Source: Propionivibrio dicarboxylicus
GTDB taxonomy: Bacteria > Pseudomonadota > Gammaproteobacteria > Burkholderiales > Rhodocyclaceae
Assembly: GCF_900099695.1 (NCBI RefSeq)
Contig: NZ_FNCY01000015.1
Location: 1-64,000 of the forward strand
Direction: 5' to 3'
Length of the DNA: 64,000 bases
In this document: piece by piece, positions 1 to 64,000 of the stretch
Layout of the letters: each line of letters starts with the position of its first letter
Position numbering within the stretch: the stretch's first letter is position 1
Notes under the pieces: model-generated
Seen by the model: only the letters and a program-made list of their open reading frames with translations
Told to the model about the DNA's origin: nothing
Databases searched by the model: none
Made by a program: the position numbers and the translations under genes

Positions 1-92
1 CGGCTCGGCGGCTCGGCGGCTCGGCGGCTCGGCGGCTCGGCGGCTCGGCGGCTCGGCGGCTCGGCGGCTCGGCGGCTCGGCGGCTCGGCGGC
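1..92. repeat. Tandem 8-bp repeat (CGGCTCGG)n
   Basis: About 11.5 perfect head-to-tail copies of the octamer CGGCTCGG run from the window edge to position 92, where the phase breaks at an A. The true array may be longer because it is cut by the window start. An 8-bp unit is not a multiple of three, so copy-number change within a reading frame would shift it. Nothing in the window shows whether the array lies in a gene or between genes. Confidence 0.95.
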
Positions 93-95
93 ACC

Positions 96-114
96 GTGCC
101 GGAAACACCGGCAC
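96..114. terminator. Perfect hairpin after the tandem repeat
   Basis: GTGCCGG (96-102) and CCGGCAC (108-114) form a 7-bp perfect stem around the loop AAACA. No T-run follows on either strand, so it is not a canonical intrinsic terminator. It could end an upstream gene outside the window. Positions 115-324 show no gene. Confidence 0.35.
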
Positions 115-324
115 GCGGAGGACACCCGCCCGCTTCCGGCCAGCCCATCGCCGTCGCACGCGGCGCCGGCACGCCCGCCCGGCACCCATGCCAACTGCCT
201 ATACAAGCAAATCCTAATTAAGAACAAATCCTAGGCAATTCGGCGGAAAGCGTGGAAAATACAGGGTTTGCTCGATTCAGCCGAGGGGGCTGGATCGGCA
301 TCAGGACCACCAAGGAACGCTGTC

Positions 325-1431
325 ATGAAAAACACCCTGAACGCCTTCTTCGCCTCGCGCGGCGGCATCGTCGCTGTCGGCGCCGTCATCGGCGCGCTCG
401 CCGCCTGGCTCGTCTCGATGGGCAATCCGCCCAACATGGGCATCTGCGTCGCCTGTTTCGAGCGCGACATCGCCGGCGCGCTCGGCCTGCACCGCGCCGA
501 CGTCGTCCAGTACCTGCGCCCGGAAATCCCCGCCTTCGTCCTCGGTTCGCTGGCCGCCGCGCTGGTCTTCGGCGAATTCCGCGCCCGCGCCGGCTCGACG
601 CCGCTGCTGCGCTTCTTCCTCGGCATGTTCGCCGCCATCGGCGCGCTCGTCTTTCTCGGCTGCCCGTGGCGCAGCATCCTGCGCCTCGCCGGCGGCGACG
701 GCAACGCCATCGTCGGCATCGCCGGACTGGCCACCGGCATCTCGGTTGGCGCGCTCTTCCTCAAGAACGGCTTCACCCTCGGCCGCGCCCGCCCGGCACT
801 CAAGCCGGCCGGCTGGCTGATGCCGGCGCTGATGCTCGGTCTGCTCGCGCTGGCGGTCGCCCAACCGGCCTTCATCTTCGCCAGCAGCAAGGGCCCCGGC
901 TCGATGCATGCGCCGCTCCTCATCTCGCTCGGCGCCGGCCTGCTCGTCGGCTTCCTCGCCCAGCGCAGCCGCTTCTGCACGATGGGTTCGATCCGCGACG
1001 CCGTCCTGCTGCGCGACTTCCACCTGATCTCCGGCGTCATCGCCATGGCCGTCGCCGCCTTCGCCGTCAATTGGCTGCTCGGCCAATTCAAGCCGGGTTT
1101 CGCCATGCAGCCGATCGCGCACAGCAACCATCTCTGGAACTTCCTCGGCATGGTGCTCGCCGGCCTCTCGTTCGCGCTCGCCGGCGGCTGCCCCGGACGC
1201 CAGTTGATCCTCACCGGCGAAGGCGACACCGATGCCGGCGTCTTCGTCCTCGGCATGCTCGTCGGTGCCGCTGTCGCCCACAACTTCGCGCTTGCCGCGG
1301 CCGCCGACAAGCTGACCGACGCCGTGCTGCAGGTCGGCGGTCCCGGCTTCAACGGCCAGGTCGCCGTGCTCGTCGGTCTCGTCTTCTGCCTGATTCTCGG
1401 ATTCTCGATGCGCGAGAAATTCGACGCCTGA
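325..1431 (+). CDS. yedE: YedE/YeeE-family putative selenium transporter
   Basis: Polytopic inner-membrane protein of 368 residues from the ATG at 325, preceded by AAGGA at 312-316; a 19-residue upstream extension lacks a ribosome site. It has the two-fold repeat of the YeeE/YedE sulfur-transport family. Cysteine-bearing membrane motifs recur in each half, GCPWR near residue 112 and GGCPGR near residue 290, each close to a conserved Gly-Asp. Family knowledge: YeeE-type proteins import thiosulfate, and the YedE subgroup co-occurs with YedF and SelD in selenium-using genomes. Here it heads an operon with a YedF/TusA carrier, a cysteine desulfurase-like enzyme and a DUF3343 protein, which favours selenium over thiosulfate. 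Substrate is inferred from context only. Confidence 0.85.
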   Translation: MKNTLNAFFASRGGIVAVGAVIGALAAWLVSMGNPPNMGICVACFERDIAGALGLHRADVVQYLRPEIPAFVLGSLAAALVFGEFRARAGSTPLLRFFLGMFAAIGALVFLGCPWRSILRLAGGDGNAIVGIAGLATGISVGALFLKNGFTLGRARPALKPAGWLMPALMLGLLALAVAQPAFIFASSKGPGSMHAPLLISLGAGLLVGFLAQRSRFCTMGSIRDAVLLRDFHLISGVIAMAVAAFAVNWLLGQFKPGFAMQPIAHSNHLWNFLGMVLAGLSFALAGGCPGRQLILTGEGDTDAGVFVLGMLVGAAVAHNFALAAAADKLTDAVLQVGGPGFNGQVAVLVGLVFCLILGFSMREKFDA

Positions 1432-1442
1432 AAGGACACACC

Positions 1443-1658
1443 ATGAAAACACTCGATGTCTGCGGACTCTCCTGCCCCGAACCCGTCGTCCGTACCCAGG
1501 CCGCGCTCAAGGCGCTGCCCGCCGGCGAAAGCCTCGCGGTGCTCGCCGATACCGCCACCGCGCGCGACAACATCCTGCGCACCGCGACGCAGGCCGGCTG
1601 CCGGGTCCGCGCCGACAATGACGGCGATGCCTTCCGCATCGTCCTGACCAAAGCCTGA
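1443..1658 (+). CDS. yedF: TusA/YedF-like sulfur or selenium carrier
   Basis: A 71-residue single-domain TusA-fold protein. The signature CGLSCPEP sits at residues 7-14, with the first Cys in the position that carries persulfide or perselenide in TusA proteins. AAAGGA lies 6 nt before the start, and the gene begins 11 nt after yedE. It lacks the C-terminal DsrE-like extension of full-length YedF, so it is a minimal carrier. In this operon it probably accepts Se or S from the downstream desulfurase-like enzyme; that is inference from gene order. Confidence 0.85.
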   Translation: MKTLDVCGLSCPEPVVRTQAALKALPAGESLAVLADTATARDNILRTATQAGCRVRADNDGDAFRIVLTKA

Positions 1659-1668
1659 TGCACCGCGC

Positions 1669-2850
1669 ATGAGCGGATGCAGCACCGTCTACCTCGACAA
1701 CGCCGCGACGAGTTGGCCGAAGCCGCCCGTCGTCGTCGACGCGGTCGTGCGCGCGCTCACCGAGGTCGGCGGCAACCCCGGCCGCGCCGGGCACGCCCGT
1801 TCGATCGCCGCCGGGCGCCTCGTCGATGCGGCACGCGAAGCCGTGGCCGAATTCTTCGGTGCCAACGATCCCTTGCGCGTCGTCTTCGGCGCCAATGTCA
1901 CCGAGGCGCTCAATCTGGCCCTGTGCGGCCTGCTGCGTCCCGGCGATCACGTCGTCACCAGTTCGATCGAACACAATTCGATGATGCGGCCGCTGCGCCA
2001 GCTCGAAAGCGAGGGCGTCGCGCTCACCGTCGTCGCCTGCGCCGCGGACGGATCGCTCGATCCGGCGCAGGTGCTGGCGGCACTCCGGCCCGAGACCCGG
2101 CTAGTCGCGCTCAGCCAGGCCTCGAACGTCGCCGGCACGCTGCTGCCGGTCGCCGAGATCGGGCGCCGCCTGCGCGCCTGCACGCTGGCGCAACCGCTGC
2201 TGCTCGTCGATAGCGCCGCCTCGGCCGGCATCGTGCCGATCGACATCGAACGCGACGCCATCGACCTCCTCGCCTTCACCGGCCACAAATCGCTGCTCGG
2301 GCCGACCGGCACCGGCGGCCTCATCCTCGGCCGTCGCGTCGATCCGGCACAACTGCGGCCGCTCAAGCGCGGCGGCACCGGCAGCCTGTCGGAACAGGAG
2401 GAACAGCCGCGCTTCCTGCCCGACGCCTTCGAGAGCGGCACGCTCAACGTCGCCGGCCTCGCCGGTCTCGATGCCGGCCTGCGCTGGCTGCTCGCCCAGG
2501 ATCACGCGGCACTACGCCAACAGCATGACGCCAACACGCGCCGGCTGATCGACGGCCTCGCGGCAATTCCCGGCGTGACGCTCCACGGCCCGCGCGATCC
2601 GGCCCGCCAGGTCGACATCGTCTCCTTCACCCTGGCCGGGCTGTCGTGTTCCGAAGCCGGTTTCCGCCTCGACGAGGAATTCGGCGTCGAATGCCGCATC
2701 GGCCTGCACTGCGCCCCGGCGGCGCACCGCACGCTGGGGACTTTTCCCGAGGGGACGATCCGCTTCGCGCCCGGCCTATTTACGCCGAGCGAGGGGCTGG
2801 AGATGGCGATCGACGCCGTCGCCCGGCTGGCGAGGAGCGCGCATGTCTGA
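1669..2850 (+). CDS. Cysteine desulfurase / selenocysteine lyase-like PLP enzyme
   Basis: Class V aminotransferase-fold PLP enzyme, 393 residues, cytoplasmic. The PLP lysine is in FTGHKSLLGPTG (about residue 208), the cofactor-stacking His is in SSIEHNS (about 103), and the mobile-loop Cys is in GLHCAPAAH (about 346). This loop form is typical of the desulfurase subfamily found beside selenium and redox genes rather than housekeeping IscS. It would remove S from cysteine or Se from selenocysteine and load the TusA-like carrier. It starts 10 nt after yedF and overlaps the next gene by 8 nt, so the three are translationally linked. The ribosome site is weak. Preference for Se over S cannot be read from sequence. 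Confidence 0.88.
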   Translation: MSGCSTVYLDNAATSWPKPPVVVDAVVRALTEVGGNPGRAGHARSIAAGRLVDAAREAVAEFFGANDPLRVVFGANVTEALNLALCGLLRPGDHVVTSSIEHNSMMRPLRQLESEGVALTVVACAADGSLDPAQVLAALRPETRLVALSQASNVAGTLLPVAEIGRRLRACTLAQPLLLVDSAASAGIVPIDIERDAIDLLAFTGHKSLLGPTGTGGLILGRRVDPAQLRPLKRGGTGSLSEQEEQPRFLPDAFESGTLNVAGLAGLDAGLRWLLAQDHAALRQQHDANTRRLIDGLAAIPGVTLHGPRDPARQVDIVSFTLAGLSCSEAGFRLDEEFGVECRIGLHCAPAAHRTLGTFPEGTIRFAPGLFTPSEGLEMAIDAVARLARSAHV

Positions 2851-3073
2851 TCCGACGCCGGCCTACCTGCTCTTCCACACCAGCAACCACGCCTTCCGCG
2901 CCGAAAAATTGCTGGGCGCGCGCCAGCTCGCCGTCAAGCTCGTGCCGGTGCCGCGCCACCTGAGTTCCGACTGCGGCGTCTGCCTGCGCCTGGCCCCGGA
3001 CGCGCGACATGCGGCCGCCGAGGCGCTGGCCGGCACCGGCGTCGAACTCGCCGGCGTGCATCCGCCGCTCTGA
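2843..3073 (+). CDS. DUF3343 putative Se/S carrier protein
   Basis: Small soluble protein of 76 residues matching DUF3343, a family annotated as Se/S carrier-like and often next to YedF and cysteine desulfurase genes. The CxxC motif SSDCGVCLR lies near residues 40-48. It overlaps the end of the desulfurase gene by 8 nt, the tightest coupling in the operon, which suggests it partners that enzyme. The product is probably a thiol/selenol relay. No biochemical role is established for the family. Confidence 0.75.
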   Translation: MSDPTPAYLLFHTSNHAFRAEKLLGARQLAVKLVPVPRHLSSDCGVCLRLAPDARHAAAEALAGTGVELAGVHPPL

Positions 3074-3218
3074 TCCAACACGTTTCCGCACCGCGTTCCT
3101 CTCCTCCCGCGCCGATGCCATCGGCTTGAAGACCCACGCCTTCGCGCCTATCCTGAACGCAGCTCAACGCGTTTGGCATAGCGTCTGGCGCGAAGTTTGA
3201 CGTAAGGACGGAGGCCGC

Positions 3219-3926
3219 ATGGAAACCTGGCGGATCGACTACCGCTTCATTCTCGACAACGCCCCGGTCGCCAGTTTTCCGCTCGTTTTCGACGCGGCGA
3301 CGATGCGCCCGCTGACGCCGCTGCCCACCGACGCGCCCGCGTGGTGCCGGCTCGACTGCCAGCGCTGTGCCGGTTGCCGCCAGGCCGACGACACGCCGTT
3401 CTGCCCGGCGGCGCTACGCCTCGCCGAGCTGCTGGCCTGGTCGCAGCATCTCGATTCCTGGCGGCCGCTGCACCTGGAGGTCCGTGCCGGCGGACGGACG
3501 ACGACGGTCGACACCACGGCACAGCGCGCCGTCAGTTCGCTGATGGGGCTGCTGATCGCCACCTCGGGCTGTCCCGACACCGAATTTCTGCGCCCGATGG
3601 CGCGCTTTCACCAGCCCGTCGCCGACGAGATCGAGACCGCCTTCCGCGCCGTTTCGACCTGCCTGCTGGCGCAGTATGTCGCCGCCCAGGCCGGCCGTCG
3701 CGGCGACGAGACGATCGATGGCCTGCGCGCCCGCTACGGCCGGCTCCACGACATCAACCGCGCGCTCTGCGACCGCCTGCGCAACGCCGTCGACGCCGAC
3801 TCGATCCCCAATGCCATGATCATCCTCGACTGCTTCGCCAAGGCAGTTCCGGGCATGATCGACGACGCGCTGTCCGAGCTCGCCGGGCTGTTCGAGGCCT
3901 ATCCGCAAGACCTGCCGGGCGCCTGA
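3219..3926 (+). CDS. Cysteine-rich conserved protein of unknown function
   Basis: A soluble protein of 235 residues that I do not recognise. Cysteines 43, 47, 50, 53 and 62 form a dense CX3CX2CX2CX8C cluster, which could bind zinc or an iron-sulfur cluster. The rest is mostly helical with no signal peptide or membrane segment. It lies 145 bp after the DUF3343 gene on the same strand with a purine-rich ribosome site (GGACGGAGG) before the ATG, so it may be its own transcription unit. It converges on the chemoreceptor gene 25 bp away. A link to selenium handling rests on position only. Confidence 0.7.
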   Translation: METWRIDYRFILDNAPVASFPLVFDAATMRPLTPLPTDAPAWCRLDCQRCAGCRQADDTPFCPAALRLAELLAWSQHLDSWRPLHLEVRAGGRTTTVDTTAQRAVSSLMGLLIATSGCPDTEFLRPMARFHQPVADEIETAFRAVSTCLLAQYVAAQAGRRGDETIDGLRARYGRLHDINRALCDRLRNAVDADSIPNAMIILDCFAKAVPGMIDDALSELAGLFEAYPQDLPGA

Positions 3927-3951
3927 CGGCGGCCGGCACAAACACACGCGC

Positions 3952-5586
3952 TCAGCAACGAAAGCGACTGACCAGGCGCCCCAATTCGACGGCGATCTGG
4001 TTCATTTCGTCGGCCGTATCGGCGGTCGATTGCATCGCCGTGCTGGTCTCCTCCACCATCTGCGCGATCTGCTCGACGCGCTGGGCGATGGCATTGCTGG
4101 CCACGCTCTGTTCCTTCGTCGCACCGGCGACCTCGTCGATACTCGCCAAGGTCGATTCGGCACCTGCGCGGATCCGCCGCAAGGCGTCCGCCGCCTCGCC
4201 CGCCGCCTTGACGCCGGCCTCGATCTGCGGCAACGCCGTCCCCATCACGGCGACGACCTGGACCGTATCGGACTGGATACCCGAGATCATCTCTTCGATC
4301 TCGACCGTCGCCACGGAAGTCCGCTCGGCCAGCTTGCGCACCTCGTCCGCCACCACGGCAAAGCCGCGGCCCTGCTCGCCCGCCCGCGCCGCTTCGATCG
4401 CCGCATTGAGCGCCAACAGATTGGTCTGCCCGGCGATTTCCTTGATCACCCCGGCAATCGACGAGATCTGATTGGCGCGCTCCTCGAGCTTGGCAATCCG
4501 CGCCGAGGCACCGCTGACCGTCACCGAAATCTCGTTGATATCTTCGCTCGCCACCTGGATGCGCGCCACGCCGTCCTCGGACAATTCGGCCGACGCGCGC
4601 GAATGCTCCTGTGTTGCCCCGGCGCTGTCGGAAATATGATTGACGCTGACGGTCATTTCCTCGATCGCCGCCGCCATCGACTGTGTCGCATCGGCCTGCC
4701 GCTGCGCTGCAATGGCCACCTCGTGCGCCGCCGTGTTGATCCGTTCGGCACCTTGCGCCAGACGTTGCGCGCTGCCCATGATGTCGGCGACCATCGTGCG
4801 GATCGCGCTCACCATCTGGTCGGCCGAGGCGAGGATGCTGCCCGGCGTCGACGCCGGGAAGTTCACCGTCAGATCGCCGGTCGCCACACGCGACATCAGA
4901 TCGATCGCCGTCGCCGGCTCGCCGCCGAGCTGCCGGACAATGCTGCGCGAAACGAAATACGCCACCACCGACACCACCGCAAAAATCAGCGCCGACAACA
5001 ACAGGTCGGCGATCACCGCCTTGCGCACGGTTTCATCGACGTCATCGACATAAACACCGGTGCCGACGATCCATTGCCACTCGGGCACCGCCGCCAGATA
5101 GGCAAGCTTCGGCTTCGGCTCCTCCTGCCCGGCGCGCGGGAACCAGTACTCGACGTAGCCCTTGCCCGGCCCCTTGCCGGTCGCGACGAAGGCATCCCAG
5201 AGCTTGAAGCCCTTCTTGTCGGTCTTGCCGAGCATGATCTGGCCTTCGATCTTCGGACTGCCGGCAACCATCAAGGCGCGCCCGTCGAAGTCATAGACGA
5301 AAAAGTAATCGTCATTGCCGAAGCGCAAGGGCCGCAGCGCCTCCTTCGCCTGCTGCTGCGCTTCGTCGCGGCTCAGCTTCTTGTCCGCTTCGAGCTTCTG
5401 ATACTGGAGCACCACGCCCTTCGACGATTCGACGAGATCGCGCAAGCGGACCTTGTGCGCCTCCAGCGCCTGTTCGCGCGTGTTGATTACGGTATTGGCC
5501 GCCAGCAGCGCCAACCCTGCCAGAACGACGACCCCGGCCACCAGCAAACGACCGCTGACCCGCATCTTGTCGAAATTGATCATCAT
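3952..5586 (-). CDS. Methyl-accepting chemotaxis protein, single-Cache sensor
   Basis: Transmembrane chemoreceptor of 544 residues. TM1 is at about 10-32, then a periplasmic single-Cache (sCache_2-type) domain at 35-185 with [11 protein letters not shown] and [17 protein letters not shown]2 at 188-212, HAMP at 213-265, and a long cytoplasmic coiled coil with the signalling hairpin ([30 protein letters not shown] in pieces) around 390. sCache_2 domains typically bind small organic acids. There is no C-terminal CheR-binding pentapeptide. Two adjacent ATGs begin the frame; AAGGAG is better spaced for the second, at 5583. It forms a pair with the next receptor on the same strand. Confidence 0.93.
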
Positions 5587-5856
5587 TCCGCTCCTTCAGA
5601 AAGATCGCGTCCAGTTTCGCCGGCATTCATGCTGGAATGCCACCGTGATTTCGTCGCCACGATATCGGCATCGAAGGCAAAGCAACCGGAGATCGGTGCT
5701 TCCAGCCGCTTGCCGATGATTTTCAGTGTAGTCGCTTTTGCGACCCCGTCCCAAATGTACTATTTCCCGATGCCCGACTTCATTCGGAGAGCATGGCTCC
5801 GGGGACGACACCTACCGCCCCATAGCGAAAGCCATCGACATCGCCCGGGAGTCCCC

Positions 5857-7854
5857 TTACAGGGTGAAGCGATCGACGCTCGCCAGCGTCTGCGCGGCAA
5901 TCATCTTCATGCGTTCGGCAACATCGGCCGCGCGTTGCGCCCGTTCCTGGTTATGCTCGGCCTGCTGGGCGATTTCCTCGACGTTGCGCGCGACGATTTC
6001 GCTGACCGAGGTCTGCTCGCGCAAGCCGTCCGAGATCCCGGAGACAGCCTGGCCGACCTTCTTCGACCCTTCCTGCATGTCGCGAATGCAGCTCCCCGCC
6101 TTCCCGGCAAGTGCCACGCCGGAATCGACCTGATTGACACCGTTGCGCATGCTCTCCACGGCATTGCTCGCGCCGTTCTGTATTTGCAGAACCGTTTCCG
6201 AGATCTCCGTCGTGGACACCGTCGTACGCTCGGCGAGTTTCCGCACTTCGTCGGCGACGACGGCGAATCCGCGCCCCGTCTCGCCGGCGCGCGCCGCTTC
6301 GATCGCCGCATTCAGCGCCAGCAGATTGGTCTGATCGGCAATGTCGCGGATGACACCGACGATTTGCGTAATCTTTTCGGTTTCCTTGCCGAGTTCGGAT
6401 ACCACCTGAGATGCCCCGCGCACTGTTTCGGCAATGGTGGTCATCGAACCGACCGCCTCGCCGATGACACGCGCGCCATTCTCCGAAACGACATTCGACT
6501 GATTGACGACGTTCTGGGTCTGCTCGGAATGGCCCGACATCTGCTCGATGCTCGTCGCCAATTCCTCGATCGCCGATGCCAGCGCCATCGACTCGTTGCT
6601 CTGATCGTGCGAACCGATCGACACTTCATCCGCCGCCTTGGCGAGTTCCACGGCTTCCGAAGAAATGCGATGCATGCCCTCTTTGACCTCGGCGATCATC
6701 GAACGCAGGTGACCGCAGGTTGTGCGGCAAGCGCTCAACAGCTGCCCGATTTCATCCCGGTTGCGAACCTCGATCGATACCGACAGGTCGCCCGCCGCCA
6801 CGCGCGAAAACACCTGCTCCAGCTCGCGCAGCGGTTTGCGCAAGCAGATCCGCGTAATCAACTGGATGGCGACGCCAATCGCCAGCAACGTCACCAGGCA
6901 ACTCCCGATCAAGGCGGTCGTCACAGCCCGGGCGTCCTGGGTGAACTCATCGACGAAGCTCCCCGAAATAACCAGCCAATCCCAGCGTTGGAACGTGTCG
7001 AAAACGGCGATCTTTTCCTTCGACAGGACTTGATTATCGACCGGTGTGTAGTTGACCTGCCCGGACGCCTTGTCGACCATTTCGCGGACGATGGCGCGAC
7101 CCTTTTCCGCCTTGGCCTCGATAATGTTCTTACCCTCGAGCGACGGATGAATGACCACCTGCCCGGCATTGGCGCCGCGTTCGACGACAAAGACATAACC
7201 GGTATCGCCGACCTTGATTTCCCGGATTTGCTTCTTCAATGCGGCGAGGCTCTCGGTGAAATCGACCCCGATGAAACTTGCGCCGACGACAGTGCCTGCC
7301 TCGTTCTTGATCGGCACGTAGCGCGTCATGTAATTGCGCGAGAACAGCGTCGCCCGACCGGTGTAGCTTTGCCCTGTCGCAAGCGCCTTGTAGGCGCCCG
7401 AGTTCCGGTCCAGCGCGGTGCCGACGACTTTCTGGCCGGCGCTGTCACGCAGCGTACTGGCTTTCCGCACGAAATCGTCGCCCTCCTTGACGAAGATCGT
7501 GGATACCGCCGCTGCACTGCCCGAGAATTCCTCGACCAGTTTCTCGAACTGGGCCCCATTGCCGCGCTTGATCGCCTCCCCGGCATAGGCCGCGAACGCG
7601 CCGCCAAGCTGTTCCGATGAGCGCTCCAACTCGGTCGCGAAGGTATCGATCATGCGGATGATGCGCTGGTTGCTCCCCTTGAGATTTTCGGCGGCGGAAA
7701 GTTCCAGCCGGTCGGAGAGAAAGGAAATGAGAAAGGCCGTACAGAGGCCGAACACCATCGCGAACACCACCAAGGTGATGGCATTGATCTTGGCCGCAAG
7801 ACTGCGATCCTGGAACCATTGATAAACCGCCGCCATCCCAGTCCCCTCTCCCAT
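5857..7854 (-). CDS. Methyl-accepting chemotaxis protein, large Cache sensor
   Basis: Chemoreceptor of 665 residues. TM1 is at 22-48 and a large periplasmic Cache3/Cache2-type region follows to about 325, including [12 protein letters not shown] and [16 protein letters not shown]2 is at about 330-352, then HAMP and a signalling domain with the conserved [20 protein letters not shown] tip. The ligand is unknown. The ATG at 7854 has GGGGAG 9 nt upstream; an internal ATG at 7836 also has a good site, so the first six residues are uncertain. It lies upstream of, and co-directional with, the single-Cache receptor, separated by 270 bp, so co-transcription is possible but not certain. Confidence 0.92.
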
Positions 7855-8358
7855 TTTTCAGTTCTCCCCTTTTGCAGCCAAGGCATCGCTACGGGTAAAA
7901 ACCCGAAACTTCAATTGTTTCCAACAACGGCATACGAATGCGGCCGAAGCCGCCGCAATCAGAAAGCAAAAAGAGCACGTCAGAATTAATGCCAAACGCG
8001 TACCGATACGCCGTTTCCGCTAACACGTGTATGCGCATGTTGTTTCGCGGCTATGTTATCCATTTTCACGAATTCAACCTATAACACGCACATGGCAGAA
8101 TTCACGCACTAACATGGTATTTGACCAATTCAGCTCATTGCCGAAGCCTGAAATAATGACATAGCAATGACATATCAACCGACACGACAAGAATCAGGTA
8201 TAGACGATATTTGCGAGAATGACGAGCACAAAATTCGAAAAGGCTTCGGCAACAGCGAACAACACGACTGCCGGCGCCATCTGAATGACATCGCACGCAA
8301 TTGTCCGGGCGGCGGCGACAAAGATGGTCTAGGATGTATTTTCGAAGCGCGGAACATC
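7855..8358. other. Intergenic region between divergent signalling genes
   Basis: About 500 bp of AT-richer DNA that should hold the promoters of the chemoreceptor (minus) and the HD protein (plus). A small hairpin, CGGGT-AAAA-ACCCG, lies near 7891-7904. The reading frame of the HD protein is open back to 8167, but its third-position base use there is unlike the gene body, so I treat 8167-8358 as untranslated. No convincing sigma-28 or sigma-54 element was found. Confidence 0.5.
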
Positions 8359-9645
8359 ATGACAATGGCCATTCCGATGCAGAACACCTCGACCCGGCAC
8401 GCACGTGGCACTGATCTTCACATAAATGTCCGGCATATTCTGTTCGCACTTTCCGATGCCCTCGACCTCGTCGGCATCGACGATGTCGCCCATGGAAAGC
8501 GCGTAGGAATCATGGCCGCCGAATGCGCGAGAAAGGCGGGCGATTCAACCGCCGAGATTTCCGCGCTCTTCGATCTCGGCCTGCTTCATGATATCGGGGT
8601 ATCGTCGTCCATCACGCACGACCATCTCGTGCAAGAATTCGACTGGAACGACGCGCAGAATCACTGTGAAATCGGCTACGGCCTTCTCAACAACTATTCG
8701 CGCCTGACATGGGCGGCGTTGCCGGTCAAATACCACCATACACGCTGGGACTGCCTGCCGGTTGAACGCCTGGGAGAGTCAGTGGCGACCCGGGCGAATC
8801 TGATCTACCTGACCGACCGCGTGGACGGACTGGCCGCGGCGCATTATGCCGATGGCAGCTTGCTGATGAGCACGCAGGCGATCCGCCAGTTCATCGAAAA
8901 ATGCGCAGGCAGCTATTTTTCGCCGGCACTCGTCGAGATGTTCCTCGACGCATCGCGGTCGGAAGCCTTCTGGCTGTCGCTCGAACCGCGTTCGATACAG
9001 GCCTACATGTCGGAGATGTTCGCGCTGGGAGACTATTGCTCGATGGCGCTCCCCGAACTGAAGCAGGTGGCCGAAATATTTTCCCGCATCGTCGACGCCA
9101 AGAGTCCATTCACCGCCGAGCACTCGCATGGGGTCGCCTCATTGGCAAAGCATATCGGCCAACGAATGAGCGTATCGCCGGAAAATTGCGACAAGCTCGA
9201 AATCGCCGGATTGCTGCACGACATCGGCAAGCTACGGGTGCCGGACGATGTCCTCGACAAACCGGGAAAGCTGGACGAGCGGGAACGCAAGATCATGAAC
9301 TCCCACAGTTTCGAGACGTACCAGATATTGCGCTGCATCCCCGGACTCGAAGACATTTCCCGCTGGGCATCCTGTCACCATGAGGAACCGAACGGCAACG
9401 GCTATCCGTTCCACATCGACGCGAGGACACTGGAACTCGAAGCGAGAATTCTCCGCGTCGCCGACATTTTCCAGGCGATGGTGCAGAATCGCCCGTACCG
9501 GCGCGGACTCTCCCAGGCGGACGTGCGCCTGTTCATGGCGGATCTGTGCGCGCAGGGCGCCATCGAGCGGGAAATCTTCGATGCCGTCGACTCGGACTTG
9601 CCCGCCGCATACAAGGCGGCGCTTCCGTCGCTGGCGCCCGTCTGA
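8359..9645 (+). CDS. Tandem HD / HD-GYP domain protein, probable c-di-GMP phosphodiesterase
   Basis: Cytoplasmic protein of 428 residues from ATG 8359 (GGAA 4 nt upstream); the frame is open to 8167. Two HD-type modules are visible. The N-terminal one has HGKR, LLHDIG and YHHTRWD. The C-terminal one has EHSHGV, LLHDIGKLRVPD, SHSFETYQIL and HHEEPNGNGYP, the full HD-GYP signature including GYP. HD-GYP enzymes hydrolyse c-di-GMP with a bimetal or trimetal site, and the histidines and aspartates for this are present in the second module. The first module lacks GYP and may be regulatory. No receiver or sensor domain is fused. Its place between receptors and a PAS regulator fits motility or lifestyle control. 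Confidence 0.85.
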   Translation: MTMAIPMQNTSTRHARGTDLHINVRHILFALSDALDLVGIDDVAHGKRVGIMAAECARKAGDSTAEISALFDLGLLHDIGVSSSITHDHLVQEFDWNDAQNHCEIGYGLLNNYSRLTWAALPVKYHHTRWDCLPVERLGESVATRANLIYLTDRVDGLAAAHYADGSLLMSTQAIRQFIEKCAGSYFSPALVEMFLDASRSEAFWLSLEPRSIQAYMSEMFALGDYCSMALPELKQVAEIFSRIVDAKSPFTAEHSHGVASLAKHIGQRMSVSPENCDKLEIAGLLHDIGKLRVPDDVLDKPGKLDERERKIMNSHSFETYQILRCIPGLEDISRWASCHHEEPNGNGYPFHIDARTLELEARILRVADIFQAMVQNRPYRRGLSQADVRLFMADLCAQGAIEREIFDAVDSDLPAAYKAALPSLAPV

Positions 9646-9709
9646 TCAGGCTCCGGGCGTCAAATTCAGCGTATCGGCGCACGCAAGGCGGCGCACCCGA
9701 CAAAGCGCG

Positions 9710-11623
9710 TCAGCCTGCACTTTCAGGAGGGGCCGCGGATGGTTCACGCAAATCCGGCATCAGGTTTTCCTTGATGGCAAAGCGTGTCAATGCCGAAATG
9801 CTATGCATGCCCAAGGTTTTCATCAACGCCCGCCGGTGCGAGACCACCGTGGCCGTGGCCACATCGATGATGCTGGCGATTTCAGACGAGGTTTTTCCCG
9901 CCGCAATCAAGGGCAATATCTGCCGCTGACGTCGCGTCAGGCGATCGAGATCGGGCGAGCCTCGATTGGCTGTCGCAGCCGATTCCTCGGGGAGCCTGAC
10001 GACATCGCGCAGGATCATTTCAATCTGCCGCAACATGTTCGCCGACTGGGTCAAGGCGCTCTTTTGCAGGCTGATATCCGAGGTTGCACCCAGCGCCATC
10101 AGCGGATTTCCATATTCATCCCGGGAGATGATTCTTCCGCGCGAATACAGCCAGACCCAGTGACCGAAGCGATGGCGAATGCGAAATTCGTTCACGAAAT
10201 GACTGGTTTCGCCATTGTCGTGGGCCTGTGCCGCCGCTTCGTACTGCGGCAAATCCTCCGGATGAATCAACCGTCTGAATTCCTTGACGGAAATCAGCGT
10301 TTCTTTTTCATCGAAGCCCAGCACCTGGCTGAGCCTTGGATCGAGTCGGAACTCCGCCGTCGCAAACATCAGCTCCCACAACCCGGCCCCGGCACAACAC
10401 AGGCCCAGGTCAAGACGCTCCTTCGCCTCGATCACGCTGTTTCGGGCGTCGGCCAGGGTCTGTTCCTTTTGCTTGTGTTCCGAAATATCCTGCAGGACCC
10501 CGATGCCGTGCAAGGGCGCGCCGGTTGGATCGAACTGCGTGACCTTGCCAAGCACCTTGATCCAGACCCAATGGCCTTTGGCATGCCGGACACGATACTC
10601 CCTGCCGAAATCGCTATTGCTTGCGCTCAGATTGAACTGCTGAAACCCGAGGCGGTCTTCCGGATGAATAAGCGATTGCCATAAATCGAATTCGAATACC
10701 TGATCCCGCTGGTCGAAGCCGACGAGCCGCGCCGCGCGGCTATCCAGACGTAACAAGCCGGTCGCATAATCGCGCTCGAACAGGCCGATCTCGGCGGCAT
10801 TCAAGGCCAGTGCCAGTTTGGCCGCGGTCGTCTGCTGCAGATGCTGCGCCCGGACCAAGGCACTCTCGTTCTCCTGCCGCTCGCTGATGTCGATGCAGAA
10901 TCCCGCCATGTATTCGGGTTCGCCGGAGTCGCCATACACGGTCTCGCCATACCCCTCGATCCATCGAATCTCGCCATCCGGACGCACGATGCGGTGTCGG
11001 GTAAACAGCGGCTTCCCGGTCTTGCGTGACTCCGCAATCTTTTCCCTTGCCGAACCGAGATCTTCAGCCGGAATGGTCGAGCACCAGCTCTCCCTGCTCG
11101 CGCTATGCTTCGAAGGATCGAGACCGTACAGCTTGAAAAATTGGTCCGACCAGAAAAATGTGTCGGTCGAAAAATCCCAGTACCAAGCGCCCGCCCGGGA
11201 GGCCTTTTCGGCAAGCGTCAGCAGTTTGTGCGTTCGACGCAGATCCTCGTCCTGCTGCTTGTGCTCGGTGACGTCGATCATGTACGAGGACACGCCGCCG
11301 AGTTTATTCTGGAAGCATCGGACGAAATACCAGGCGCCCCAGCGCGGAAAAAGATGACTCTGGCACATTTGGGCCTGACCCGCCGCGGCCGCCCGATAGG
11401 CCGCTTCGACCGGCGTCCCGACCAGTTCGGGGAACACCTCCCAAACGCACTTGCCAAGGAAAGTCGCTGCCGGCCCGCCCAGCATCTCTTCCGCTCTCTT
11501 GTTCAGGAAGACGAAGCGCCACTGTGCGTCATAGATGACGAAGCCATCGCCGATATTGTCGAGAATGTCTTTGAGCAAATCGCCGTCAACCGGCGTCGAT
11601 TTGCGTTTCGCACTTGATTTCAT
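9710..11623 (-). CDS. Four-PAS sensor fused to LuxR-type HTH, transcriptional regulator
   Basis: A 637-residue one-component regulator from ATG 11623; a GTG at 11677 would add 18 residues and neither start has a good ribosome site. Four PAS/PAC modules follow one another to about residue 530, ending in the typical PAC phrases YMIDVTEHK, FCIDISERQ, GVLQDISEHK and GATSDISLQ. A C-terminal LuxR/FixJ-type helix-turn-helix follows (LTRRQRQILPLIAAGKTSSEIA). There is no kinase, GGDEF or membrane segment, so the sensing PAS stack acts directly on DNA binding. It lies next to an alcohol dehydrogenase gene on the same strand, a plausible but unproven target. Confidence 0.85.
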   Translation of the reverse strand: MKSSAKRKSTPVDGDLLKDILDNIGDGFVIYDAQWRFVFLNKRAEEMLGGPAATFLGKCVWEVFPELVGTPVEAAYRAAAAGQAQMCQSHLFPRWGAWYFVRCFQNKLGGVSSYMIDVTEHKQQDEDLRRTHKLLTLAEKASRAGAWYWDFSTDTFFWSDQFFKLYGLDPSKHSASRESWCSTIPAEDLGSAREKIAESRKTGKPLFTRHRIVRPDGEIRWIEGYGETVYGDSGEPEYMAGFCIDISERQENESALVRAQHLQQTTAAKLALALNAAEIGLFERDYATGLLRLDSRAARLVGFDQRDQVFEFDLWQSLIHPEDRLGFQQFNLSASNSDFGREYRVRHAKGHWVWIKVLGKVTQFDPTGAPLHGIGVLQDISEHKQKEQTLADARNSVIEAKERLDLGLCCAGAGLWELMFATAEFRLDPRLSQVLGFDEKETLISVKEFRRLIHPEDLPQYEAAAQAHDNGETSHFVNEFRIRHRFGHWVWLYSRGRIISRDEYGNPLMALGATSDISLQKSALTQSANMLRQIEMILRDVVRLPEESAATANRGSPDLDRLTRRQRQILPLIAAGKTSSEIASIIDVATATVVSHRRALMKTLGMHSISALTRFAIKENLMPDLREPSAAPPESAG

Positions 11624-12033
11624 GATGGACACAATGCCGAACTCATTCGTAATGAAAACGCCAGGGACACACCCCACGACAACACGCTTCAGGCATCAAC
11701 GGAGGTGTCGTTCCGGTGCAAGGGTCACTACCATCCCACTCGAATCGAATGAATTCGGGAAGTCGACGAAACACGAAACTCCAGCAGCCATTTCTTTCGT
11801 TATTTTATGACGTAGCAAGATAGTTACGGGCGCTACTGTAGATCATTCCATACGCTTAGATAAATCCCCCAAACAGAGTAGTCATCACACCATACCATGG
11901 TAATTTTCGAAAACTTGCCCATAACACGGGGGCACACGCGCTAACGCTACCACGCGTGATCGACCTGTCATGGGCTACTCGCATGACGGTCGAGCCGACT
12001 GGCGCGCCGACCCGACTGTCTTGCCCGGGCCGA
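11624..12033. other. Gene-free 410 bp with hairpins
   Basis: Region between the alcohol dehydrogenase stop and the PAS-LuxR start, both on the minus strand. An imperfect hairpin pairs 11961-11972 with 11982-11992 (CGACC, GTCATG arms, one bulge) and may end the dehydrogenase transcript, although no T-run follows. TACCATGGTA is a perfect 10-bp palindrome near 11895. The stretch around 11800-11910 is AT-rich and probably carries the promoter of the PAS-LuxR gene. Confidence 0.45.
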
Positions 12034-13215
12034 TCAGGAATAGGCGGCGCTCAGGATGTCGACGGTTTCGTCGAACGACAAACGGTACCGGTCGAGATCG
12101 AACAAGCCGCCCATCGTCTCGCGCGCATTGCGCGCAAGCGTCGGCAACTCTTCACGACGAATGCCGAATTCCGACATCTTCAGGTTCGCCAGTCCGCACT
12201 CGGCGATGAGTTTCCCGAGCGCCACGAGGAAAGCCTGCGGCCGCTCGCTTTCGGGCAGCGCATCGACGTCCTGGCCCATCGCCCGGGCCATGTTTTCGTA
12301 CAAGGCGCCGGGAATCTTGCCAAGGAAAAAGCCGAAATACGCCTTCGACAACATGGTCAGGCCGGCGCCGTGCGGCAGTTCGGGGTGATAGGCGCTCATG
12401 GCGTGCTCGATCGAGTGCTCCGAGGTGCAGCAGGAGGTCGTTTCGACCAGCCCGGAGAGCGTATTGGCAAAGGCCACCTGCGCGCGCGCCGCGACGTTGC
12501 TGCCGTCGTTCACGGCTAGCGGCAGCCATTTGGCCAGAAGCTCGATGCTCTTGAGCGCATAAAGATCGCTGATCGGCGAGGCACAGGCGGCGATATAGCC
12601 TTCGGCGGCGTGGAAAAACGCATCCATGCCCTGGTATGCCGTCAGCTTCGGCGGCACCGACAGCATCAGTTCGGGATCGACGATCGAAAGCGTCGGGAAG
12701 GTATCGTCGAAGCCGAAGCCGATCTTCTCGTTGCTTTCTTCCTTGGTGATCACCGACCAGGGGTCGGCTTCGGTGCCGGTACCGGCCGTCGTCGTGATGG
12801 CGACGATCGGCAGGGCGCGGTTAGGAATCGGCTGCGCCTTGCCCGAGCCGCCGCCGATGTAATCCCAGAGATCGCCGGGATTGGCGGCCATGACGGCGAT
12901 CGCCTTCGCCGAATCGAGACTGCTGCCGCCGCCCAGGCCGATGACAAAATCACAGCCCTCGGCCCGTGCGATGGCCGCGGCTTCCATGACATGCGACTTG
13001 ATCGGATTGGGCTGGACCTTGTCGAACACGACGCTCTTGACGCCTTGTTGCCCAAGCAGATCGGTGACCTGCCCCAGGTAGCCCTGTTTCCTCATCGAGG
13101 GGCCGGCCGAGATGACGATCAGCGCCTTGCAGCCGGGAAGTTTCACCTCGCCGAGTTTCTTCAACGATCCGGCGCCGAAAAAGACGCGCGTCGGCATGTA
13201 ATAGCTGAATTGCAT
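12034..13215 (-). CDS. Iron-containing (group III) alcohol dehydrogenase
   Basis: NAD(P)-dependent metal alcohol dehydrogenase of 393 residues, cytoplasmic. The nucleotide-binding GLGGGSSLDSAKA is at about 92-104. Metal ligands are D and H in MDAFFHAAEGYI (about 198) and the histidines of SEHSIEHAMSAYHPELPHGAG (in pieces, about 266-285). Length is normal for the family. AAAGGAG lies 6 nt before the ATG. The substrate range (butanol, 1,3-propanediol, methanol or lactaldehyde-type) cannot be fixed from motifs. An SDR gene lies upstream on the same strand with 176 bp between, so the two may share a role in alcohol or aldehyde metabolism. Confidence 0.88.
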   Translation of the reverse strand: MQFSYYMPTRVFFGAGSLKKLGEVKLPGCKALIVISAGPSMRKQGYLGQVTDLLGQQGVKSVVFDKVQPNPIKSHVMEAAAIARAEGCDFVIGLGGGSSLDSAKAIAVMAANPGDLWDYIGGGSGKAQPIPNRALPIVAITTTAGTGTEADPWSVITKEESNEKIGFGFDDTFPTLSIVDPELMLSVPPKLTAYQGMDAFFHAAEGYIAACASPISDLYALKSIELLAKWLPLAVNDGSNVAARAQVAFANTLSGLVETTSCCTSEHSIEHAMSAYHPELPHGAGLTMLSKAYFGFFLGKIPGALYENMARAMGQDVDALPESERPQAFLVALGKLIAECGLANLKMSEFGIRREELPTLARNARETMGGLFDLDRYRLSFDETVDILSAAYS

Positions 13216-13391
13216 GTATTTCTCCTTTTTTTATTCGAAAATTGCAGTCCCACGAAACCGAACTCATGCCATTGCGACACGCCGAAGAGACACGCGAGCG
13301 TCATGGTTCGCGCTGGCGCAACGCATCGCTGCGAACAGCGCCAACCACGACAGGATAGACCAGGCGCAACTCCGGCGTGGATCGCAGCGAC

Positions 13392-14135
13392 TTAGAACTC
13401 CTGCACCGTCGGACGCAGCACGATCTCGTTAATATCGACGTCGGCCGGCTGCTCGATGGCATAGGCAATGGCGCGGGCGATGGCGTCCGCCGGAATGGCG
13501 ATCTTGTAGAAATCCTTCACGAACGCGGCGCTCTGCGCGTGTGCGCTGCCGTGCTTGAGTTCGGAATCGATGGCGCCCGGCTCGATCGTCGTCGTCCGGA
13601 TCGCCCCGCCGACTTCATGACGAAGGCCTTCCGAGATCGCCCGCACCGCGAACTTCGTGCCGCTATACACGGTGCCGCCCGGGCTGAAGACCTTGAGGCC
13701 GGCAACCGATGCGATATTGATGAAATGGCCGCTGCCCTGCTTCTGGAAAACCGGGAGCGCGGCGGCGATGCCGTAAAGTACGCCCTTGATATTGATATCG
13801 ATCATGCGGTCCCATTCCTCAACCCGGGTTTCGGACAGCGGCGCAATCGCCATCAGGCCGGCATTATTCACCAGCACATCGACGCGACCGAATCTGCGGA
13901 TGGCTGTGTCGACCAGGGCATTGACCTCTTTCGGGCAGGTGACGTCGGTTTGAGCGATTTCGGCGTTTCCACCGGCGGCACGAATGTCATTGGCTATGGC
14001 CTCCAGCCGGTCGAGACGACGGGCGCCGAGCACCACCGAGGCGCCCAGCGACGCCAGATGACGTGCTGTGGCTTCTCCCAGCCCGCTGCTGGCACCGGTG
14101 ATGACAACGACTTTTCCTTCAATATTCCTGCTCAT
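13392..14135 (-). CDS. Classical short-chain dehydrogenase/reductase
   Basis: SDR-family oxidoreductase of 247 residues. It has TGASSGLG for cofactor binding (residues 14-21), NNAG (about 89-92), catalytic Ser in NIASVAG and the YSGTK Tyr-Lys pair (about 154-158). Arg-Arg after the second strand (GARRLDR) favours NADP. It is divergently transcribed from a LysR regulator, with a perfect inverted repeat between them, which is the classic layout of a LysR regulator and its target. The substrate is unknown. Confidence 0.88.
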   Translation of the reverse strand: MSRNIEGKVVVITGASSGLGEATARHLASLGASVVLGARRLDRLEAIANDIRAAGGNAEIAQTDVTCPKEVNALVDTAIRRFGRVDVLVNNAGLMAIAPLSETRVEEWDRMIDINIKGVLYGIAAALPVFQKQGSGHFINIASVAGLKVFSPGGTVYSGTKFAVRAISEGLRHEVGGAIRTTTIEPGAIDSELKHGSAHAQSAAFVKDFYKIAIPADAIARAIAYAIEQPADVDINEIVLRPTVQEF

Positions 14136-14229
14136 GCATTTCTCCTATGGATGGGGCAGGCCGAACGGCCTTACAGGCGGGAGTATGGGGACGGCACTGC
14201 TCGAAATAAATGGAAGTAGTATGCTTTCA

Positions 14230-14250
14230 CAATTCCAATTTATGGAATTG
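14230..14250. promoter_or_regulatory. Perfect inverted repeat, probable LysR operator
   Basis: CAATTCC (14230-14236) and GGAATTG (14244-14250) are perfect inverted arms around a 7-bp AT spacer. The site lies in the 125-bp gap between the SDR and LysR genes, ending 10 bp before the LysR start codon. LysR-type regulators bind dyads of this size, so an operator for autorepression and SDR control is likely. Confidence 0.6.
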
Positions 14251-14260
14251 TGGAGAACGC

Positions 14261-15193
14261 ATGCTGAACCGACTGGAAATGCTCAGGATCTTCTGCACGG
14301 CGGCCGAGACGGGAAGTTTCAAGGGTGCCGCCGCCAAGCTCGGGACCTCGCCGCAGGCGGTCACACGGGCGATTCAGGAACTGGAAGCCTTGCAAGGCGA
14401 GTTGCTGTTTCATCGCAACACCCGCGGCATTCGCATCACGGCGTTCGGCGAACAACTGGCGCGCCGCGCCCGCGAGGGGGTTCAGCAGATCGATGTCCTC
14501 TTCGCCCAGGAAAGCGCGCCGAGCGAGGCCGATCTGCAAGGCGTCGTCAGTCTGACGGCTCCGAATGCCTTCGGCCGCCATCACCTGATGCCCATTCTGA
14601 CCCGGATCGCCAAAGACCATCCCCAGATCGCCTTCAACCTGCGTTTCAATGACCAGCGTCTGGATGTGGTCGACGAAAAAATCGACATCGGCCTGCGCAT
14701 GGGATTCATCCGCGACAACCGCTTCGTTGTCCGGCCGGTCGCGAAGATGCCCTTCTGCGTCGTCGCCGCGCCGGAATTACTGGCCCGTCAGGGGGTACCG
14801 AGCGCCATCGAGGATCTGGATCGTTTCCCCTTGTCGGCCATGCACGACCGTACCACCGGTCGTCTGTGGCCATGGTTCTTCAAAGCGGGACAGCAACTGA
14901 CGCCGCAACGTCCGGCCTTTGTCTGCGACGATGCGGAAGTCGAGTGTTCGGCGCTGCTGGCGGGAATCGCCATCGGTCAGGTCCCGGGATTCATGGCCAT
15001 GCCCCATATCGCCGCCGGACGTCTGGTGGAAGTCCTGCAACGCTTCGCGCCAGACCCCTGGGATCTCTATATCTACCGCCCCCAGCGCACCCCCACGCCG
15101 GCCCGGATCCGCCTCGTTTTCGACACACTGACGCAGGCGCTGTCCGTCGATCAAATTCCCGAAGACAAGGCCCGCTGGCGGGATTGGACTTGA
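14261..15193 (+). CDS. LysR-family transcriptional regulator (divergent to SDR)
   Basis: Regulator of 310 residues from ATG 14261 with GGAG 5 nt upstream; an earlier in-frame ATG at 14210 would run translation through the operator and is unlikely. The N-terminal winged HTH is at residues 1-60 (FKGAAAKLGTSPQAVTRAIQ), followed by a periplasmic-binding-protein-like effector domain. It most likely controls the divergent SDR gene and itself. The effector is unknown. Confidence 0.88.
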   Translation: MLNRLEMLRIFCTAAETGSFKGAAAKLGTSPQAVTRAIQELEALQGELLFHRNTRGIRITAFGEQLARRAREGVQQIDVLFAQESAPSEADLQGVVSLTAPNAFGRHHLMPILTRIAKDHPQIAFNLRFNDQRLDVVDEKIDIGLRMGFIRDNRFVVRPVAKMPFCVVAAPELLARQGVPSAIEDLDRFPLSAMHDRTTGRLWPWFFKAGQQLTPQRPAFVCDDAEVECSALLAGIAIGQVPGFMAMPHIAAGRLVEVLQRFAPDPWDLYIYRPQRTPTPARIRLVFDTLTQALSVDQIPEDKARWRDWT

Positions 15194-15248
15194 TGTGAGC
15201 GCAACCGATGGCCCGGCATCACTGTGACGACCGGGCCATGACACTTAT

Positions 15249-15299
15249 GAGCCTATCTCGATAGGGCTCGTGGGCCGCGAGCCCTACCGAAATAGGCTC
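15249..15299. repeat. 51-bp near-perfect inverted repeat, short form of the 30.5-kb element
   Basis: Arms of 22 bp (15249-15270 and 15278-15299) pair with two mismatches around a 7-bp loop. The arm GAGCCTATnTCGnTAGGG matches the terminal arms of the 267-bp element at 30522-30788. It sits between two convergent genes (LysR and a chemoreceptor) and begins 55 bp after the LysR stop. It may act as a bidirectional terminator, but no T-run follows; recurrence in the window argues for a dispersed repeat family. Confidence 0.85.
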
Positions 15300-15304
15300 T
15301 AAAT

Positions 15305-16915
15305 CTACAGGCGATAGGCAGCGACGACCGCTTCGACCTTGCCGGCGACCTCGTCGAGATTCATTGCCAATGCGGCGCTGTTCTGGGCGGCCGCGCTGGA
15401 CTCTTCGGCCATGTGCGCGATGTTCTCGACGCCGCTGGAGATCGTGTTGCTGGTCTGGCTTTGTTCCCGGATCGCCGCCGCAATTTCTTCGACCATCGCG
15501 ACCGACTTCCGGCTCGCTTCGCTGATCCGGCGCACGGCAACGCTCGCGTCGTCAGCGCGCGCGACGCCCGAAGCGACCATCGCAACGGCGGCTTCCATAC
15601 TCGCCGACGCCCCTCTGGAGACCATCCGGATCGAATCTATCGTTGCCGCAATTTCCCGTGTCGATGTTGAAGTCCGCTCTGCCAACTTGCGCACTTCGTC
15701 GGCAACCACCGCAAAACCACGTCCCTGCTCGCCAGCGCGCGCCGCCTCGATCGCTGCATTGAGCGCCAGGAGATTGGTCTGTTCGGCCACCTCCCTGATG
15801 ACCGCCACGATCGATGATATCTGCTCGCTGCTCGCTTCGAGCTCGCTGATGCGATGCGACGCCTGATCGACCGATGCGGCAATCTGCTTGATATTATCGA
15901 CCGTTTGCGCAATGACGGCTTCACCCTCGGCAGCGTACGTGCCTGATTCGGTCGACAAGGCATGCGCCTCAACCGAACGATCGCTGACGTGCGAAATGCT
16001 GACCGTCATCTGCTCGACGCTCGCCGCCATATCGGCGGCAGAATCTCTTTGTTGCGAGGAGGCGCCGGCGACCTGTGTCGAAGCCTGAGCCAAGTGGTTC
16101 GACGCCTCGGAAACGCGCCGCGTATTCTCCGAAATTACCGACAGGCTGGCTCGGAGTCGGTCCACCAATCGGTTGAGCGCGACGGAGACGGAAGCGATCT
16201 CGTCCTTGCCGATCACCTCGGCACGCGTTGTGAAGTCCAGATTACCCTCGATTTGGGCGATCGCGACCTGTACCGAATTCAACGAACGATTGACGCCGCG
16301 GGTCACCAGCAGGCTGACCGCACCGACCACAATGGATCCGGCCAAGGTAATCGCGAGCATCAGCATATTGCCCTGGCGCGACGTATCCTCGGCCTCCTTG
16401 GCCTGGCTACCCGTCAATGAGATATTGAGTTCGATGTGTTCGTTGACGAGTTTGGAAAGGATGTTGCGCTGTTCCGCCATGTTTTTGGTTTCGGCATAGG
16501 CGCTGGCCTTGTCGCCACTGCGCGACAGGCCGAGCACGCTCGGCAGGAAGCCCAGGTACTTGGCCGCGGCGGACTTCTCCGCCTCGAGCATTTCCCGACC
16601 TTTAGGCGTACGGACATACTTCCCATACTCCTCGAGACCAGCCTTCAACTCCGTCGCAGCGGCTTCGATGGCCTTCTCGTGTTCCGCCATCGCTTCCTTC
16701 TGTGTGCTGTTGAGGTGGCGGTAGAGACTCAGCCCGACGTCCTGCTGCGCCGACTTGATCCGGTACATGGTTTGTACGGCCGGCAAGGCCTTGCCGTTGG
16801 TGTACTCGAGCGCCTGCCCGTTCTGCTGGGCGACGTAACGCCCTAGCAGTCCGATCATCGCCAGAGTAGCCATCGAAAAAGCCGCCATGAGCTTCAGCTT
16901 GAGTGCGATATTCAT
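15305..16915 (-). CDS. Methyl-accepting chemotaxis protein, four-helix-bundle sensor
   Basis: Chemoreceptor of 536 residues. TM1 is at about 8-28, a 4HB_MCP-type helical periplasmic domain spans about 30-185, TM2 is at 187-208, then HAMP and the signalling domain with [20 protein letters not shown] around residue 380. The sensor contrasts with the Cache domains of the two receptors at 4-8 kb. GGGGGGGAAA precedes the ATG. The C-terminus ends VVAAYRL with no CheR-binding pentapeptide. A possible sigma-54 site lies about 90 bp upstream. Confidence 0.92.
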
Positions 16916-17001
16916 TTTCCCCCCCAGAGGATGTCCCCACTTCGCGTGGAGATTATTTTCATGTATGTGATAAGCACATTCGCGTCATGTCATCGACAAG
17001 T

Positions 17002-17017
17002 AACAATCCCCATGCCA
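17002..17017 (-). promoter_or_regulatory. Candidate sigma-54 promoter for the 4HB chemoreceptor
   Basis: Reading on the minus strand, TGGCATG is followed after 4 nt by TTGTT, close to the consensus TGGCACG-N4-TTGCW with one mismatch in each half. It lies about 87 bp before the chemoreceptor start. The -12 GC is changed to GT, which usually weakens the site, so this is only a candidate. Confidence 0.35.
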
Positions 17018-18133
17018 TAAAAATGGCGCAGGGTGTTCGTCGAATTTGACGTCGAGTGTGATACCCCCAAAAAAACATCAATTTTATTGTTATGGACTAT
17101 TACATGTACTACAGAACACCTGCTTCCGCCGGTTCATCAACACCGGCGAGAACCTGCCTGAGTCATATTGTTATGCAAAACGCGGAAGCGAATGTGCATC
17201 GTTTTCCACCAAGGCAGAATTCATATTAGTGCAAGGTTACTGATTTGTCGCTACATCAAACCACAATCGCGTATTTTTTCCGGGTATCTGCCACCCGATC
17301 GCTCACCGATACGGAACCGGGACACGCGGGCCAATGCGCCGAACCACGAATACCACCGGTGTAATCGCCTCCAAGCAACATCGACTCGGGTAACGAGAGT
17401 CGGCCCGCTTCGCTGCATACGGCAAGGCCAATGCCCACGGCCTGGTTGCTCACGGCCAGGGAAATCTGCCGTTCGGAACAGCCGAGACTCGCAAGCGCGG
17501 CAGCCGTCGTATTGGGACAAGCCGTTGGCGAAGCGGGCTGGGCGGTCAGCGGCGAACTCGTCGATCCAAGCACCGTATCAGCCGCATCGGCGATCGCCGG
17601 AGTGCCATCGGCGCCACACTACTGCATGTCACGCAGGCACCGGACCCATCGAGGGCGTTCCCGGCGAAGAACCAGCTGTCATCGAATCCATTCGGGCACC
17701 ATACCCGAGGCACATACACCGGACGTCATAATCTTCCAGTCATAACATGCCAAGAAATTGCAAACCGCCGTCCAGTCGTGAAGCTGTCCCGCACGCCGCA
17801 CCGGGCGCCTGCAATTTACAAGGCATTTCGGGGCGGCAGAGCGGTCCGGCACAGACATCCGGCAATTCCGCCGGCGTTCCGGACGCCCCGCCGCCGGGTA
17901 CTGTTGCATTTCAGCCATACCCGGCCCGATGATGACGCGCGCTGAAACAACTTCGCGGCGCCAGCAGCGTTATGATGCGGGGTCCTCAAAAGCTGTCTCG
18001 AAACAGTGCCGAGCGCAGCAAACGGCGCGGAGGATGAAACCGCAACCGCATTACGGCAGGGAACTGGCACCGCGCAAAGCCCAAGGGCAAGCGCAGTAAA
18101 TATTGAAACGGCTTCTTCGTTCGGAGCTTCACT
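17018..18133. other. 1.1-kb region without a recognised gene
   Basis: The longest gene-poor stretch of the window. It begins AT-rich near the chemoreceptor promoter and becomes GC-rich toward the RND operon. A 105-residue minus-strand frame (17256-17573) and several plus-strand frames are open, but none has a ribosome site, recognisable motif or codon pattern like its neighbours. It could be decayed coding DNA plus the regulatory region of the efflux operon. No regulator gene accompanies the operon here. Confidence 0.5.
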
Positions 18134-21100
18134 GTGTCATTGGTTCAGATCGCGCTGCGTCGCCCCTACACCTTCATTGTCATGGCGATGTTGATCGTTC
18201 TCGCGACGCCATTCGCCCTGCTCAACATGGCGACCGACATCTTTCCCGAGATCAACATCCCGGTCGTCAGCATCATCTGGAACTACAACGGCCTGCCGGC
18301 ACAGGAGATGGGCCAGCGCATCGCCGGACAGAGCGAACGCGGACTGACGACGACGGTCAGCGACATCGAGCACATCGAGTCGCAGTCGCTGGCCAGCATC
18401 ACCGTCATCAAGGTCTTCTTCCAGCCGAACGCCAATATCCAGACGGCCATCGCCCAGGTCGTCGCAGCCATGCAGACGCAGGTGCGGCAACTGCCGCCCG
18501 GCATCACGCCGCCACTCGTCATCAAGTATTCGGCGTCGAGCATCCCGGTGCTCCAGTTGGGTCTTTCCAGCCCGACGCTGCCCGAGCAGGCCGTCTTCGA
18601 CGCGGCCATCAACCAGTTGCGGCCGCAGCTGATCACCATTCCCGGCGCCGCCATCCCCTTTCCCTATGGCGGCAAGAACCCGCTGATCTCGGTCGACCTC
18701 GACCTGACGGCGCTGCAGGCGCGCGGACTGTCGCCGGCCGACGTGGTCAACGCCGTCAACCTGCAGAACCTGATCCTGCCCTCCGGCACGGCCAAGTTCG
18801 GCAGCACCGAATACGTCGTGCGCATGAACGGCTCGCCCGAGGTCGCCAACGAACTCAACGACCTGCCGATCCGCACCGCCGGCGCAACCACCACCTACCT
18901 GCGCGACGTCGCCCAGGTCCGCCAGGGCTTCGCGCCGCAGACCAACATCGTGCGCCAGGACGGCAACCGCGGCGTCCTGCTCTCGATCCTCAAGAACGGC
19001 GGCGCCTCGACGCTCGACATCGTCGGCAACCTGAAGGCGCTGCTGCCGCGCGTCACCCAGATCCTGCCGCAGGACGTCAAGGTCTCGCCGCTCTTCGACC
19101 AGTCGGTCTTCGTCAAGGCGGCGATCAAGGGCGTCGTCATCGAGGCGCTCATCGCCGCCGCGCTGACCGCGGCCATGGTCCTGCTCTTCCTCGGCAACTG
19201 GCGCAGCACGCTGATCATCGCCATCACCATCCCGCTCTCGATCCTGGCCTCGATCCTCGTCCTCAAGATGCTCGGCGAGACGCTCAACCTGATGACATTG
19301 GGGGGCCTCGCGCTCTCGGTCGGCATCCTCGTCGACCAGGCCATCGTCACCATCGAGAACGTCGAGCGCCATATCCACATGAACAAGCCGATCATCGAGG
19401 CGATCGAGGCCGGCGCCGGCGAGATCGGCGTCGCCAACTTCGTGTCGACGCTGTGCATCTGCATCGTCTTCGTGCCGATGTTCTTCCTCACCGGCGTCTC
19501 GCGCTTCCTCTTCGTGCCGCTCGCCGAAGCCGTCGCGCTGGCCATGATCGCGTCCTACATCCTGTCGCGCACGCTGGTGCCGACGCTGGTCATGCTGATG
19601 ATGGGCAACCTGCAGCCGAGCAGCGGCACCAGCCTGCTGCAACGCCTCTACCGCGCCTTCGACAGCGGTTTCGAGCGCGTCCGCCGCGCCTATGCGCTGG
19701 TCCTGTCGGTGATGCTGGCGCACCGGCGCAACTTCTCCTTCGCTTTCATGGGCTTCTGCCTGCTCTCCTGCCTGCTCTACCCGGTGCTCGGCCGCGACTT
19801 CTTCCCGAGCGTCGATGCCGGCCAGATCCGCCTGCACTTCCGCGCCCCGACCGGCACGCGCATCGAGGAAACCGCGCGCCTTGCCGACGCCATCGAAGGC
19901 GTCATCCGCGAAGTCATCCCGGCCGACCAGCTCGAAACCATCCTCGACAACCTCGGCGTGCCCAACAGCGGCATCAACCTCTCCTACAGCAACGCCGGCA
20001 CGATCGGCACGCTCGACGGCGAGATCCTGCTCTCGCTGCATGAGGACCATGCGCCGACCGAGGACTTCGTCACGACGCTGCGCGCCGAGCTGCCGCGCCG
20101 CTTCCCCGGCGTCGAATTCTTCTTCCAGCCGGCCGACATCGTCACGCAGATCCTCAACTTCGGCCTGCCGGCGGCGATCGACGTCCAGTTCTCCGGCCCC
20201 GACATGGCCGGCAACGCCCGCCTGGCGGCCGAACTGACCGAGGCGATCAAGAAGATCCCCGGCGCCGTCGACGCCCACATTCACCAGCGTCTCGACGCGC
20301 CGGCGGTGGCCCTCAAGATGGACCGCACGCGCCTGCAGCAAGTCGGCCTGTCGGCGGCCAACGTCGGCCAGAACGTGTTGATCTCGCTCTCGGGCAGCTC
20401 GCAGACCGCGCCGGCCTTCTGGCTCAATCCCAAGAACGGCGTCGTCTATAGCGTCGCCGTGCAGGCGCCGCAGTACTCGGTCGATTCGCTCAACGCCCTG
20501 CTCAACATGCCGGTCGGCACCGGCTCGGCGCTGACGCCGGCGGCCGGCGGCAACCAGCTGCTCGGCAACCTCGTCGACGCGGTGCCGGCGCGCATGATGT
20601 CGGTCGTCTCGCGCTACAACATCATGCCGGCCGTCGACATCTTCGTCGGCGTCCAGGGCACCGACCTCGCCTCGGTCGCCACCCGCGTCCGCGAACTCGT
20701 CGAGGAGATCCGGCCGAAGCTGCCGCGCGGCAGCCAGATCGTGCTGCGCGGCCAGGTCGAAACGATGCAGTCGTCCTTCATCGGCCTCGGCGTCGGCCTC
20801 GCCATGGCGATCGTCCTCGTCTATCTGCTCATCGTTGTGAACTTCCAGTCCTGGATCGACGCGCTCGTCGTCATCGCCGCGCTGCCGGCGGCGCTGGCCG
20901 GCATCGCCTGGATGCTCTTCATCACCGGCACGACGCTGAGCGTGCCGGCGCTGACCGGCGCGATCATGACCATGGGCGTGGCGACCGCCAACAGCATCCT
21001 GCTCATTTCCTTCGCGCGTCAGCGCCGCGAAGTCGGCGTGCCGCCGCTGGCCGCCGCGCTCGAAGCCGGCGCGACGCGTATCCGGCCGGTGCTGATGACG

Positions 21101-21325
21101 GCGCTGGCGATGATCATCGGCATGATCCCGATGGCGCTCGGACTCGGCGAAGGCGGCGAACAGAACGCCCCGCTCGGCCGCGCCGTCATCGGCGGCCTGA
21201 TCTTCGCCACCGTCTCGACGCTCTTCTTCGTTCCCGCCGTCTTCGCGGGCATCCACCAACGCCTGGCGCTGCGCCGTGCCGCCAGAACACCATCCCCGGC
21301 CATCCCGGCGCCGCAGGAGCACTGA
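18134..21325 (+). CDS. RND efflux pump, inner-membrane permease subunit
   Basis: Proton-driven RND (HAE1-like) transporter of 1063 residues, close to the usual length of about 1030-1050. It starts at GTG 18134 with GGAG 7 nt upstream. The 12-TM two-fold repeat is clear: TM1 in the first 30 residues, large periplasmic loops at about 40-335 and 560-870, and TM clusters at 335-540 and 870-1040. TM4 carries GGLALSVGILVDQAIVTIENVERH, in pieces, with the motif-A-type charged end. It takes substrates from the periplasm or membrane and passes them to the outer-membrane channel encoded two genes later. The sequence does not decide between drug and solvent export; metal-type CusA methionine pairs were not seen. 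Confidence 0.92.
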   Translation: MSLVQIALRRPYTFIVMAMLIVLATPFALLNMATDIFPEINIPVVSIIWNYNGLPAQEMGQRIAGQSERGLTTTVSDIEHIESQSLASITVIKVFFQPNANIQTAIAQVVAAMQTQVRQLPPGITPPLVIKYSASSIPVLQLGLSSPTLPEQAVFDAAINQLRPQLITIPGAAIPFPYGGKNPLISVDLDLTALQARGLSPADVVNAVNLQNLILPSGTAKFGSTEYVVRMNGSPEVANELNDLPIRTAGATTTYLRDVAQVRQGFAPQTNIVRQDGNRGVLLSILKNGGASTLDIVGNLKALLPRVTQILPQDVKVSPLFDQSVFVKAAIKGVVIEALIAAALTAAMVLLFLGNWRSTLIIAITIPLSILASILVLKMLGETLNLMTLGGLALSVGILVDQAIVTIENVERHIHMNKPIIEAIEAGAGEIGVANFVSTLCICIVFVPMFFLTGVSRFLFVPLAEAVALAMIASYILSRTLVPTLVMLMMGNLQPSSGTSLLQRLYRAFDSGFERVRRAYALVLSVMLAHRRNFSFAFMGFCLLSCLLYPVLGRDFFPSVDAGQIRLHFRAPTGTRIEETARLADAIEGVIREVIPADQLETILDNLGVPNSGINLSYSNAGTIGTLDGEILLSLHEDHAPTEDFVTTLRAELPRRFPGVEFFFQPADIVTQILNFGLPAAIDVQFSGPDMAGNARLAAELTEAIKKIPGAVDAHIHQRLDAPAVALKMDRTRLQQVGLSAANVGQNVLISLSGSSQTAPAFWLNPKNGVVYSVAVQAPQYSVDSLNALLNMPVGTGSALTPAAGGNQLLGNLVDAVPARMMSVVSRYNIMPAVDIFVGVQGTDLASVATRVRELVEEIRPKLPRGSQIVLRGQVETMQSSFIGLGVGLAMAIVLVYLLIVVNFQSWIDALVVIAALPAALAGIAWMLFITGTTLSVPALTGAIMTMGVATANSILLISFARQRREVGVPPLAAALEAGATRIRPVLMTALAMIIGMIPMALGLGEGGEQNAPLGRAVIGGLIFATVSTLFFVPAVFAGIHQRLALRRAARTPSPAIPAPQEH

Positions 21326-21328
21326 ACC

Positions 21329-22537
21329 ATGACCGAGCAACGCCATTCGGAACTTGATCTGCACCCGATCGATACCGGCAGCGACGAAGACCACGCGAAC
21401 CTCGTCAAACGCCAACAGGTGATGCGCTACACCCAGCGCGCCGGCATCGTGCTGCTGGTCGTGCTGGCGCTCGGCGCCGGCCGCACGGTGTTCAGCCGCG
21501 TCGCCAACGCGCAGGTGCTCGAAAAGCGTACGGCCGAGCAGTCGAAGATCTACCTGCGCGCGACGCAGGCGCGCATGGGCGGCGCCGAGCGCGTCCTGAC
21601 GCTGCCGGCGACGCTGCAGGGCTATGTGCAATCGCCGGTCGCGGCGCGCGCCGCCGGCTACGTCAAGCGCTGGACCAAGGACATCGGCAGCCGCGTCGAG
21701 AAAGGCGAACTCCTGGCCGAGATCGCCGCCCCGGAAATCGATCAGCAACTGAGCCAGGCGATCGCTGCGCGCGACCAGGCCGCCGCCAACCTGGCGCTTG
21801 CCAGAAGCACCGCCGAACGCTGGGAAGGACTGCGCCGCAAGGATGTCGTCTCGCAACAGGACCTCGAGGAAAAGCGCAGCGCCGCCGCCCAGTCGCAAGC
21901 CAACCTGGCTGCCGCCGAAGCCAACATGCAACGGCTGCGCCAGCTTGAGGAATTCAAACGCGTCGTCGCGCCGTTTGCCGGTGTCATCACGCGGCGGAAC
22001 GTCGACGTCGGCGACCTGATCGACAGCTCCCGCGTCCTCTTCGCCCTCTCGCAGACCGACCCGTTGCGCGTCTATGTCAGCGTGCCGCAGGCCTACGCGC
22101 ACCTCGTCAAGACCGGCCTGAAGGTCAGCGTGACGCAGTCCGAACTCGCCGGCCAGCGCTTCACCGGCAAGATCGCGCGCACCGCCGCATCGATCGACAC
22201 AGCGACACGGACGATGCAGGTCGAAGTCTCGCTGCCCAATCCCGACGGCCTGCTGCTGCCCGGCGCCTACGTCCAGGTCGGCCTGCCACTCGCCGACAAC
22301 CGCGCACTGACGGCGCCGACCAACACGCTGCTGATTCGCGGCGAAGGCACGCTGGTCGCCAGCGTCGATGACAAAGGCGTGGTCAGCCTGCGCCGCGTCA
22401 CGATCGGACGCAATTACGGCGCCGACTTCGAAGTCCTCGACGGCATCAGCGCCAAGGACCGCCTGATCCTCAACCCGCCCGACTGGCTGGCCGACGGACA
22501 GGTGGTGACGCTCGTCGCCGACAAGGAGCAGCCGTGA
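21329..22537 (+). CDS. RND periplasmic adaptor (membrane fusion) subunit
   Basis: HlyD-like adaptor of 402 residues. A single N-terminal membrane segment (about 38-56) anchors it, with no lipobox. The lipoyl half-motifs flank a coiled-coil hairpin (about 130-200), followed by beta-barrel and membrane-proximal domains (TLPATLQGYVQSPVAARAAG in pieces, FAGVITRRNVDVGDL). It connects pump and channel. It starts 3 bp after the pump stop and overlaps the channel gene by 4 nt, so all three are translationally coupled. Confidence 0.92.
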   Translation: MTEQRHSELDLHPIDTGSDEDHANLVKRQQVMRYTQRAGIVLLVVLALGAGRTVFSRVANAQVLEKRTAEQSKIYLRATQARMGGAERVLTLPATLQGYVQSPVAARAAGYVKRWTKDIGSRVEKGELLAEIAAPEIDQQLSQAIAARDQAAANLALARSTAERWEGLRRKDVVSQQDLEEKRSAAAQSQANLAAAEANMQRLRQLEEFKRVVAPFAGVITRRNVDVGDLIDSSRVLFALSQTDPLRVYVSVPQAYAHLVKTGLKVSVTQSELAGQRFTGKIARTAASIDTATRTMQVEVSLPNPDGLLLPGAYVQVGLPLADNRALTAPTNTLLIRGEGTLVASVDDKGVVSLRRVTIGRNYGADFEVLDGISAKDRLILNPPDWLADGQVVTLVADKEQP

Positions 22538-24012
22538 GACCGTCGCCGCGCGCGCTCGCCTGGCTGATCGTTGCAGCCGTCGCAGGACTCGCCGGCTGCG
22601 ACACGATCCCCGAGCAGGTCAAGCCGACGCTCGACCTGCCGGTCGCCTGGACGCTCGATTCGCCCTGGCGACAAGCCACGCCCAGCGACGCGCTGGCCAA
22701 GGGACAATGGTGGCGGCGCTTCGACGACGCCATCCTGGACGATCTGCAGGATCGCGCCAGCCGCAACAGCCCGACGCTCGAACAGGCCAATGCGCGCCTG
22801 GCGCAGGCGCGCTCGCTGCAGGCCGCGTCCGAAGCCGGCCTGTTCCCGCAGATCGGCCTGCTGGCGCGGCCGGCACGCCAGGAAATCTCGGCCAACCGAC
22901 CGCTCACCAACTACAAGTCGCCCAACTTCGCGACGATCCAGAACGACCACATCCTGTCGATGAACGCGAGCTACGAAGTGGACTTCGCCGGACGCGTGCA
23001 GGCGACGATCGAAGGCGCGCGCGCCACCGCCGAACAAACGGCGGCCGACCTCGAAAACCTGCGCCTGCTGCTCGCCGCCGACCTCGCCAGCGCCTACTTC
23101 AACCTGCGCGAAATCGACACCGAGATCGACGTGCTGCGCCGCGCCATCGGCCTGCAGGAACGCGCGCTCGAACTCATCACCGCGCGTTACGACATGGGCG
23201 CCGCCACCGGTCTCGACGTCGCCCAGCAGAAAGCGCTGCTCTCGGCGACCCGCGTCCAGCAGGAATTGCTGCGTCGCCAACGCGGCCAGTTCGAGCACGT
23301 CATCGCCACGCTGATCGGCGTGCCGGCGCCGCAGTTCTCGCTGACGCCCGAACGCCGCGACATCGGCCTGCCGGCGGTACCGCTCGGCATTCCCTCGGAT
23401 ATCCTCGAACGCCGTCCCGACGTTGCCGTCGCCGAACGCGCCATGGCTGCGGCCAACGCGCAGATCGGCGTCGCCAACGCCGCCTTTTTCCCAAGCGTCA
23501 TCCTGAGCGCGACCGGTGGCTTCGAAGCCAACCAGATGAGCAAGCTCTACGACGAACCGAGCCTGATCTGGTCTTTCGGCGTCGCCATCGCCAAATCGGT
23601 CTTCGACGGCGGCCGCGTCAAAGCCAATGCCAAGGCCGCGCTTGCCGGCTATCAGGCGACCGTCGCCAACTACCGCAAGGTCGTGCTGACAGCGATGCAG
23701 GAAGTCGAGGACGGCATCACCGGTCTCAGCGCACTCGAACGCGCCGCCGAACATGCCGGCGCCTCGGCCCGCACCGCCGCGCACGTGCTCGACATGACGA
23801 CGGCGCGCTACGAGGGCGGCGCCTCGTCATACTTCGAAGTCATTGCCGCGCAACAGGCGCTGCTGACGAGCGAACGCCAGGTCGCGCAGATCAACGGCCA
23901 GCGCCTCGTCACCACGGTCTTCCTGATCAAGGCGCTCGGCGGCGGCTGGGAACGCGTCCCGGCGACGGACGCCAAGAACGCCGTCCCCGCGGAAAAGGAA
24001 AAAGCCTCGTAG
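22534..24012 (+). CDS. NodT/OprM-family outer-membrane efflux lipoprotein
   Basis: Outer-membrane channel of 492 residues. A lipoprotein signal peptide ends in the lipobox LAGC, with Cys at residue 22. Two repeats of the outer-membrane efflux domain follow, with long alpha-helical stretches and the conserved PSVILSATGGFEANQMS region near 325. It trimerises to form the exit duct of the tripartite pump. The ATG overlaps the adaptor stop by 4 nt. The gene converges on the HPP gene 26 bp further on. Confidence 0.92.
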   Translation: MRPSPRALAWLIVAAVAGLAGCDTIPEQVKPTLDLPVAWTLDSPWRQATPSDALAKGQWWRRFDDAILDDLQDRASRNSPTLEQANARLAQARSLQAASEAGLFPQIGLLARPARQEISANRPLTNYKSPNFATIQNDHILSMNASYEVDFAGRVQATIEGARATAEQTAADLENLRLLLAADLASAYFNLREIDTEIDVLRRAIGLQERALELITARYDMGAATGLDVAQQKALLSATRVQQELLRRQRGQFEHVIATLIGVPAPQFSLTPERRDIGLPAVPLGIPSDILERRPDVAVAERAMAAANAQIGVANAAFFPSVILSATGGFEANQMSKLYDEPSLIWSFGVAIAKSVFDGGRVKANAKAALAGYQATVANYRKVVLTAMQEVEDGITGLSALERAAEHAGASARTAAHVLDMTTARYEGGASSYFEVIAAQQALLTSERQVAQINGQRLVTTVFLIKALGGGWERVPATDAKNAVPAEKEKAS

Positions 24013-24038
24013 ACGACGCCGGCATCCGCCGCCGCGAA

Positions 24039-24530
24039 TCAGGAGGGACGCACTTCCGAGCGCACCAACCAGGCGGCCGGATAGCGCTGCGCGCCGGGCC
24101 GCAGGCGGCTCCACACGGCGGCGATCGCCGCCAGCATCGTGATGCCGACGAGGACTGGCTGCCACAAGGCCGCGTAGCCGGCATGGCTGTGAATCATGAT
24201 GAGCGGATTGGCTCCGGCGGGTGGATGCACCGAGCCGGTCACCCGCATGAACACCAGAGCCAGCGCCTGCGCCAGTGCATAGACCCAGAGCGCATCGCCG
24301 AAGGTCTGATAGCAGGCGATGCCGATCAGCGCCGTGCCGAGATGCCCGAGAAAAAGCGCGCGCGGCTGGGCCGCCTGCGCCGTCGGCAGCCCGAAGAGGA
24401 AGACCGCCGAGCCGCCCAGCGAAGCGAGCAGGAAAGGATTCACTGGCGGCGCCACCGCATACAGCGCGGCGACAATGCCAAGCCCGATGCCGAGCGCGCT
24501 CCAGAGCAGGCCAAAGCATGCAGTTCGCAT
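24039..24530 (-). CDS. HPP-family integral membrane protein
   Basis: Four-TM protein of 163 residues from ATG 24530, preceded by GGGGGAAG. It carries the family signature GSVHPPAGANPLI (about residue 86) and ASLGGSAVFLFGLP (about 38). HPP proteins are poorly characterised; some plant and cyanobacterial members transport nitrite. The start codon overlaps the stop of the small membrane protein upstream (TAATG), so they are coupled. A frame open further upstream to 24752 is the shadow of that gene. Last gene of a MarR-led operon. Confidence 0.8.
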   Translation of the reverse strand: MRTACFGLLWSALGIGLGIVAALYAVAPPVNPFLLASLGGSAVFLFGLPTAQAAQPRALFLGHLGTALIGIACYQTFGDALWVYALAQALALVFMRVTGSVHPPAGANPLIMIHSHAGYAALWQPVLVGITMLAAIAAVWSRLRPGAQRYPAAWLVRSEVRPS

Positions 24531-24745
24531 TACTTCCCCCGGGCTGGCGGGCTGAAATGATCGCTGTCGCGCCCCGCCGGCGAACCCTGCATCCGCGGCT
24601 GTTCCGGTCGATTTCCCAGCCGGTCCGCCTGCATTTTCTCGCGACGCTCGCGCCGGACACGCCGGAAAGCGCAGGCGTACAACGAACCGACCACGCCAAC
24701 CAGCCCGATCAGAATGGGAGTGTGCTCGAACATGCTCTTGATCAT
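24530..24745 (-). CDS. Small single-span membrane protein
   Basis: Protein of 71 residues with one hydrophobic segment (residues 9-25, HTPILIGLVGVVGSLYACAF) followed by a highly basic cytoplasmic tail. GAGGTG lies 5 nt before the ATG and its stop overlaps the HPP start, which supports it as a real gene. I do not recognise the family. It could be a small partner of the HPP protein. Confidence 0.6.
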   Translation of the reverse strand: MIKSMFEHTPILIGLVGVVGSLYACAFRRVRRERREKMQADRLGNRPEQPRMQGSPAGRDSDHFSPPARGK

Positions 24746-24784
24746 GAATCACCTCGCTATGAAAGACCGCCCCGCCCGCCAGTT

Positions 24785-25279
24785 TCAGCGCTCTCGCGCC
24801 ATGACCCGGTCGAGCGCGTCGAATGCGCTCTCCTGGTTACGAGCATAGGCGAAATAAAACTTGGCATTGCCTTTTCCCATCGACCGGCCCGAACCGCTCT
24901 GGCAACTGTCCATCGACCATTGCAGCTTCATCGGCCGGCCACCGGCGCAGACGATGCTGCCGTGACCGCGGGTACCGGCGCACGCATCCGGATCGGGCAA
25001 TTCCTTGATATCGAGTTCGCCGGTCAGCGTGCAGGCCTGCTCGCCGCGCTTGAGGTCGTAAACAAAGCGGAAGGCATTGTCGCGCTCGGGCAAGGCGACC
25101 TTGGCGACGAAGCGCACGACGCGCGCGCCGTTGCCGAACGCGGCGACCAGCACCCCGTGGCCGCTTTCCTGGTGCCAGGCGCTGATGATGAACGGCAAGG
25201 CGCAGGCGAGAATGATCAGGACAACGATCCCGACCGGCTCGCCCTTGTAGCCATTCGGCATATCCTTCATGCCTTGCAT
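24785..25279 (-). CDS. Membrane-anchored protein of unknown function
   Basis: Protein of 164 residues with one N-terminal membrane segment (about 17-34, GIVVLIILACALPFII) and a periplasmic part carrying cysteine pairs (about residues 82, 99, 110, 125) suited to disulfides. The family is not recognised. The ATG at 25279 overlaps the OmpA-like gene by 13 nt; an ATG at 25270 makes a 4-nt ATGA overlap and is an equally good start. It belongs to the MarR-led envelope operon. Confidence 0.6.
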   Translation of the reverse strand: MQGMKDMPNGYKGEPVGIVVLIILACALPFIISAWHQESGHGVLVAAFGNGARVVRFVAKVALPERDNAFRFVYDLKRGEQACTLTGELDIKELPDPDACAGTRGHGSIVCAGGRPMKLQWSMDSCQSGSGRSMGKGNAKFYFAYARNQESAFDALDRVMARER

Positions 25280-25818
25280 GAAAAATCCACGCGACGCAGC
25301 CGCTGGCGACAGGCTTCGTTGCTGCAGACGAAGCTGGCGATCTTGACGCTGTTGCTGCGGTGACGGCGGATCTGGCCGCGCTCGACACCGAGCGAGCGCA
25401 GCGCCGCGCTGACCGCCGCGAGGCGCTGCTCGGCGATGGCGATGTTGTAGCTGCGACTACCGAGGTCGTCGGAATAGGCGACCAGCAGGATGCTCCGGCG
25501 CGGCGACTGCTTGAGCACGTCGGCGCAGGCGCGCAGCTTGTCGACCTCCTCGTCGCCGAGCATCGTCACATCGGGCGGAAAGAAAATGCTCTGCGCCGCA
25601 TCGTTACCGGAGGGCGGCGACAACTGCAAGGACGGGATCAGTTTGACCGGCGCCGATGCCGAAGCGCCCGAATCGCTGGCGGACACGTCGGTACGCGCTG
25701 CCGACGGCGCGCTCCCGGCCTCCTGCGCAGCACTCAGCGCTATTCCCTGCACCGGCCACGACACGGCCAACCCGACACACAGACAACAACGAACGAACAC
25801 CCCACGCAAGCGCTTCAT
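25267..25818 (-). CDS. OmpA C-terminal-like periplasmic protein
   Basis: Exported protein of 183 residues with a signal peptide (about 1-31, ending VQGIALSA) and a low-complexity Ala/Ser linker. An OmpA-like peptidoglycan-binding domain follows from about residue 78 (IFFPPDVTML, VAYSDDLGSRSYNIAIAEQRLAAV). The usual GHTD is changed to AYSDD but the Asp and the SxxYNxxLAxxR helix remain. It probably binds the cell wall. It overlaps the marR stop by 4 nt and the next gene by 13 nt. Confidence 0.7.
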   Translation of the reverse strand: MKRLRGVFVRCCLCVGLAVSWPVQGIALSAAQEAGSAPSAARTDVSASDSGASASAPVKLIPSLQLSPPSGNDAAQSIFFPPDVTMLGDEEVDKLRACADVLKQSPRRSILLVAYSDDLGSRSYNIAIAEQRLAAVSAALRSLGVERGQIRRHRSNSVKIASFVCSNEACRQRLRRVDFSCKA

Positions 25819-26318
25819 CCTTTCATGTCCGACTGAACGATCTCGGCCAGCGGCGTGCGGGCAAAGGCCTCGTTCTTGCCGGGAATATGACGGATCAATT
25901 CATCAAGATTGATTTGCAATGTTTTCAGTGCCACCTCGGGCAGCGATGACAAGGCTGCCGGCAGCACCCCTTCGGCCGGTCCGGGCAGTGCCTCGATTGC
26001 CGCCTCGCCCTGCGCCGCCAGGCACAGTCCGACGCGCCGCCGATCGCGGTGCATGGCCTTGCGCTCGAGACAGCCGAGCGCGACGAGCCGATCGACCATC
26101 AGGCTGCAGGTGGACTGGTGAATCCCCATCAATCCGGCGAGTTCGCTGACGCCGATACCGGGTTGGCGCTGCACTTCCTGCAGCACCCACATCTGCGCGC
26201 CGGGCAAGCCGCAGCGCGCCTCGACCTCGCGGAAATGCTGCCGCATCGCTCCGAAGATCAGACGGAACTGCTGCAGCACCTCAAGCGTCCGCTCCGGCGC
26301 GGCCGATGGCTTTTTCAC
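25815..26318 (-). CDS. MarR-family transcriptional regulator
   Basis: Winged-HTH regulator of 167 residues from GTG 26318, with GGGGTG 6 nt upstream. The frame is open to 26453, but the extension has no ribosome site and reads through an AT-rich promoter-like stretch. The MarR core is present (VSELAGLMGIHQSTCSLMVD, then a wing with HRDRRRVGL). It is first gene of an operon of envelope proteins and probably represses it together with itself. Confidence 0.82.
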   Translation of the reverse strand: MKKPSAAPERTLEVLQQFRLIFGAMRQHFREVEARCGLPGAQMWVLQEVQRQPGIGVSELAGLMGIHQSTCSLMVDRLVALGCLERKAMHRDRRRVGLCLAAQGEAAIEALPGPAEGVLPAALSSLPEVALKTLQINLDELIRHIPGKNEAFARTPLAEIVQSDMKG

Positions 26319-26555
26319 GCTGAACACCCCACGACAGGCGACTCCGCAAAGAAATAAATTGTTTTGATTGTAAATGTTTTTTGGCGGGTGGTGTCGATAC
26401 GAAAAAGAGCGACAAGATGCCTCACCAGCAGGCCTGCCGCCCCGGCGCCACATTAGTGGCCTATGCTAATATTCAAACTCGTCGCCTTTCCCGACACGGT
26501 CGCGGAAAGGCCCCGGCGGACGCCGACGGCGCCCGCGCAACGCGAGGAACAGCTC
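26319..26555. promoter_or_regulatory. Divergent promoter region, MarR operon / CoA-binding gene
   Basis: Contains the AT-rich core 26345-26385, in which ATTGT occurs twice in direct orientation (ATTGT-TTTG-ATTGT). This is a reasonable place for the marR promoter and a MarR-type operator, but no clean palindrome was seen. Confidence 0.4.
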
Positions 26556-26918
26556 ATGGAAAATGTCATCGTCGTCGGCGCCAGCAGCAACGAGGAGCGC
26601 TATTCCAACAAGGCCATGAAGATGCTGAGCGACTACGGGCATACGCCGATCCCGGTCGCGCCGAAGGATGCCGAGATCCTGGGCCGCACGGTCTACGCCT
26701 CGGTCGCGGCGGTACCCGGCCCGGTCGATACGGTCACGCTCTACGTCGGTCCGCAGCGGCAGGAGGGGCTTTTCGAGCAGATCATCGGCAAGGCGCCACG
26801 CCGCGTCATCTTCAATCCGGGCACCGAGAATCCCGGCGAATACGAGCGCCTGCGCGCCGCCGGCATCGAACCGATCGAAGCCTGCACGCTGGTGCTGCTG
26901 CGCACGGGACAGTTCTGA
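26556..26918 (+). CDS. CoA-binding domain protein (YccU-like)
   Basis: Rossmann-fold protein of 120 residues of the CoA_binding_2/YccU family, from ATG 26556 with GAGGAAC upstream; the open frame back to 26463 is not needed. VVGASSNEERYSNKAM (residues 5-20) is the family's N-terminal nucleotide-binding loop, and FNPGTENPGEYE (about 85-96) is also conserved. Members bind CoA in structures, but no reaction is known. Confidence 0.8.
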   Translation: MENVIVVGASSNEERYSNKAMKMLSDYGHTPIPVAPKDAEILGRTVYASVAAVPGPVDTVTLYVGPQRQEGLFEQIIGKAPRRVIFNPGTENPGEYERLRAAGIEPIEACTLVLLRTGQF

Positions 26919-26966
26919 GACACCGTTTCAGGCATTGACGCGGCAGCCACCTGGCCTGCCGCCGAT

Positions 26967-27872
26967 TCAGAACGGGTAATGGAACTGCGTCGGATCGCTT
27001 TCCGTCATTTCCCGGATGAAATCCCAGGCGGCGCGTACGCGGCGCAGCTTGAAGAGTTCGGTCGGCGCCGCGATCCACAAGGTCAGGGTCACCTTGCCCT
27101 CGCCGGGCAGGACCGGAATCAGGTTCGGCCGGTTGTCGACGACATAGGGAATGAGCATCCCCAGACCCAGCCCGGCGGCAATGGCATCGCGCTGCGCCAG
27201 CATGCTGGTGCTGGTGAAACGACGGCGCGGACGCGGCGTCAACTGCTCCAGATAGCGCAGCCCTTCGTTCATCAATTGATCCTGAACGTAATCGACGAAG
27301 TCATGCCCGGCCAGGTCGCCGAGCCCCCGGATTGGCGGATGCGCGGCCAGGTACTCGGCCGAGGCATGCAACTGGTATTCGAGATCGGTAAGGCGCGAGA
27401 CGACGTAACGCCCGGTCCGGGGCGGCGCCAGCGTCACCAGAATATCGACCTCCCGCGCCGCCAGGCTCGGAAAATGCGGCAAGGGAAGAAGCTCGACGAT
27501 CAAGCGCGGATGCGCCGCGTACAAGCGGTCGAGAAAACGCGGCAGGATGCAAAGACCATAGGCTTCCGGCGTACCGATGCGGACGGTGCCGCTCGCCCCG
27601 GCATCCCGTCCGGACGCCTCGGACAACGCCGTGAGCATCGCGCTTTCCATTGATTCGGCATAGGGCACGAGCGCCTCGCCGGCCTGGCTCAGTGCATAGC
27701 CCTTTCGCGTTCGCAGGAACAGCGAGGTATCCATCTCATGCTCGAGGCGGGCGATACGCCGTGACACCGTCGTATGCTCGACGCCGAGCTTTTTCGCCGT
27801 CGCCGAGAGCTTGCCCGTACGGGCGAGTTCCAGGAAGTACCGCAGATCGCCCCACTCCGGGCTGTCACTCAT
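26967..27872 (-). CDS. LysR-family regulator (divergent to fabI)
   Basis: Regulator of 301 residues from ATG 27872, with AAGGGGTG 5 nt upstream. HTH at residues 5-62 (ATAKKLGVEHTTVSRRIARLE) and an effector domain behind it. A perfect 18-bp palindrome lies directly upstream, inside the likely 5' leader. The fabI-maoC gene set is divergent, so these are the likely targets. A hairpin at 26940-26962 (GCGGCAG/CTGCCGC) separates its 3' end from the CoA-binding gene. Confidence 0.87.
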   Translation of the reverse strand: MSDSPEWGDLRYFLELARTGKLSATAKKLGVEHTTVSRRIARLEHEMDTSLFLRTRKGYALSQAGEALVPYAESMESAMLTALSEASGRDAGASGTVRIGTPEAYGLCILPRFLDRLYAAHPRLIVELLPLPHFPSLAAREVDILVTLAPPRTGRYVVSRLTDLEYQLHASAEYLAAHPPIRGLGDLAGHDFVDYVQDQLMNEGLRYLEQLTPRPRRRFTSTSMLAQRDAIAAGLGLGMLIPYVVDNRPNLIPVLPGEGKVTLTLWIAAPTELFKLRRVRAAWDFIREMTESDPTQFHYPF

Positions 27873-27882
27873 TGCGCACCCC

Positions 27883-27900
27883 TTGTGCAAATTTGCACAA
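27883..27900. promoter_or_regulatory. Perfect 18-bp palindrome, probable LysR operator
   Basis: TTGTGCAAATTTGCACAA is its own reverse complement over all 18 bases. It ends 10 bp upstream of the LysR start. LysR proteins often bind such a dyad to repress themselves and to activate the divergent operon. Between here and the fabI start (28187) no gene is seen. Confidence 0.65.
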
Positions 27901-28186
27901 CAACACTGCAAAATTTCGGATTTTCATGGCATTTTGCTTCGAGCATACTTGTTTTTGTGCACCTATGGCAATCGCGGCAAAGCTTCTCCCGAACGTCGGG
28001 TCGAGATGCCGCCGGCAAGCGCGGACTTCCCGCCGACGTCGGCAAGCCGATGCCAAACGGGTGCGTTGCCGCATCGATGACAGCAAGGCGCAGGAAAGAA
28101 TTTCTCCGCGGACGGCCAGTCGCCGGGCAATGGCCGACCCGTTCGCCGGATACGGGTTTTTTTCATTACCGCAAGGGGTTACTCGC

Positions 28187-28963
28187 ATGAACGCACTCGC
28201 CAATCTCGCCGGCAAGAAAGGATTGATCGTCGGCATCGCCAACCAGGACAGCATCGCCTATGGCATCGCCCGGAAGGTCGTCGGCGCCGGCGCCACCATC
28301 GCCGCCACCTATCTCAACGACAAGGCCGAGCCCTTCGTCCGCCCGCTCGCCGAAGGCCTCGGCGCCGAACTGATCCTGCCCTGCAACGTCATGGTCGACG
28401 GCCAGCTCGAAAAGGTCTTCGAGGCGGTCACGGCCAAGTGGGGCAAACTCGATTTCGTCGTCCATTCCATCGCCTTTTCGCCGCTGGCGGACCTGCACGG
28501 CCGCATCGTCGACTGCTCCGCCGAAGGCTTCAAGATGGCCATGGACGTCTCCTGCCATTCCTTCATCCGCATGGCCAAGCTCGCCGAACCGCTGATGACC
28601 GACGGCGGCGCCCTGGTGACACTGTCGTACTACGGCGCCGAGAAGGTCATCCCGAACTACAACATGATGGGACCGGTAAAGGCCGCGCTGGAGAGCGTCA
28701 CCCGCTATCTCGGTCACGAACTCGCGGAAAAGCGCATCCGTGCCGTCTGCATCTCGCCGGGACCGCTGCGCACCCGCGCCGCCAGCGGCATCAAGAGTTT
28801 CGACGATCTGGTCGAGGCCGCCAGCGCCAAGATCCCGCACTACGACGAGGTCAATCAGGATGACGTCGGCAACTTGTGCGCTTTCCTCGTCAGCGACGAA
28901 GCGCGCTTCCTGTCCGGCTACACCTATTACGTCGATAACGGACTGAGCCAGGTCGGCATCTGA
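28187..28963 (+). CDS. fabI: Enoyl-ACP reductase, FabI type
   Basis: SDR-fold enoyl-acyl carrier protein reductase of 258 residues, normal for FabI, from ATG 28187 with AAGGGG 8 nt upstream. It has the FabI-type N-terminus KGLIVGIANQDSIAYGIA and the Tyr-x6-Lys active site (YNMMGPVKAALES). It reduces trans-2-enoyl thioesters with NADH or NADPH. It lies in front of three MaoC hydratases rather than in a fatty-acid synthesis locus, and is divergent from a LysR regulator, so it may be an accessory, inducible copy. Whether the substrate is on ACP or CoA is not shown. Confidence 0.85.
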   Translation: MNALANLAGKKGLIVGIANQDSIAYGIARKVVGAGATIAATYLNDKAEPFVRPLAEGLGAELILPCNVMVDGQLEKVFEAVTAKWGKLDFVVHSIAFSPLADLHGRIVDCSAEGFKMAMDVSCHSFIRMAKLAEPLMTDGGALVTLSYYGAEKVIPNYNMMGPVKAALESVTRYLGHELAEKRIRAVCISPGPLRTRAASGIKSFDDLVEAASAKIPHYDEVNQDDVGNLCAFLVSDEARFLSGYTYYVDNGLSQVGI

Positions 28964-29009
28964 CTCTTATCCAGCGACTCAAACCCTATCTCTCCGCGGG
29001 CCGCTGATG

Positions 29010-29035
29010 AGGTGGAGACCTTCCCGGGTCTCCAC
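29010..29035 (+). terminator. Perfect 10-bp hairpin between fabI and maoC
   Basis: GGTGGAGACC (29010-29019) and GGTCTCCACC (29026-29035) pair without mismatch around TTCCCG. It lacks a T-run, so it may be a transcript stabiliser or attenuator in the 137-bp gap rather than a full terminator. Confidence 0.5.
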
Positions 29036-29100
29036 CCATCCGTCCTGTCGCGTTCGCATCGGCAGCCCGTTGGCACGGAGCATCCACGTCGGAGGCAATC

Positions 29101-29568
29101 ATGTTTGACCCCGCCACACACTGCGGCGAAGTTCAGCTCGGCTTGACGATCAACCAGATCAAGGTCGGCGACACCGCCTCGTTCGGCAAGACGCTGACCG
29201 AGGCCGATGCCTATCAGTTCTCGGGCATCATCGGCAATTTCAACCCCATCCATGTCAACAAGGAGTTCTGCGCGTCGATCGGACTCGGCAAGCGCGTCGT
29301 TCCCTCCATGCTGGTCGCCAGCATGGTGTCGAAGATTCTCGGCACGCAGTTGCCCGGCAACGGCACGGTGCACGTCGCGCAGGAGATGGAATTCCTCCAG
29401 CCGGTATTCATCGGCGATACCGTCACCTGTCACGTCGAAGTCAGCGGCGTCGATGGCAAGGCGCAACGCGTCCGGCTCGACATCGCCTGCACCAACCAGC
29501 AGGGCGAGGTCGTCGCCCGCGGCGAATCCGAGGCGATTCCGCCGGCCTGCGCGAAGGGGAGACCATGA
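29101..29568 (+). CDS. MaoC-like hydratase paralogue 1, catalytic Asp replaced
   Basis: Hot-dog fold protein of 155 residues of the MaoC/R-hydratase family. The hydratase-2 motif reads GNFNPIH (about residues 44-50): the His is kept but the catalytic Asp of GDFNPLH is Asn. GGAGG is 5 nt before the ATG. The gene overlaps paralogue 2 by 4 nt. Active enzymes of this family hydrate enoyl-CoA or dehydrate 3-hydroxyacyl thioesters as dimers. With Asp lost, this chain is probably inactive alone and may act as a structural partner of a catalytic paralogue. Confidence 0.82.
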   Translation: MFDPATHCGEVQLGLTINQIKVGDTASFGKTLTEADAYQFSGIIGNFNPIHVNKEFCASIGLGKRVVPSMLVASMVSKILGTQLPGNGTVHVAQEMEFLQPVFIGDTVTCHVEVSGVDGKAQRVRLDIACTNQQGEVVARGESEAIPPACAKGRP

Positions 29569-30008
29569 TGGACGCCCATATCGGCAAGACCGTCGCCGAG
29601 ATCCGGGTCGGCGAAGAAGCCTATTTCGCCAAGACGATGACCGAGACCGACATGATGCTGTTCGCCGGCATCACCGGCGACCTCAACCAGTTGCCGATCA
29701 ACGGCGAATTCGCGCGCGGCAGCCGCTACGGCCAGCGCGTCGCCCACGGCATGCTGACGGCAAGTTTCGTCACCAACATCCTCGGCATGAAACTGCCGGG
29801 CTTCGGTACCTTGTTGCGTTCTTTCAAGGTGCGCTTCACCGCCCCGGTATTCCTCGACGACACCGTCGAGATCGGCGTCCGCGTCAGCGCAACCGATCTC
29901 GCCGGCAATACGGCGACCTTCGAAACCTGGGCCGTCAATCAACGCGGCGAGACAGTGATGCGGGGCAGCTGCGTCGTCACGCCGCCGACAGCGCTCGCAC
30001 CCGCCTAA
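29565..30008 (+). CDS. MaoC-like hydratase paralogue 2, catalytic His replaced
   Basis: Second hot-dog protein, 147 residues. The motif reads GDLNQLP (about residues 42-48): the Asp is kept but the catalytic His is Pro and NP is NQ. The downstream HGMLTASF segment of the family is intact. Two ATGs at 29565 and 29568 begin the frame, with GGGGAG just upstream; the first overlaps the preceding stop as ATGA. It is complementary to paralogue 1, which keeps the His but lacks the Asp. Confidence 0.82.
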   Translation: MMDAHIGKTVAEIRVGEEAYFAKTMTETDMMLFAGITGDLNQLPINGEFARGSRYGQRVAHGMLTASFVTNILGMKLPGFGTLLRSFKVRFTAPVFLDDTVEIGVRVSATDLAGNTATFETWAVNQRGETVMRGSCVVTPPTALAPA

Positions 30009-30017
30009 GGAGCTACC

Positions 30018-30521
30018 ATGAGCTTTCAAAACATCCTCGGCAAAGGCATCGACGAGATCGAGGTCGGCGACAAAGCCTACTTCGCCAAGACGATCTCCGA
30101 ATATGACGTTTATCAGTTCGCGTCGGTCACTTGCGACTTCAATCCGGCCCATATCAACGAAGCCTATGCCGCCGACACCTTCTTCAAGCATCGCATCGCC
30201 CACGGCATGCTGACGCTGAGTCTCGTCTCGAACATCCTCGGCACCCAGTTTCCGGGACCGGGGACCATCTTCGTGTCGCAAAACGTGCGTTTTCTCGCGC
30301 CGGTGTTCATCGGCGACACGATCGAAATGGTCGTCGCCGCCGTCGAACTCGACCGCGCGCGCAATCGCATGACGTTCAGCTGCGCGGGCGTCAATCAGAA
30401 CGGCATCAAGGTGCTCGAAGGCGACGGCATCGTCATGCCGCCGAAGAAGCGGAAACCGAAGCCACCGGCGGAAGCGCCGGTCGACACGCGCGCCGGCGCC
30501 GCCGCGGTGTCGGCGGCATAA
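30018..30521 (+). CDS. MaoC-like hydratase paralogue 3, full catalytic motif
   Basis: Third hot-dog protein, 167 residues, with the complete Asp-Asn-Pro-His set (CDFNPAH, about residues 39-45) and HGMLTLSLV. This is the chain expected to be catalytic: R-specific enoyl-CoA hydratase or 3-hydroxyacyl dehydratase. It has a Lys/Pro/Ala-rich C-terminal tail of about 25 residues that the others lack. AAGGAG precedes the ATG. The stop codon abuts the large repeat element. Confidence 0.85.
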   Translation: MSFQNILGKGIDEIEVGDKAYFAKTISEYDVYQFASVTCDFNPAHINEAYAADTFFKHRIAHGMLTLSLVSNILGTQFPGPGTIFVSQNVRFLAPVFIGDTIEMVVAAVELDRARNRMTFSCAGVNQNGIKVLEGDGIVMPPKKRKPKPPAEAPVDTRAGAAAVSAA

Positions 30522-30788
30522 GAGCCTATTTCGGCGGGGCTCGCGGGTCGCGTTGTCGATACGGGCGGAAGGATGCAAGGCGCGAGGCGCTGCGCATGGT
30601 TGTTCCATGCGCAAGCGGAGCAACGCCGCAGACGCCGCCCGTATCGGCAACCCGGAGGGCCGTTTCGTTGCGGGCGTATCGCTACGTTGTGGCCGATTCG
30701 TGGAGAATAACTCCACTTCATCGCCCACGCCTTGCGCTACATCCCGCAACGAAACGGCGCGGCCCACGATCCCTACCGAAATAGGCTC
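30522..30788. repeat. 267-bp structured repeat element with 31-bp terminal inverted arms
   Basis: Ends GAGCCTATTTCGG... and ...CCGAAATAGGCTC pair over about 31 bp with roughly five mismatches. Inside lie two further perfect inverted repeats. The first is 12 bp (30557-30568 with 30635-30646), capped by a 9-bp hairpin (30591-30599 with 30605-30613). The second is 15 bp (30660-30674 with 30743-30757), capped by a 6-bp hairpin (30700-30705 with 30711-30716). The whole would fold as a stem with two long branches. No open frame fits it. It fills the gap between convergent maoC3 and dmsB and starts right after the maoC3 stop. The outer arms recur as the 51-bp repeat at 15249-15299. No further gene lies up to 30849. 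Confidence 0.85.
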
Positions 30789-30849
30789 TGAACCGCGCCC
30801 GACATCGCGACGCGTGTCGCCGCGATGTCGGGGCCTTGGTTCTTCTACC

Positions 30850-31473
30850 CTACTCGGCCTTCGGCGGATACACCGTGCCGCGCGTGTCGCCGACCGGGCG
30901 GCTGTTGCGCGAGGGCTTGAGGACGAGCGAGGGCAGCGTCGTCGCGGCATCGGCGAGCGGCGCCACGGCGGCCAGGCTGCCGTGCTGGCGGCGCAGCTCG
31001 GCGACGTCGCCGAACTCGATCGCCCGCTGCGGACAGGCATCGACGCAGCTCGGCTGCGCGCCGGCGCTGATCCGGTCGATGCAGCCATCGCACTTTGTCA
31101 TGCGGCGGATCGCCCGGTTGTACTGCGGCGCATCGTACGGACAGGCGTCCTCGCAGTCGCGGCAGCCGATGCATTTCTGCTGGTCGATCAGCACCAGGCC
31201 GTTGTCGGCGCGCTTGGCCAGCGCCCCCTTCGGACAGACCTCGACGCAGGCCGGCTTGGCGCAGTGATTGCACGCGATCGAAACGTAATAGGCGAAGACG
31301 TCCTGCTGCCAGGCGCCGTGGACTTCCTTCCAGCTGCCGCCCGCGTATTCGCTGACGCGCCGGAAGTTGCGCCCGACTTCGAGGTTGTTCTTGTCCTTGC
31401 AGGCGACCTGGCAGGTCTTGCAGCCCGTGCACTTGGACAGGTCGACGAAAAATCCCAACTGTGTCATTTGCAT
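30850..31473 (-). CDS. dmsB: DmsB-type 4Fe-4S electron-transfer subunit
   Basis: Ferredoxin-like subunit of 207 residues with four cysteine clusters for four 4Fe-4S centres: CTGCKTCQVAC (about 16-26), CNHCAKPACVEVC, CIGCRDCEDAC and CDGC...CVDAC. It passes electrons to the molybdopterin subunit encoded 17 bp upstream, with which it forms an operon. No signal peptide is present, as expected for a subunit carried across the membrane by its Tat-bearing partner. The usual membrane anchor DmsC is not encoded next to it. Confidence 0.88.
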   Translation of the reverse strand: MQMTQLGFFVDLSKCTGCKTCQVACKDKNNLEVGRNFRRVSEYAGGSWKEVHGAWQQDVFAYYVSIACNHCAKPACVEVCPKGALAKRADNGLVLIDQQKCIGCRDCEDACPYDAPQYNRAIRRMTKCDGCIDRISAGAQPSCVDACPQRAIEFGDVAELRRQHGSLAAVAPLADAATTLPSLVLKPSRNSRPVGDTRGTVYPPKAE

Positions 31474-31490
31474 ATTCTCCGTGTGCGTTC

Positions 31491-33962
31491 TCAGGCCTTG
31501 GCGACGTCGACCAGGTTGGTGTGCTGGGGATTGGCCTTGGCCAACGGCGACGGGCGATGGCTGGTCAGCGTGTTGATGCAGCCACCTTCATCGACGCCCT
31601 TGCCGTTCGGCTTGTACCAGGCGCCCTGCGGAATGGCGACGACGCCGGGCATGATGCGCGGCGTCACCCGGGCCGGCAGCAGCACGGTGCCGCGATCGTT
31701 GAAGACGCGCACCGCGTCGCCGGTCTTGAGCTTGCGTTTCTCGGCATCGACCGGATTGATCAGCACCGCGTCGGGATGCAGTTCGCGTAGCCAGGCGACA
31801 TTGTGATAGGTCGAATGCGTGCGGCCGTGGCCGTGCAGGCCGTAGAGCTGCAGCGGATACTTGGCGGCCTTGGCGTCGAGGTGGCTCTCCCAGGTCGTCA
31901 CGTATTGCGGCAGCGGCGAGATCACGTCGCCGGGCGGCAATTCCCACTCGGCGGCAATCTTGGCGAGCCGCGCCGAATAGATCTCGATCTTGCCCGAGGG
32001 CGTGCCGAGCTTGTTCTTGACCGGGTCCTTGCGGAAGCCTTCGAGCGCGATGTTGGCCTTGCCCTTGCCGTACATTTTGGCGATGCCCTGCTTCTGGAAC
32101 TGCGCGAAATCGGGCAGTTCCGGGTTCTTCTTGCGCGTCTCGTTGTAGCACCACTCGACCCACTGTTCCTGCGTGCGGCCTTCGGTGAACTTCTCCTCCA
32201 ACCCGAAGCGCTTGGCGATGCCGCGACAGATCTCGTACGAGCTCTTTTCCTCGTAGCGCGGCTTGACCGCCTGCTGCAAGGCGACCAGGAAGCTGCCGGT
32301 GCCGGAAGCATAACCGTCGGCGGCGTAGTCGAAATTCTCCTGCGCCATCAGGTCGGGCAGCAGGATGTCGGCATAACGCGCCGACGGCGTCATCTGGTTC
32401 TCGATGACGAGCACGAATTCGCACTTCTTCTCGTCGCGCAGGATCGCGTCGGTGCGGTTCAGGTCAGAATGCTGGTTGGCCAGCACGTTGCCGGCGTAGT
32501 TCCACATGAACTTGATCGGCGCCTTGAGCTTATCGACCCCGCGGATGCCGTCGCGCTTGGCGGTCATCTCGGTGCCGCGCGCGATCGCGTCGGTCCACAG
32601 GAAGAAGGGCAGCACCGCCTTGACCGAATTCTTGCCGACCGGCAGCCCGACGGCGCCGAGTTCGACGTCGCCCTCGCGCGCGCCGGTGTTGGTGCCGGGC
32701 AGACCGATGTTGCCGGTCAGGATCGGCAGCATGGCGATGGCGCGCACCGACTGTTCGCCGTTGGCCTGGCGTTGCACGCCGTAGCCCTGCGAGACAAACA
32801 GCGGCTTGGTATCGCCGATCAGGTGCGCCAGGCGCACGATCGTCGACACCGGCACGCCGGTGATCTGCGACGCCCATGCCGGCGTCTTGGCCAACTTGTC
32901 GGCGCCGTGGCCGAGGATGTAGTTCTTGTAGTCGCTCTTCGGCGGCGCGCCGGCCGGCAGCGTCTTCTCGTCGTAGCCGACGCAGTAGGTGTCGAGGAAG
33001 GCCTGGTCGACCTTGTTCTCGGTGATCAGCACATAAGCGATGCCTTCGCAGAGCGCCGCGTCGGTACCCGGACGGATCGGTACCCATTCGTCTTCCTTGC
33101 CGAGCATCGAATCGGTATACATCGGATCGACGAGGATCGTGCGTACGCCGCCGGCATCCTTGGCGCACTGCCACTCGTAGCCCTTGCCACCACCCGACTG
33201 ACGGGTGTTGAGCGGGCTGTTGCCGAAGGAAAGATAGAGCTTGGCGTTGGCCACTTCGGTCATGTAGCTGCCGTTGCCGCCGCTGCCGTAGGTGTAGGGC
33301 ATCGCCTCGCGGATCTGCGCGCTCGAATAGGTGCCGTACTGGTCGAGATAGCCACCGAGCAGGTTGAGCAGGCGGAAGTTCGGGGCACGACCGGCGACAA
33401 GCTGGTAGGTGCCCGACCCGTATTGGTAATAGATCGCATCGTTACCGTACTGGTCGATCGTTTTCTTGAGCGCTGCGGCGATCGTGTCGAAAGCCTCGTC
33501 CCAGCTGATGCGTTCGAACTTGCCCTCGCCGCGCGCGCCGACGCGCTTCATCGGGGTTTTCAGGCGCTCCTCGCTGTAGAGCCGCAGGCGCATCGAACGG
33601 CCGCGCACGCAGGCACGCACATGCGGCGTCCCGCAGCTATCGACACCGGTATTCTCCGGTTCGATGCGAATCACCTGGCCGTCCTTGACGACGACCTTGA
33701 GCGGGCAGCGACTGCCACAGTTCACCACACAGGAACTCCAGGCCGTCGTTTCGCCGGCACCGGCAGCACCGGCTGCCGCCTTGCCGGCGGCGGTTTCAGC
33801 CGCCTCGGCACCGCCACTGCGCAGCAGCGCCGGCAGCGTCATCGTCGCCGTCATCACCGAACAGGCGGTCATGAACTCGCGCCGCGACACGCCCTGGCGT
33901 TCGAGGTGCTCGACCATGGAATATTCGCCGTGATCCGCACACGGCAGCGTTTTCTCGGACAT
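31491..33962 (-). CDS. dmsA: DmsA/YnfE-type molybdopterin oxidoreductase
   Basis: Catalytic subunit of the DMSO-reductase family, 823 residues. A Tat signal (SRREFMTACSVMTATMT, about 26-42) predicts export. An N-terminal 4Fe-4S cluster (CVVNCGSRC, later RACVRG) and the DmsA-like phrases YGTYSSAQIREAMPYTYG and SQGYGVQRQANGEQ are present. It reduces S- or N-oxides or oxyanions at the bis-MGD centre. DmsA and YnfE (E. coli, implicated in selenate reduction) cannot be separated by eye. AAAGGGAG precedes the ATG. No Tat chaperone (DmsD) lies nearby. Confidence 0.88.
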   Translation of the reverse strand: MSEKTLPCADHGEYSMVEHLERQGVSRREFMTACSVMTATMTLPALLRSGGAEAAETAAGKAAAGAAGAGETTAWSSCVVNCGSRCPLKVVVKDGQVIRIEPENTGVDSCGTPHVRACVRGRSMRLRLYSEERLKTPMKRVGARGEGKFERISWDEAFDTIAAALKKTIDQYGNDAIYYQYGSGTYQLVAGRAPNFRLLNLLGGYLDQYGTYSSAQIREAMPYTYGSGGNGSYMTEVANAKLYLSFGNSPLNTRQSGGGKGYEWQCAKDAGGVRTILVDPMYTDSMLGKEDEWVPIRPGTDAALCEGIAYVLITENKVDQAFLDTYCVGYDEKTLPAGAPPKSDYKNYILGHGADKLAKTPAWASQITGVPVSTIVRLAHLIGDTKPLFVSQGYGVQRQANGEQSVRAIAMLPILTGNIGLPGTNTGAREGDVELGAVGLPVGKNSVKAVLPFFLWTDAIARGTEMTAKRDGIRGVDKLKAPIKFMWNYAGNVLANQHSDLNRTDAILRDEKKCEFVLVIENQMTPSARYADILLPDLMAQENFDYAADGYASGTGSFLVALQQAVKPRYEEKSSYEICRGIAKRFGLEEKFTEGRTQEQWVEWCYNETRKKNPELPDFAQFQKQGIAKMYGKGKANIALEGFRKDPVKNKLGTPSGKIEIYSARLAKIAAEWELPPGDVISPLPQYVTTWESHLDAKAAKYPLQLYGLHGHGRTHSTYHNVAWLRELHPDAVLINPVDAEKRKLKTGDAVRVFNDRGTVLLPARVTPRIMPGVVAIPQGAWYKPNGKGVDEGGCINTLTSHRPSPLAKANPQHTNLVDVAKA

Positions 33963-34052
33963 GATTTTCTCCCTTTAATCCCGACATCCTACACGCTCGT
34001 CATCGTGCCATACAAGATCATGCTTATGGCATTGACACGCCTCCGGCGCCGG

Positions 34053-34091
34053 AAAAAAACATCGCCGTCGTGCAGGCGCAGGACGGCGATG
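34053..34091 (-). terminator. Strong intrinsic terminator of the lig operon
   Basis: On the minus strand a perfect 10-bp stem, CATCGCCGTC with GACGGCGATG, surrounds a 12-nt loop and is followed by seven T. It lies about 50 bp after the dicarboxylate-carrier stop and separates the aromatic operon from dmsAB. Remaining DNA to 33963 should hold the dms promoter; no clear FNR site was seen. Confidence 0.85.
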
Positions 34092-34140
34092 CGGACGGCC
34101 GGCGAGCGAGCGCCCGCCTTGACGTTTCGGTGACGCCTCC

Positions 34141-35481
34141 TCAGTCGGGCGTGCGTTCGATCTCGGCGGCGAACTGCTCGCGGTCGAGCGAGTTCTCCCA
34201 CTGCGCGACGACGAGCGTGGCGACGGCGTTGCCGATCAGGTTGGTCGGCACCAGCCCTTCGGCCATCAGGCGGTGGATGCCGAGGATCAGCGCGACGCTG
34301 GTCACCGGGATCGTGCTGACCGTCGACAAGGTCGCGGCAAGCACGACGAAGGCGGCGCCCGAGACGCCGGCGGCGCCCTTCGAGGTCAGCAGCAGCACGG
34401 CGAGCAGACCGAGTTGCTGCATGACATCGAGCGGCGTGTTGGTCGCTTGCGCCAGGAAAATCGCGGCAAAAGCCAGATAGAGACAGGTGCCGTCGAGGTT
34501 GAACGAATACCCGGTCGGGATGACGAGGCCGACGACGCTCTTCTTGCAGCCGAGCTTTTCGAGCTTCTCCAGCATCCGCGGCAGCACGACTTCGGACGAG
34601 GTCGTCGCCAGGCAGATCAGCACCTCCTCGCGGAAGTAGCGGACGATCTTGAAGATGCTGAAACCGCAGTACTTCGACACGGCGCCGAGGACGACGAAGA
34701 CGAAGATGAAGCAGACGATGTAGAAATAGCCGAGCAACTTTCCGAGCGTCAGCAGCGAGCCGGCGCCGTATTTGCCGACGGTGAAGGCGATCGCGCCGAA
34801 AGCGCCGATCGGCGCGGCGATCATGACGATGTTGACGGCGCCGAACAGGGTCTTGGCCAGCAGTTCGAGCAGGTGGATCACCGGCTTGCCGGCATCGCCG
34901 AGCGCCGAGAGCGAGAAACCGAACATGCAGGCGAGGAACAGCACCTGCAGCACATGCCCTTCCGAGAGCGCGCCGAACACGGTGTTCGGGATGATCGCCA
35001 TGAGGAACTGGACCGTGCCCTGGTCCTTGGCCTGCGTGACGAAATGCTTGACCGAGCCGGTATCGACCGAGGCCATATCGACGTTCATGCCGACGCCCGG
35101 TTGCCAATAGTTGACGGCGACCATACCGAGAATCAACGCGACCGTCGTCATGACTTCGAAATAGATCAGCGCCTTGATCGCGACGCGTCCGACCTTGGCC
35201 ATGTCGCCCATGCCGGCGATGCCGAGAATGACGGTGCAGAAGATGATCGGCGCGATCAGCATGCGGATGCCCTTGATGAAGGCATCGCCGAAAGGCTGCA
35301 TCTTCGTGCCGAATTCCGGGAACCAGTGGCCGACGACAACACCGACGACCATTGCGACGATGACATAGAACCACAGTTGCCGATACCACGGCTTCTTCAC
35401 CTTGCCGGCGCCGGCCCCACCCGAACGCCTGACGACCGCCGGCGCTCCCTGACTTTCCACGACGATGCCATCGCTGCTCAT
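34141..35481 (-). CDS. Dicarboxylate/amino acid:cation symporter (DctA/GltP family)
   Basis: DAACS-family carrier of 446 residues from ATG 35481, with AGGGGAG upstream. Family motifs are SSEVVLPRM (HP1 serine-rich loop), GYSFNLDGTCLY (NMDGT-like cation site) and TSKGAAGVSG (HP2). It imports C4-dicarboxylates or acidic amino acids with Na+ or H+. As last gene of the operon it may bring in a substrate or handle the oxaloacetate and related acids the pathway makes. A longer frame open to 36405 is only a read-through of the ligI antisense frame. Confidence 0.88.
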   Translation of the reverse strand: MSSDGIVVESQGAPAVVRRSGGAGAGKVKKPWYRQLWFYVIVAMVVGVVVGHWFPEFGTKMQPFGDAFIKGIRMLIAPIIFCTVILGIAGMGDMAKVGRVAIKALIYFEVMTTVALILGMVAVNYWQPGVGMNVDMASVDTGSVKHFVTQAKDQGTVQFLMAIIPNTVFGALSEGHVLQVLFLACMFGFSLSALGDAGKPVIHLLELLAKTLFGAVNIVMIAAPIGAFGAIAFTVGKYGAGSLLTLGKLLGYFYIVCFIFVFVVLGAVSKYCGFSIFKIVRYFREEVLICLATTSSEVVLPRMLEKLEKLGCKKSVVGLVIPTGYSFNLDGTCLYLAFAAIFLAQATNTPLDVMQQLGLLAVLLLTSKGAAGVSGAAFVVLAATLSTVSTIPVTSVALILGIHRLMAEGLVPTNLIGNAVATLVVAQWENSLDREQFAAEIERTPD

Positions 35482-35522
35482 TGCTTGCTCCCCTGTATTG
35501 AAATGGTATGAAGATCGACGGT

Positions 35523-36437
35523 TCAGACTTCTTCCGGCCAGTACAAACGCATCGGATTCCCGACCAGCAGCTTCTGCTGCAGGTCCGGCGTCGGCGCGAT
35601 CTGCGGAATGAAGTCGACCAGCAGGCCGTCGTCCGGCATGTGGTCCTTGAGATTCGGATGCGGCCAGTCGGTCCCCCAGAGCACGCGCTCGGGGAATTCC
35701 TCGACGAGACGACGGGCGAAGGGCACGACGTCGCGGTAAGCGGCGCGCTCGCCATTGAGGGCGCGTGGGCCGGTAACGCTGAGGCGTTCCGGGCAGGTCA
35801 CCTTCGACCAGATGTTGGTGTGCTCGCGCATCAGGCGGACGAAGCCCTCGAACTCGGGACCGTCGACGGGTTTCGTCACGTCGGGCCGGCCCATGTGATC
35901 GACGACGACCGTCGTCGGCAACGCGGTAAAGAAGTCGCGCAATTCCGGTAGATCGGCCGCCTCGAAATAGACGACGACATGCCAGCCGAGTGGCGCGATA
36001 CGGCCGGCGATCTCGAGCAGTTCGTCCTTCGGCGTAAAGTCGACGAGACGCTTGACGAAGTTGAAGCGGACGCCGCGCACACCGGCCTGGTGAAGCGCCT
36101 GCAGATCGGCATCGCTGATGTCGCGCCGCACCGTGGCGACGCCGCGCGCCATGCCATTGGAATGAACGAGCGCATCGACGAGGGCGCGGTTGTCGGCACC
36201 GTGGCAAGTCGCCTGGACGACGACGTTGCGGGCAAAGCCGAGGCGGTCGCGCAGCGCAAACAACTGCTCGCGCGAGGCATCGCAGGGCGTGTATTTGCGC
36301 TCGGGCGCAAACGGGAAGCGCTCGCCGGGACCGAAGACATGACAATGGGCATCGACGGCCCCCGCCGGCAGACGGAACTGCGGGATCGACGGATTGGCGA
36401 ACCAATCCAGCCAGCCCGGCGTTTTCTCGAAACTCAT
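35523..36437 (-). CDS. ligI: 2-Pyrone-4,6-dicarboxylate (PDC) hydrolase
   Basis: Amidohydrolase-superfamily lactonase of 304 residues that opens PDC to 4-oxalomesaconate in the protocatechuate/gallate 4,5-cleavage pathway. It follows known LigI closely: DAHCHVFGP metal-type loop (about 29-37), FALRDRLGFARNVVVQ, MRLYWPEE C-terminus, VDHMGRPD and WGTDWPHPN with the catalytic Asp. Start is the ATG at 36437 with AAGGTGA upstream; the TTG before it is less likely. It sits 41 bp upstream of the carrier gene, within the operon. Confidence 0.92.
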   Translation of the reverse strand: MSFEKTPGWLDWFANPSIPQFRLPAGAVDAHCHVFGPGERFPFAPERKYTPCDASREQLFALRDRLGFARNVVVQATCHGADNRALVDALVHSNGMARGVATVRRDISDADLQALHQAGVRGVRFNFVKRLVDFTPKDELLEIAGRIAPLGWHVVVYFEAADLPELRDFFTALPTTVVVDHMGRPDVTKPVDGPEFEGFVRLMREHTNIWSKVTCPERLSVTGPRALNGERAAYRDVVPFARRLVEEFPERVLWGTDWPHPNLKDHMPDDGLLVDFIPQIAPTPDLQQKLLVGNPMRLYWPEEV

Positions 36438-36520
36438 CAACTCACCTTCTCTCGAAAATCAGGAAAAACCCCGGCCATCGCCCGCGTTCGGCGGGCGTCA
36501 GCGACCGGATGACAGAAAGA

Positions 36521-37486
36521 CTATTCGGCCTTGATCTGCGCCTCGCGGATCAGTTTCTCGTAGCGGACGCGCTCGTTGTGAATCAGCTCCTTGAACTGCT
36601 GCGTCGAGCCCGGCGTCACCTCGCCGCCGACCGCCGCCATGCGCTCCAGCACTTCCGGCGACTTCAGCGCCTTCTGGATCTCGCCATGCAGCTTCTCGAT
36701 GATCGGCTTTGGCGTCGCCGCCGGCGCGATGAAGCCGTACCAGACCGAAGCCTCGAAGCCGGGGAAGCCCGACTCGGCGATCGTCGGCGCATCGGGGAAG
36801 ATCGTCGTGCGCTTGTCGCTCATCACCGCCAGCACGCGCAGCTTGCCGGCCTTGACGTGCGGCAGCACTTCCAGCGCATTGACGGCGACCAGCGGCAACT
36901 GTCCGCCGAGCACGTCGATGATCGCCTGCGCGCCGCCGCGATACGGGATATGCAGCAGCGATATGCCGGCCGCGCGCATGAAGAGTTCGACGGCAAGATG
37001 CGGCGTCGAGCCGTTGCCCGGCGTCGCGTAGCTGAGCGCACCCGGCTTGGCCTTGGCCGCCGCCATCAGGTCCTTGAGCGAACCGATGCCGGCGTTGGCG
37101 TTGGCGGCGATCACGACGGGCACGCGGCCGATCAGCGAAATCGGCGCTACCTCGCGTTCGGGATCGAAAGGTGACGGCTGGAACAGCGTCGGATTGGCGG
37201 CGAGCGCGTTGGCCGTCACCATCAGCGTATAGCCGTCGGGCGGACTGTCGATCATCGCCCGCACGGCGATGTTGGTGCCGGCGCCGGGCTTGTTCTCGAC
37301 GACGACCGGTTGCCCGAGCGCTGTCGAGATCTTCTGCCCGACCGTGCGCGCGACGACGTCGACGGCACCGCCTGGCGTATAACCGACATAAACGCGAATC
37401 GGCTTGCTCGGATAGTTCTGCGCCTGCGCGGCCGAAGCCAGACACAGCGCCGCCGCAACGGAAAGACACCACCGCATGATGCTCAT
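36521..37486 (-). CDS. Bug/TctC-family periplasmic solute receptor (lig operon)
   Basis: Exported binding protein of 321 residues with signal peptide (about 1-22, ending SAAQAQ) and the Bug-family core: YPSKPIRVYVGYTPGGAVDVVAR, in pieces, and NKPGAGTNIA. Bug proteins bind carboxylates and serve TctAB permeases or signal. No TctA or TctB genes are present here, which is common for this family. Position inside the lig operon suggests an aromatic acid or PDC as ligand. Confidence 0.88.
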   Translation of the reverse strand: MSIMRWCLSVAAALCLASAAQAQNYPSKPIRVYVGYTPGGAVDVVARTVGQKISTALGQPVVVENKPGAGTNIAVRAMIDSPPDGYTLMVTANALAANPTLFQPSPFDPEREVAPISLIGRVPVVIAANANAGIGSLKDLMAAAKAKPGALSYATPGNGSTPHLAVELFMRAAGISLLHIPYRGGAQAIIDVLGGQLPLVAVNALEVLPHVKAGKLRVLAVMSDKRTTIFPDAPTIAESGFPGFEASVWYGFIAPAATPKPIIEKLHGEIQKALKSPEVLERMAAVGGEVTPGSTQQFKELIHNERVRYEKLIREAQIKAE

Positions 37487-37577
37487 GATTTCGACCCTTT
37501 CATGACGTTATTGATCGTGTTCGCGGCCCAGTGCCGCTTGAAACTCTGCTGAAATGGAGATGCCATCGCCCTGCTCC

Positions 37578-38423
37578 TCACGGCACCACGGCGCCGCGCA
37601 GCCCGGCACGGGATATTGCCGTGGCGACCGTTCCCCCGCGTTTGGCCTGATCGACAAAATCGCGCAGGAACGGCAGTCCTGCCTCGCGCCCCTTGGGAAT
37701 CGCGATGGCATGGCGTTCGAGACCCCAGTTGCCGGCCAGCACCCGCCCGCCGGGCAAGGTATCGGCCATCTCGAACAGCGTCGACTTGTTGGTGGCATAG
37801 GCTTCGGCAGCGCCGCTGGCAAGCAGGCGAATGCCCTCGCCGACCGTCGTCGCCCGCAGCACCGTCGCCGCCTTGAGGTCGCGCGAGAGCACGCCGTCCG
37901 AGGTGCTGCCGGCGGTCACGGCAACGCGCACGCCCGGCCGGTCGATGCCGGCAATATCGGCAATCGCGACACCCGGCGCGACGAGATACCCCAATTCAAT
38001 ATCGAGATACGGCGGCGAGAAATCCATTTCCTTCGCCCGCGCCGGCGAAGCGTTGGTGAACGCGACATCGGCCGCACCCGATTTCACCGCCGCCAGCACA
38101 TCGGCATTCTTGGCATGGACGACCGGCTCGAAGGCGACCCCCAACCGCGCCGCCAACGCCCGGCCGAGATCATGGCCGACGCCACGCGCCTCACTGCCGT
38201 TGGCGCCGGGCAGGATCGAGGTCGGTGTGCCGGGATAGAGCGCGACACGCAGACGGCCGGTCGGCGCGAGGATCGCGGCCGCCTCTGCCGCAACACCGGA
38301 AGCACGCACATCCGACGCCGGCGCGGCCGCGTCCTTGCGCGCCGGACCGACCGCGCAGGCGGCCAGCAGCACGGCGGCGGCCAGGCACGGCAGCAGGCGC
38401 TTCAAGGCGATTCCATCGTTCAT
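37578..38423 (-). CDS. Lipoprotein solute-binding protein, family 3 type
   Basis: Binding protein of 281 residues. Start is ATG 38423 after a perfect AGGAGGTGA; the frame runs open to 38474. A lipobox (LLAAC, Cys at about 23) predicts membrane anchoring. The domain is SBP_bac_3-like (GRLRVALYPGTPTS, DLGRALAARLGV, DVAFTNASPARAKEMDFSPPY). No ABC permease or ATPase is adjacent. It is a second receptor of the operon, next to ligK; its ligand is unknown. Confidence 0.8.
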   Translation of the reverse strand: MNDGIALKRLLPCLAAAVLLAACAVGPARKDAAAPASDVRASGVAAEAAAILAPTGRLRVALYPGTPTSILPGANGSEARGVGHDLGRALAARLGVAFEPVVHAKNADVLAAVKSGAADVAFTNASPARAKEMDFSPPYLDIELGYLVAPGVAIADIAGIDRPGVRVAVTAGSTSDGVLSRDLKAATVLRATTVGEGIRLLASGAAEAYATNKSTLFEMADTLPGGRVLAGNWGLERHAIAIPKGREAGLPFLRDFVDQAKRGGTVATAISRAGLRGAVVP

Positions 38424-38482
38424 GCGCTCACCTCCTTCATTCCCCGGGATGCCGGTGCGATCCTTGTCCTTCAATCGCCGAG

Positions 38483-39172
38483 TCAGTCGATGTACTTCAA
38501 CCCGGCCTTTTCGAGCGGCTCGCGCATCTTGTAGATGTCGAGACCCAGCTCGCCGGCGGCAAAACGCGCGCGCTTGCCCGCCTCGGCCGCTTCGCGCGCC
38601 TCGCCGGCATCGGCCACTTGCGCGGCGATCGCCGCCGGCACGATGACGACGCCATCGGCATCGGCAACGACGACGTCACCCGGATTGACCAGCGCGCCGG
38701 CGCAGACGACCGGCACGTTCACCGAACCGAGCGTCGCCTTGACCGTGCCCTTGGCATGGATCGCCTTGGAGAAGACCGGAAAATCCATCGCCGCCAGTTC
38801 CTTCACGTCACGCACGCCGCCGTCGATGATCAAGCCCTTGCAGCCGCGGGCGCGGAAGGAGGTGGCGAGCAGTTCGCCGAAGAAACCGTCGTCGCTGTCC
38901 GTCGTGCAGGCGGCGACGGCGACATCGCCGGCCTGAAACTCGCCGGCAGCGACGTGCATCATCCAGTTGTCGCCGGGCTGCAGCAGGACCGTCACGGCCG
39001 TGCCGCAGACGGCCGCACCGGGATAGACCGGGCGCATATAGGGCTTCATCAGCCCGACGCGGCCCATGGCCTCATGGATGGTGGCGACGCCGAGACGGCC
39101 AAGACGTTCGACGGCGGCCTTGTCGGCACGGACGATGTTGCGTTTGACGATACCGAGATTGTTCAGGCTCAT
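38483..39172 (-). CDS. ligK: 4-Carboxy-4-hydroxy-2-oxoadipate (CHA/HMG) aldolase
   Basis: RraA-fold class II aldolase of 229 residues that splits CHA to pyruvate and oxaloacetate, the last step of the 4,5-cleavage pathway (LigK/GalC/ProA). The Mg-site GGVRDVKEL with Arg-Asp is at about 122-130, and [15 protein letters not shown] is conserved. It begins 1 nt after the ligJ stop with a GGGGGC site inside ligJ. The frame continues upstream only as a shadow of ligJ. Confidence 0.92.
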
Positions 39173-39173
39173 G

Positions 39174-40202
39174 TCATTGCCCCCGCGCCTTGAGCGCCGC
39201 GTCGAGCCGCGGATAGACGCGGCGGGCGTTGCCCTCGTAGATCTTGTAGCGCTCCTCCGCCGAGAGGTTCGGCGTCGCCTCGATGTAGCGCTTGGTGTCG
39301 TCGTAATAGTGGCCGGTCTCGGGGTCGATGCCGCGCACCGCACCGATCATCTCCGAGGCGAAGAGCACGTTATCGACCGGGATCACCTTGGTCAGCAGGT
39401 CGATGCCCGGCTGGTGATAGACGCAGGTGTCGAAGAAAATGTTGTTGAGCAGATGCTCGCTGAGCAGCGGCTTCTTGAGCTCCTGCGCCAGGCCGCGGAA
39501 ACGCCCCCAGTGGTAGGGCGCAGCGCCGCCGCCGTGCGGGATGACGAACTTCAGCGTCGGGAAATCCTTGAAGAGGTCCGAGGTCAGGCACTGCATGAAG
39601 GCCGTCGTGTCGGCGTTGAGATAATGCGCGCCGGTCGTGTGGAAACAGGCATTGCAGCTCGTCGACACGTGGATCATCGCCGGGATTTCCAGCTCGACCA
39701 TCTTCTCGTAAAGCGGATACCAGTGACGGTCGGAGAGCGGCGGCTCCTTCCAGTGCCCGCCCGAGGGGTCGGGGTTGAGATTGATGCCGACGAAGCCGTA
39801 TTCCTTGACGCACTTCTCCAGCTCGGGAATGCAGGTCTTCGGATCGACGCCGGGTGACTGCGGCAGCATCGCCGCGCCGATGAAGTTATCCGGAAAGAGT
39901 TGCGCGACGCGATGGCACAGCTCGTTGCAGATCGCCGCCCAGGTCGAACTCGTGTTGAAGTCGCCGATGTGATGCGCCATGAAACTCGCGCGCGGCGAAA
40001 AGATCGTCAGGTCCGAACCGCGCTCCTTCATCTTGGCGAGCTGGTTGGTCTCGATGCTCTCGCGCAGCTCGTCGTCGCTGATTTCCAGCTCGGCCGCCTT
40101 CGGCGCCACGCTCGCGTCCTTGAGACCGGCGATCTGCCGGTTGCGCCAGTCTTCGAGCGCTTTCGGCGCCGTCGTGTAGTGGCCGTGAATATCGATGATC
40201 AT
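39174..40202 (-). CDS. ligJ: 4-Oxalomesaconate hydratase
   Basis: Amidohydrolase-type hydratase of 342 residues that adds water to 4-oxalomesaconate to give CHA. It opens with [15 protein letters not shown] (metal His-x-His) and has [39 protein letters not shown] and [10 protein letters not shown], all shared with known LigJ. The ATG overlaps the ligU stop by 4 nt. This LigJ is the amidohydrolase form, unrelated to the zinc-dependent PIG-L-type GalB that does the same step in pseudomonads. Confidence 0.93.
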
Positions 40203-41293
40203 GCGGATTCTCCTGGGGTCCAGATCGATGACGGAATCATCACCTCGCCGCGCATGATCAGGCGCGCGGTGCGCAGCAGGGCAGCGCGGGTGACGCGTTG
40301 GGGATCGTTTTCGTCGGTCTCGAGTTCGACCGAGAACTCGCCGGTCGGGTGCTCGACCGACAACCGCCGCACGCGGCCGGGCGACACCGCGGCGATGCCT
40401 TGCGTGATCGAGCCTTCGAGCACGCAGGCGGTGGCGACGGTGACCGCCGCCAATACGCCAATGGCATCGTGGCAGACGTGCGGGATAAAGCAGCGCGTGG
40501 CGATCGCGCCGCCCTGTGCCGGCGGCGCCACCAGGCACATCTTCGGATAACTCTTCGGCCCGACATCGCCGAGGCCCATCGCCACTCCAGCGGCAAGACG
40601 CAGGCGTTCGAGGCGGGCCTTGAGTTCGCTGTCGGCATTCATCGCCGTCACGCTCTCGTCGCCGCGCCGGCCGACGTCGGCGGCACGCAGCAAGACCATC
40701 GGCATACCGTTGTCGATGCAGGTGACTTCGAGGCCATCGATGACATCGCGGACGCGGCCGGTCGGCAACAGACCGGAACAGACCGAGCCGGCGGTATCGA
40801 GGAAATTGATGCTGATCGGCGACGCAGTCCCGGGCACGCCGTCGATGCGCGCCTCGCCTTCGTAGGCGACGCGGCCGCCGGGCGTGCAGACGGTGATGTC
40901 GCAGGCCATGTCGGTATTGATCGTGCGCACGCGCAGCGTCGTCGTCTCGCCCTGCACCGCCGCGAGGCCGGTTTCGAGCGCAAACGGGACGACGGCGGCA
41001 AGCATGTTGCCGCAATTGGGGGTCGTATCGACGACGTCCTTGCCGGGTTGCAACTGCGCGAAAAGGAAATCGAGATCGACGCCGGGCACGGCGCTCGGAC
41101 CGACGATGCCGACCTTGCTGGTCAGCGGATGGGCGCCGCCGAGCCCGTCGATCTGGCGCGCGTCGGGCGAGCCGATCGCGGCGAGCAGCACACGGTCGCG
41201 CGTGGCGACCTCCGCCGGCAGGTCGGCCGCGCGAAAAAAGGGGCCGCGCGACGTGCCGCCGCGCATGAACAAACAGGGAATTGCCGTCTGCAT
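40199..41293 (-). CDS. ligU: 4-Oxalomesaconate tautomerase (PrpF family)
   Basis: PrpF/diaminopimelate-epimerase fold isomerase of 364 residues. It has FMRGGTSRGPFF (about 9-20), TPNCGNMLAAVVPFA (about 90-104) and HPTGEFSVELE, the family's active-site landmarks. In 4,5-cleavage operons this enzyme moves the double bond of 4-oxalomesaconate (LigU/GalD) so that the hydratase can act. It is the first enzyme gene after the LysR gene, overlapping ligJ. Confidence 0.9.
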   Translation of the reverse strand: MQTAIPCLFMRGGTSRGPFFRAADLPAEVATRDRVLLAAIGSPDARQIDGLGGAHPLTSKVGIVGPSAVPGVDLDFLFAQLQPGKDVVDTTPNCGNMLAAVVPFALETGLAAVQGETTTLRVRTINTDMACDITVCTPGGRVAYEGEARIDGVPGTASPISINFLDTAGSVCSGLLPTGRVRDVIDGLEVTCIDNGMPMVLLRAADVGRRGDESVTAMNADSELKARLERLRLAAGVAMGLGDVGPKSYPKMCLVAPPAQGGAIATRCFIPHVCHDAIGVLAAVTVATACVLEGSITQGIAAVSPGRVRRLSVEHPTGEFSVELETDENDPQRVTRAALLRTARLIMRGEVMIPSSIWTPGESA

Positions 41294-41347
41294 CCCGGTC
41301 TCCGAAGGTTTGGAATAACTCGATGACGGTATTGTGGCGGCATTGCG

Positions 41348-41370
41348 GGGCAGCGCCTAGGCGCCTGCCC
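41348..41370. terminator. Hairpin between lysR and ligU
   Basis: GGGCAG-CGCC (41348-41357) pairs with GGCG-C-CTGCCC (41360-41370), with one bulged base and a 2-nt loop. It lies in the 86-bp gap after the LysR stop. No T-run follows, so it may attenuate rather than stop read-through into ligU, or mark the ligU promoter region. Confidence 0.4.
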
Positions 41371-41379
41371 GACTACTAG

Positions 41380-42309
41380 CTATAACGTTTTGTTATGGGG
41401 TGCGTCCATCGCCTCGGCGCCACTGATGATCAGTTGGCGGAGCACGCGCTGCACATGCCGGATCAGCGGTGTCGGCTGTTTATGCGAAGAACTGACGAGG
41501 CACAGCCGGCTGATCAGCGTCGGCGCCACGATCGGCGCTAGCACGAAATGCGATGACAGCCCGCTGACGGCGACGGCCGAGCGCGGCAGCAGCGCGTAGC
41601 CGTAGCCGGCCTGCACAAGATTGAGGATCGAGGCGATGCTCGAAATCTCCCAGGCGACCTCGAGCGGGATGCCGAGCAATGCCGATTGCGTCTCGATCAG
41701 CTTGCGGATGGCATGAGTGCGCGCCGGCACGATCAGCGGCAGGCGGGCGAGTTCGGCGAAGGCGACACCGCCCGGACCGGCGAGATGCATGTTCGCGGCC
41801 GTGCCGACGAGACAGATCGATTCGTCGATGACCGGCTGGATGTCGAGCGCCGGATTCGGATCGGGATTGAGCAGGATGGCGAGGTCGGCGCGACCGCTGG
41901 CGATCCACTCGGCGAGGTGCGCCGACAGGCCTTCGACAATCGAGAGCTGCGCCTGCGGCAGGTTCTTGCGGAATTCCTCGACGAGCGGCAGCGTGCACCA
42001 GCGGCCGAAACTCGGCGGCAAGCCGACGACGATGCGCCCGCTCGGCACGTCACGATTGGCCTCGATGTCCTCGCGTACGCTCGACATCAGCTGCAGGATG
42101 CCGACCGCATGGTCGTAGAGGCGCTTGCCGGCCTCGGTCATCATGACGCCGCGCCCGTTGCGGATCAGCAGCGTCGTGCGCAGGTCGGTTTCGAGCAGGC
42201 GCACATGGCGCGACAAGGCCGGCTGCGCGATGTTGAGCACCATCGCCGCCTTGCTGAAGCTGCCGAGTTCGGCGACCCGGACGAAATATTCGAGTTGCTT
42301 GAGGTTCAT
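41380..42309 (-). CDS. LysR-family regulator of the lig operon
   Basis: Regulator of 309 residues from ATG 42309; a TTG eight codons upstream is possible and neither has a strong site. HTH at 1-60 (FSKAAMVLNIAQPALSRHVR), then an effector domain of the CbbR/NAC type. It is co-directional with and directly upstream of ligU, so it could be first gene of the operon. It probably senses a pathway intermediate such as protocatechuate, gallate or PDC, as LigR does elsewhere; this is inference. Confidence 0.87.
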   Translation of the reverse strand: MNLKQLEYFVRVAELGSFSKAAMVLNIAQPALSRHVRLLETDLRTTLLIRNGRGVMMTEAGKRLYDHAVGILQLMSSVREDIEANRDVPSGRIVVGLPPSFGRWCTLPLVEEFRKNLPQAQLSIVEGLSAHLAEWIASGRADLAILLNPDPNPALDIQPVIDESICLVGTAANMHLAGPGGVAFAELARLPLIVPARTHAIRKLIETQSALLGIPLEVAWEISSIASILNLVQAGYGYALLPRSAVAVSGLSSHFVLAPIVAPTLISRLCLVSSSHKQPTPLIRHVQRVLRQLIISGAEAMDAPHNKTL

Positions 42310-42565
42310 GAAAGTATTGTGGGCCTGGAGCAATGAGATTCAATCGAGGAACGGCATTTCATATGCGGTGAATCTGCCCAGGACGCTTCCTGCAGATACC
42401 GGCCCCAGGCGATTATTCTCTTTGGTTTCCATGCATTTGCATAGCCAGGGGGGTGTATCGATTAAGCGCCGGAGTGCTTTGCACCCTGCCCAGGAGCGGC
42501 GGCAGGGCGCATGCCATTGACCGCCGAGTGGCAGTCGTCAGCCAGATTCCTGACGCCAGACAGAA

Positions 42566-44182
42566 TCAGATCCGGGGACCGGCCTCGTCCCCGTATTCCT
42601 TGTCGACCCATTCCTTCAACTCGGCAAGGGATACCGGTTTTCCGAAATAGTAGCCTTGACCGAATTCAACGCCGAGTTCTGCAAGCCGGTCGGCCTGCCT
42701 TTCATTCTCGATACCTTCTGCGATCACTTCGGCGCCCACCGCACGAGCGATCTGAATGATTTCCGGAATCAGGGATGAACGAACCGTGACGTCTTCCATG
42801 TCCCACACGAACGAACGGTCAATTTTCAGATAGTGCGGCGCAATCGACCTGACGCTCGACAGGTTCGAGAATCCGGTCCCGAAGTCGTCGACGGCGATGA
42901 GATAGCCATCCCCCTTGACGGCCTCCACTTCACTCTTGATTGCCTGCGATATCTGCTGCTCGGTCACTTCGACACAAACCCGACCGCCTCGATTTGCATA
43001 TGCGGCGAAATGTGTGTTCAAGAGCATGCGCGCCTGACTGCTCTGCAGCGTGTCGGGAAAGAAGTTGACCGCCACCTTGAAGTGCTCCGGTAGCGGAAGC
43101 TTCTCCAGATCTTCGGCGGCTCTCATCACGACAACCCGGTCCATCTGCGCCGTCAGTCCCTGCGCAATCACTTCGGGAATGAATTCATCCGGAAAGAGTA
43201 CGCGATTTCCATAAGCCAATCTCATGAGCACTTCACACCCGGCGATTTTGCGGGTCTTGAGGCTGACGACCGGTTGGAAGGCGCAGCGGACGTTTTCCGG
43301 CCTCAGCAAGTGTTTCAGATGTGCCCTGAAGGACAGACGGCTCCGAATCACCGGCAGGGTCGCAAAGTATGTCAGTCCTCCAAGGACCAAGGACATTGCG
43401 GCCAGGACAAGGATCAGCAGTCGATAACGCGTGGTGATAGCCAACCAAGGTATTGCGCTCTGCAGAATGTTGGCGGTTTCCGGAACTGCCGTTGAAACCC
43501 AGAAGATCCCCATCTCGTAATTCCATCCTGACAGCTTGCCTTCCACGGGGAGAACAGTACTCAGGAAAGCAACCTCGGCATCGGGAATTTGCGGCGCCCT
43601 GTACATGATCAAAGGCACTCGACTGGGCAAGCGTAGTCGTATCAGGGAAACGCCGGTGTCGTGGAGTTCGCGAAGCCTGAAAGGGGAAATGACGGCGTCG
43701 AAACGACCCAATACGGTAATCGATGATTTCAGCCCCTGCTCGCTGATTTCCAGAGGTCTGTTGAGAAAGAGATTGAAGATCTCTCCGCTTCGTTGGAGGA
43801 CATACACGGCGTCGGGCGCGCCAGCGTCGACAGGCACCGACAAGATCCCGTCCGTGGTCGTGCATGCAAGTTTGCGGTTGTCATCAAATACACCGAATTC
43901 GCCGATGTATGAAGAACCCAGCGTCCATCGGCGCAAGGCTCTCAGGGTCTTGTCCGAGCAATCGGGTTCCAGGTCTTTCGCGGCAGTCCGCAGATAGGTC
44001 ACCGAATCCCGCACCATGCCAGCCAGCATTTTCCCTGCCGCATCATGCACTTCGCGAACTCTTGCGATTTCCATCACGCCGACCATCGCGAAGCACACCA
44101 TCAGGCAGGCCAATGTGACAAGGATGCTCGCCATGGCGGCCAGCAAGGGCGGCAAAAAATTGGCTTTGGCTTGCACTCGCAT
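42566..44182 (-). CDS. CSS-motif EAL-domain c-di-GMP phosphodiesterase
   Basis: Membrane phosphodiesterase of 538 residues from ATG 44182 (an upstream TTG at 44248 is less likely). TM1 is at about 12-36, a periplasmic CSS-type region follows (DCSDKTL near 75 and LACTTTDG near 107 supply two cysteines), TM2 is at about 255-278, and the EAL domain spans 295-530. Catalytic residues are present: EVLMR in place of EAL, NFFP, DDFGTG, KIDRSFV, AEGIEN and GQGYYFGKP. In E. coli PdeB/PdeC-type proteins the cysteines form a DsbA/B-dependent disulfide that controls activity. The protein should lower c-di-GMP at the membrane in response to redox state. Confidence 0.9.
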   Translation of the reverse strand: MRVQAKANFLPPLLAAMASILVTLACLMVCFAMVGVMEIARVREVHDAAGKMLAGMVRDSVTYLRTAAKDLEPDCSDKTLRALRRWTLGSSYIGEFGVFDDNRKLACTTTDGILSVPVDAGAPDAVYVLQRSGEIFNLFLNRPLEISEQGLKSSITVLGRFDAVISPFRLRELHDTGVSLIRLRLPSRVPLIMYRAPQIPDAEVAFLSTVLPVEGKLSGWNYEMGIFWVSTAVPETANILQSAIPWLAITTRYRLLILVLAAMSLVLGGLTYFATLPVIRSRLSFRAHLKHLLRPENVRCAFQPVVSLKTRKIAGCEVLMRLAYGNRVLFPDEFIPEVIAQGLTAQMDRVVVMRAAEDLEKLPLPEHFKVAVNFFPDTLQSSQARMLLNTHFAAYANRGGRVCVEVTEQQISQAIKSEVEAVKGDGYLIAVDDFGTGFSNLSSVRSIAPHYLKIDRSFVWDMEDVTVRSSLIPEIIQIARAVGAEVIAEGIENERQADRLAELGVEFGQGYYFGKPVSLAELKEWVDKEYGDEAGPRI

Positions 44183-44819
44183 GCTTACATCACAGGCTGT
44201 TGTCCGTCGAAAAAGGGAGGTCTCGGGCTGATTCACCACATTATGCAAACAACAACCTGTGCCTATTCCAGCGACTTGGAACGCTGGTTGCTCATCAATG
44301 CCGAGCGATCATCTCGATATCGCCGCAACTTGATTGTGACCACCCACTCGTCACCGATTGTACGCATTCGGAATCTCGCCGGAAAGCCACCGGTGGTAAA
44401 AACCGCATGCATTATGGATGACGGCTTCCGCTGGCGGCGATACGGGTTGGCAATCGGCCGGCAGCGGTCTGTCCCGGAATCAGCGTCGGCGACATTCGCA
44501 TAACCGCTTCGCATCGGAAAGCTGACACAGCATACACTTCGGGAAATCGGCCTTGGCCGACCTTGGCCTTGCGGCGAAACTCGGGCAGCAATGGGCCGCT
44601 TATCTGCCATTCAGTCTCAAATGATGCTGAACGACCGGTTTTCTCTCACGCGAACGCTAACTCCCGACCCTGAACCGACATTTTGCTCATTAGCCAATTG
44701 GAGGCAGCTTACTGATGCTGAGCAGTCGGTCGATTGGCGGCTTACGTGAATCCGGCACGACAGTAATTTGCGTGACACCTGACTCAGAGCGCCAACAGAC
44801 CGAGTGATGGGGTGGTTAG
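44183..44819. other. 640 bp without a gene
   Basis: Upstream region of the EAL gene followed by sequence with no open frame of substance, no hairpin with a T-run and no recognised repeat. Base composition is lower in G+C than the flanks. It ends in a decayed GGDEF fragment, so much of it may be rearrangement debris. Confidence 0.5.
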
Positions 44820-44990
44820 CTAATTTTCTAGCGCGAAGAACTTGAAGCGGTTGCGGCCAGCCTGTTTGGCCGCATACATTGCGATGTCCGCCTTCTTCAT
44901 CAATTCCTGAGCGTCGTCCTTACCGCTAACGGGGTATACGCAGATGCCGATAGTCGTGGTGATAACGAGTTCGTTTCCCCTGGTTCTAAC
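44820..44990 (-). pseudogene. C-terminal fragment of a GGDEF diguanylate cyclase
   Basis: Reading leftward from about 44990, the frame gives TTTIGICVYP, then ADIAMYAAKQAGRNRF and ends KFFALEN at the stop 44820. These are the unmistakable last 55 residues of a GGDEF domain. The GGDEF motif and everything before it are missing, and no start codon serves the fragment. The break coincides with the 5' end of the truncated AraC gene. Confidence 0.85.
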
Positions 44991-44996
44991 GGGACC

Positions 44997-45374
44997 TTGG
45001 ACTATCTAAGTGCAATGCTGGAGCACACGAAATCAGTGAAAAAAAGCGAGCACGGGGGGGCAAAACAGCGTAGCCAGGAGGTGTACGAAATGTTGATTAA
45101 CATGCATGGAAAACTGCCGACTTTAAATGAATTGGCGGCCCAGTTCGGATGTTCCGCACGCTTATTGAACGATGATTTCGTCGCCGAATTTGGTGGCTCG
45201 ATTTACGCTTTCATCACCAGCCAGCGCCTGGACGAGGCGCACGAGGCGATCCTGCAGAGCAATGTCCCGTTAAAAACCCTGGCCTTCAAATTGGGCTATG
45301 CCCATGTCAACCATTTCATCACGGCATTCCGCAAGAAATATGGCTACCCACCGGGAAGTTTGCGGAAACAATGA
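44997..45374 (+). pseudogene. AraC-family regulator, N-terminally truncated
   Basis: A 125-residue frame from TTG 44997 (or ATG 45015) that consists almost only of an AraC-type double HTH: LNELAAQFGCSARLLNDDF and LKTLAFKLGYAHVNHFITAFRKKYGYPPG. The usual N-terminal effector domain of 150-200 residues is absent. No ribosome site precedes either start. Its beginning lies at the break with the GGDEF fragment on the other strand. It may be a pseudogene or a stand-alone DNA-binding domain. Confidence 0.65.
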
Positions 45375-45456
45375 AAAAATGACCGGAGTGTCCAACCTGC
45401 GCAAAAAAATTAAATGCACATTAACTTCCCCGCCGATAACGGGACCACCAACTTAC

Positions 45457-46446
45457 TCACGCCTCTGGCTTTATATCAGCTGCTTTCACAACCTTCGTCC
45501 ATTTAGCAATTTCACTCTCGATCTTTGCCTTAAACTCGCTCGCTGTGCTACCCACGGGAATAAAACCTTGCTCAACGAGTTTCCCCTGTAATGGCCCACT
45601 GCGCACCGCTACTGACGCAATTCCGCTAATCTTATCTAGAATTGTTTTCGGCACTTGTGCCGGTGCAATCAACCCGAATAGCGGGGTGGCGTCGACACTT
45701 GGCAGTCCGAGCTCCGCCATTGATGGCACATTGGGTAGTTGGGCAGAACGCGTTGCACCAGTTACCGCCAGAGCTCTCACTGCCCCTGAGCGAATGTGTT
45801 GCAACATGGAAGGCACCGTCGTAAAACCAAACGCCACATGCCCACCGACCAAATCTGTAAGGGCTGAATTTCCTCCCTTGTACGGGACATGAATGACATC
45901 TGCGCCTGTTGCTGCTCGTAGTTGCTCACTTGCCAAATGAGGCGCACTGGCTACACCCGCAGAACAATAACTATACTTTCCTGGCTTTGCTTTGGCCAAG
46001 TCAATCAACTCTTTCAGCGTATTGGCGGGCACGGAACTGTGGACACTCAAGACCAAAGGAGCCGTAGCCATCAGAGATAAGGGGGCAAAATTCTTGACCG
46101 TATCGTACGGAAGCGCACTTCCGAATAACGCTGGGTTAATTACGAAAGCAGTATCAATAAAACCTAGCGTCATGCCATCTGGTGTTGCATCAGCAATCGC
46201 CTTTGTTCCAATTCTCGTGCCTGCTCCGCCCTTGTTATCAACAATGTGAACGACACCAAGTGTCTGTTGCAAGTGTTGAGCCATCATGCGAGCCAGCATG
46301 TCTGTTGCTGCGCCAGGAGCATAGGGAACGATGATTTTTGCTGTCCCCGCGCTTTGCGCATGAGCGAGATTCCCGATACCCAATAAGTCTACAGCCACGC
46401 ATGCGGTTGCCGCCTTTAAGATTTCACGCCGATTAAAGTCTCGCAT
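45457..46446 (-). CDS. Bug/TctC-family solute receptor, lower-GC island
   Basis: Exported binding protein of 329 residues with a possible Tat signal (FNRREILKAATACVAVDLLG, about 4-23) and the Bug core KIIVPYAPGAATDMLAR and NKGGAGTRIG. GGAG lies 8 nt before the ATG. It follows the enolase-superfamily gene by 19 bp and likely binds the acid that enzyme uses. Codons are clearly less GC-rich than those of the lig-operon Bug protein, a sign of separate origin. No TctAB permease is present. Confidence 0.87.
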   Translation of the reverse strand: MRDFNRREILKAATACVAVDLLGIGNLAHAQSAGTAKIIVPYAPGAATDMLARMMAQHLQQTLGVVHIVDNKGGAGTRIGTKAIADATPDGMTLGFIDTAFVINPALFGSALPYDTVKNFAPLSLMATAPLVLSVHSSVPANTLKELIDLAKAKPGKYSYCSAGVASAPHLASEQLRAATGADVIHVPYKGGNSALTDLVGGHVAFGFTTVPSMLQHIRSGAVRALAVTGATRSAQLPNVPSMAELGLPSVDATPLFGLIAPAQVPKTILDKISGIASVAVRSGPLQGKLVEQGFIPVGSTASEFKAKIESEIAKWTKVVKAADIKPEA

Positions 46447-46465
46447 TTGGTCAGCTCCATCAGAA

Positions 46466-47572
46466 CTATATGAGTTTTACAAAATTCCCTTGGATCAGAT
46501 CTTCCTCTGGATCTGCCCCAAGACCTGGCAAATCCGTGAGTTGAAATGCTCCGTTCTTCATTGGAATTAGATCTCGATACGGCACGAAACCAAGGTCGCA
46601 ATAGATTCGTTCGACTGTAACTTCTTGTGGATGTGCCGCCAATGCGTGAAGCGTCGCGAGAAAACCGGGGCCAAAATAGGACGAATGTGGCGCTAATCTG
46701 ACCGACGAGCTTTCGCATTGCTTTGCGATCTTCCACAGCGCCGATAATCCTCCACACTTCACAGCACTCGGCTGCACAAAGTCGACTGCGTGAGACGTAA
46801 CCATGTTAGAAAGTTCGACGACACTGCTTGCATTCTCACCAGCAGCCATCAGCACTTCTGTCTCGCTTCGAAGAGCCTGTAGCGTACGAATGTCTTCTGG
46901 CGGCCAAGTGGGTTCCTCGATCCAATAGGGATTTGAGGGAGCCATTTCACGCACGACTGAAATTGCATCCTCGATCGTCCAGGCACAATTGACATCGACC
47001 ATGAGTGGCATTTCTGCACTCATTACCGAGCGTGCTGCATTAACCGCATTTGCAGTTTTTTCATGCAGCTTAATCTCCTGATAGCCATCATTGAGCGCTC
47101 GGGAAACATTTCTCTGAACGAAATCGGTATTCCCGTAATACTGAAGCAACGAGGCATACGCTGGAATGGTCGTACGCCTGCCTCCCCCGAGTAATTCGTA
47201 CACGGGAACCCCTGCCAATTTTCCTCGGATATCCCAAAGAGCGATATCAAGACCACTCAGTGCATGGATGACCGGACCTGACCGTCCCATCAAGTGCAGT
47301 GCTCGCTCAAGCGACGGCATTAGTGTTGGATCAAGGGCATCACGCCCTTCTGCAAGGGGCGCTACGCGATTGCGAAAGATCGATGACAACGCATCAAGGT
47401 CGGCACTATAAGATTCACCCCAACCAACCGTACCATCAGCGAGTTCAATACGAATCCAACCACTGTCAAGAGTGGTTCGTGCCACTCCGGCAAATAACGG
47501 TGCCGGAGCTCCATGATCAAACGGCAGACGAACTTGGAAGCAGGTCACGGATTTGATAAGACTTGATGACAT
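46466..47572 (-). CDS. Mandelate racemase / muconate lactonising enzyme-family protein
   Basis: Enolase-superfamily enzyme of 368 residues: N-terminal capping domain (1-125) and TIM barrel. Metal ligands are D in DVNCAW (about 191), E in IEEPTWP (about 217) and E in AAGENASS (about 243). A Lys in YQEIKLHEK (about 165) is the likely base on one side, and the His in APHSSYFG (about 293) may be the other. This pattern fits a sugar-acid dehydratase or racemase more than a cycloisomerase. The reaction is not determined. It is the first gene of an operon with a Bug receptor and divergent from LysR. Confidence 0.85.
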   Translation of the reverse strand: MSSSLIKSVTCFQVRLPFDHGAPAPLFAGVARTTLDSGWIRIELADGTVGWGESYSADLDALSSIFRNRVAPLAEGRDALDPTLMPSLERALHLMGRSGPVIHALSGLDIALWDIRGKLAGVPVYELLGGGRRTTIPAYASLLQYYGNTDFVQRNVSRALNDGYQEIKLHEKTANAVNAARSVMSAEMPLMVDVNCAWTIEDAISVVREMAPSNPYWIEEPTWPPEDIRTLQALRSETEVLMAAGENASSVVELSNMVTSHAVDFVQPSAVKCGGLSALWKIAKQCESSSVRLAPHSSYFGPGFLATLHALAAHPQEVTVERIYCDLGFVPYRDLIPMKNGAFQLTDLPGLGADPEEDLIQGNFVKLI

Positions 47573-47592
47573 TAGATATGTTTGCCTAAGAA

Positions 47593-47608
47593 TTATATGT
47601 GCATATAA
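47593..47608. promoter_or_regulatory. Inverted repeat TTATATG-TG-CATATAA, probable operator
   Basis: Perfect 7-bp arms with a 2-bp spacer lie about 20 bp upstream of the enolase-superfamily start, in the 150-bp gap to the divergent LysR gene. AT-rich arms overlap where a -10 element would be. A LysR-dependent control site is likely. Confidence 0.55.
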
Positions 47609-47722
47609 ATAGTAGCCTTGCAGACTAAGTTACTATGTCTGGTCTGCGTCTTTAGCCGCATGGTAATCTAAGCCGTTTCACCGGTCTAAGCCAAAAATTG
47701 TATGTTTTGATTCATTTTTTAA

Positions 47723-48628
47723 ATGGCACTCGATATCAGTCAATTGAACTGCTTCGTTGCGGTCGCTGAAGAGCTGCATTTTGGCCGAGCGGCGGCACGT
47801 TTATGCATGACTCAGCCACCATTGAGCCGGCAAATTCAACTACTGGAACATGCTCTTGGCGTGCAATTGCTCGAACGTGGCAATCGTAGTGTTAGCCTTA
47901 CAGCAGCAGGGCGAGTCTTTTTGCCCGATGCTCGCCAAATTTTGCATCTCGCTGAACGAGCCACCAGTACGGCGCGTCGCGCCGGTCATGGCGAAATGGG
48001 CCGTATCGTTGTCGGATTTACTTCGGTGATAGGAATAGACCTGATGCCTCAAGTGGTCGCATCGGCGCGGAAGGCATTGCCCCATATTGACATCATTCTC
48101 AAGGAGATGGTCTCGATTGAGCAGATTCAGGGGCTAGAAGCGAATACCATCGACCTGGGCTTCACGCGCTCATTGCCTATTCGAGGGAATCTAACGCGAG
48201 AACAGGTTGCCAGCGAAAAAATGGTCGTGGCTTTGCCAATTGAGCATCCATTGGCTGCCAAGCAGACCATCAGTTGGCAAGATCTGCATGGACAGCCATT
48301 CATCACGTACACCCCAAAAACTGGCAATTACTTTTACACGATCATAACCCGATTGCTGAACGAACTCGGCATCGTGCCTGAGTATGTCCAGCATGTTGAT
48401 GAGTCGCACACCATTCTCGGACTAGTACGTGCCGGACTCGGCATATCGATTGTGCCGGAATCTGTAAGCGTTCTCTACACCGACAAAGTGGTTTTCCGTC
48501 CCATTGGACGTAACGAACTGAGGGCTGATACCTGCATGATCTGGCGGTCCGATTGTTGCAATCCGGCTCTGGTCACCTTTCGTGACTTCGCCTCGAAGCA
48601 TTTTGCCCGCTTCAGATTACCCAGTTGA
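47723..48628 (+). CDS. LysR-family regulator (divergent to enolase-superfamily gene)
   Basis: Regulator of 301 residues with an HTH at 1-60 (FGRAAARLCMTQPPLSRQIQ) of the BenM/CatM-like type and a normal effector domain. No ribosome site precedes the ATG, which follows an AT-rich run, so translation may be leaderless or weak. Its divergent position makes the enolase-superfamily/Bug operon the likely target. Confidence 0.87.
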   Translation: MALDISQLNCFVAVAEELHFGRAAARLCMTQPPLSRQIQLLEHALGVQLLERGNRSVSLTAAGRVFLPDARQILHLAERATSTARRAGHGEMGRIVVGFTSVIGIDLMPQVVASARKALPHIDIILKEMVSIEQIQGLEANTIDLGFTRSLPIRGNLTREQVASEKMVVALPIEHPLAAKQTISWQDLHGQPFITYTPKTGNYFYTIITRLLNELGIVPEYVQHVDESHTILGLVRAGLGISIVPESVSVLYTDKVVFRPIGRNELRADTCMIWRSDCCNPALVTFRDFASKHFARFRLPS

Positions 48629-48979
48629 TCTAGCCTACCGGTGACAGCAGTCGGTGGCATATCGGTCCTTTCATCCGTGGGCTGCCAATGTCCACTAAGG
48701 CCGACGAGTGTAAATTCGCACCGCCGGATCTCAGGCAAATCCTCGGCCTCAGCGGTCATTGGCGATCCGTCCAGGCGCTGGCGGAAATGTACCGATAATT
48801 CGCCGCTCATTCGAAAGTGACTTTGAACGGCAGCGTCTCAATCGGGCGAACTCGAACTTTGGACGGCGGATTCAAGCGATCGACGCGACAGATTGATGGA
48901 ATCGTTCAGCGGTCCGTTTTGCGAAAAAGCTCGTTTATAATTCGCGCGCAAAACCCTACCGAAACGAATACGAACTCCT
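48629..48979. other. 350 bp of apparently decayed DNA with aroP promoter
   Basis: No gene is supported. The text resembles degenerate intergenic DNA also seen near 59560-59590: both places share a TTTGAACGGCAGCG-like phrase. At the right end a perfect TATAAT (48936-48941) lies about 40 bp before aroP; no good -35 box was found at the right distance. Confidence 0.5.
48936..48941 (+). promoter_or_regulatory. Candidate -10 box of aroP
   Basis: TATAAT lies 38 bp before the aroP ATG in otherwise mixed-composition DNA. The hexamer 17 bp upstream does not resemble TTGACA, so the promoter may need an activator. Confidence 0.4.
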
Positions 48980-50356
48980 ATGAATCTTCAACAAAACGGC
49001 GAAGAGCTGAAACGCGGCCTGAAAAACCGCCATATCCAGCTCATCGCACTGGGCGGTGCCATTGGTACCGGTCTGTTTCTCGGCATCGCCGACACCATCA
49101 AAATGGCGGGCCCGGCCGTGCTGCTCGGCTACGCCATCGGCGGCTTCATCGCCTTCCTCATCATGCGCCAACTCGGCGAGATGGCGGTGGAAGAGCCGGT
49201 TGCCGGCTCCTTCAGCCACTTTGCCCACAAGTACTGGGGAGAGTCGGCGGGTTTCGCCTCCGGCTGGAACTACTGGGTGCTCTACGTGCTGGTGAGCATG
49301 GCCGAGTTGACTGCGGTCGGTATCTACGTGCAGTACTGGTGGCCCGAGATCCCGACCTGGATGTCGGCGGCCTTCTTCTTCGTGATTATCAACGCGATTA
49401 ATTTGACCAACGTCAAGGCGTTCGGCGAGATGGAGTTCTGGTTCGCCATCATCAAGGTGATCGCCATCCTCGGCATGATCGGCTTTGGCGCTTACCTGCT
49501 GTTCTCCGGCGGTGGCGGTCCCGAGGCCACGATAAGCAACCTCTGGGCTCAGGGCGGCTTCTTCCCCAACGGCTTGGACGGCCTAGTGATGGCCATGGCC
49601 TTTATCATGTTTTCCTTCGGCGGTCTGGAGCTGGTCGGCATCACCGCAGCGGAAGCTGACGATCCCGAGAAGAGCATCCCCAAGGCCACCAACCAGGTGA
49701 TCTACCGCATCCTCATCTTCTATATTGGCGCCCTGACCGTACTGCTCTCGCTCTACCCCTGGGGCAAGGTGGTCGAAGGAGGCAGCCCCTTCGTGATGAT
49801 CTTCCATGCCCTGGACAGCGATCTGGTGGCCAACGTGCTGAACCTGGTCGTGCTGACCGCCGCGCTCTCCGTCTACAACAGCTGTGTCTACTGCAACAGC
49901 CGCATGCTGTTCGGTCTCGCCAAGCAGGGCGACGCCCCCACGGCGCTGCTCAAGACCACCAAGAGCGGCGTCCCCCTGATGGCCCTCACCATCTCGGCCG
50001 CCGCCACCCTGCTGTGCGTGCTGATCAACTACCTGATCCCGGGCAAGGCCTTTGGTCTGCTGATGTCGCTGGTGGTCTCTGCCCTGGTCATCAACTGGGC
50101 CATGATCAGCCTGGCGCACCTCAAATTCCGCAAGGTCAAGGCCGCCGAGGGGGTGACCACCAAGTTCAAGGCGCTGTGGAGTCCGTTTGGCAACTACCTC
50201 TGCCTCGCCTTCATGGCCGCCGTCCTGGTAATCATGTACATGAACGACGGTACTCGCATCTCGGTCGAGTTGATCCCGGCCTGGCTGGTCGTGCTCGGCC
50301 TGGGGTCTCTGTTCAAGCTAAGACGTCAGGGCCAGGTTGCGACCGACCTGACCTGA
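48980..50356 (+). CDS. aroP: Aromatic amino acid permease AroP
   Basis: APC-superfamily permease of 458 residues with 12 predicted TM segments. Long runs match enterobacterial AroP: LKRGLKNRHIQLIALGGAIG, MRQLGEMAVEEPVAGSFSHF, FGGLELVGITAAEADDPE and YNSCVYCNSRMLFGLA. It imports phenylalanine, tyrosine and tryptophan with protons. The start is fixed by the family N-terminus, although no ribosome site is evident. Similarity to gammaproteobacterial AroP is higher than I would expect for a betaproteobacterium, and it stands alone between decayed DNA and its own terminator, so recent transfer is likely. Confidence 0.9.
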   Translation: MNLQQNGEELKRGLKNRHIQLIALGGAIGTGLFLGIADTIKMAGPAVLLGYAIGGFIAFLIMRQLGEMAVEEPVAGSFSHFAHKYWGESAGFASGWNYWVLYVLVSMAELTAVGIYVQYWWPEIPTWMSAAFFFVIINAINLTNVKAFGEMEFWFAIIKVIAILGMIGFGAYLLFSGGGGPEATISNLWAQGGFFPNGLDGLVMAMAFIMFSFGGLELVGITAAEADDPEKSIPKATNQVIYRILIFYIGALTVLLSLYPWGKVVEGGSPFVMIFHALDSDLVANVLNLVVLTAALSVYNSCVYCNSRMLFGLAKQGDAPTALLKTTKSGVPLMALTISAAATLLCVLINYLIPGKAFGLLMSLVVSALVINWAMISLAHLKFRKVKAAEGVTTKFKALWSPFGNYLCLAFMAAVLVIMYMNDGTRISVELIPAWLVVLGLGSLFKLRRQGQVATDLT

Positions 50357-50379
50357 GCATAGCTACGCTTTTCACGCAC

Positions 50380-50409
50380 ATGCCGGTCGATGATCGGCAT
50401 TTTTCTTTC
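50380..50409 (+). terminator. Intrinsic terminator of aroP
   Basis: ATGCCGGTC and GATCGGCAT pair over 9 bp (one G-U) around a 3-nt loop and run into TTTTTCTTT. It lies 23 bp after the aroP stop. DNA from 50410 to 50587 shows no gene. Confidence 0.85.
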
Positions 50410-50587
50410 TGCCGTCCGAGCGTGCTGATGAAAACAGCCCTGGCAACCGTCAGCGCCCCAAGGGCAGATCACTTCCCTTTGCCCCAGGCGAATAATGTGG
50501 CGGCACTTCTGCCCCTGAGGCGGACGTCAACAGCGCCAGACACATCCGCTCCCGACGGCAGGTCCCATTACGCTGTCCGCATACCGG

Positions 50588-53506
50588 TCAGGAATGCGCC
50601 GTCCCGGCTTTCCGCAGTCTGGCGGTGAACCAGAAGGTACTGCCTTGGCCGAGCCTGCTTTCACACCCTGCCGTGCCCCCCATCAATTCGGCCAGTTTCC
50701 TGGTAATCACCAGGCCAAGCCCTGTGCCGCCATATCGACGCGTCGTGCTGCTATCCGCCTGTTCGAAAGCATTGAACAGCCTGTTCGCCACGTCAGGATC
50801 AATGCCGATTCCCGAATCTTCGACTTCGAACCGGACCAGGACAGTGTCTGGCGTTTCTTCTGCTGTCAGGGTTCTCAGGATCACCTGGCCTTGTTCGGTA
50901 AATTTGATGGCGTTACCGGCGTAATTGAGCAAGGCCTGTTTCAGCCGGGTGGGATCGCCGATCAGGCTACCCGTCCGAGGCTCGTTGTCGACAGAGATAT
51001 GAAGCCCCTTCATCTCCGCCGCAGGCTCCATCATCGTGGCGACGTCTCCGGTGATTTTTTCCAGACTTATCCCGACTTCCTCCAGGGTGACCTTGTCCGC
51101 TTCTATCTTGGAAAGATCGAGGATGCCATTGATGACGTCGACCAGATGCGTACCGGACGCTTCGAGTTTATCCAGTTGTTCGAGTTGCTTTGGCGTCAGT
51201 CCGCCCCGCCGGATGAGATGTGCCATACCGAGAACGCCGTTCAGCGGCGTACGCAGCTCGTGACTCATGTTGGCGAGGAATGTGCTCTTGGCGCGGCTCG
51301 CGGCTTCGGCCGCCTCCTTGGCCTCCTTCAGGATGAACTCCGCCTCCTTCTGCAAGGTAACATCCATCGCGATGCCATGTAATCCCACCGGTCTGCCGGC
51401 ATCATCGCAAGTGCGCTCACCCCGCGCCAGAATCCAACCGTTGCTGCCATCGGCGCGACGTGTCTGCAGTTCCAGTTCGTAGGGCTCTCCCGTCTGAGCC
51501 GTCTTTTCCAGCGCTGCGGACAACCGGGTCCAACTTTCCGGGGTGAATATGCTGTTGTGAATCGAGTAATTCGGCGGCGGCTGGCCGGGATCGGCATTGA
51601 ACATCCGATAGAGCTCATCAGACCAAGTGACATTGTTTGTCGCCAGATCGAGTTGCCAACTCCCCATCGAGGCAATTCTTTGAGCTTCGTGCAAATCGGC
51701 GGTGCGTTGTCTTATCTGTGCTTCCAGCGTTTCCTTGTGACGTCCAAGGGCATTTTCGGCATGCTTACGTTCCGTGATATCGATCAGCGTGACCAGATGA
51801 ATTGAATCCAGCCCCTCTGGAAGAGACGTCGCTGCCACCATGACGACTCGAACGTCGTTTGTGCGGGTCGTAATCTCGACTTCGATGGGGTCGACCTTGT
51901 CTTTCCCCTGCAGTACGGATTCAACATATGCCAGCCACTTCTGCTGAACCCGGGCTCGATAATCGGGATCCGGATAGGCTTTCTGCCACCAATCGGCGAC
52001 CGTCGGAATGTCGTCGAGCGTATAGCCAAATGCCTTGGTAAAAGCATCATTCAAGTACGTGATGTCGAGCGCATCATCATTCAGCGCCATCGGAATTGGC
52101 GACGCTTCGATAATGGCCCGGAATCGTTCCGAGGCAATTCGCTGGGATTTTTCGAGTCGAACGTGTTCGCTGATGTCGCTGAAAATGGTGGCAAACTGGT
52201 CCGGCCCGGGTGAGACGACCGAAATGGAAAAAGTCTTGTCGAGGGGAGGAAAGTAGGTTTCAAACCGCAACGCTTGCCTGGTGGTAACGACCTGAGCATA
52301 TTCAGCCAGGAAGGGCACACCGCCATAGGCTTGCGTCGCCGTCTTGCCGATCACGTCCTGCGCTCGCAGGCCTGTATGACCTTCGTATGCGGGGTTGGTG
52401 TCAAGTATCAGATAATCGATCGGGCGCCCTTCAGGGTCACGCATCAGGCGATGTAAGGCGACGCCCTCGGTCATGCTGTCGTAGAGCGAATGAAACCGCG
52501 CCTCGCTCTCTTCCAGCGCAATTCTCTGCGTATAGCGACGCCGAAGAATCTTATGCAGCGCAATGACCAGGGCGGAAAAGGCAATGCAGACCAGAATTGT
52601 CCAGACAATGCCCGGACGTATTCCGCCGATGATGAATTCATGCTTGGCCGAGATGCCGATATCCAGTCCGGTTTCGCCAATGCGACCGAAAACGAGGATG
52701 CGTCGCTGATTGTCGGTCACCACGTTTCCGAGGTAGCGTGTCAGTTTGCTACCTGAGCTGAGATAGGTCTGGAAGGCGTCTCCGCTGGCAATATTCTTGC
52801 CGATATGCTTTTCCGGATCGGGCAAACGGAAGAGAACATCGCCTTCCCGATTATGAATTGCCGCCGCATCGATCTCCTTGTTTGCCAGTACGTCAACCAG
52901 CAATGGCTCGAGAGACTGAAGCACCAGGGTTCCAACCACAACGCCGAGAAACTCCCCGGACGAGTTACGGATGGCTTGGGAGATTGCGATCGTCTGCTTG
53001 CCTGTGACTGCGCTGAAGACCCGCGATATATGAGTCCGATTGACATCCCCGGACTTGGCATCCCGGTGAAATTGAAAGTAGTCCCGCCCGGCGACGTTGA
53101 ATCCCCGTAGCGCATCCAGGTCGTCACCTGCCTGAATGCTTTCCGCGCTGGTAATCGTGCCCGTGCGATCCGCGGTAAATACGGTATCGATTTCGGAAAA
53201 CTGTTTCAGGAAGGCCCGCTGGCGTTGTGCCACGAAACTGAGAGAGGCGACCGGCACGACCGACTGATCGGCCACCAAACCGTGCAACCCGACATCCAGC
53301 CCGCGAAGGAAACCACTGACCTTGGCATCGGCAACCAGCGCATGGTTTTCCAGTGCATGGAACTCCGACTCAATAGCATCCTGATATGCCTGGAAAATAT
53401 TGACGGCACCAATTGCATAGATCGCAACCAGCATGAACACCAGACCCGATACCGAGTTCAGTCGGTGGCCCGCATGGTCAATTGCACGTTGAAGTTTATT
53501 GCCCAT
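50588..53506 (-). CDS. Membrane PAS sensor histidine kinase
   Basis: Kinase of 972 residues. TM1 is at about 18-40, a double-Cache-like periplasmic domain spans about 45-290, and TM2 is at about 300-318. Three PAS/PAC modules follow (about 330-690), with linker phrases [20 protein letters not shown] and [10 protein letters not shown]. HisKA carries the phosphoacceptor in [15 protein letters not shown] (about 740). HATPase has N and G boxes [19 protein letters not shown] and GGTGLGL. Proteins with this layout are often hybrids, but here the frame ends right after the ATPase domain, with no receiver. No response regulator gene is adjacent, so the partner is elsewhere. Confidence 0.9.
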
Positions 53507-53545
53507 TGCCGATTCTTATGGCTTCTGATTATTAGTGCATGTTAA

Positions 53546-53830
53546 TCATACCTTCATATCGTCGAGCAATGCATCAGCAAGATGGCGATCGTGCAATGAG
53601 GCCAACCCGGCGGCTGACGGGAGCCGACTCCATTCCCCCAACCAATTCAATCGGATAAGCAAGACCCGGGTAGTGACCAGCGCTTGAATTTCGCGAGCGC
53701 GAACTCTTGGCAGCCAGAGGATCATTTCGAATGATGCCAATTGCACCTCGAACGCCCGACACATCGCGAGTCGTTGCGAATCCGACGCCGCTCATTTGCG
53801 CGTAGCGTGTTCGCCTGCTGCGAGCTTCCA
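53546..53830 (-). pseudogene. Possible decayed AraC cupin-type regulator fragment
   Basis: The minus-strand frame 53764-53546 reads ILWLPRVRAREI, VTTRVLLIRLNWL and ASLHDRHLADALLDDMKV. This resembles the end of the cupin domain and the linker of AraC regulators, where the phrase L-x-D-x-x-x-x-x-A-L precedes the HTH. An overlapping frame covers the part before it, as if a frameshift had occurred. The HTH region is missing. The match is from memory of the family pattern and is weak. Confidence 0.3.
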
Positions 53831-54151
53831 TTTTTCCGATTCCAGGAGGGCCTGTTTGTGCTGAAGAATTGGCGCACCGGTTCGGAGTGTCGAACGGCGG
53901 CTTGAGGTCGAAAGTGCGCGTTCACGGGGATCGGAAACAGACCTTAAAGCGCCGGGACGACTAAACTGACCCAGCGACTGCCGCCCAACACTTAAGACTG
54001 ACCCAAGGCCACTTTGGCCGACGACAGGGCTTCGCGGCCAGAGCGATCATTCATGAGGGAGTTTTTTTGATGGACTGCTATCCCACTTATTGCCGCCGTT
54101 GATCGCCAGGGCTAAATGAATGGCGGCGTACGATATGCAAGGCCATGACTC
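53831..54151. other. Gene-free 320 bp with repeated AAACTGACCCA-like text
   Basis: No gene is seen. A short direct repeat, AACTGACCCA and GACTGACCCA, occurs near 53965 and 53995; such text is frequent at remnants of IS21-type insertions. No transposase frame or terminal repeat pair is present. Confidence 0.35.
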
Positions 54152-55570
54152 TCAACGAATTCCGACAACAACCGAAGCGGTACCACGGATAATCTTGCGG
54201 CAGCGCGGAGAATTACACTGACATTCAAATGGAATCATGCCATCGTTACAGATCGTGGCGTAATCGAGCGTCAACTCTTCTCCCGCCGCGATATCACGTA
54301 CGGCGACAACATTCAATCCCGAATAGCGCGTATTGGGATCACACGAATGGTTTTGTGGCGCCCAGTTTTCCGGTTGATCATCCCACAACAGCGAAACATG
54401 TGAATTGAGCGGAAGAGCATAGCGCCGGAATATCTCGATCTGATCGGCCGGCCAGTGTTGTTCAACATGAGGAAAACTGACGAGTCGTTGTGCTCTTTCC
54501 TCAAAGCGAAAGACAGTTTCTCCTTGTTGGATAGCCTCGCGCGCATAGATGCCATATCCGGAAATCGCGTTGCCACGACGAACCCAACGTCGCCGCCGGC
54601 TTCGATGTCGTGCTTTGCCTTCGTCGATGATCTGTCGCAGGAATCCGCTGGCGGTGAGGGCGTCACTTTTCAGTATGTAGTCGGCCGAACCTTCATGCCC
54701 CTCGGCGTAAAACACCGAGCAAGCAAAATTGATATCGATAAAAAATACCGAGCCTTGCGCATCAACCCGAAAATCCAGGCGAGCGTAACCTTCTCCTGAA
54801 AAACCCACGAAAATAGCCTTGGCGGCTTGTCGCAAGGATTGATCGAGTTCTTGATCCTGAAGCGGCACATTGGCCTCCGGATGATGTTCCCGAATCTTGA
54901 GATCGTAGGTCTTGAAGGCGTCAGGATGTTCGAATACAAATTCAAGCGGCCTTAATACCGTGGGGTCGAACGGTTTGTTCGGATTGGCGACGACCAGAAC
55001 GGTAAATTCACGACCGGGAATGAATTCCTCGACCAGCGCACTGCCGAAACGGTCGATCACTTGTTGGCATTGCGCCCTTAACCCGTTGGCGTCTTGCACG
55101 CGCGAGTTCGTATCGATCCCGAGACTGTCTCCGGCGTGTGCCGGTTTGACGAACAACGGGAAACGCAACTGCGTCAATGCGGCCTCGCAGTCGTCTGGCG
55201 TATTCACCTCGACGCAAGGAGGCGACTTCACTCCTTGTGTGTATGCCACATACTTCATTAGCGGCTTTGACGGGTCGTACACGCGCAAGCTGGGGCCGGT
55301 GTAAGGCAACTCAAGGGCTTCCAGGCTCCATATGACATCCACCGAAGGAATATCCCAGTCGAGATAACCTTCGCACAGATTGACAAATATGGCGTACCCC
55401 CGACGACTGGCTTCACGTAACTGGCGATGGACGGATCGCTTGTCGAGAAAGAGGTGATCGACCTGGCAGTCCGGAAGCAGCGCCGACAGATCTCGCGGCG
55501 GATCGTACATCCCGTGGTCCTGGGAGGACTCGGGATAGAGGGGTTGCAGTACGCAGACTCTCTCGCGCAT
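54152..55570 (-). CDS. ATP-grasp ligase fused to a SET-domain methyltransferase
   Basis: A 472-residue two-domain protein. Residues 1-310 are a D-Ala-D-Ala-ligase-like ATP-grasp unit: KPLMKYVAYTQGVKSPP, LFVKPAHAGDSLGID, VEEFIPGREFTVL and ARLDF...FFIDINFA. The last metal-binding motif has Asp where ligases usually have Glu (ExN to DxN). Residues 325-460 are a SET domain: GYGIYA cofactor loop, QNHSCDPNT, GEELTLDY with the catalytic Tyr, and a post-SET FECQCNSPRC zinc motif. ATP-grasp enzymes join a carboxylate to an amine; SET proteins methylate lysines using SAM. One chain with both suggests ligation and N-methylation of a shared product or carrier. It begins 7 nt after the preceding gene. Function is unknown. 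Confidence 0.85.
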   Translation of the reverse strand: MRERVCVLQPLYPESSQDHGMYDPPRDLSALLPDCQVDHLFLDKRSVHRQLREASRRGYAIFVNLCEGYLDWDIPSVDVIWSLEALELPYTGPSLRVYDPSKPLMKYVAYTQGVKSPPCVEVNTPDDCEAALTQLRFPLFVKPAHAGDSLGIDTNSRVQDANGLRAQCQQVIDRFGSALVEEFIPGREFTVLVVANPNKPFDPTVLRPLEFVFEHPDAFKTYDLKIREHHPEANVPLQDQELDQSLRQAAKAIFVGFSGEGYARLDFRVDAQGSVFFIDINFACSVFYAEGHEGSADYILKSDALTASGFLRQIIDEGKARHRSRRRRWVRRGNAISGYGIYAREAIQQGETVFRFEERAQRLVSFPHVEQHWPADQIEIFRRYALPLNSHVSLLWDDQPENWAPQNHSCDPNTRYSGLNVVAVRDIAAGEELTLDYATICNDGMIPFECQCNSPRCRKIIRGTASVVVGIR

Positions 55571-55577
55571 CAGATAT

Positions 55578-56738
55578 TCATCCAGCTTGGGGTCGATCGA
55601 ATGATGACATTGTCTTGGATATGATCGTACCTATCAAGTCTGGAAAGGAAAGACCGGCAAAATGCAGGATATTGCCGAGCGATGTCTGATCGTCCCCTGA
55701 CAAACCGCAGTTCGCATTGACTTCGAGAACATGGAGGCGGCCACTGCGATGATCCTGGCGAATATCGATGCGTCCGTAACCATGCCCGCGAACAGCGCAG
55801 TAGGCGAGTTTTCCGATCGTCTCGAGGGTCGAATGCAAGGCCGCAGGCGCCGGCTGATAGTGGTAGAAGGCTTTTCCATCCGGCGGGGCGGACTCTTCCT
55901 GATAATGCCCCCAATAGCGATCGAAAGACAGGAAACGTTCTGCCGGCGGTATGTCCGGATGAAAAATGCGTTCGACGGGCGGCAGGCTCCACAGGCTGTC
56001 GGGCTGATGGTGTTCCCCACCGACGAACAACGTAAACTCCCTGCCCTCAATGTAGCGTTCGGCAATAAAAGTCGCCGTCGCAAAATATTTCGCGAAGCGT
56101 CCGGACTTCAATTCGTCACGGTATGCCAGCAGTTCCGACAGGGAATGCACCACGGAACGGAGCGAAATACCATAGCTGGCCGCCGAAACGTCAGGTTTGC
56201 AGAACAACGGCCAGTCGAAGTCCCCGGACGGCATGTCGGGGGGCGCGGCATTTGGGAGCACGCAGAACGGTGCGGTTGGCACGCCGGCTTCCTGGAAGAG
56301 CTGTTTCATCCGAATCTTGGAAGTGGAAATCCGGAAAAATTCAGCATTGGCGCCCGTAAAAGGCACACCGGAACGTTCCAGTGCGCTGACGACCGAGAGG
56401 CCGGGGCTCTCGTTTGGGTCGTCAACTCCGTCGCAGAAATTGAACACGACGACAGGGCGACTTCTGCCGCTTGCGACGACCTGCGCGATGATTCGATCCA
56501 GATTGCCATGGACGATCGGTTGCCAGACCCAGGGCAGACCGAGCTGTTGAAAGGTCTGCGCAAGTTCGACCTTGAAATCCGCGGTGTCGTAGCTGTCGCC
56601 GACCAGGCTGTTCTGTTCGATCCAGAACGGGATGAACGCCCAGACAAGCGGCGGCGAAGACGCCGATAACTCAGAGGGATGATGCGGTATGCAGGTTGGA
56701 TCGGACATGACAGTTTTCTGACTTTGGTACTTCGTCAT
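55578..56738 (-). CDS. Stand-alone D-Ala-D-Ala-ligase-like ATP-grasp enzyme
   Basis: ATP-grasp ligase of 386 residues. N-terminal domain with VVVFNFCDGVDDPNE and RSGVPFTGANAEFF; then STSKIRMKQLFQEAGVPTAP, PLFCKPDVSAASYGISL, FIAERYIEGREFTLFVGG and GRIDIRQD...LEVNANCGLS. Here Asp, Glu and Asn of the metal site are all intact. It should make an amide between amino acids or related acids with ATP. The ATG at 56738 overlaps the exporter gene by 68 nt; an ATG at 56708 gives a smaller overlap. It is distinct from the housekeeping cell-wall ligase by context: no mur genes, but an exporter and SET genes. Confidence 0.87.
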   Translation of the reverse strand: MTKYQSQKTVMSDPTCIPHHPSELSASSPPLVWAFIPFWIEQNSLVGDSYDTADFKVELAQTFQQLGLPWVWQPIVHGNLDRIIAQVVASGRSRPVVVFNFCDGVDDPNESPGLSVVSALERSGVPFTGANAEFFRISTSKIRMKQLFQEAGVPTAPFCVLPNAAPPDMPSGDFDWPLFCKPDVSAASYGISLRSVVHSLSELLAYRDELKSGRFAKYFATATFIAERYIEGREFTLFVGGEHHQPDSLWSLPPVERIFHPDIPPAERFLSFDRYWGHYQEESAPPDGKAFYHYQPAPAALHSTLETIGKLAYCAVRGHGYGRIDIRQDHRSGRLHVLEVNANCGLSGDDQTSLGNILHFAGLSFPDLIGTIISKTMSSFDRPQAG

Positions 56739-58419
56739 CGGAATTGCCGCAGGCCAGACGACCGTTGTTCAGGACGTAAACATGATCGGCAAGTGCGGCC
56801 AGGCTGAGGCGATGAGTGACGGCAATCAGCGTGATTCGCCGTGTTTCCGCCAGACGGCGCAAGGTGGCCAGCAACTCTGCCTCCGTAGCAACGTCGAGTG
56901 CTGACGTAGCTTCGTCCAGAATCAGAATTGCCGGGCGACGAACCAAGGCTCGTGCGAGAATCAGGCGCTGACGCTCTCCTCCCGAAAACCGCGCACCACG
57001 CTCGCCCACGAGCGTATCCAAGCCGGCCGGCAGAGCCAGGACGAAATCGAGGATTTCGGCGCTGCGTAACGCCTCAAGAATTTCCGTATCCGTGGCATCC
57101 AATTTGCCCATACGAATGTTGTCGCGCAACGAAAGATCAAATAGCAGCACATCCTGGGAGACAAGACCGAACTGCGTGCGAAGCGAATCAATCGAAGCAT
57201 CGCGAATATCGTTTCCGTCAAAGAGGATCCGCCCCCGGCTGGGGTCATACAAGCGTAGAAGCAGTTGTAGCAGCGTTGTTTTCCCGGAACCGCTGGGGCC
57301 GACCAACACCGAGAACTCGCCTCGCCGGAAAACCACGGAGATATCTTGCAGTGCGGCAGAGCGGCTATCCGCAGCCCGGTGCGGATAAGCAAACGACACC
57401 GAGTCGAGGCGGAGTTCTCGCTGAAATGGCGGTAGGCAGACGGGGACTTCTGCCTCCGCAACCGTCGGTTGTTCCCTGAAAATCTCGTTGAGCCTTTCCA
57501 TGCTGGCAGTCGCTTCGATCATGACCGGCGCCAACCAGGTCAGGTTGGAAATTGCAGTGTTCAGCCCCAACACCAGGATCTGAAAAGAGACAATCTCGCC
57601 GCTGCTGAGATGCCCTTGTAATGCCAGGACCGAACTGATGCCGAGAATGATCAAAGCGAGAATGAAAAATGAGACCGATGGAATGCGCTGAACGACATAT
57701 GACAGAAAACTGGAACGGATCGATAACTTGATCAGAATATTCGTTTCGTCATTGAAGCGCCGATACACTTCGTGTTCCAGGCCAAACGCCTTGATTACCG
57801 ATTGCCCTTGCAACCCTTCCTGAATCGTCGCGGACAAGCGCCCGGATTGGCGGCGGGTATCCAGAGAGGCTTGCCGAGCGCGCCAAAGCACAGTTCTTGG
57901 CAAGAGGAAGCACGCTGCTACGCCAAGAACCGCCAAAAGGGCCATCCATGGCTGAATGGACGCCATGAACAGGGTCGCGAATGTCACGCTGAACACACCG
58001 GTCAGCGCATAGGGAACGACCGTAACCAGGCAGTTTTCGACGGTTTCGGCGTCGGCAAGAAAACAATTGAGCACGTCGCCGGAAGAACGTTTTCCGAAAA
58101 ATTCAATGGACAGACGCTGCACATGACGATAGAGATCCCGGCGCAGATCATTGATGACCAGGGTTCCAAGTTTGGCCCAGAGATAGTCGGCAACCAGGGC
58201 CAGGGCGGAAAACAGCACGGTGGCGACGCCAAGTAACGTCAGCACAAGAATCAGCATTGAACTATCACGAGGCACGATCGCCTCGTCGATCAGAATGCGA
58301 AAACTGTAACGGGTCGCGCTATCCAGTGCCGCCTCGAAAACGAGACTGCCCAACAGGGTCAGCGTCATCCACGGGTGTGGCCTGAGATACGCTGATAGCT
58401 GAAGAAAAAATGCCCGAAT
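56671..58419 (-). CDS. ABC exporter (fused membrane and ATPase domains), ATT start
   Basis: MsbA/lipid A- or peptide-exporter-type half transporter, 582 residues from an ATT codon at 58419. That start has AGGAGG exactly 6 nt upstream, and the 17 added residues (FFLQLSAYLRPHPW) complete the first helix; the first ATG (58368) lies inside TM1 and has no ribosome site. Six TM helices fill residues 20-310. The ATPase has Walker A GPSGSGKT, Q-loop VSQD, signature FSGGERQR, Walker B ILILDEATSALD and switch H in VTHR. It lacks an N-terminal peptidase domain, so any leader would be cut elsewhere. It is 20 bp after the small SET gene and overlaps the next ligase. It probably exports the cluster's product. 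Confidence 0.88.
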   Translation of the reverse strand: MRAFFLQLSAYLRPHPWMTLTLLGSLVFEAALDSATRYSFRILIDEAIVPRDSSMLILVLTLLGVATVLFSALALVADYLWAKLGTLVINDLRRDLYRHVQRLSIEFFGKRSSGDVLNCFLADAETVENCLVTVVPYALTGVFSVTFATLFMASIQPWMALLAVLGVAACFLLPRTVLWRARQASLDTRRQSGRLSATIQEGLQGQSVIKAFGLEHEVYRRFNDETNILIKLSIRSSFLSYVVQRIPSVSFFILALIILGISSVLALQGHLSSGEIVSFQILVLGLNTAISNLTWLAPVMIEATASMERLNEIFREQPTVAEAEVPVCLPPFQRELRLDSVSFAYPHRAADSRSAALQDISVVFRRGEFSVLVGPSGSGKTTLLQLLLRLYDPSRGRILFDGNDIRDASIDSLRTQFGLVSQDVLLFDLSLRDNIRMGKLDATDTEILEALRSAEILDFVLALPAGLDTLVGERGARFSGGERQRLILARALVRRPAILILDEATSALDVATEAELLATLRRLAETRRITLIAVTHRLSLAALADHVYVLNNGRLACGNSDDEVPKSENCHVRSNLHTASSL

Positions 58420-58439
58420 GACAAGCCTCCTGTTATCTG

Positions 58440-58979
58440 TCAGGCAGCTCGATTGCGTTGCTTCATCGCCTTGATGTGGTTGGAAAGCTCATATGATTCC
58501 AGGACCGATTCCTCCAAATGAGCGGCTCCCTCGATAAACCCGAGGCAATTGTCAGCACGACAATTGCATTGAAATGACTGATTCATCGACCATTCTGTCG
58601 ACGGATAAAAAAAGCACAACTCTTCACCTGGAGCGATGGTGCGCAACGCGCGCAAATGCCGGGCATCAACGTCAAAAAAGACGTTGGGCGAGCAACTGTG
58701 GTTGATGTATTCGAGGTGCGCGGGAAAGAGCATGCCGTGCTCTGCTTCGCCAAATTGAACGGACAGGTAATTGGGCGCGATCACCAAGCTGCGAAAGCCA
58801 ATTTCGGAAAGCACTTCGCCTTCCTGGAATGCCATGCTGGCATGCAAGGCCTTTTCGCCGGAGAGGAGAGATTCACGAATAACAAAACTGCCTTGGGCGA
58901 CCGTGGTGGTTTTCGTATCTGTACTGTTTTCAGCGGCAGGGTGTTTTTCCGGAGACTGGCAATGGAGAATGTTTGTCAT
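58440..58979 (-). CDS. Small SET-domain protein
   Basis: Protein of 179 residues from ATG 58979 (upstream ATG at 59048 possible; no good ribosome site at either). SET landmarks: EYINHSCSPNVFF, GEELCFFYP with the catalytic Tyr, and post-SET FQCNCRADNC, the same CxCx4C as in the fused protein. The cofactor loop is altered: GEKALHA stands where GxG is expected, so SAM binding may differ. It is the first gene of the four-gene operon. Bacterial SET proteins of this type methylate protein lysines; the substrate here is not known. Confidence 0.8.
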   Translation of the reverse strand: MTNILHCQSPEKHPAAENSTDTKTTTVAQGSFVIRESLLSGEKALHASMAFQEGEVLSEIGFRSLVIAPNYLSVQFGEAEHGMLFPAHLEYINHSCSPNVFFDVDARHLRALRTIAPGEELCFFYPSTEWSMNQSFQCNCRADNCLGFIEGAAHLEESVLESYELSNHIKAMKQRNRAA

Positions 58980-59056
58980 GAGAATATATTTTTCGCGCAC
59001 AGGAATGCAGAGCATCCAACTTGAATAAATCGGCAGCAAGTATTCCATGTTGTCAT
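58976..59056 (-). CDS. Possible cysteine-rich leader ORF before the SET gene
   Basis: A frame from ATG 59056 encodes 26 residues, MTTWNTCCRFIQVGC then SAFLCAKNIFS, with four cysteines. Its TGA overlaps the SET ATG as ATGA, the classic coupling pattern. The frame is open further up to 59299. No ribosome site is seen and no homologue is known to me. It could be a precursor peptide, an upstream regulatory ORF, or chance. Confidence 0.25.
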   Translation of the reverse strand: MTTWNTCCRFIQVGCSAFLCAKNIFS

Positions 59057-59595
59057 ATATCGTGGGGTAATGTCACTACAAATACCTAGTCCATGGCTTT
59101 GCAAAGAACATAACCGCACATCCAGGAGAATTCGGCGCGTGGCCGAACTTTGGATTGCGTGCATCTTCAGATAGCGAAAATTGTAGTTTGGCAATGCTTT
59201 CGACTGGATGGCAGGGGCATGCACATAACTGATTGAGTTTGACTGCGGCGCAGAGGTTCGGAATGGTCGACCGGTTTTCGATGAGCTCATTGCTGCCAAT
59301 GCGCTCTGTAACCCTGAAACTTTCTGTTGACTATTCGGCAGGTCAGGCCTTTGCTGACCTTGAGCTCTCGGCCAGACTCGGGCTGCACTGGGTCAGTCAA
59401 CAGCCATTCAGCCGAAAAATCCGCCCAATATCAGCTTGCCGATTCGGCGCCCCCCTCCGACTCACAAGAAACCATCATTGCCTTGGAGGTTGAGCGACGG
59501 GCTCTTGAGTGGAACGGTCGTCCGCAGTCGTGGCTGGCAGCGAACTGCTCGGCTTGAGCCGTCATCCGAGGACTGCAATTTGAACGGCAGCGGAG
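59057..59595. other. 540 bp without a supported gene
   Basis: Upstream region of the SET/ATP-grasp operon. The part near 59057-59110 is AT-rich and probably carries its promoter (several TATA-like hexamers, no clear pair). From 59230 to 59590 the DNA looks like decayed coding or repeat text. It shares a TTTGAACGGCAGCG-like phrase with 48810-48835. Confidence 0.45.
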
Positions 59596-59782
59596 CTAAC
59601 GTATTGAGGCTACCTCGACAAAGGCAGTGCCGTTGTAAGCATCGATCTGGATGCTGCCTTTCAGGTTACCGTGGCTTAGACAGTCGGCTTTGCCCGAGCA
59701 ATTTGGCAGATTGTTCGCCCGTGCGAGCGCGGAGGCAAGGAGCTTCCTCGCTTGGTCATCCGTATGGCGGTGGATTAACGCC
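59596..59782 (-). pseudogene. C-terminal fragment of an unknown protein
   Basis: From about 59782 leftwards one frame stays open to the TAG at 59596 and reads as natural protein: DDQARKLLASALARANNL, NCSGKADCLSHGNLKG, SIQIDAYNGTAFVEVASIR. There is no start codon, and the fragment abuts the end of the EamA gene in another frame. I do not recognise it. It is probably the tail of a gene whose front was lost when the flanking DNA was rearranged. Confidence 0.4.
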
Positions 59783-60673
59783 TCATTTCGACTGCTGCCA
59801 TGCTCGTAGGTGTGGCCAAAGAAGATTCAACGCCAAACCCGCCATTACGAAACTGGCAGCCACCAGTTTCCATGGAGGAAGTGATTCGCCAAGCAGCAGC
59901 GTTGAGGCGCCTATGCCGAAGATGGGCACGAGCAAGGCCATGGGGGTAATCGTTGCCATCGGGTAACGTGCCAGCAGCCAACCCCAGGCTACGTAGCCGA
60001 AAAGCGTATTGCCCCACGCCTGCCATGCTACGGCGAGCCAAGAGCTGCCGCTAATCTGCCCGAAGGCAATCTGAATAGCTCCCGGCCCGTCGATAACGAC
60101 AGAGAGCAGCATGAGCGGAGGTATCGCAAAGGCGCTGGACCAGACAACATAAGCCATCATGTTGGCTGGTCGCCCGAATTTTGCCGCCATGTTTGCACCG
60201 GCCCACGAAAGCGCCGCACAAATTACTAACCCCAATCCGCCTACAGTCGTTGTGCCGTCCGTGTGATAAATAATTAGGGCAATACCACCGGTGGCAAGAA
60301 ATAGAGAAAGATATTGATAAATCCGGATACGTTCGCCCGCCAGCAACGCCGCCAACCCAATCGTGAAGAAAACTTGCGACTGAATGACTAGAGAGGCAAT
60401 GCCCGGTGATATCAGGCCATTCATCGCGATGTAGAGCAGTCCGAATTGCCCCACTCCAATCAAGATGCCATACAAGGCCAGATTGCCCAGTGAAACAGAC
60501 GGGCGCGGAAAAACGACAGCCGCCGGCAAAAAAACCAAAATGAAACGTAATGTAGCAAAGAGCAGAGGCGGCACATCGCCAAGCGCTATCTTGATGACGA
60601 CGAAATTGGTTCCCCATACAGCGACAACAGCCAGTGCGAGAAGAAAATGGCGCAGCGACAGCGATGACGTCAT
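59783..60673 (-). CDS. EamA-family (DMT) transporter
   Basis: Drug/metabolite transporter of 296 residues with ten TM segments in two EamA repeats (WGTNFVVIKIAL near 20; LSWAGANMAAKFG near 160). Such carriers export amino acids, their derivatives or metabolites. It shares strand with the ATP-grasp/SET operon but is separated by about 800 bp of decayed DNA, so a joint role is only possible. Confidence 0.85.
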   Translation of the reverse strand: MTSSLSLRHFLLALAVVAVWGTNFVVIKIALGDVPPLLFATLRFILVFLPAAVVFPRPSVSLGNLALYGILIGVGQFGLLYIAMNGLISPGIASLVIQSQVFFTIGLAALLAGERIRIYQYLSLFLATGGIALIIYHTDGTTTVGGLGLVICAALSWAGANMAAKFGRPANMMAYVVWSSAFAIPPLMLLSVVIDGPGAIQIAFGQISGSSWLAVAWQAWGNTLFGYVAWGWLLARYPMATITPMALLVPIFGIGASTLLLGESLPPWKLVAASFVMAGLALNLLWPHLRAWQQSK

Positions 60674-60732
60674 TGGAAAAATCTCATTCGACTAAATTTC
60701 TCCAGGAGACCGGTCGGCGCTCTCACTTGAGT

Positions 60733-60850
60733 ATTCTCATCAAAACCGACAGCCTTTCGCGAGCTAAAACCGCCACCGATTCGCGTTTCAAAATTGCCTG
60801 TCATTCGCACACCAAAACCGCCATATATTCTCATTTGCAATCCATCACCA
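60733..60850. repeat. Array of five degenerate 24-bp repeats
   Basis: Units begin at 60733, 60755, 60779, 60803 and 60827, a spacing of 22, 24, 24 and 24 bp. Consensus is ATTCGCAnnnCAAAACCGCCA; units 1 and 4 are nearest to it and unit 5 is the most worn. The array lies in the 325-bp gap between the EamA and CHAT genes, which holds nothing else I can name. Regularly spaced sites of this kind look like transposase-binding repeats at the end of an IS21- or Tn7-like element, or like operators. Confidence 0.7.
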
Positions 60851-60998
60851 TCATGCTCAGGAAAATTGCTTGGCAGGTTACGGCTTATCGGCCTAAGCTG
60901 ATCCCGGATCTTGGGCCAGATTCCGGCGACGATGCGTCATTTACCAGACGCTCAAACGTTGATAGCAGTCAATGGACTTTAACTCACCCCCCTCACTC

Positions 60999-63900
60999 TT
61001 ACTCAATTTCTGTTCCACCTTCCCCAACGACTACGAATGGTGCCCAGAACATTGGATGTGCGTATTCAGGGCGATTCGGAGTGTTGATCAGGGCCAGCAT
61101 CGCCTTGCGGTGAGCTTCTGCCTTTCCTTGTTCTGGGTGAACGTTGTACTCCTTTAACATGCCGGTCGTTAGCGGCACAGTGGCTTCTGAAGCAACTGGC
61201 CAGTGCGAAACGAGTAGCGAACGAGCGCCGGAGTAAAAGAACGCCTTGGCCAGTCCTGAAAAACCCTCTGCTCCTGGGCTGCCATCGGTCGCCGCGGTAT
61301 TGCACGCTGAAAGCACTACCCAATCTGCATTGAGCCGAAGCTGCGCCACTTCACTAGCGGCAAGATAGCCGTCGTCCATTGCGCTGCCTTTTGCTGGAGG
61401 GGTTAGGATCAGTCCGGGCTCGCCAATGCCCTGGATTTCTCCGGCCATAACACCATGGGTGGCAAAGACGACAGTGCGGAAGCGGCTTAAATCCAGCCTC
61501 TTAACCGTTGCCTCGCTAGCCTGATGCTGCAGCCAAATCGTATCTGCTCCAGCCTTGAGTACTGTACCTATAGCACGAAGTTCATCTGCGGTTTCAGGCA
61601 GGCGTGGCGCACGTCGAATGACATCGACATCGGCGATTTCAGCCTGTACTGCGCCCGTCGTGGCATCAGTTTGAGTTGCCGGATTGCGGAAGACGGATGC
61701 CATGGTCAGTGAGCCCCGTTTGCCGCGAACCCCTCCCTCTGTTTCGCCAATAAGAGGATCGCCGAATCCGACGAACGGCTCTCGGGCGGCTTCGGTTTTC
61801 GAGAACTGACGAAATGCCTGGAGCGAGCCAACGGAAGGCAATACCGAGATGGCGTAGCGTTTGACCAGCCAATCGATCTTGCGGTAGTCAGCACTGGTCT
61901 TGATCGCTGGCGGTGGAGTCGCAATCAGCATACTGAACGACAGGCTCTGCAAAGCACCGACTGGCACGACCAGTAGATGCTTGACACCATCGAGATGCGG
62001 TTGAGCCGGCTTCATCAATGCCTGGTAAAGCGCGTGCAGCACACCCGCATCAAGGCGCATCAGTGCTCCGTTTGCATCGATCATCATGTTTGCACGCGCA
62101 GCAGCGACCTTGGCGCTGACATCATTGACGTCGGCAGATAGCGGCAAGAACATGGCCTTGTCCTGTCTCACCACCCAAAGATGATTTTTCTCACCCAAGG
62201 CATACACGAGCAATGCCTCCCCGTGCTTTAACAATGAGCGTATCCGGCCCAAATCAAGAGGCGCTTGCCGTGTCAGTTCCTGATATTGAGGAAAGCTGAG
62301 CGCCAGCTCAGCATTGATAGTCTCGATTTCCTGGCTGATGCTGACGATTTCACCACGGATCCGTTGCTCGTCGGCAACAACGCGTTGTGCGGAAGGCCTG
62401 CTGGCCACCTTCAGCAATTTCGCTTCGTGCCTAGCCCGACGCTCTGCTGCATCTTGTTTGCGTTTGATCAAACCGGCCAGCGTATCGTCGCCTGTGGCGA
62501 AACGAGCAGCCATCTTTGCGATGGCAGAGGCGGTACCGCTCATCTGTTCGAGCTGAACAATCTGCAGCGACTCATCCACAATGACATCGACTTCTTCCTG
62601 ATTCGGGTTGAGTGAGAGCAAAGCAAGATGGTTCTGGAACCCAGTGCGATTTGTCACCGCTTCACGCAGAGCCGCGTCGTCTGTACCGCCATTAGCTATG
62701 CGTTGCCGGGCAATGGCGCTGGCTCGCCGCGCCAGAAGCAGTGCCTCAACATTACGGCCTTGTTTGCGATACATCTTGGCTTGGTTGTTGAGACTCAGCG
62801 CAAGACCAGGATGGTCTTCACCGACGATCTTCTCGACGACCAGGCGCGACCGCTGATAGAGGGCCTCAGCCTTGGCGTAATCCCCCTGCGCTTGATAGAG
62901 ATCGGCCTCCTTGTGCAGGCTAGTCGCTACCAATGCGTGATCCGGTCCCAGACTGTCCTCAAGAACTTCGTGTGCCTGCCTGAACAACGGCAGAGCCTCC
63001 TCGTACCGCCCCTGCTTTCCGATGGCCTCAGCAAGGTTATAGAGGTTTGTACCCAGTTCGAAATTTTTCTTGGTCAGTGTCTTTTCGCGGATCAGCAGCG
63101 CTTGCCGATAAAGCACTTCCGCTTCGGCATATCGGCCCTGGTCGACCCACTGATAAGCCTGATCACTCAGCACTTCGGCCACTCGCGGGTGATCGGGGCC
63201 CAACGCGTCATTCAGTATTCGCCGCGCACGCTCTCTGAGCTCGTCTGCGAGTACGTATTTCTTTTCGGTGGTGTAGAGGGCTGCAAGATTATTTAGGCTA
63301 GTCGCCAAATCGGGATTGTTCGCACCAAGGGCCTGTTCGCGGATTTCCAAGGCACGCTTGAGCAATGCTTCAACCACGTTGTGTTGCCCTTGCGCGTAAT
63401 GCGCCAGCGCGAGTTGGTTAAGTACAGATGCAACGTGAGGATGGGTTGGGCCGAGCGACTTTTCGATGATAGCAAGCGCTCGCCTGAAGAGTTTTTCCGC
63501 TTGTAAGTACTGGTCTTGCGCCAGATATGGCCCTGCCAGGTTAACCAGACTGACCGCGACGTTGGGGTGCTCTTGCCCTAAGGCTTTCTCTCGTAAAGCA
63601 AGAGATCGTTTCTGCACGGCCTCTGCCCGAGCATACTCACCTTGAGCGGTGTAGAGTTCGCCCAGGTTGTTCAGAATGTAGCCAAGATCAGGATGATTGG
63701 GTCCGAACGCTTTCTCGCAGATCGCCAGCGCACGCTTCAGAAGGGGCTCCGCTTGGGAGTAGCGTGCTTGGTTCATATAAAGAAAAGCCAGGTTGCTCAA
63801 GCTTACCGCCAAGGCAGGATTTTCCGGACCCAGCGCCTTTTCCTGGATTGCCAGCGCGCGCTGGGCGAGCGCCTCTGCCTGGATGAGACGTCCACGTTCA

Positions 63901-64000
63901 AAAGCTACTCCGGTAATTTTGATGAGCAACTGCGCTGTATTCGGGTGGTCTGGTCCGTACGCCCTTTCGTATACATCCAACGCTTGCTGATAGAGCTGTT
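60999..64000 (-). CDS. TPR-CHAT caspase-like protein (partial, 5' end outside)
   Basis: At least 1000 residues; the frame is still open at the window edge (QLYQQALDVYERAYGPDHP in pieces), so the start lies beyond. The N-terminal part has about twelve 42-residue Kinesin-light-chain-type TPRs (ALAIQEKALGPENPALA pattern). A linker with coiled coil follows, then a CHAT peptidase domain in the last 330 residues. The catalytic pair is present: His in VVFATHGVMAGE and Cys in VVLSACNTAATDG. WPVASEATVPL and HPMFWAPFVVVG are typical CHAT endings. TPR-CHAT proteins are caspase-like proteases that act in signalling or in defence; this one has no CRISPR or gasdermin neighbour in the window. Confidence 0.9.
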   Translation of the reverse strand, partial: QLYQQALDVYERAYGPDHPNTAQLLIKITGVAFERGRLIQAEALAQRALAIQEKALGPENPALAVSLSNLAFLYMNQARYSQAEPLLKRALAICEKAFGPNHPDLGYILNNLGELYTAQGEYARAEAVQKRSLALREKALGQEHPNVAVSLVNLAGPYLAQDQYLQAEKLFRRALAIIEKSLGPTHPHVASVLNQLALAHYAQGQHNVVEALLKRALEIREQALGANNPDLATSLNNLAALYTTEKKYVLADELRERARRILNDALGPDHPRVAEVLSDQAYQWVDQGRYAEAEVLYRQALLIREKTLTKKNFELGTNLYNLAEAIGKQGRYEEALPLFRQAHEVLEDSLGPDHALVATSLHKEADLYQAQGDYAKAEALYQRSRLVVEKIVGEDHPGLALSLNNQAKMYRKQGRNVEALLLARRASAIARQRIANGGTDDAALREAVTNRTGFQNHLALLSLNPNQEEVDVIVDESLQIVQLEQMSGTASAIAKMAARFATGDDTLAGLIKRKQDAAERRARHEAKLLKVASRPSAQRVVADEQRIRGEIVSISQEIETINAELALSFPQYQELTRQAPLDLGRIRSLLKHGEALLVYALGEKNHLWVVRQDKAMFLPLSADVNDVSAKVAAARANMMIDANGALMRLDAGVLHALYQALMKPAQPHLDGVKHLLVVPVGALQSLSFSMLIATPPPAIKTSADYRKIDWLVKRYAISVLPSVGSLQAFRQFSKTEAAREPFVGFGDPLIGETEGGVRGKRGSLTMASVFRNPATQTDATTGAVQAEIADVDVIRRAPRLPETADELRAIGTVLKAGADTIWLQHQASEATVKRLDLSRFRTVVFATHGVMAGEIQGIGEPGLILTPPAKGSAMDDGYLAASEVAQLRLNADWVVLSACNTAATDGSPGAEGFSGLAKAFFYSGARSLLVSHWPVASEATVPLTTGMLKEYNVHPEQGKAEAHRKAMLALINTPNRPEYAHPMFWAPFVVVGEGGTEIE

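What the first reader, a model, noticed from the sequence alone, without database searches (positions are those of the whole stretch)
54152..58979. Four-gene operon of two ATP-grasp ligases, two SET domains and an ABC exporter
SET, ABC exporter, ATP-grasp and ATP-grasp-SET follow each other with gaps or overlaps of 20 bp or less to 70 bp. The set resembles a small biosynthetic cluster: ligases to join amino acids, methyltransferases, and an exporter. I know of no described pathway that combines D-Ala-D-Ala-ligase-like enzymes with SET lysine methyltransferases. Possible products are an N-methylated dipeptide or oligopeptide, or a modified protein tail. There are no NRPS, PKS or cell-wall genes nearby.
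Basis: partly seen in the sequence, partly recalled or inferred. Interest (0 to 1): 0.9.

Follow-up and report, generated by a model that had tools for sequence, protein, structure and literature searches.

The report
Peptide-ligase and SET-methyltransferase export operon
A compact bacterial gene set that probably joins amino acids, methylates them with enzymes related to histone methyltransferases, and pumps the product out of the cell; related sets occur in two bacterial phyla, and no description was seen in the open-access papers that were listed.

Summary
The four genes are real and lie as described: a 179-aa SET protein, a 582-aa ABC exporter, a 386-aa Ddl-like ATP-grasp ligase (ATPg) and a 472-aa ATP-grasp–SET fusion (GS), in a row on the minus strand. 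It is not a chance neighbourhood. In 30 loci collected by GS alone (Betaproteobacteria, Bacteroidota) a standalone SET lies beside GS in 23, ATPg in 20, and an ABC-exporter-type gene in 18. The window's exporter and that of a distant Bacteroidota version are reciprocal best hits. ATPg and GS form one clade apart from Ddl. No precursor-peptide ORF family was found. The nearest solved relative of the SETs is BurB, which S-methylates free methionine, rather than histone-lysine enzymes (fold, standalone SET only). One of two other bacterial SETs tested prefers MLL1, the other BurB too. Best reading: a ribosome- and NRPS-independent pathway for a small methylated peptide or amino-acid conjugate with its own exporter. 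Product and methylated atom are unknown. The literature listings I saw hold no description of it.

The parts
58440..58979 (-). standalone SET-domain methyltransferase, 179 aa (motifs NHSCSPN, FYPSTE, CNCRADNC)
   Evidence: PF00856 1.8e-9 on the 202-aa form; closest solved chain BurB 1.9e-11; A2 profile vs BurB 2.8e-18; Foldseek ranks BurB 1-3; motifs
56671..58419 (-). ABC exporter (TMD fused to NBD), 582 aa if it starts at ATT 58419, 565 aa from ATG 58368
   Evidence: PF00664/PF00005; nearest NCBIfam model MsbA_rel TIGR02204, below cut-off; reciprocal best hit with the exporter of the distant Bacteroidota operon
55578..56738 (-). ATP-grasp ligase (ATPg), Ddl-like, 386 aa
   Evidence: PF07478 1.4e-10; clade with GS apart from Ddl; orthologue beside GS in 20 of 30 loci
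54152..55570 (-). ATP-grasp ligase fused to a C-terminal SET domain (GS), 472 aa
   Evidence: PF07478 6.5e-20 residues 126-281, PF00856 5e-12 residues 338-437; relatives at 49-53% identity in 12 of 12 aligned rows and 73% in G030
58426..58431 (-). AGGAGG ribosome-binding site six bases upstream of the in-frame ATT of the ABC gene
   Evidence: read directly from the sequence; inference, not tested

Best explanation
The operon is a self-contained biosynthesis-and-export unit for a small methylated peptide or amino-acid conjugate made without ribosome or NRPS. ATPg and the ATP-grasp half of GS activate a carboxylate with ATP and join it to an acceptor that carries its own carboxylate, as Ddl does, but with a rebuilt donor site. 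The standalone SET and the SET half of GS use SAM to methylate a side chain of the amino acid or of the ligated product, in the manner of BurB. The fusion couples ligation and methylation on the same molecule. The ABC protein exports the product. Shown here: gene order, domains, conservation and co-inheritance, orthology of the exporter, separation from Ddl, retained ATP/Mg and acceptor-site residues (by alignment), kinship of the SETs to BurB, and no precursor ORF family in the operons. Inferred: small-molecule substrate, order of steps, direction of transport, identity of the product.
For: Co-occurrence in 30 GS loci: SET 23, ATPg 20, full ABC exporter 9, and a TMD-only ABC_membrane_3-type protein in 9 others. 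In the distant Bacteroidota type the order is SET-GS-ABC-mini-SET in 7 of 8 loci; the eighth contig ends inside GS. Window ABC against G975 and G1058: operon ABC 402.7 and 401.0 bits, next best 230 and 234.6. Reverse: 400.6 vs 244.9 in G000. GS+ATPg clade 100/99. SET, GS-SET and mini-SET are each one side of a branch. Alignment: Lys106, Lys142, Glu181, Arg264, Asp266, Asp/Glu279, Asn281 and Ser295 of GS line up with Ddl residues that I recall as binding ATP/Mg and the acceptor carboxylate, whereas the Ddl donor-site motif S(A/S)ERE(V/I)SL, present in 6 of 6 rightly framed Ddl rows, is in none of the 19 GS and ATPg rows, and the recalled Ser150 and Tyr216 positions differ. BurB is nearest to the SETs, and the control SET of L055 prefers MLL1 at 2.7e-27. 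No small-ORF family in more than 2 of 30 loci.
Against: No product, substrate or expression data. An exporter of either kind is missing beside GS in 11 of the 29 loci where it could be seen, and the standalone SET in 5 of 28; two GS genes stand alone (L069, L070). BurB is one of few bacterial SET structures (recalled), so nearest does not prove the same substrate; for the mini-SET it is barely ahead of the H3K4 enzymes (2.6e-10 vs 1.3e-9), and a SET outside such operons (L054) also prefers BurB. Foldseek alignments to BurB have rmsd 10-12. The GS model is poor in its SET half (mean pLDDT 67.9 overall; 386-419 and 432-472 under 50). A precursor encoded elsewhere in the genome is not excluded.
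Confidence: 0.6

Rival explanations
1. Sub-version of the best explanation: the product is a sulfonium peptide. The standalone SET makes S-methylmethionine as BurB does, and the ligases join it to another amino acid before export.
For: BurB is the closest solved SET for all four SET types tested; the Y-x-STE motif is shared with BurB; a related SET (L054) lies 34 bp after a diaminopimelate-decarboxylase-like gene, and in the bur pathway the step after S-methylmethionine is a decarboxylation (PMC7496086, passages).
Against: BurB binds methionine through main-chain atoms (PMC12542666), so sequence cannot tell whether methionine is the substrate; identity to BurB is only about 25%; two or three SETs per operon suggest more than one methylated atom.
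Confidence: 0.22
2. Sub-version of the best explanation: the product is an N-methylated peptide or amino acid (lysine, ornithine or histidine side chain), in analogy to the usual lysine chemistry of SET enzymes.
For: Most characterised SET domains are lysine N-methyltransferases (recalled); the NHxC motif and the C-terminal Tyr are invariant in the alignments.
Against: Closest solved relative is an S-methyltransferase.
Confidence: 0.3
3. The enzymes modify a protein or peptide tail (RiPP-like or TTL-like): ligases add amino acids to a chain and SETs methylate it.
For: ATP-grasp ligases make graspetides (PMC8939145, abstract start and passages) and TTL domains ligate amino acids to tubulins (PMC3520985, passage).
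Against: No small ORF family is shared by more than 2 of 30 loci; the nearest solved SET acts on a free amino acid; ligases keep the recalled Ddl acceptor-carboxylate residues; no peptidase domain in the exporter.
Confidence: 0.12
4. The genes serve the cell envelope: the ligases make an altered D-amino-acid dipeptide for peptidoglycan or a capsule, and the ABC protein flips it.
For: Ligases are Ddl-like; a PGA_cap gene lies 3.2 kb beyond the operon in L049.
Against: Donor-site motif of Ddl is absent; ligases are outside the Ddl clade and the genome has a separate Ddl; besides the module genes, the recurrent neighbours are those of the Chitinophagaceae chromosome and are not shared with the window (their families tested only in part).
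Confidence: 0.06

Closest known systems
BurB (PDB 9l4t/9l4v), SET-domain methionine S-methyltransferase of the malleicyprol/DMSP pathway of Burkholderia thailandensis
   Same: SET fold, small standalone protein, SAM chemistry, Y-x-STE and C-x-C motifs; best sequence and fold match of the standalone SET
   Different: About 25% identity; BurB works with a decarboxylase and a thiotemplate assembly line, not with ATP-grasp ligases, and is a single-domain protein
D-Ala-D-Ala ligase (Ddl) family
   Same: ATP-grasp fold (Foldseek E 1.3e-19 for the GS model), ATP/Mg and acceptor-carboxylate residues (functions recalled)
   Different: Separate clade, no donor motif S(A/S)ERE(V/I)SL, scores far below the NCBIfam cut-off (75.2 vs 245.65 bits), fusion to SET
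ATP-grasp amino-acid ligases of dipeptide antibiotics (BacD and L-amino acid ligases)
   Same: Work-alike: peptide bonds from free amino acids without NRPS (recalled); weak profile matches of ATPg to BacD 3wnz (4.2e-6) and L-amino acid ligase 4wd3 (5.8e-5)
   Different: Sequence nearer to Ddl (2e-17); no SET partners known to me (recalled)
Graspetide clusters
   Same: ATP-grasp plus methyltransferase plus ABC exporter (PMC8939145, passages)
   Different: No precursor-peptide family found here; their commonest methyltransferase is isoaspartyl O-methyltransferase-like; the paper's main text holds no 'SET domain'
TTLL12 (eukaryotes)
   Same: SET-like and ATP-grasp-type TTL domains in one protein (PMC3520985, start of abstract and passages)
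   Different: TTL, not Ddl, family; studied in tubulin and histone biology; no histone methyltransferase activity in vitro according to that paper

Membership tests
D-Ala-D-Ala ligase (Ddl) | Groups with Ddl in a tree | tested here: not met
   GS and ATPg form a 100/99 clade without the Ddl of G000 and of relatives (41 rows; long-branch warning)
D-Ala-D-Ala ligase (Ddl) | NCBIfam cut-off | tested here: not met
   GS 75.2 bits and ATPg 58.7 bits vs cut-off 245.65 of TIGR01205
D-Ala-D-Ala ligase (Ddl) | Donor-site motif S(A/S)ERE(V/I)SL | tested here: not met
   In 6 of 6 rightly framed Ddl rows, in 0 of 19 GS and ATPg rows
ATP-grasp ligase superfamily | Fold and ATP/Mg residues | tested here: met
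   Pfam PF07478, Foldseek for GS, residues (functions recalled)
SET methyltransferase superfamily | Pfam match above cut-off, NHxC and C-terminal Tyr motifs | tested here: met
   46.6 and 38.4 bits vs 22.4; motif residues invariant in 13 and 11 aligned rows
BurB-type methionine S-methyltransferase | Closest to BurB among solved SETs | tested here: met
   narrowly 78; of two other bacterial SETs, L055 does not and L054 does
BurB-type methionine S-methyltransferase | Forms S-methylmethionine from methionine | not testable with these tools
   needs enzyme assay
Graspetide (RiPP) cluster | Precursor peptide gene next to the ligase | tested here: not met
   195 ORFs of 18-110 codons in 30 loci, no family at E<=1e-3 in more than 2 loci; a distant precursor gene not tested
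ABC exporter (TMD-NBD in one chain) | PF00664 and PF00005 in one chain | tested here: met
   direction of transport not tested

The most novel reading that the evidence does not exclude
This is the first recognised family of pathways in which SET methyltransferases act as tailoring enzymes of ATP-grasp-made small peptides, partly as a ligase-methyltransferase fusion, with a dedicated exporter, spread over two phyla. Its product would be a new class of exported bacterial metabolite, possibly a sulfonium or N-methyl peptide.
Probability: 0.45. Interest if true: 0.85.

Novelty: new variant of a known kind. Interest (0 to 1): 0.72.

Why it matters
SET enzymes are best known as histone-lysine methyltransferases. 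BurB was described as remarkable because natural-product methyltransferases had been found only in classes I and III (PMC7496086, passage). A second and wider use of SET chemistry on small molecules would change how the many unannotated bacterial SET genes are read. The module is small enough (three to five genes) to express whole in a laboratory host, so the product can be sought directly.

Tried and rejected
Rejected: (1) Chance adjacency or a chimeric contig. The flanking EamA gene has an 89% identical relative in the same genus, and G030 of the same family holds the operon in another genome. (2) Housekeeping Ddl. (3) Defence system: no PADLOC match at E<=0.01 for the SET and ligase proteins tested (window three, L071 two); the exporter's matches I read as generic ATPase hits. 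(4) Phage or plasmid origin: no record covers 80% of GS in either collection. (5) Riboswitch control: no Rfam match in window 50000-61000 at E<=0.1; one tRNA and nothing else in six relatives. (6) Empty insertion site: beyond the EamA gene no flank aligned in L080 or L081, so not settled; the downstream histidine kinase had no match at E<=1e-150 in the other 39 of 40 relatives. (7) Promoter-like sites 4 vs 2.9 (sd 1.5) in shuffles, terminator-like 4 vs 7.4: nothing beyond chance. (8) My regular expression for the TMD-only exporter was too strict (4 hits); I use the 9-locus protein cluster c10, of which two members were checked in Pfam. In one search two Ddl rows (L003, L022) were wrong-strand ORFs and were dropped; one search uses the right ones.

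Row choices: the SET tree used 14 of 30 GS-SETs, 14 of 23 SETs, 4 of 7 mini-SETs and 3 others; the ligase tree used 11 of 30 GS, 9 ATPg copies from 8 loci and 21 other ATP-grasps; A1, A2 and A3 used 12, 10 and 12 of the 14 loci besides the window. Treekit warned of long branches or long rows. Mended there: the 34-bp gap in L054, the end of the L074 contig, the Ddl motif, the residue at the Tyr216 position, the split of the standalone SETs, and the reach of the literature listings.
Full report
What was checked. The finding names four adjacent genes on the minus strand of the window. All four are open reading frames of the stated lengths: SET 58979-58440, ABC 58419-56671, ATPg 56738-55578 and GS 55570-54152. 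There are 20 bp between SET and the probable ABC start, a 68-bp overlap of ABC and ATPg, and 7 bp between ATPg and GS. The ABC frame has its first ATG at 58368. An in-frame ATT at 58419 lies six bases after AGGAGG and gives the 582-aa form; this start is my inference from the sequence. Pfam gives a Ddl-type ATP-grasp plus SET in GS, the Ddl-type domain in ATPg, TMD plus NBD in the exporter and SET in the first gene. A promoter or terminator could not be shown.

The host. The 16S gene of the window's genome (contig C14) is 91.1% identical to Cupriavidus campinensis and 83.8% to E. coli; the 25 plasmid-collection records listed, of 545, are all from betaproteobacterial genera as I know them. I therefore call it a betaproteobacterium. 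The other lineage is Bacteroidota by the titles of the records.

Is it more than chance? Loci were collected with the GS protein or profile alone, so the neighbours are an independent observation. A pattern scan of the species-genome collection, which finds only close matches to short peptides and so is a lower bound, gave 14 loci: 13 with Chitinophagaceae, Ferruginibacter, Chitinophaga or Bacteroidetes titles, and one titled Streptomyces griseus whose gene order is that of the Chitinophagaceae loci. Whole-genome searches with the profile found the full-length fusion in 2 of 59 relatives, 1 of 398 genomes sampled over the phylum (the window's own), 1 of 399 over the order (own), 2 of 249 over the family, and 15 of 296 over the phylum of G806, the genome of L018. 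With G806 counted once this makes 30 loci. In these, ATPg is beside GS in 20 and a standalone SET in 23 (of 28 whose contig reaches far enough; L013 and L015 are cut). A full ABC exporter is there in 9, and a TMD-only protein of the ABC_membrane_3 kind in 9 further loci (of 29 that could show either; the contig of L074 ends inside GS).

Three layouts. Type I, Betaproteobacteria (window and G030, another genus of the same family): SET-ABC-ATPg-GS, with two ATPg copies in G030 (identities to the window: SET 65, ABC 74, ATPg 59 and 56, GS 73%). Type II, Bacteroidota, 18 loci: (SET)-ATPg-GS, in 9 followed by the TMD-only ABC protein; one locus (L068) has SET last. Type III, a distant branch found, 8 loci: SET-GS-ABC-mini-SET, the last a 118-123-aa SET protein, and no ATPg, in 7; the eighth is the cut L074. 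Two GS genes stand alone (L069, L070). The tree of 30 GS proteins sets off type I (100/100) and type III (100/100). The tree of SETs puts standalone SET, GS-SET and mini-SET each on one side of a branch; among standalone SETs types I and III are each a group, while type II is not (L067 lies apart).

The exporter belongs to the set. The window's ABC protein finds the operon ABC of G975 and G1058 at 402.7 and 401.0 bits out of 41 and 44 matches, with the next best at 230 and 234.6; in G1017, G1018 and G897, whose GS loci have no ABC exporter, the best is 268.6, 223.5 and 217.4. In reverse, the type III exporter finds the window's ABC at 400.6 bits, next 244.9. Reciprocal best hits across phyla, inside otherwise different layouts, point to a common module.

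The ligases. A tree of 41 ATP-grasp proteins puts GS and ATPg in one clade (100/99), GS (100/99) and ATPg (99/97) as sisters, and the presumed Ddl of the window's own genome (contig C23) with those of relatives. So the two ligases look like products of one duplication and are not that Ddl. In the alignment, positions that I recall from E. coli DdlB as binding ATP/Mg (Lys97, Lys144, Asp257, Glu270, Asn272) and the carboxylate of the second substrate (Arg255, Ser281) are kept in GS and ATPg rows. The donor motif S(A/S)ERE(V/I)SL is in 6 of 6 rightly framed Ddl rows and in none of the 19 GS and ATPg rows. The recalled Ser150 is Asp in GS of types I and II and L069, Ala in type III, Ser in L070, and Gly or Ala in ATPg. 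The recalled Tyr216 is Ile in type I, Thr in the type II rows and L069, Trp in type III and L070; it could not be placed in ATPg. I infer an ordinary acceptor with a carboxylate and an unusual donor. Both ligases share N-x-C-(D/E)-G (NLCEA in L069), absent from the Ddl rows. The 50 matches listed for the GS model are D-Ala-D-Ala or D-Ala-D-Lac ligases, but the model is weak (mean pLDDT 67.9) and its SET half is not usable.

The SETs. phmmer and profile searches of the PDB put BurB first for the standalone SET (1.9e-11, next 6e-7; profile 2.8e-18, next 2.2e-8), for the GS SET alone (6.7e-13, next 8.7e-8), for a type III SET (9.6e-13, next 4e-5) and, by a hair, for a mini-SET (2.6e-10, next 1.3e-9). 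Foldseek with the standalone SET model (pLDDT 85.1) ranks the three BurB chains first (5e-9 to 1.1e-8; next 6.4e-6); the rmsd of those alignments is 10-12, so I use the ranking only. Two other bacterial SETs were tested: L055 (same order) matches MLL1 at 2.7e-27 and BurB is not among its best 60 of 132; L054 (same phylum), which the tree joins to the standalone SETs (93/68, long branch), does prefer BurB. So nearness to BurB is not general among bacterial SETs but is not confined to these operons. L054 lies 34 bp after a diaminopimelate-decarboxylase-like gene. BurB methylates the sulfur of free methionine (PMC12542666: abstract, part 1 of 2 of the results and the mechanism section read; PMC7496086: passages read). 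It binds methionine through main-chain atoms, so sequence alone cannot tell whether methionine is the substrate here.

No precursor. 195 ORFs of 18-110 codons lie in or within 700 bases of the 30 operons outside the larger genes; no family of them (E<=1e-3) occurs in more than two loci. A RiPP pathway with a precursor inside the operon is therefore unlikely; one encoded elsewhere is not excluded.

Mechanism. The most economical reading is: free amino acids are ligated by the ATP-grasp enzymes, methylated by two or three SET domains before or after ligation, and exported. The set that recurs in both phyla is SET, GS and an ABC exporter; ATPg adds a second ligase in types I and II. Shown: anatomy, conservation, kinship. 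Inferred: substrates, order, direction of transport.

Comparison with print. Ten searches of the open library listed no paper whose title or abstract start tells of an ATP-grasp–SET fusion or operon in bacteria. Most listings are capped (for instance 20 of 48, 20 of 1,695), so this is not a full negative. The one narrow, uncapped test is: a single paper holds 'ATP-grasp', 'SET domain' and 'peptide', on eukaryotic TTLL12 (passages). The survey of graspetide clusters has no 'SET domain' in its main text, and a review of bacterial SET proteins has neither 'ATP-grasp' nor 'ligase'. Subscription papers and bioRxiv are not held there.

Verdict. Observation confirmed. I rate it a new variant of a known kind (ATP-grasp peptide pathway), with a real chance of being a new class of metabolite.

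Noticed in passing
L049:8535-9731 and 9622-10725: G030 has two tandem ATPg copies, so its operon holds three ATP-grasp ligases.
   Followed up: partly
L054:5116-6988: A SET gene whose best solved match is BurB lies 34 bp after a diaminopimelate-decarboxylase-like gene, a possible second small-molecule SET pathway.
   Followed up: partly
L018:9010-9894, L010:9504-10463 and seven other loci (cluster c10): A TMD-only ABC_membrane_3-type protein without its own ATPase domain directly follows GS in 9 Bacteroidota loci; two members were checked in Pfam.
   Followed up: partly
L071:5336-5698 and six other loci: Type III operons end with a 118-123-aa SET protein, about the length of the smallest solved SET listed (1n3j, 119 aa).
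   Followed up: partly
L050:5907-7945: Two Ddl-like ATP-grasp genes in tandem, with no SET hit nearby in the stretch read, in another family (f61); one copy is the nearest outgroup of the GS/ATPg clade, on long branches.
   Followed up: no
L070:6066-11099: A lone GS gene lies between a gamma-glutamyltranspeptidase and an N-formylglutamate amidohydrolase gene.
   Followed up: no
window 58419: The ABC gene may start at ATT, a rare start codon, six bases after a full AGGAGG.
   Followed up: no
window 60999-63980: A TPR-CHAT protein (possible caspase-like protease) lies upstream of the EamA gene next to the operon.
   Followed up: no
L012: A record titled Streptomyces griseus (MAG) carries a locus in Chitinophagaceae gene order, so the title is probably wrong.
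   Followed up: no
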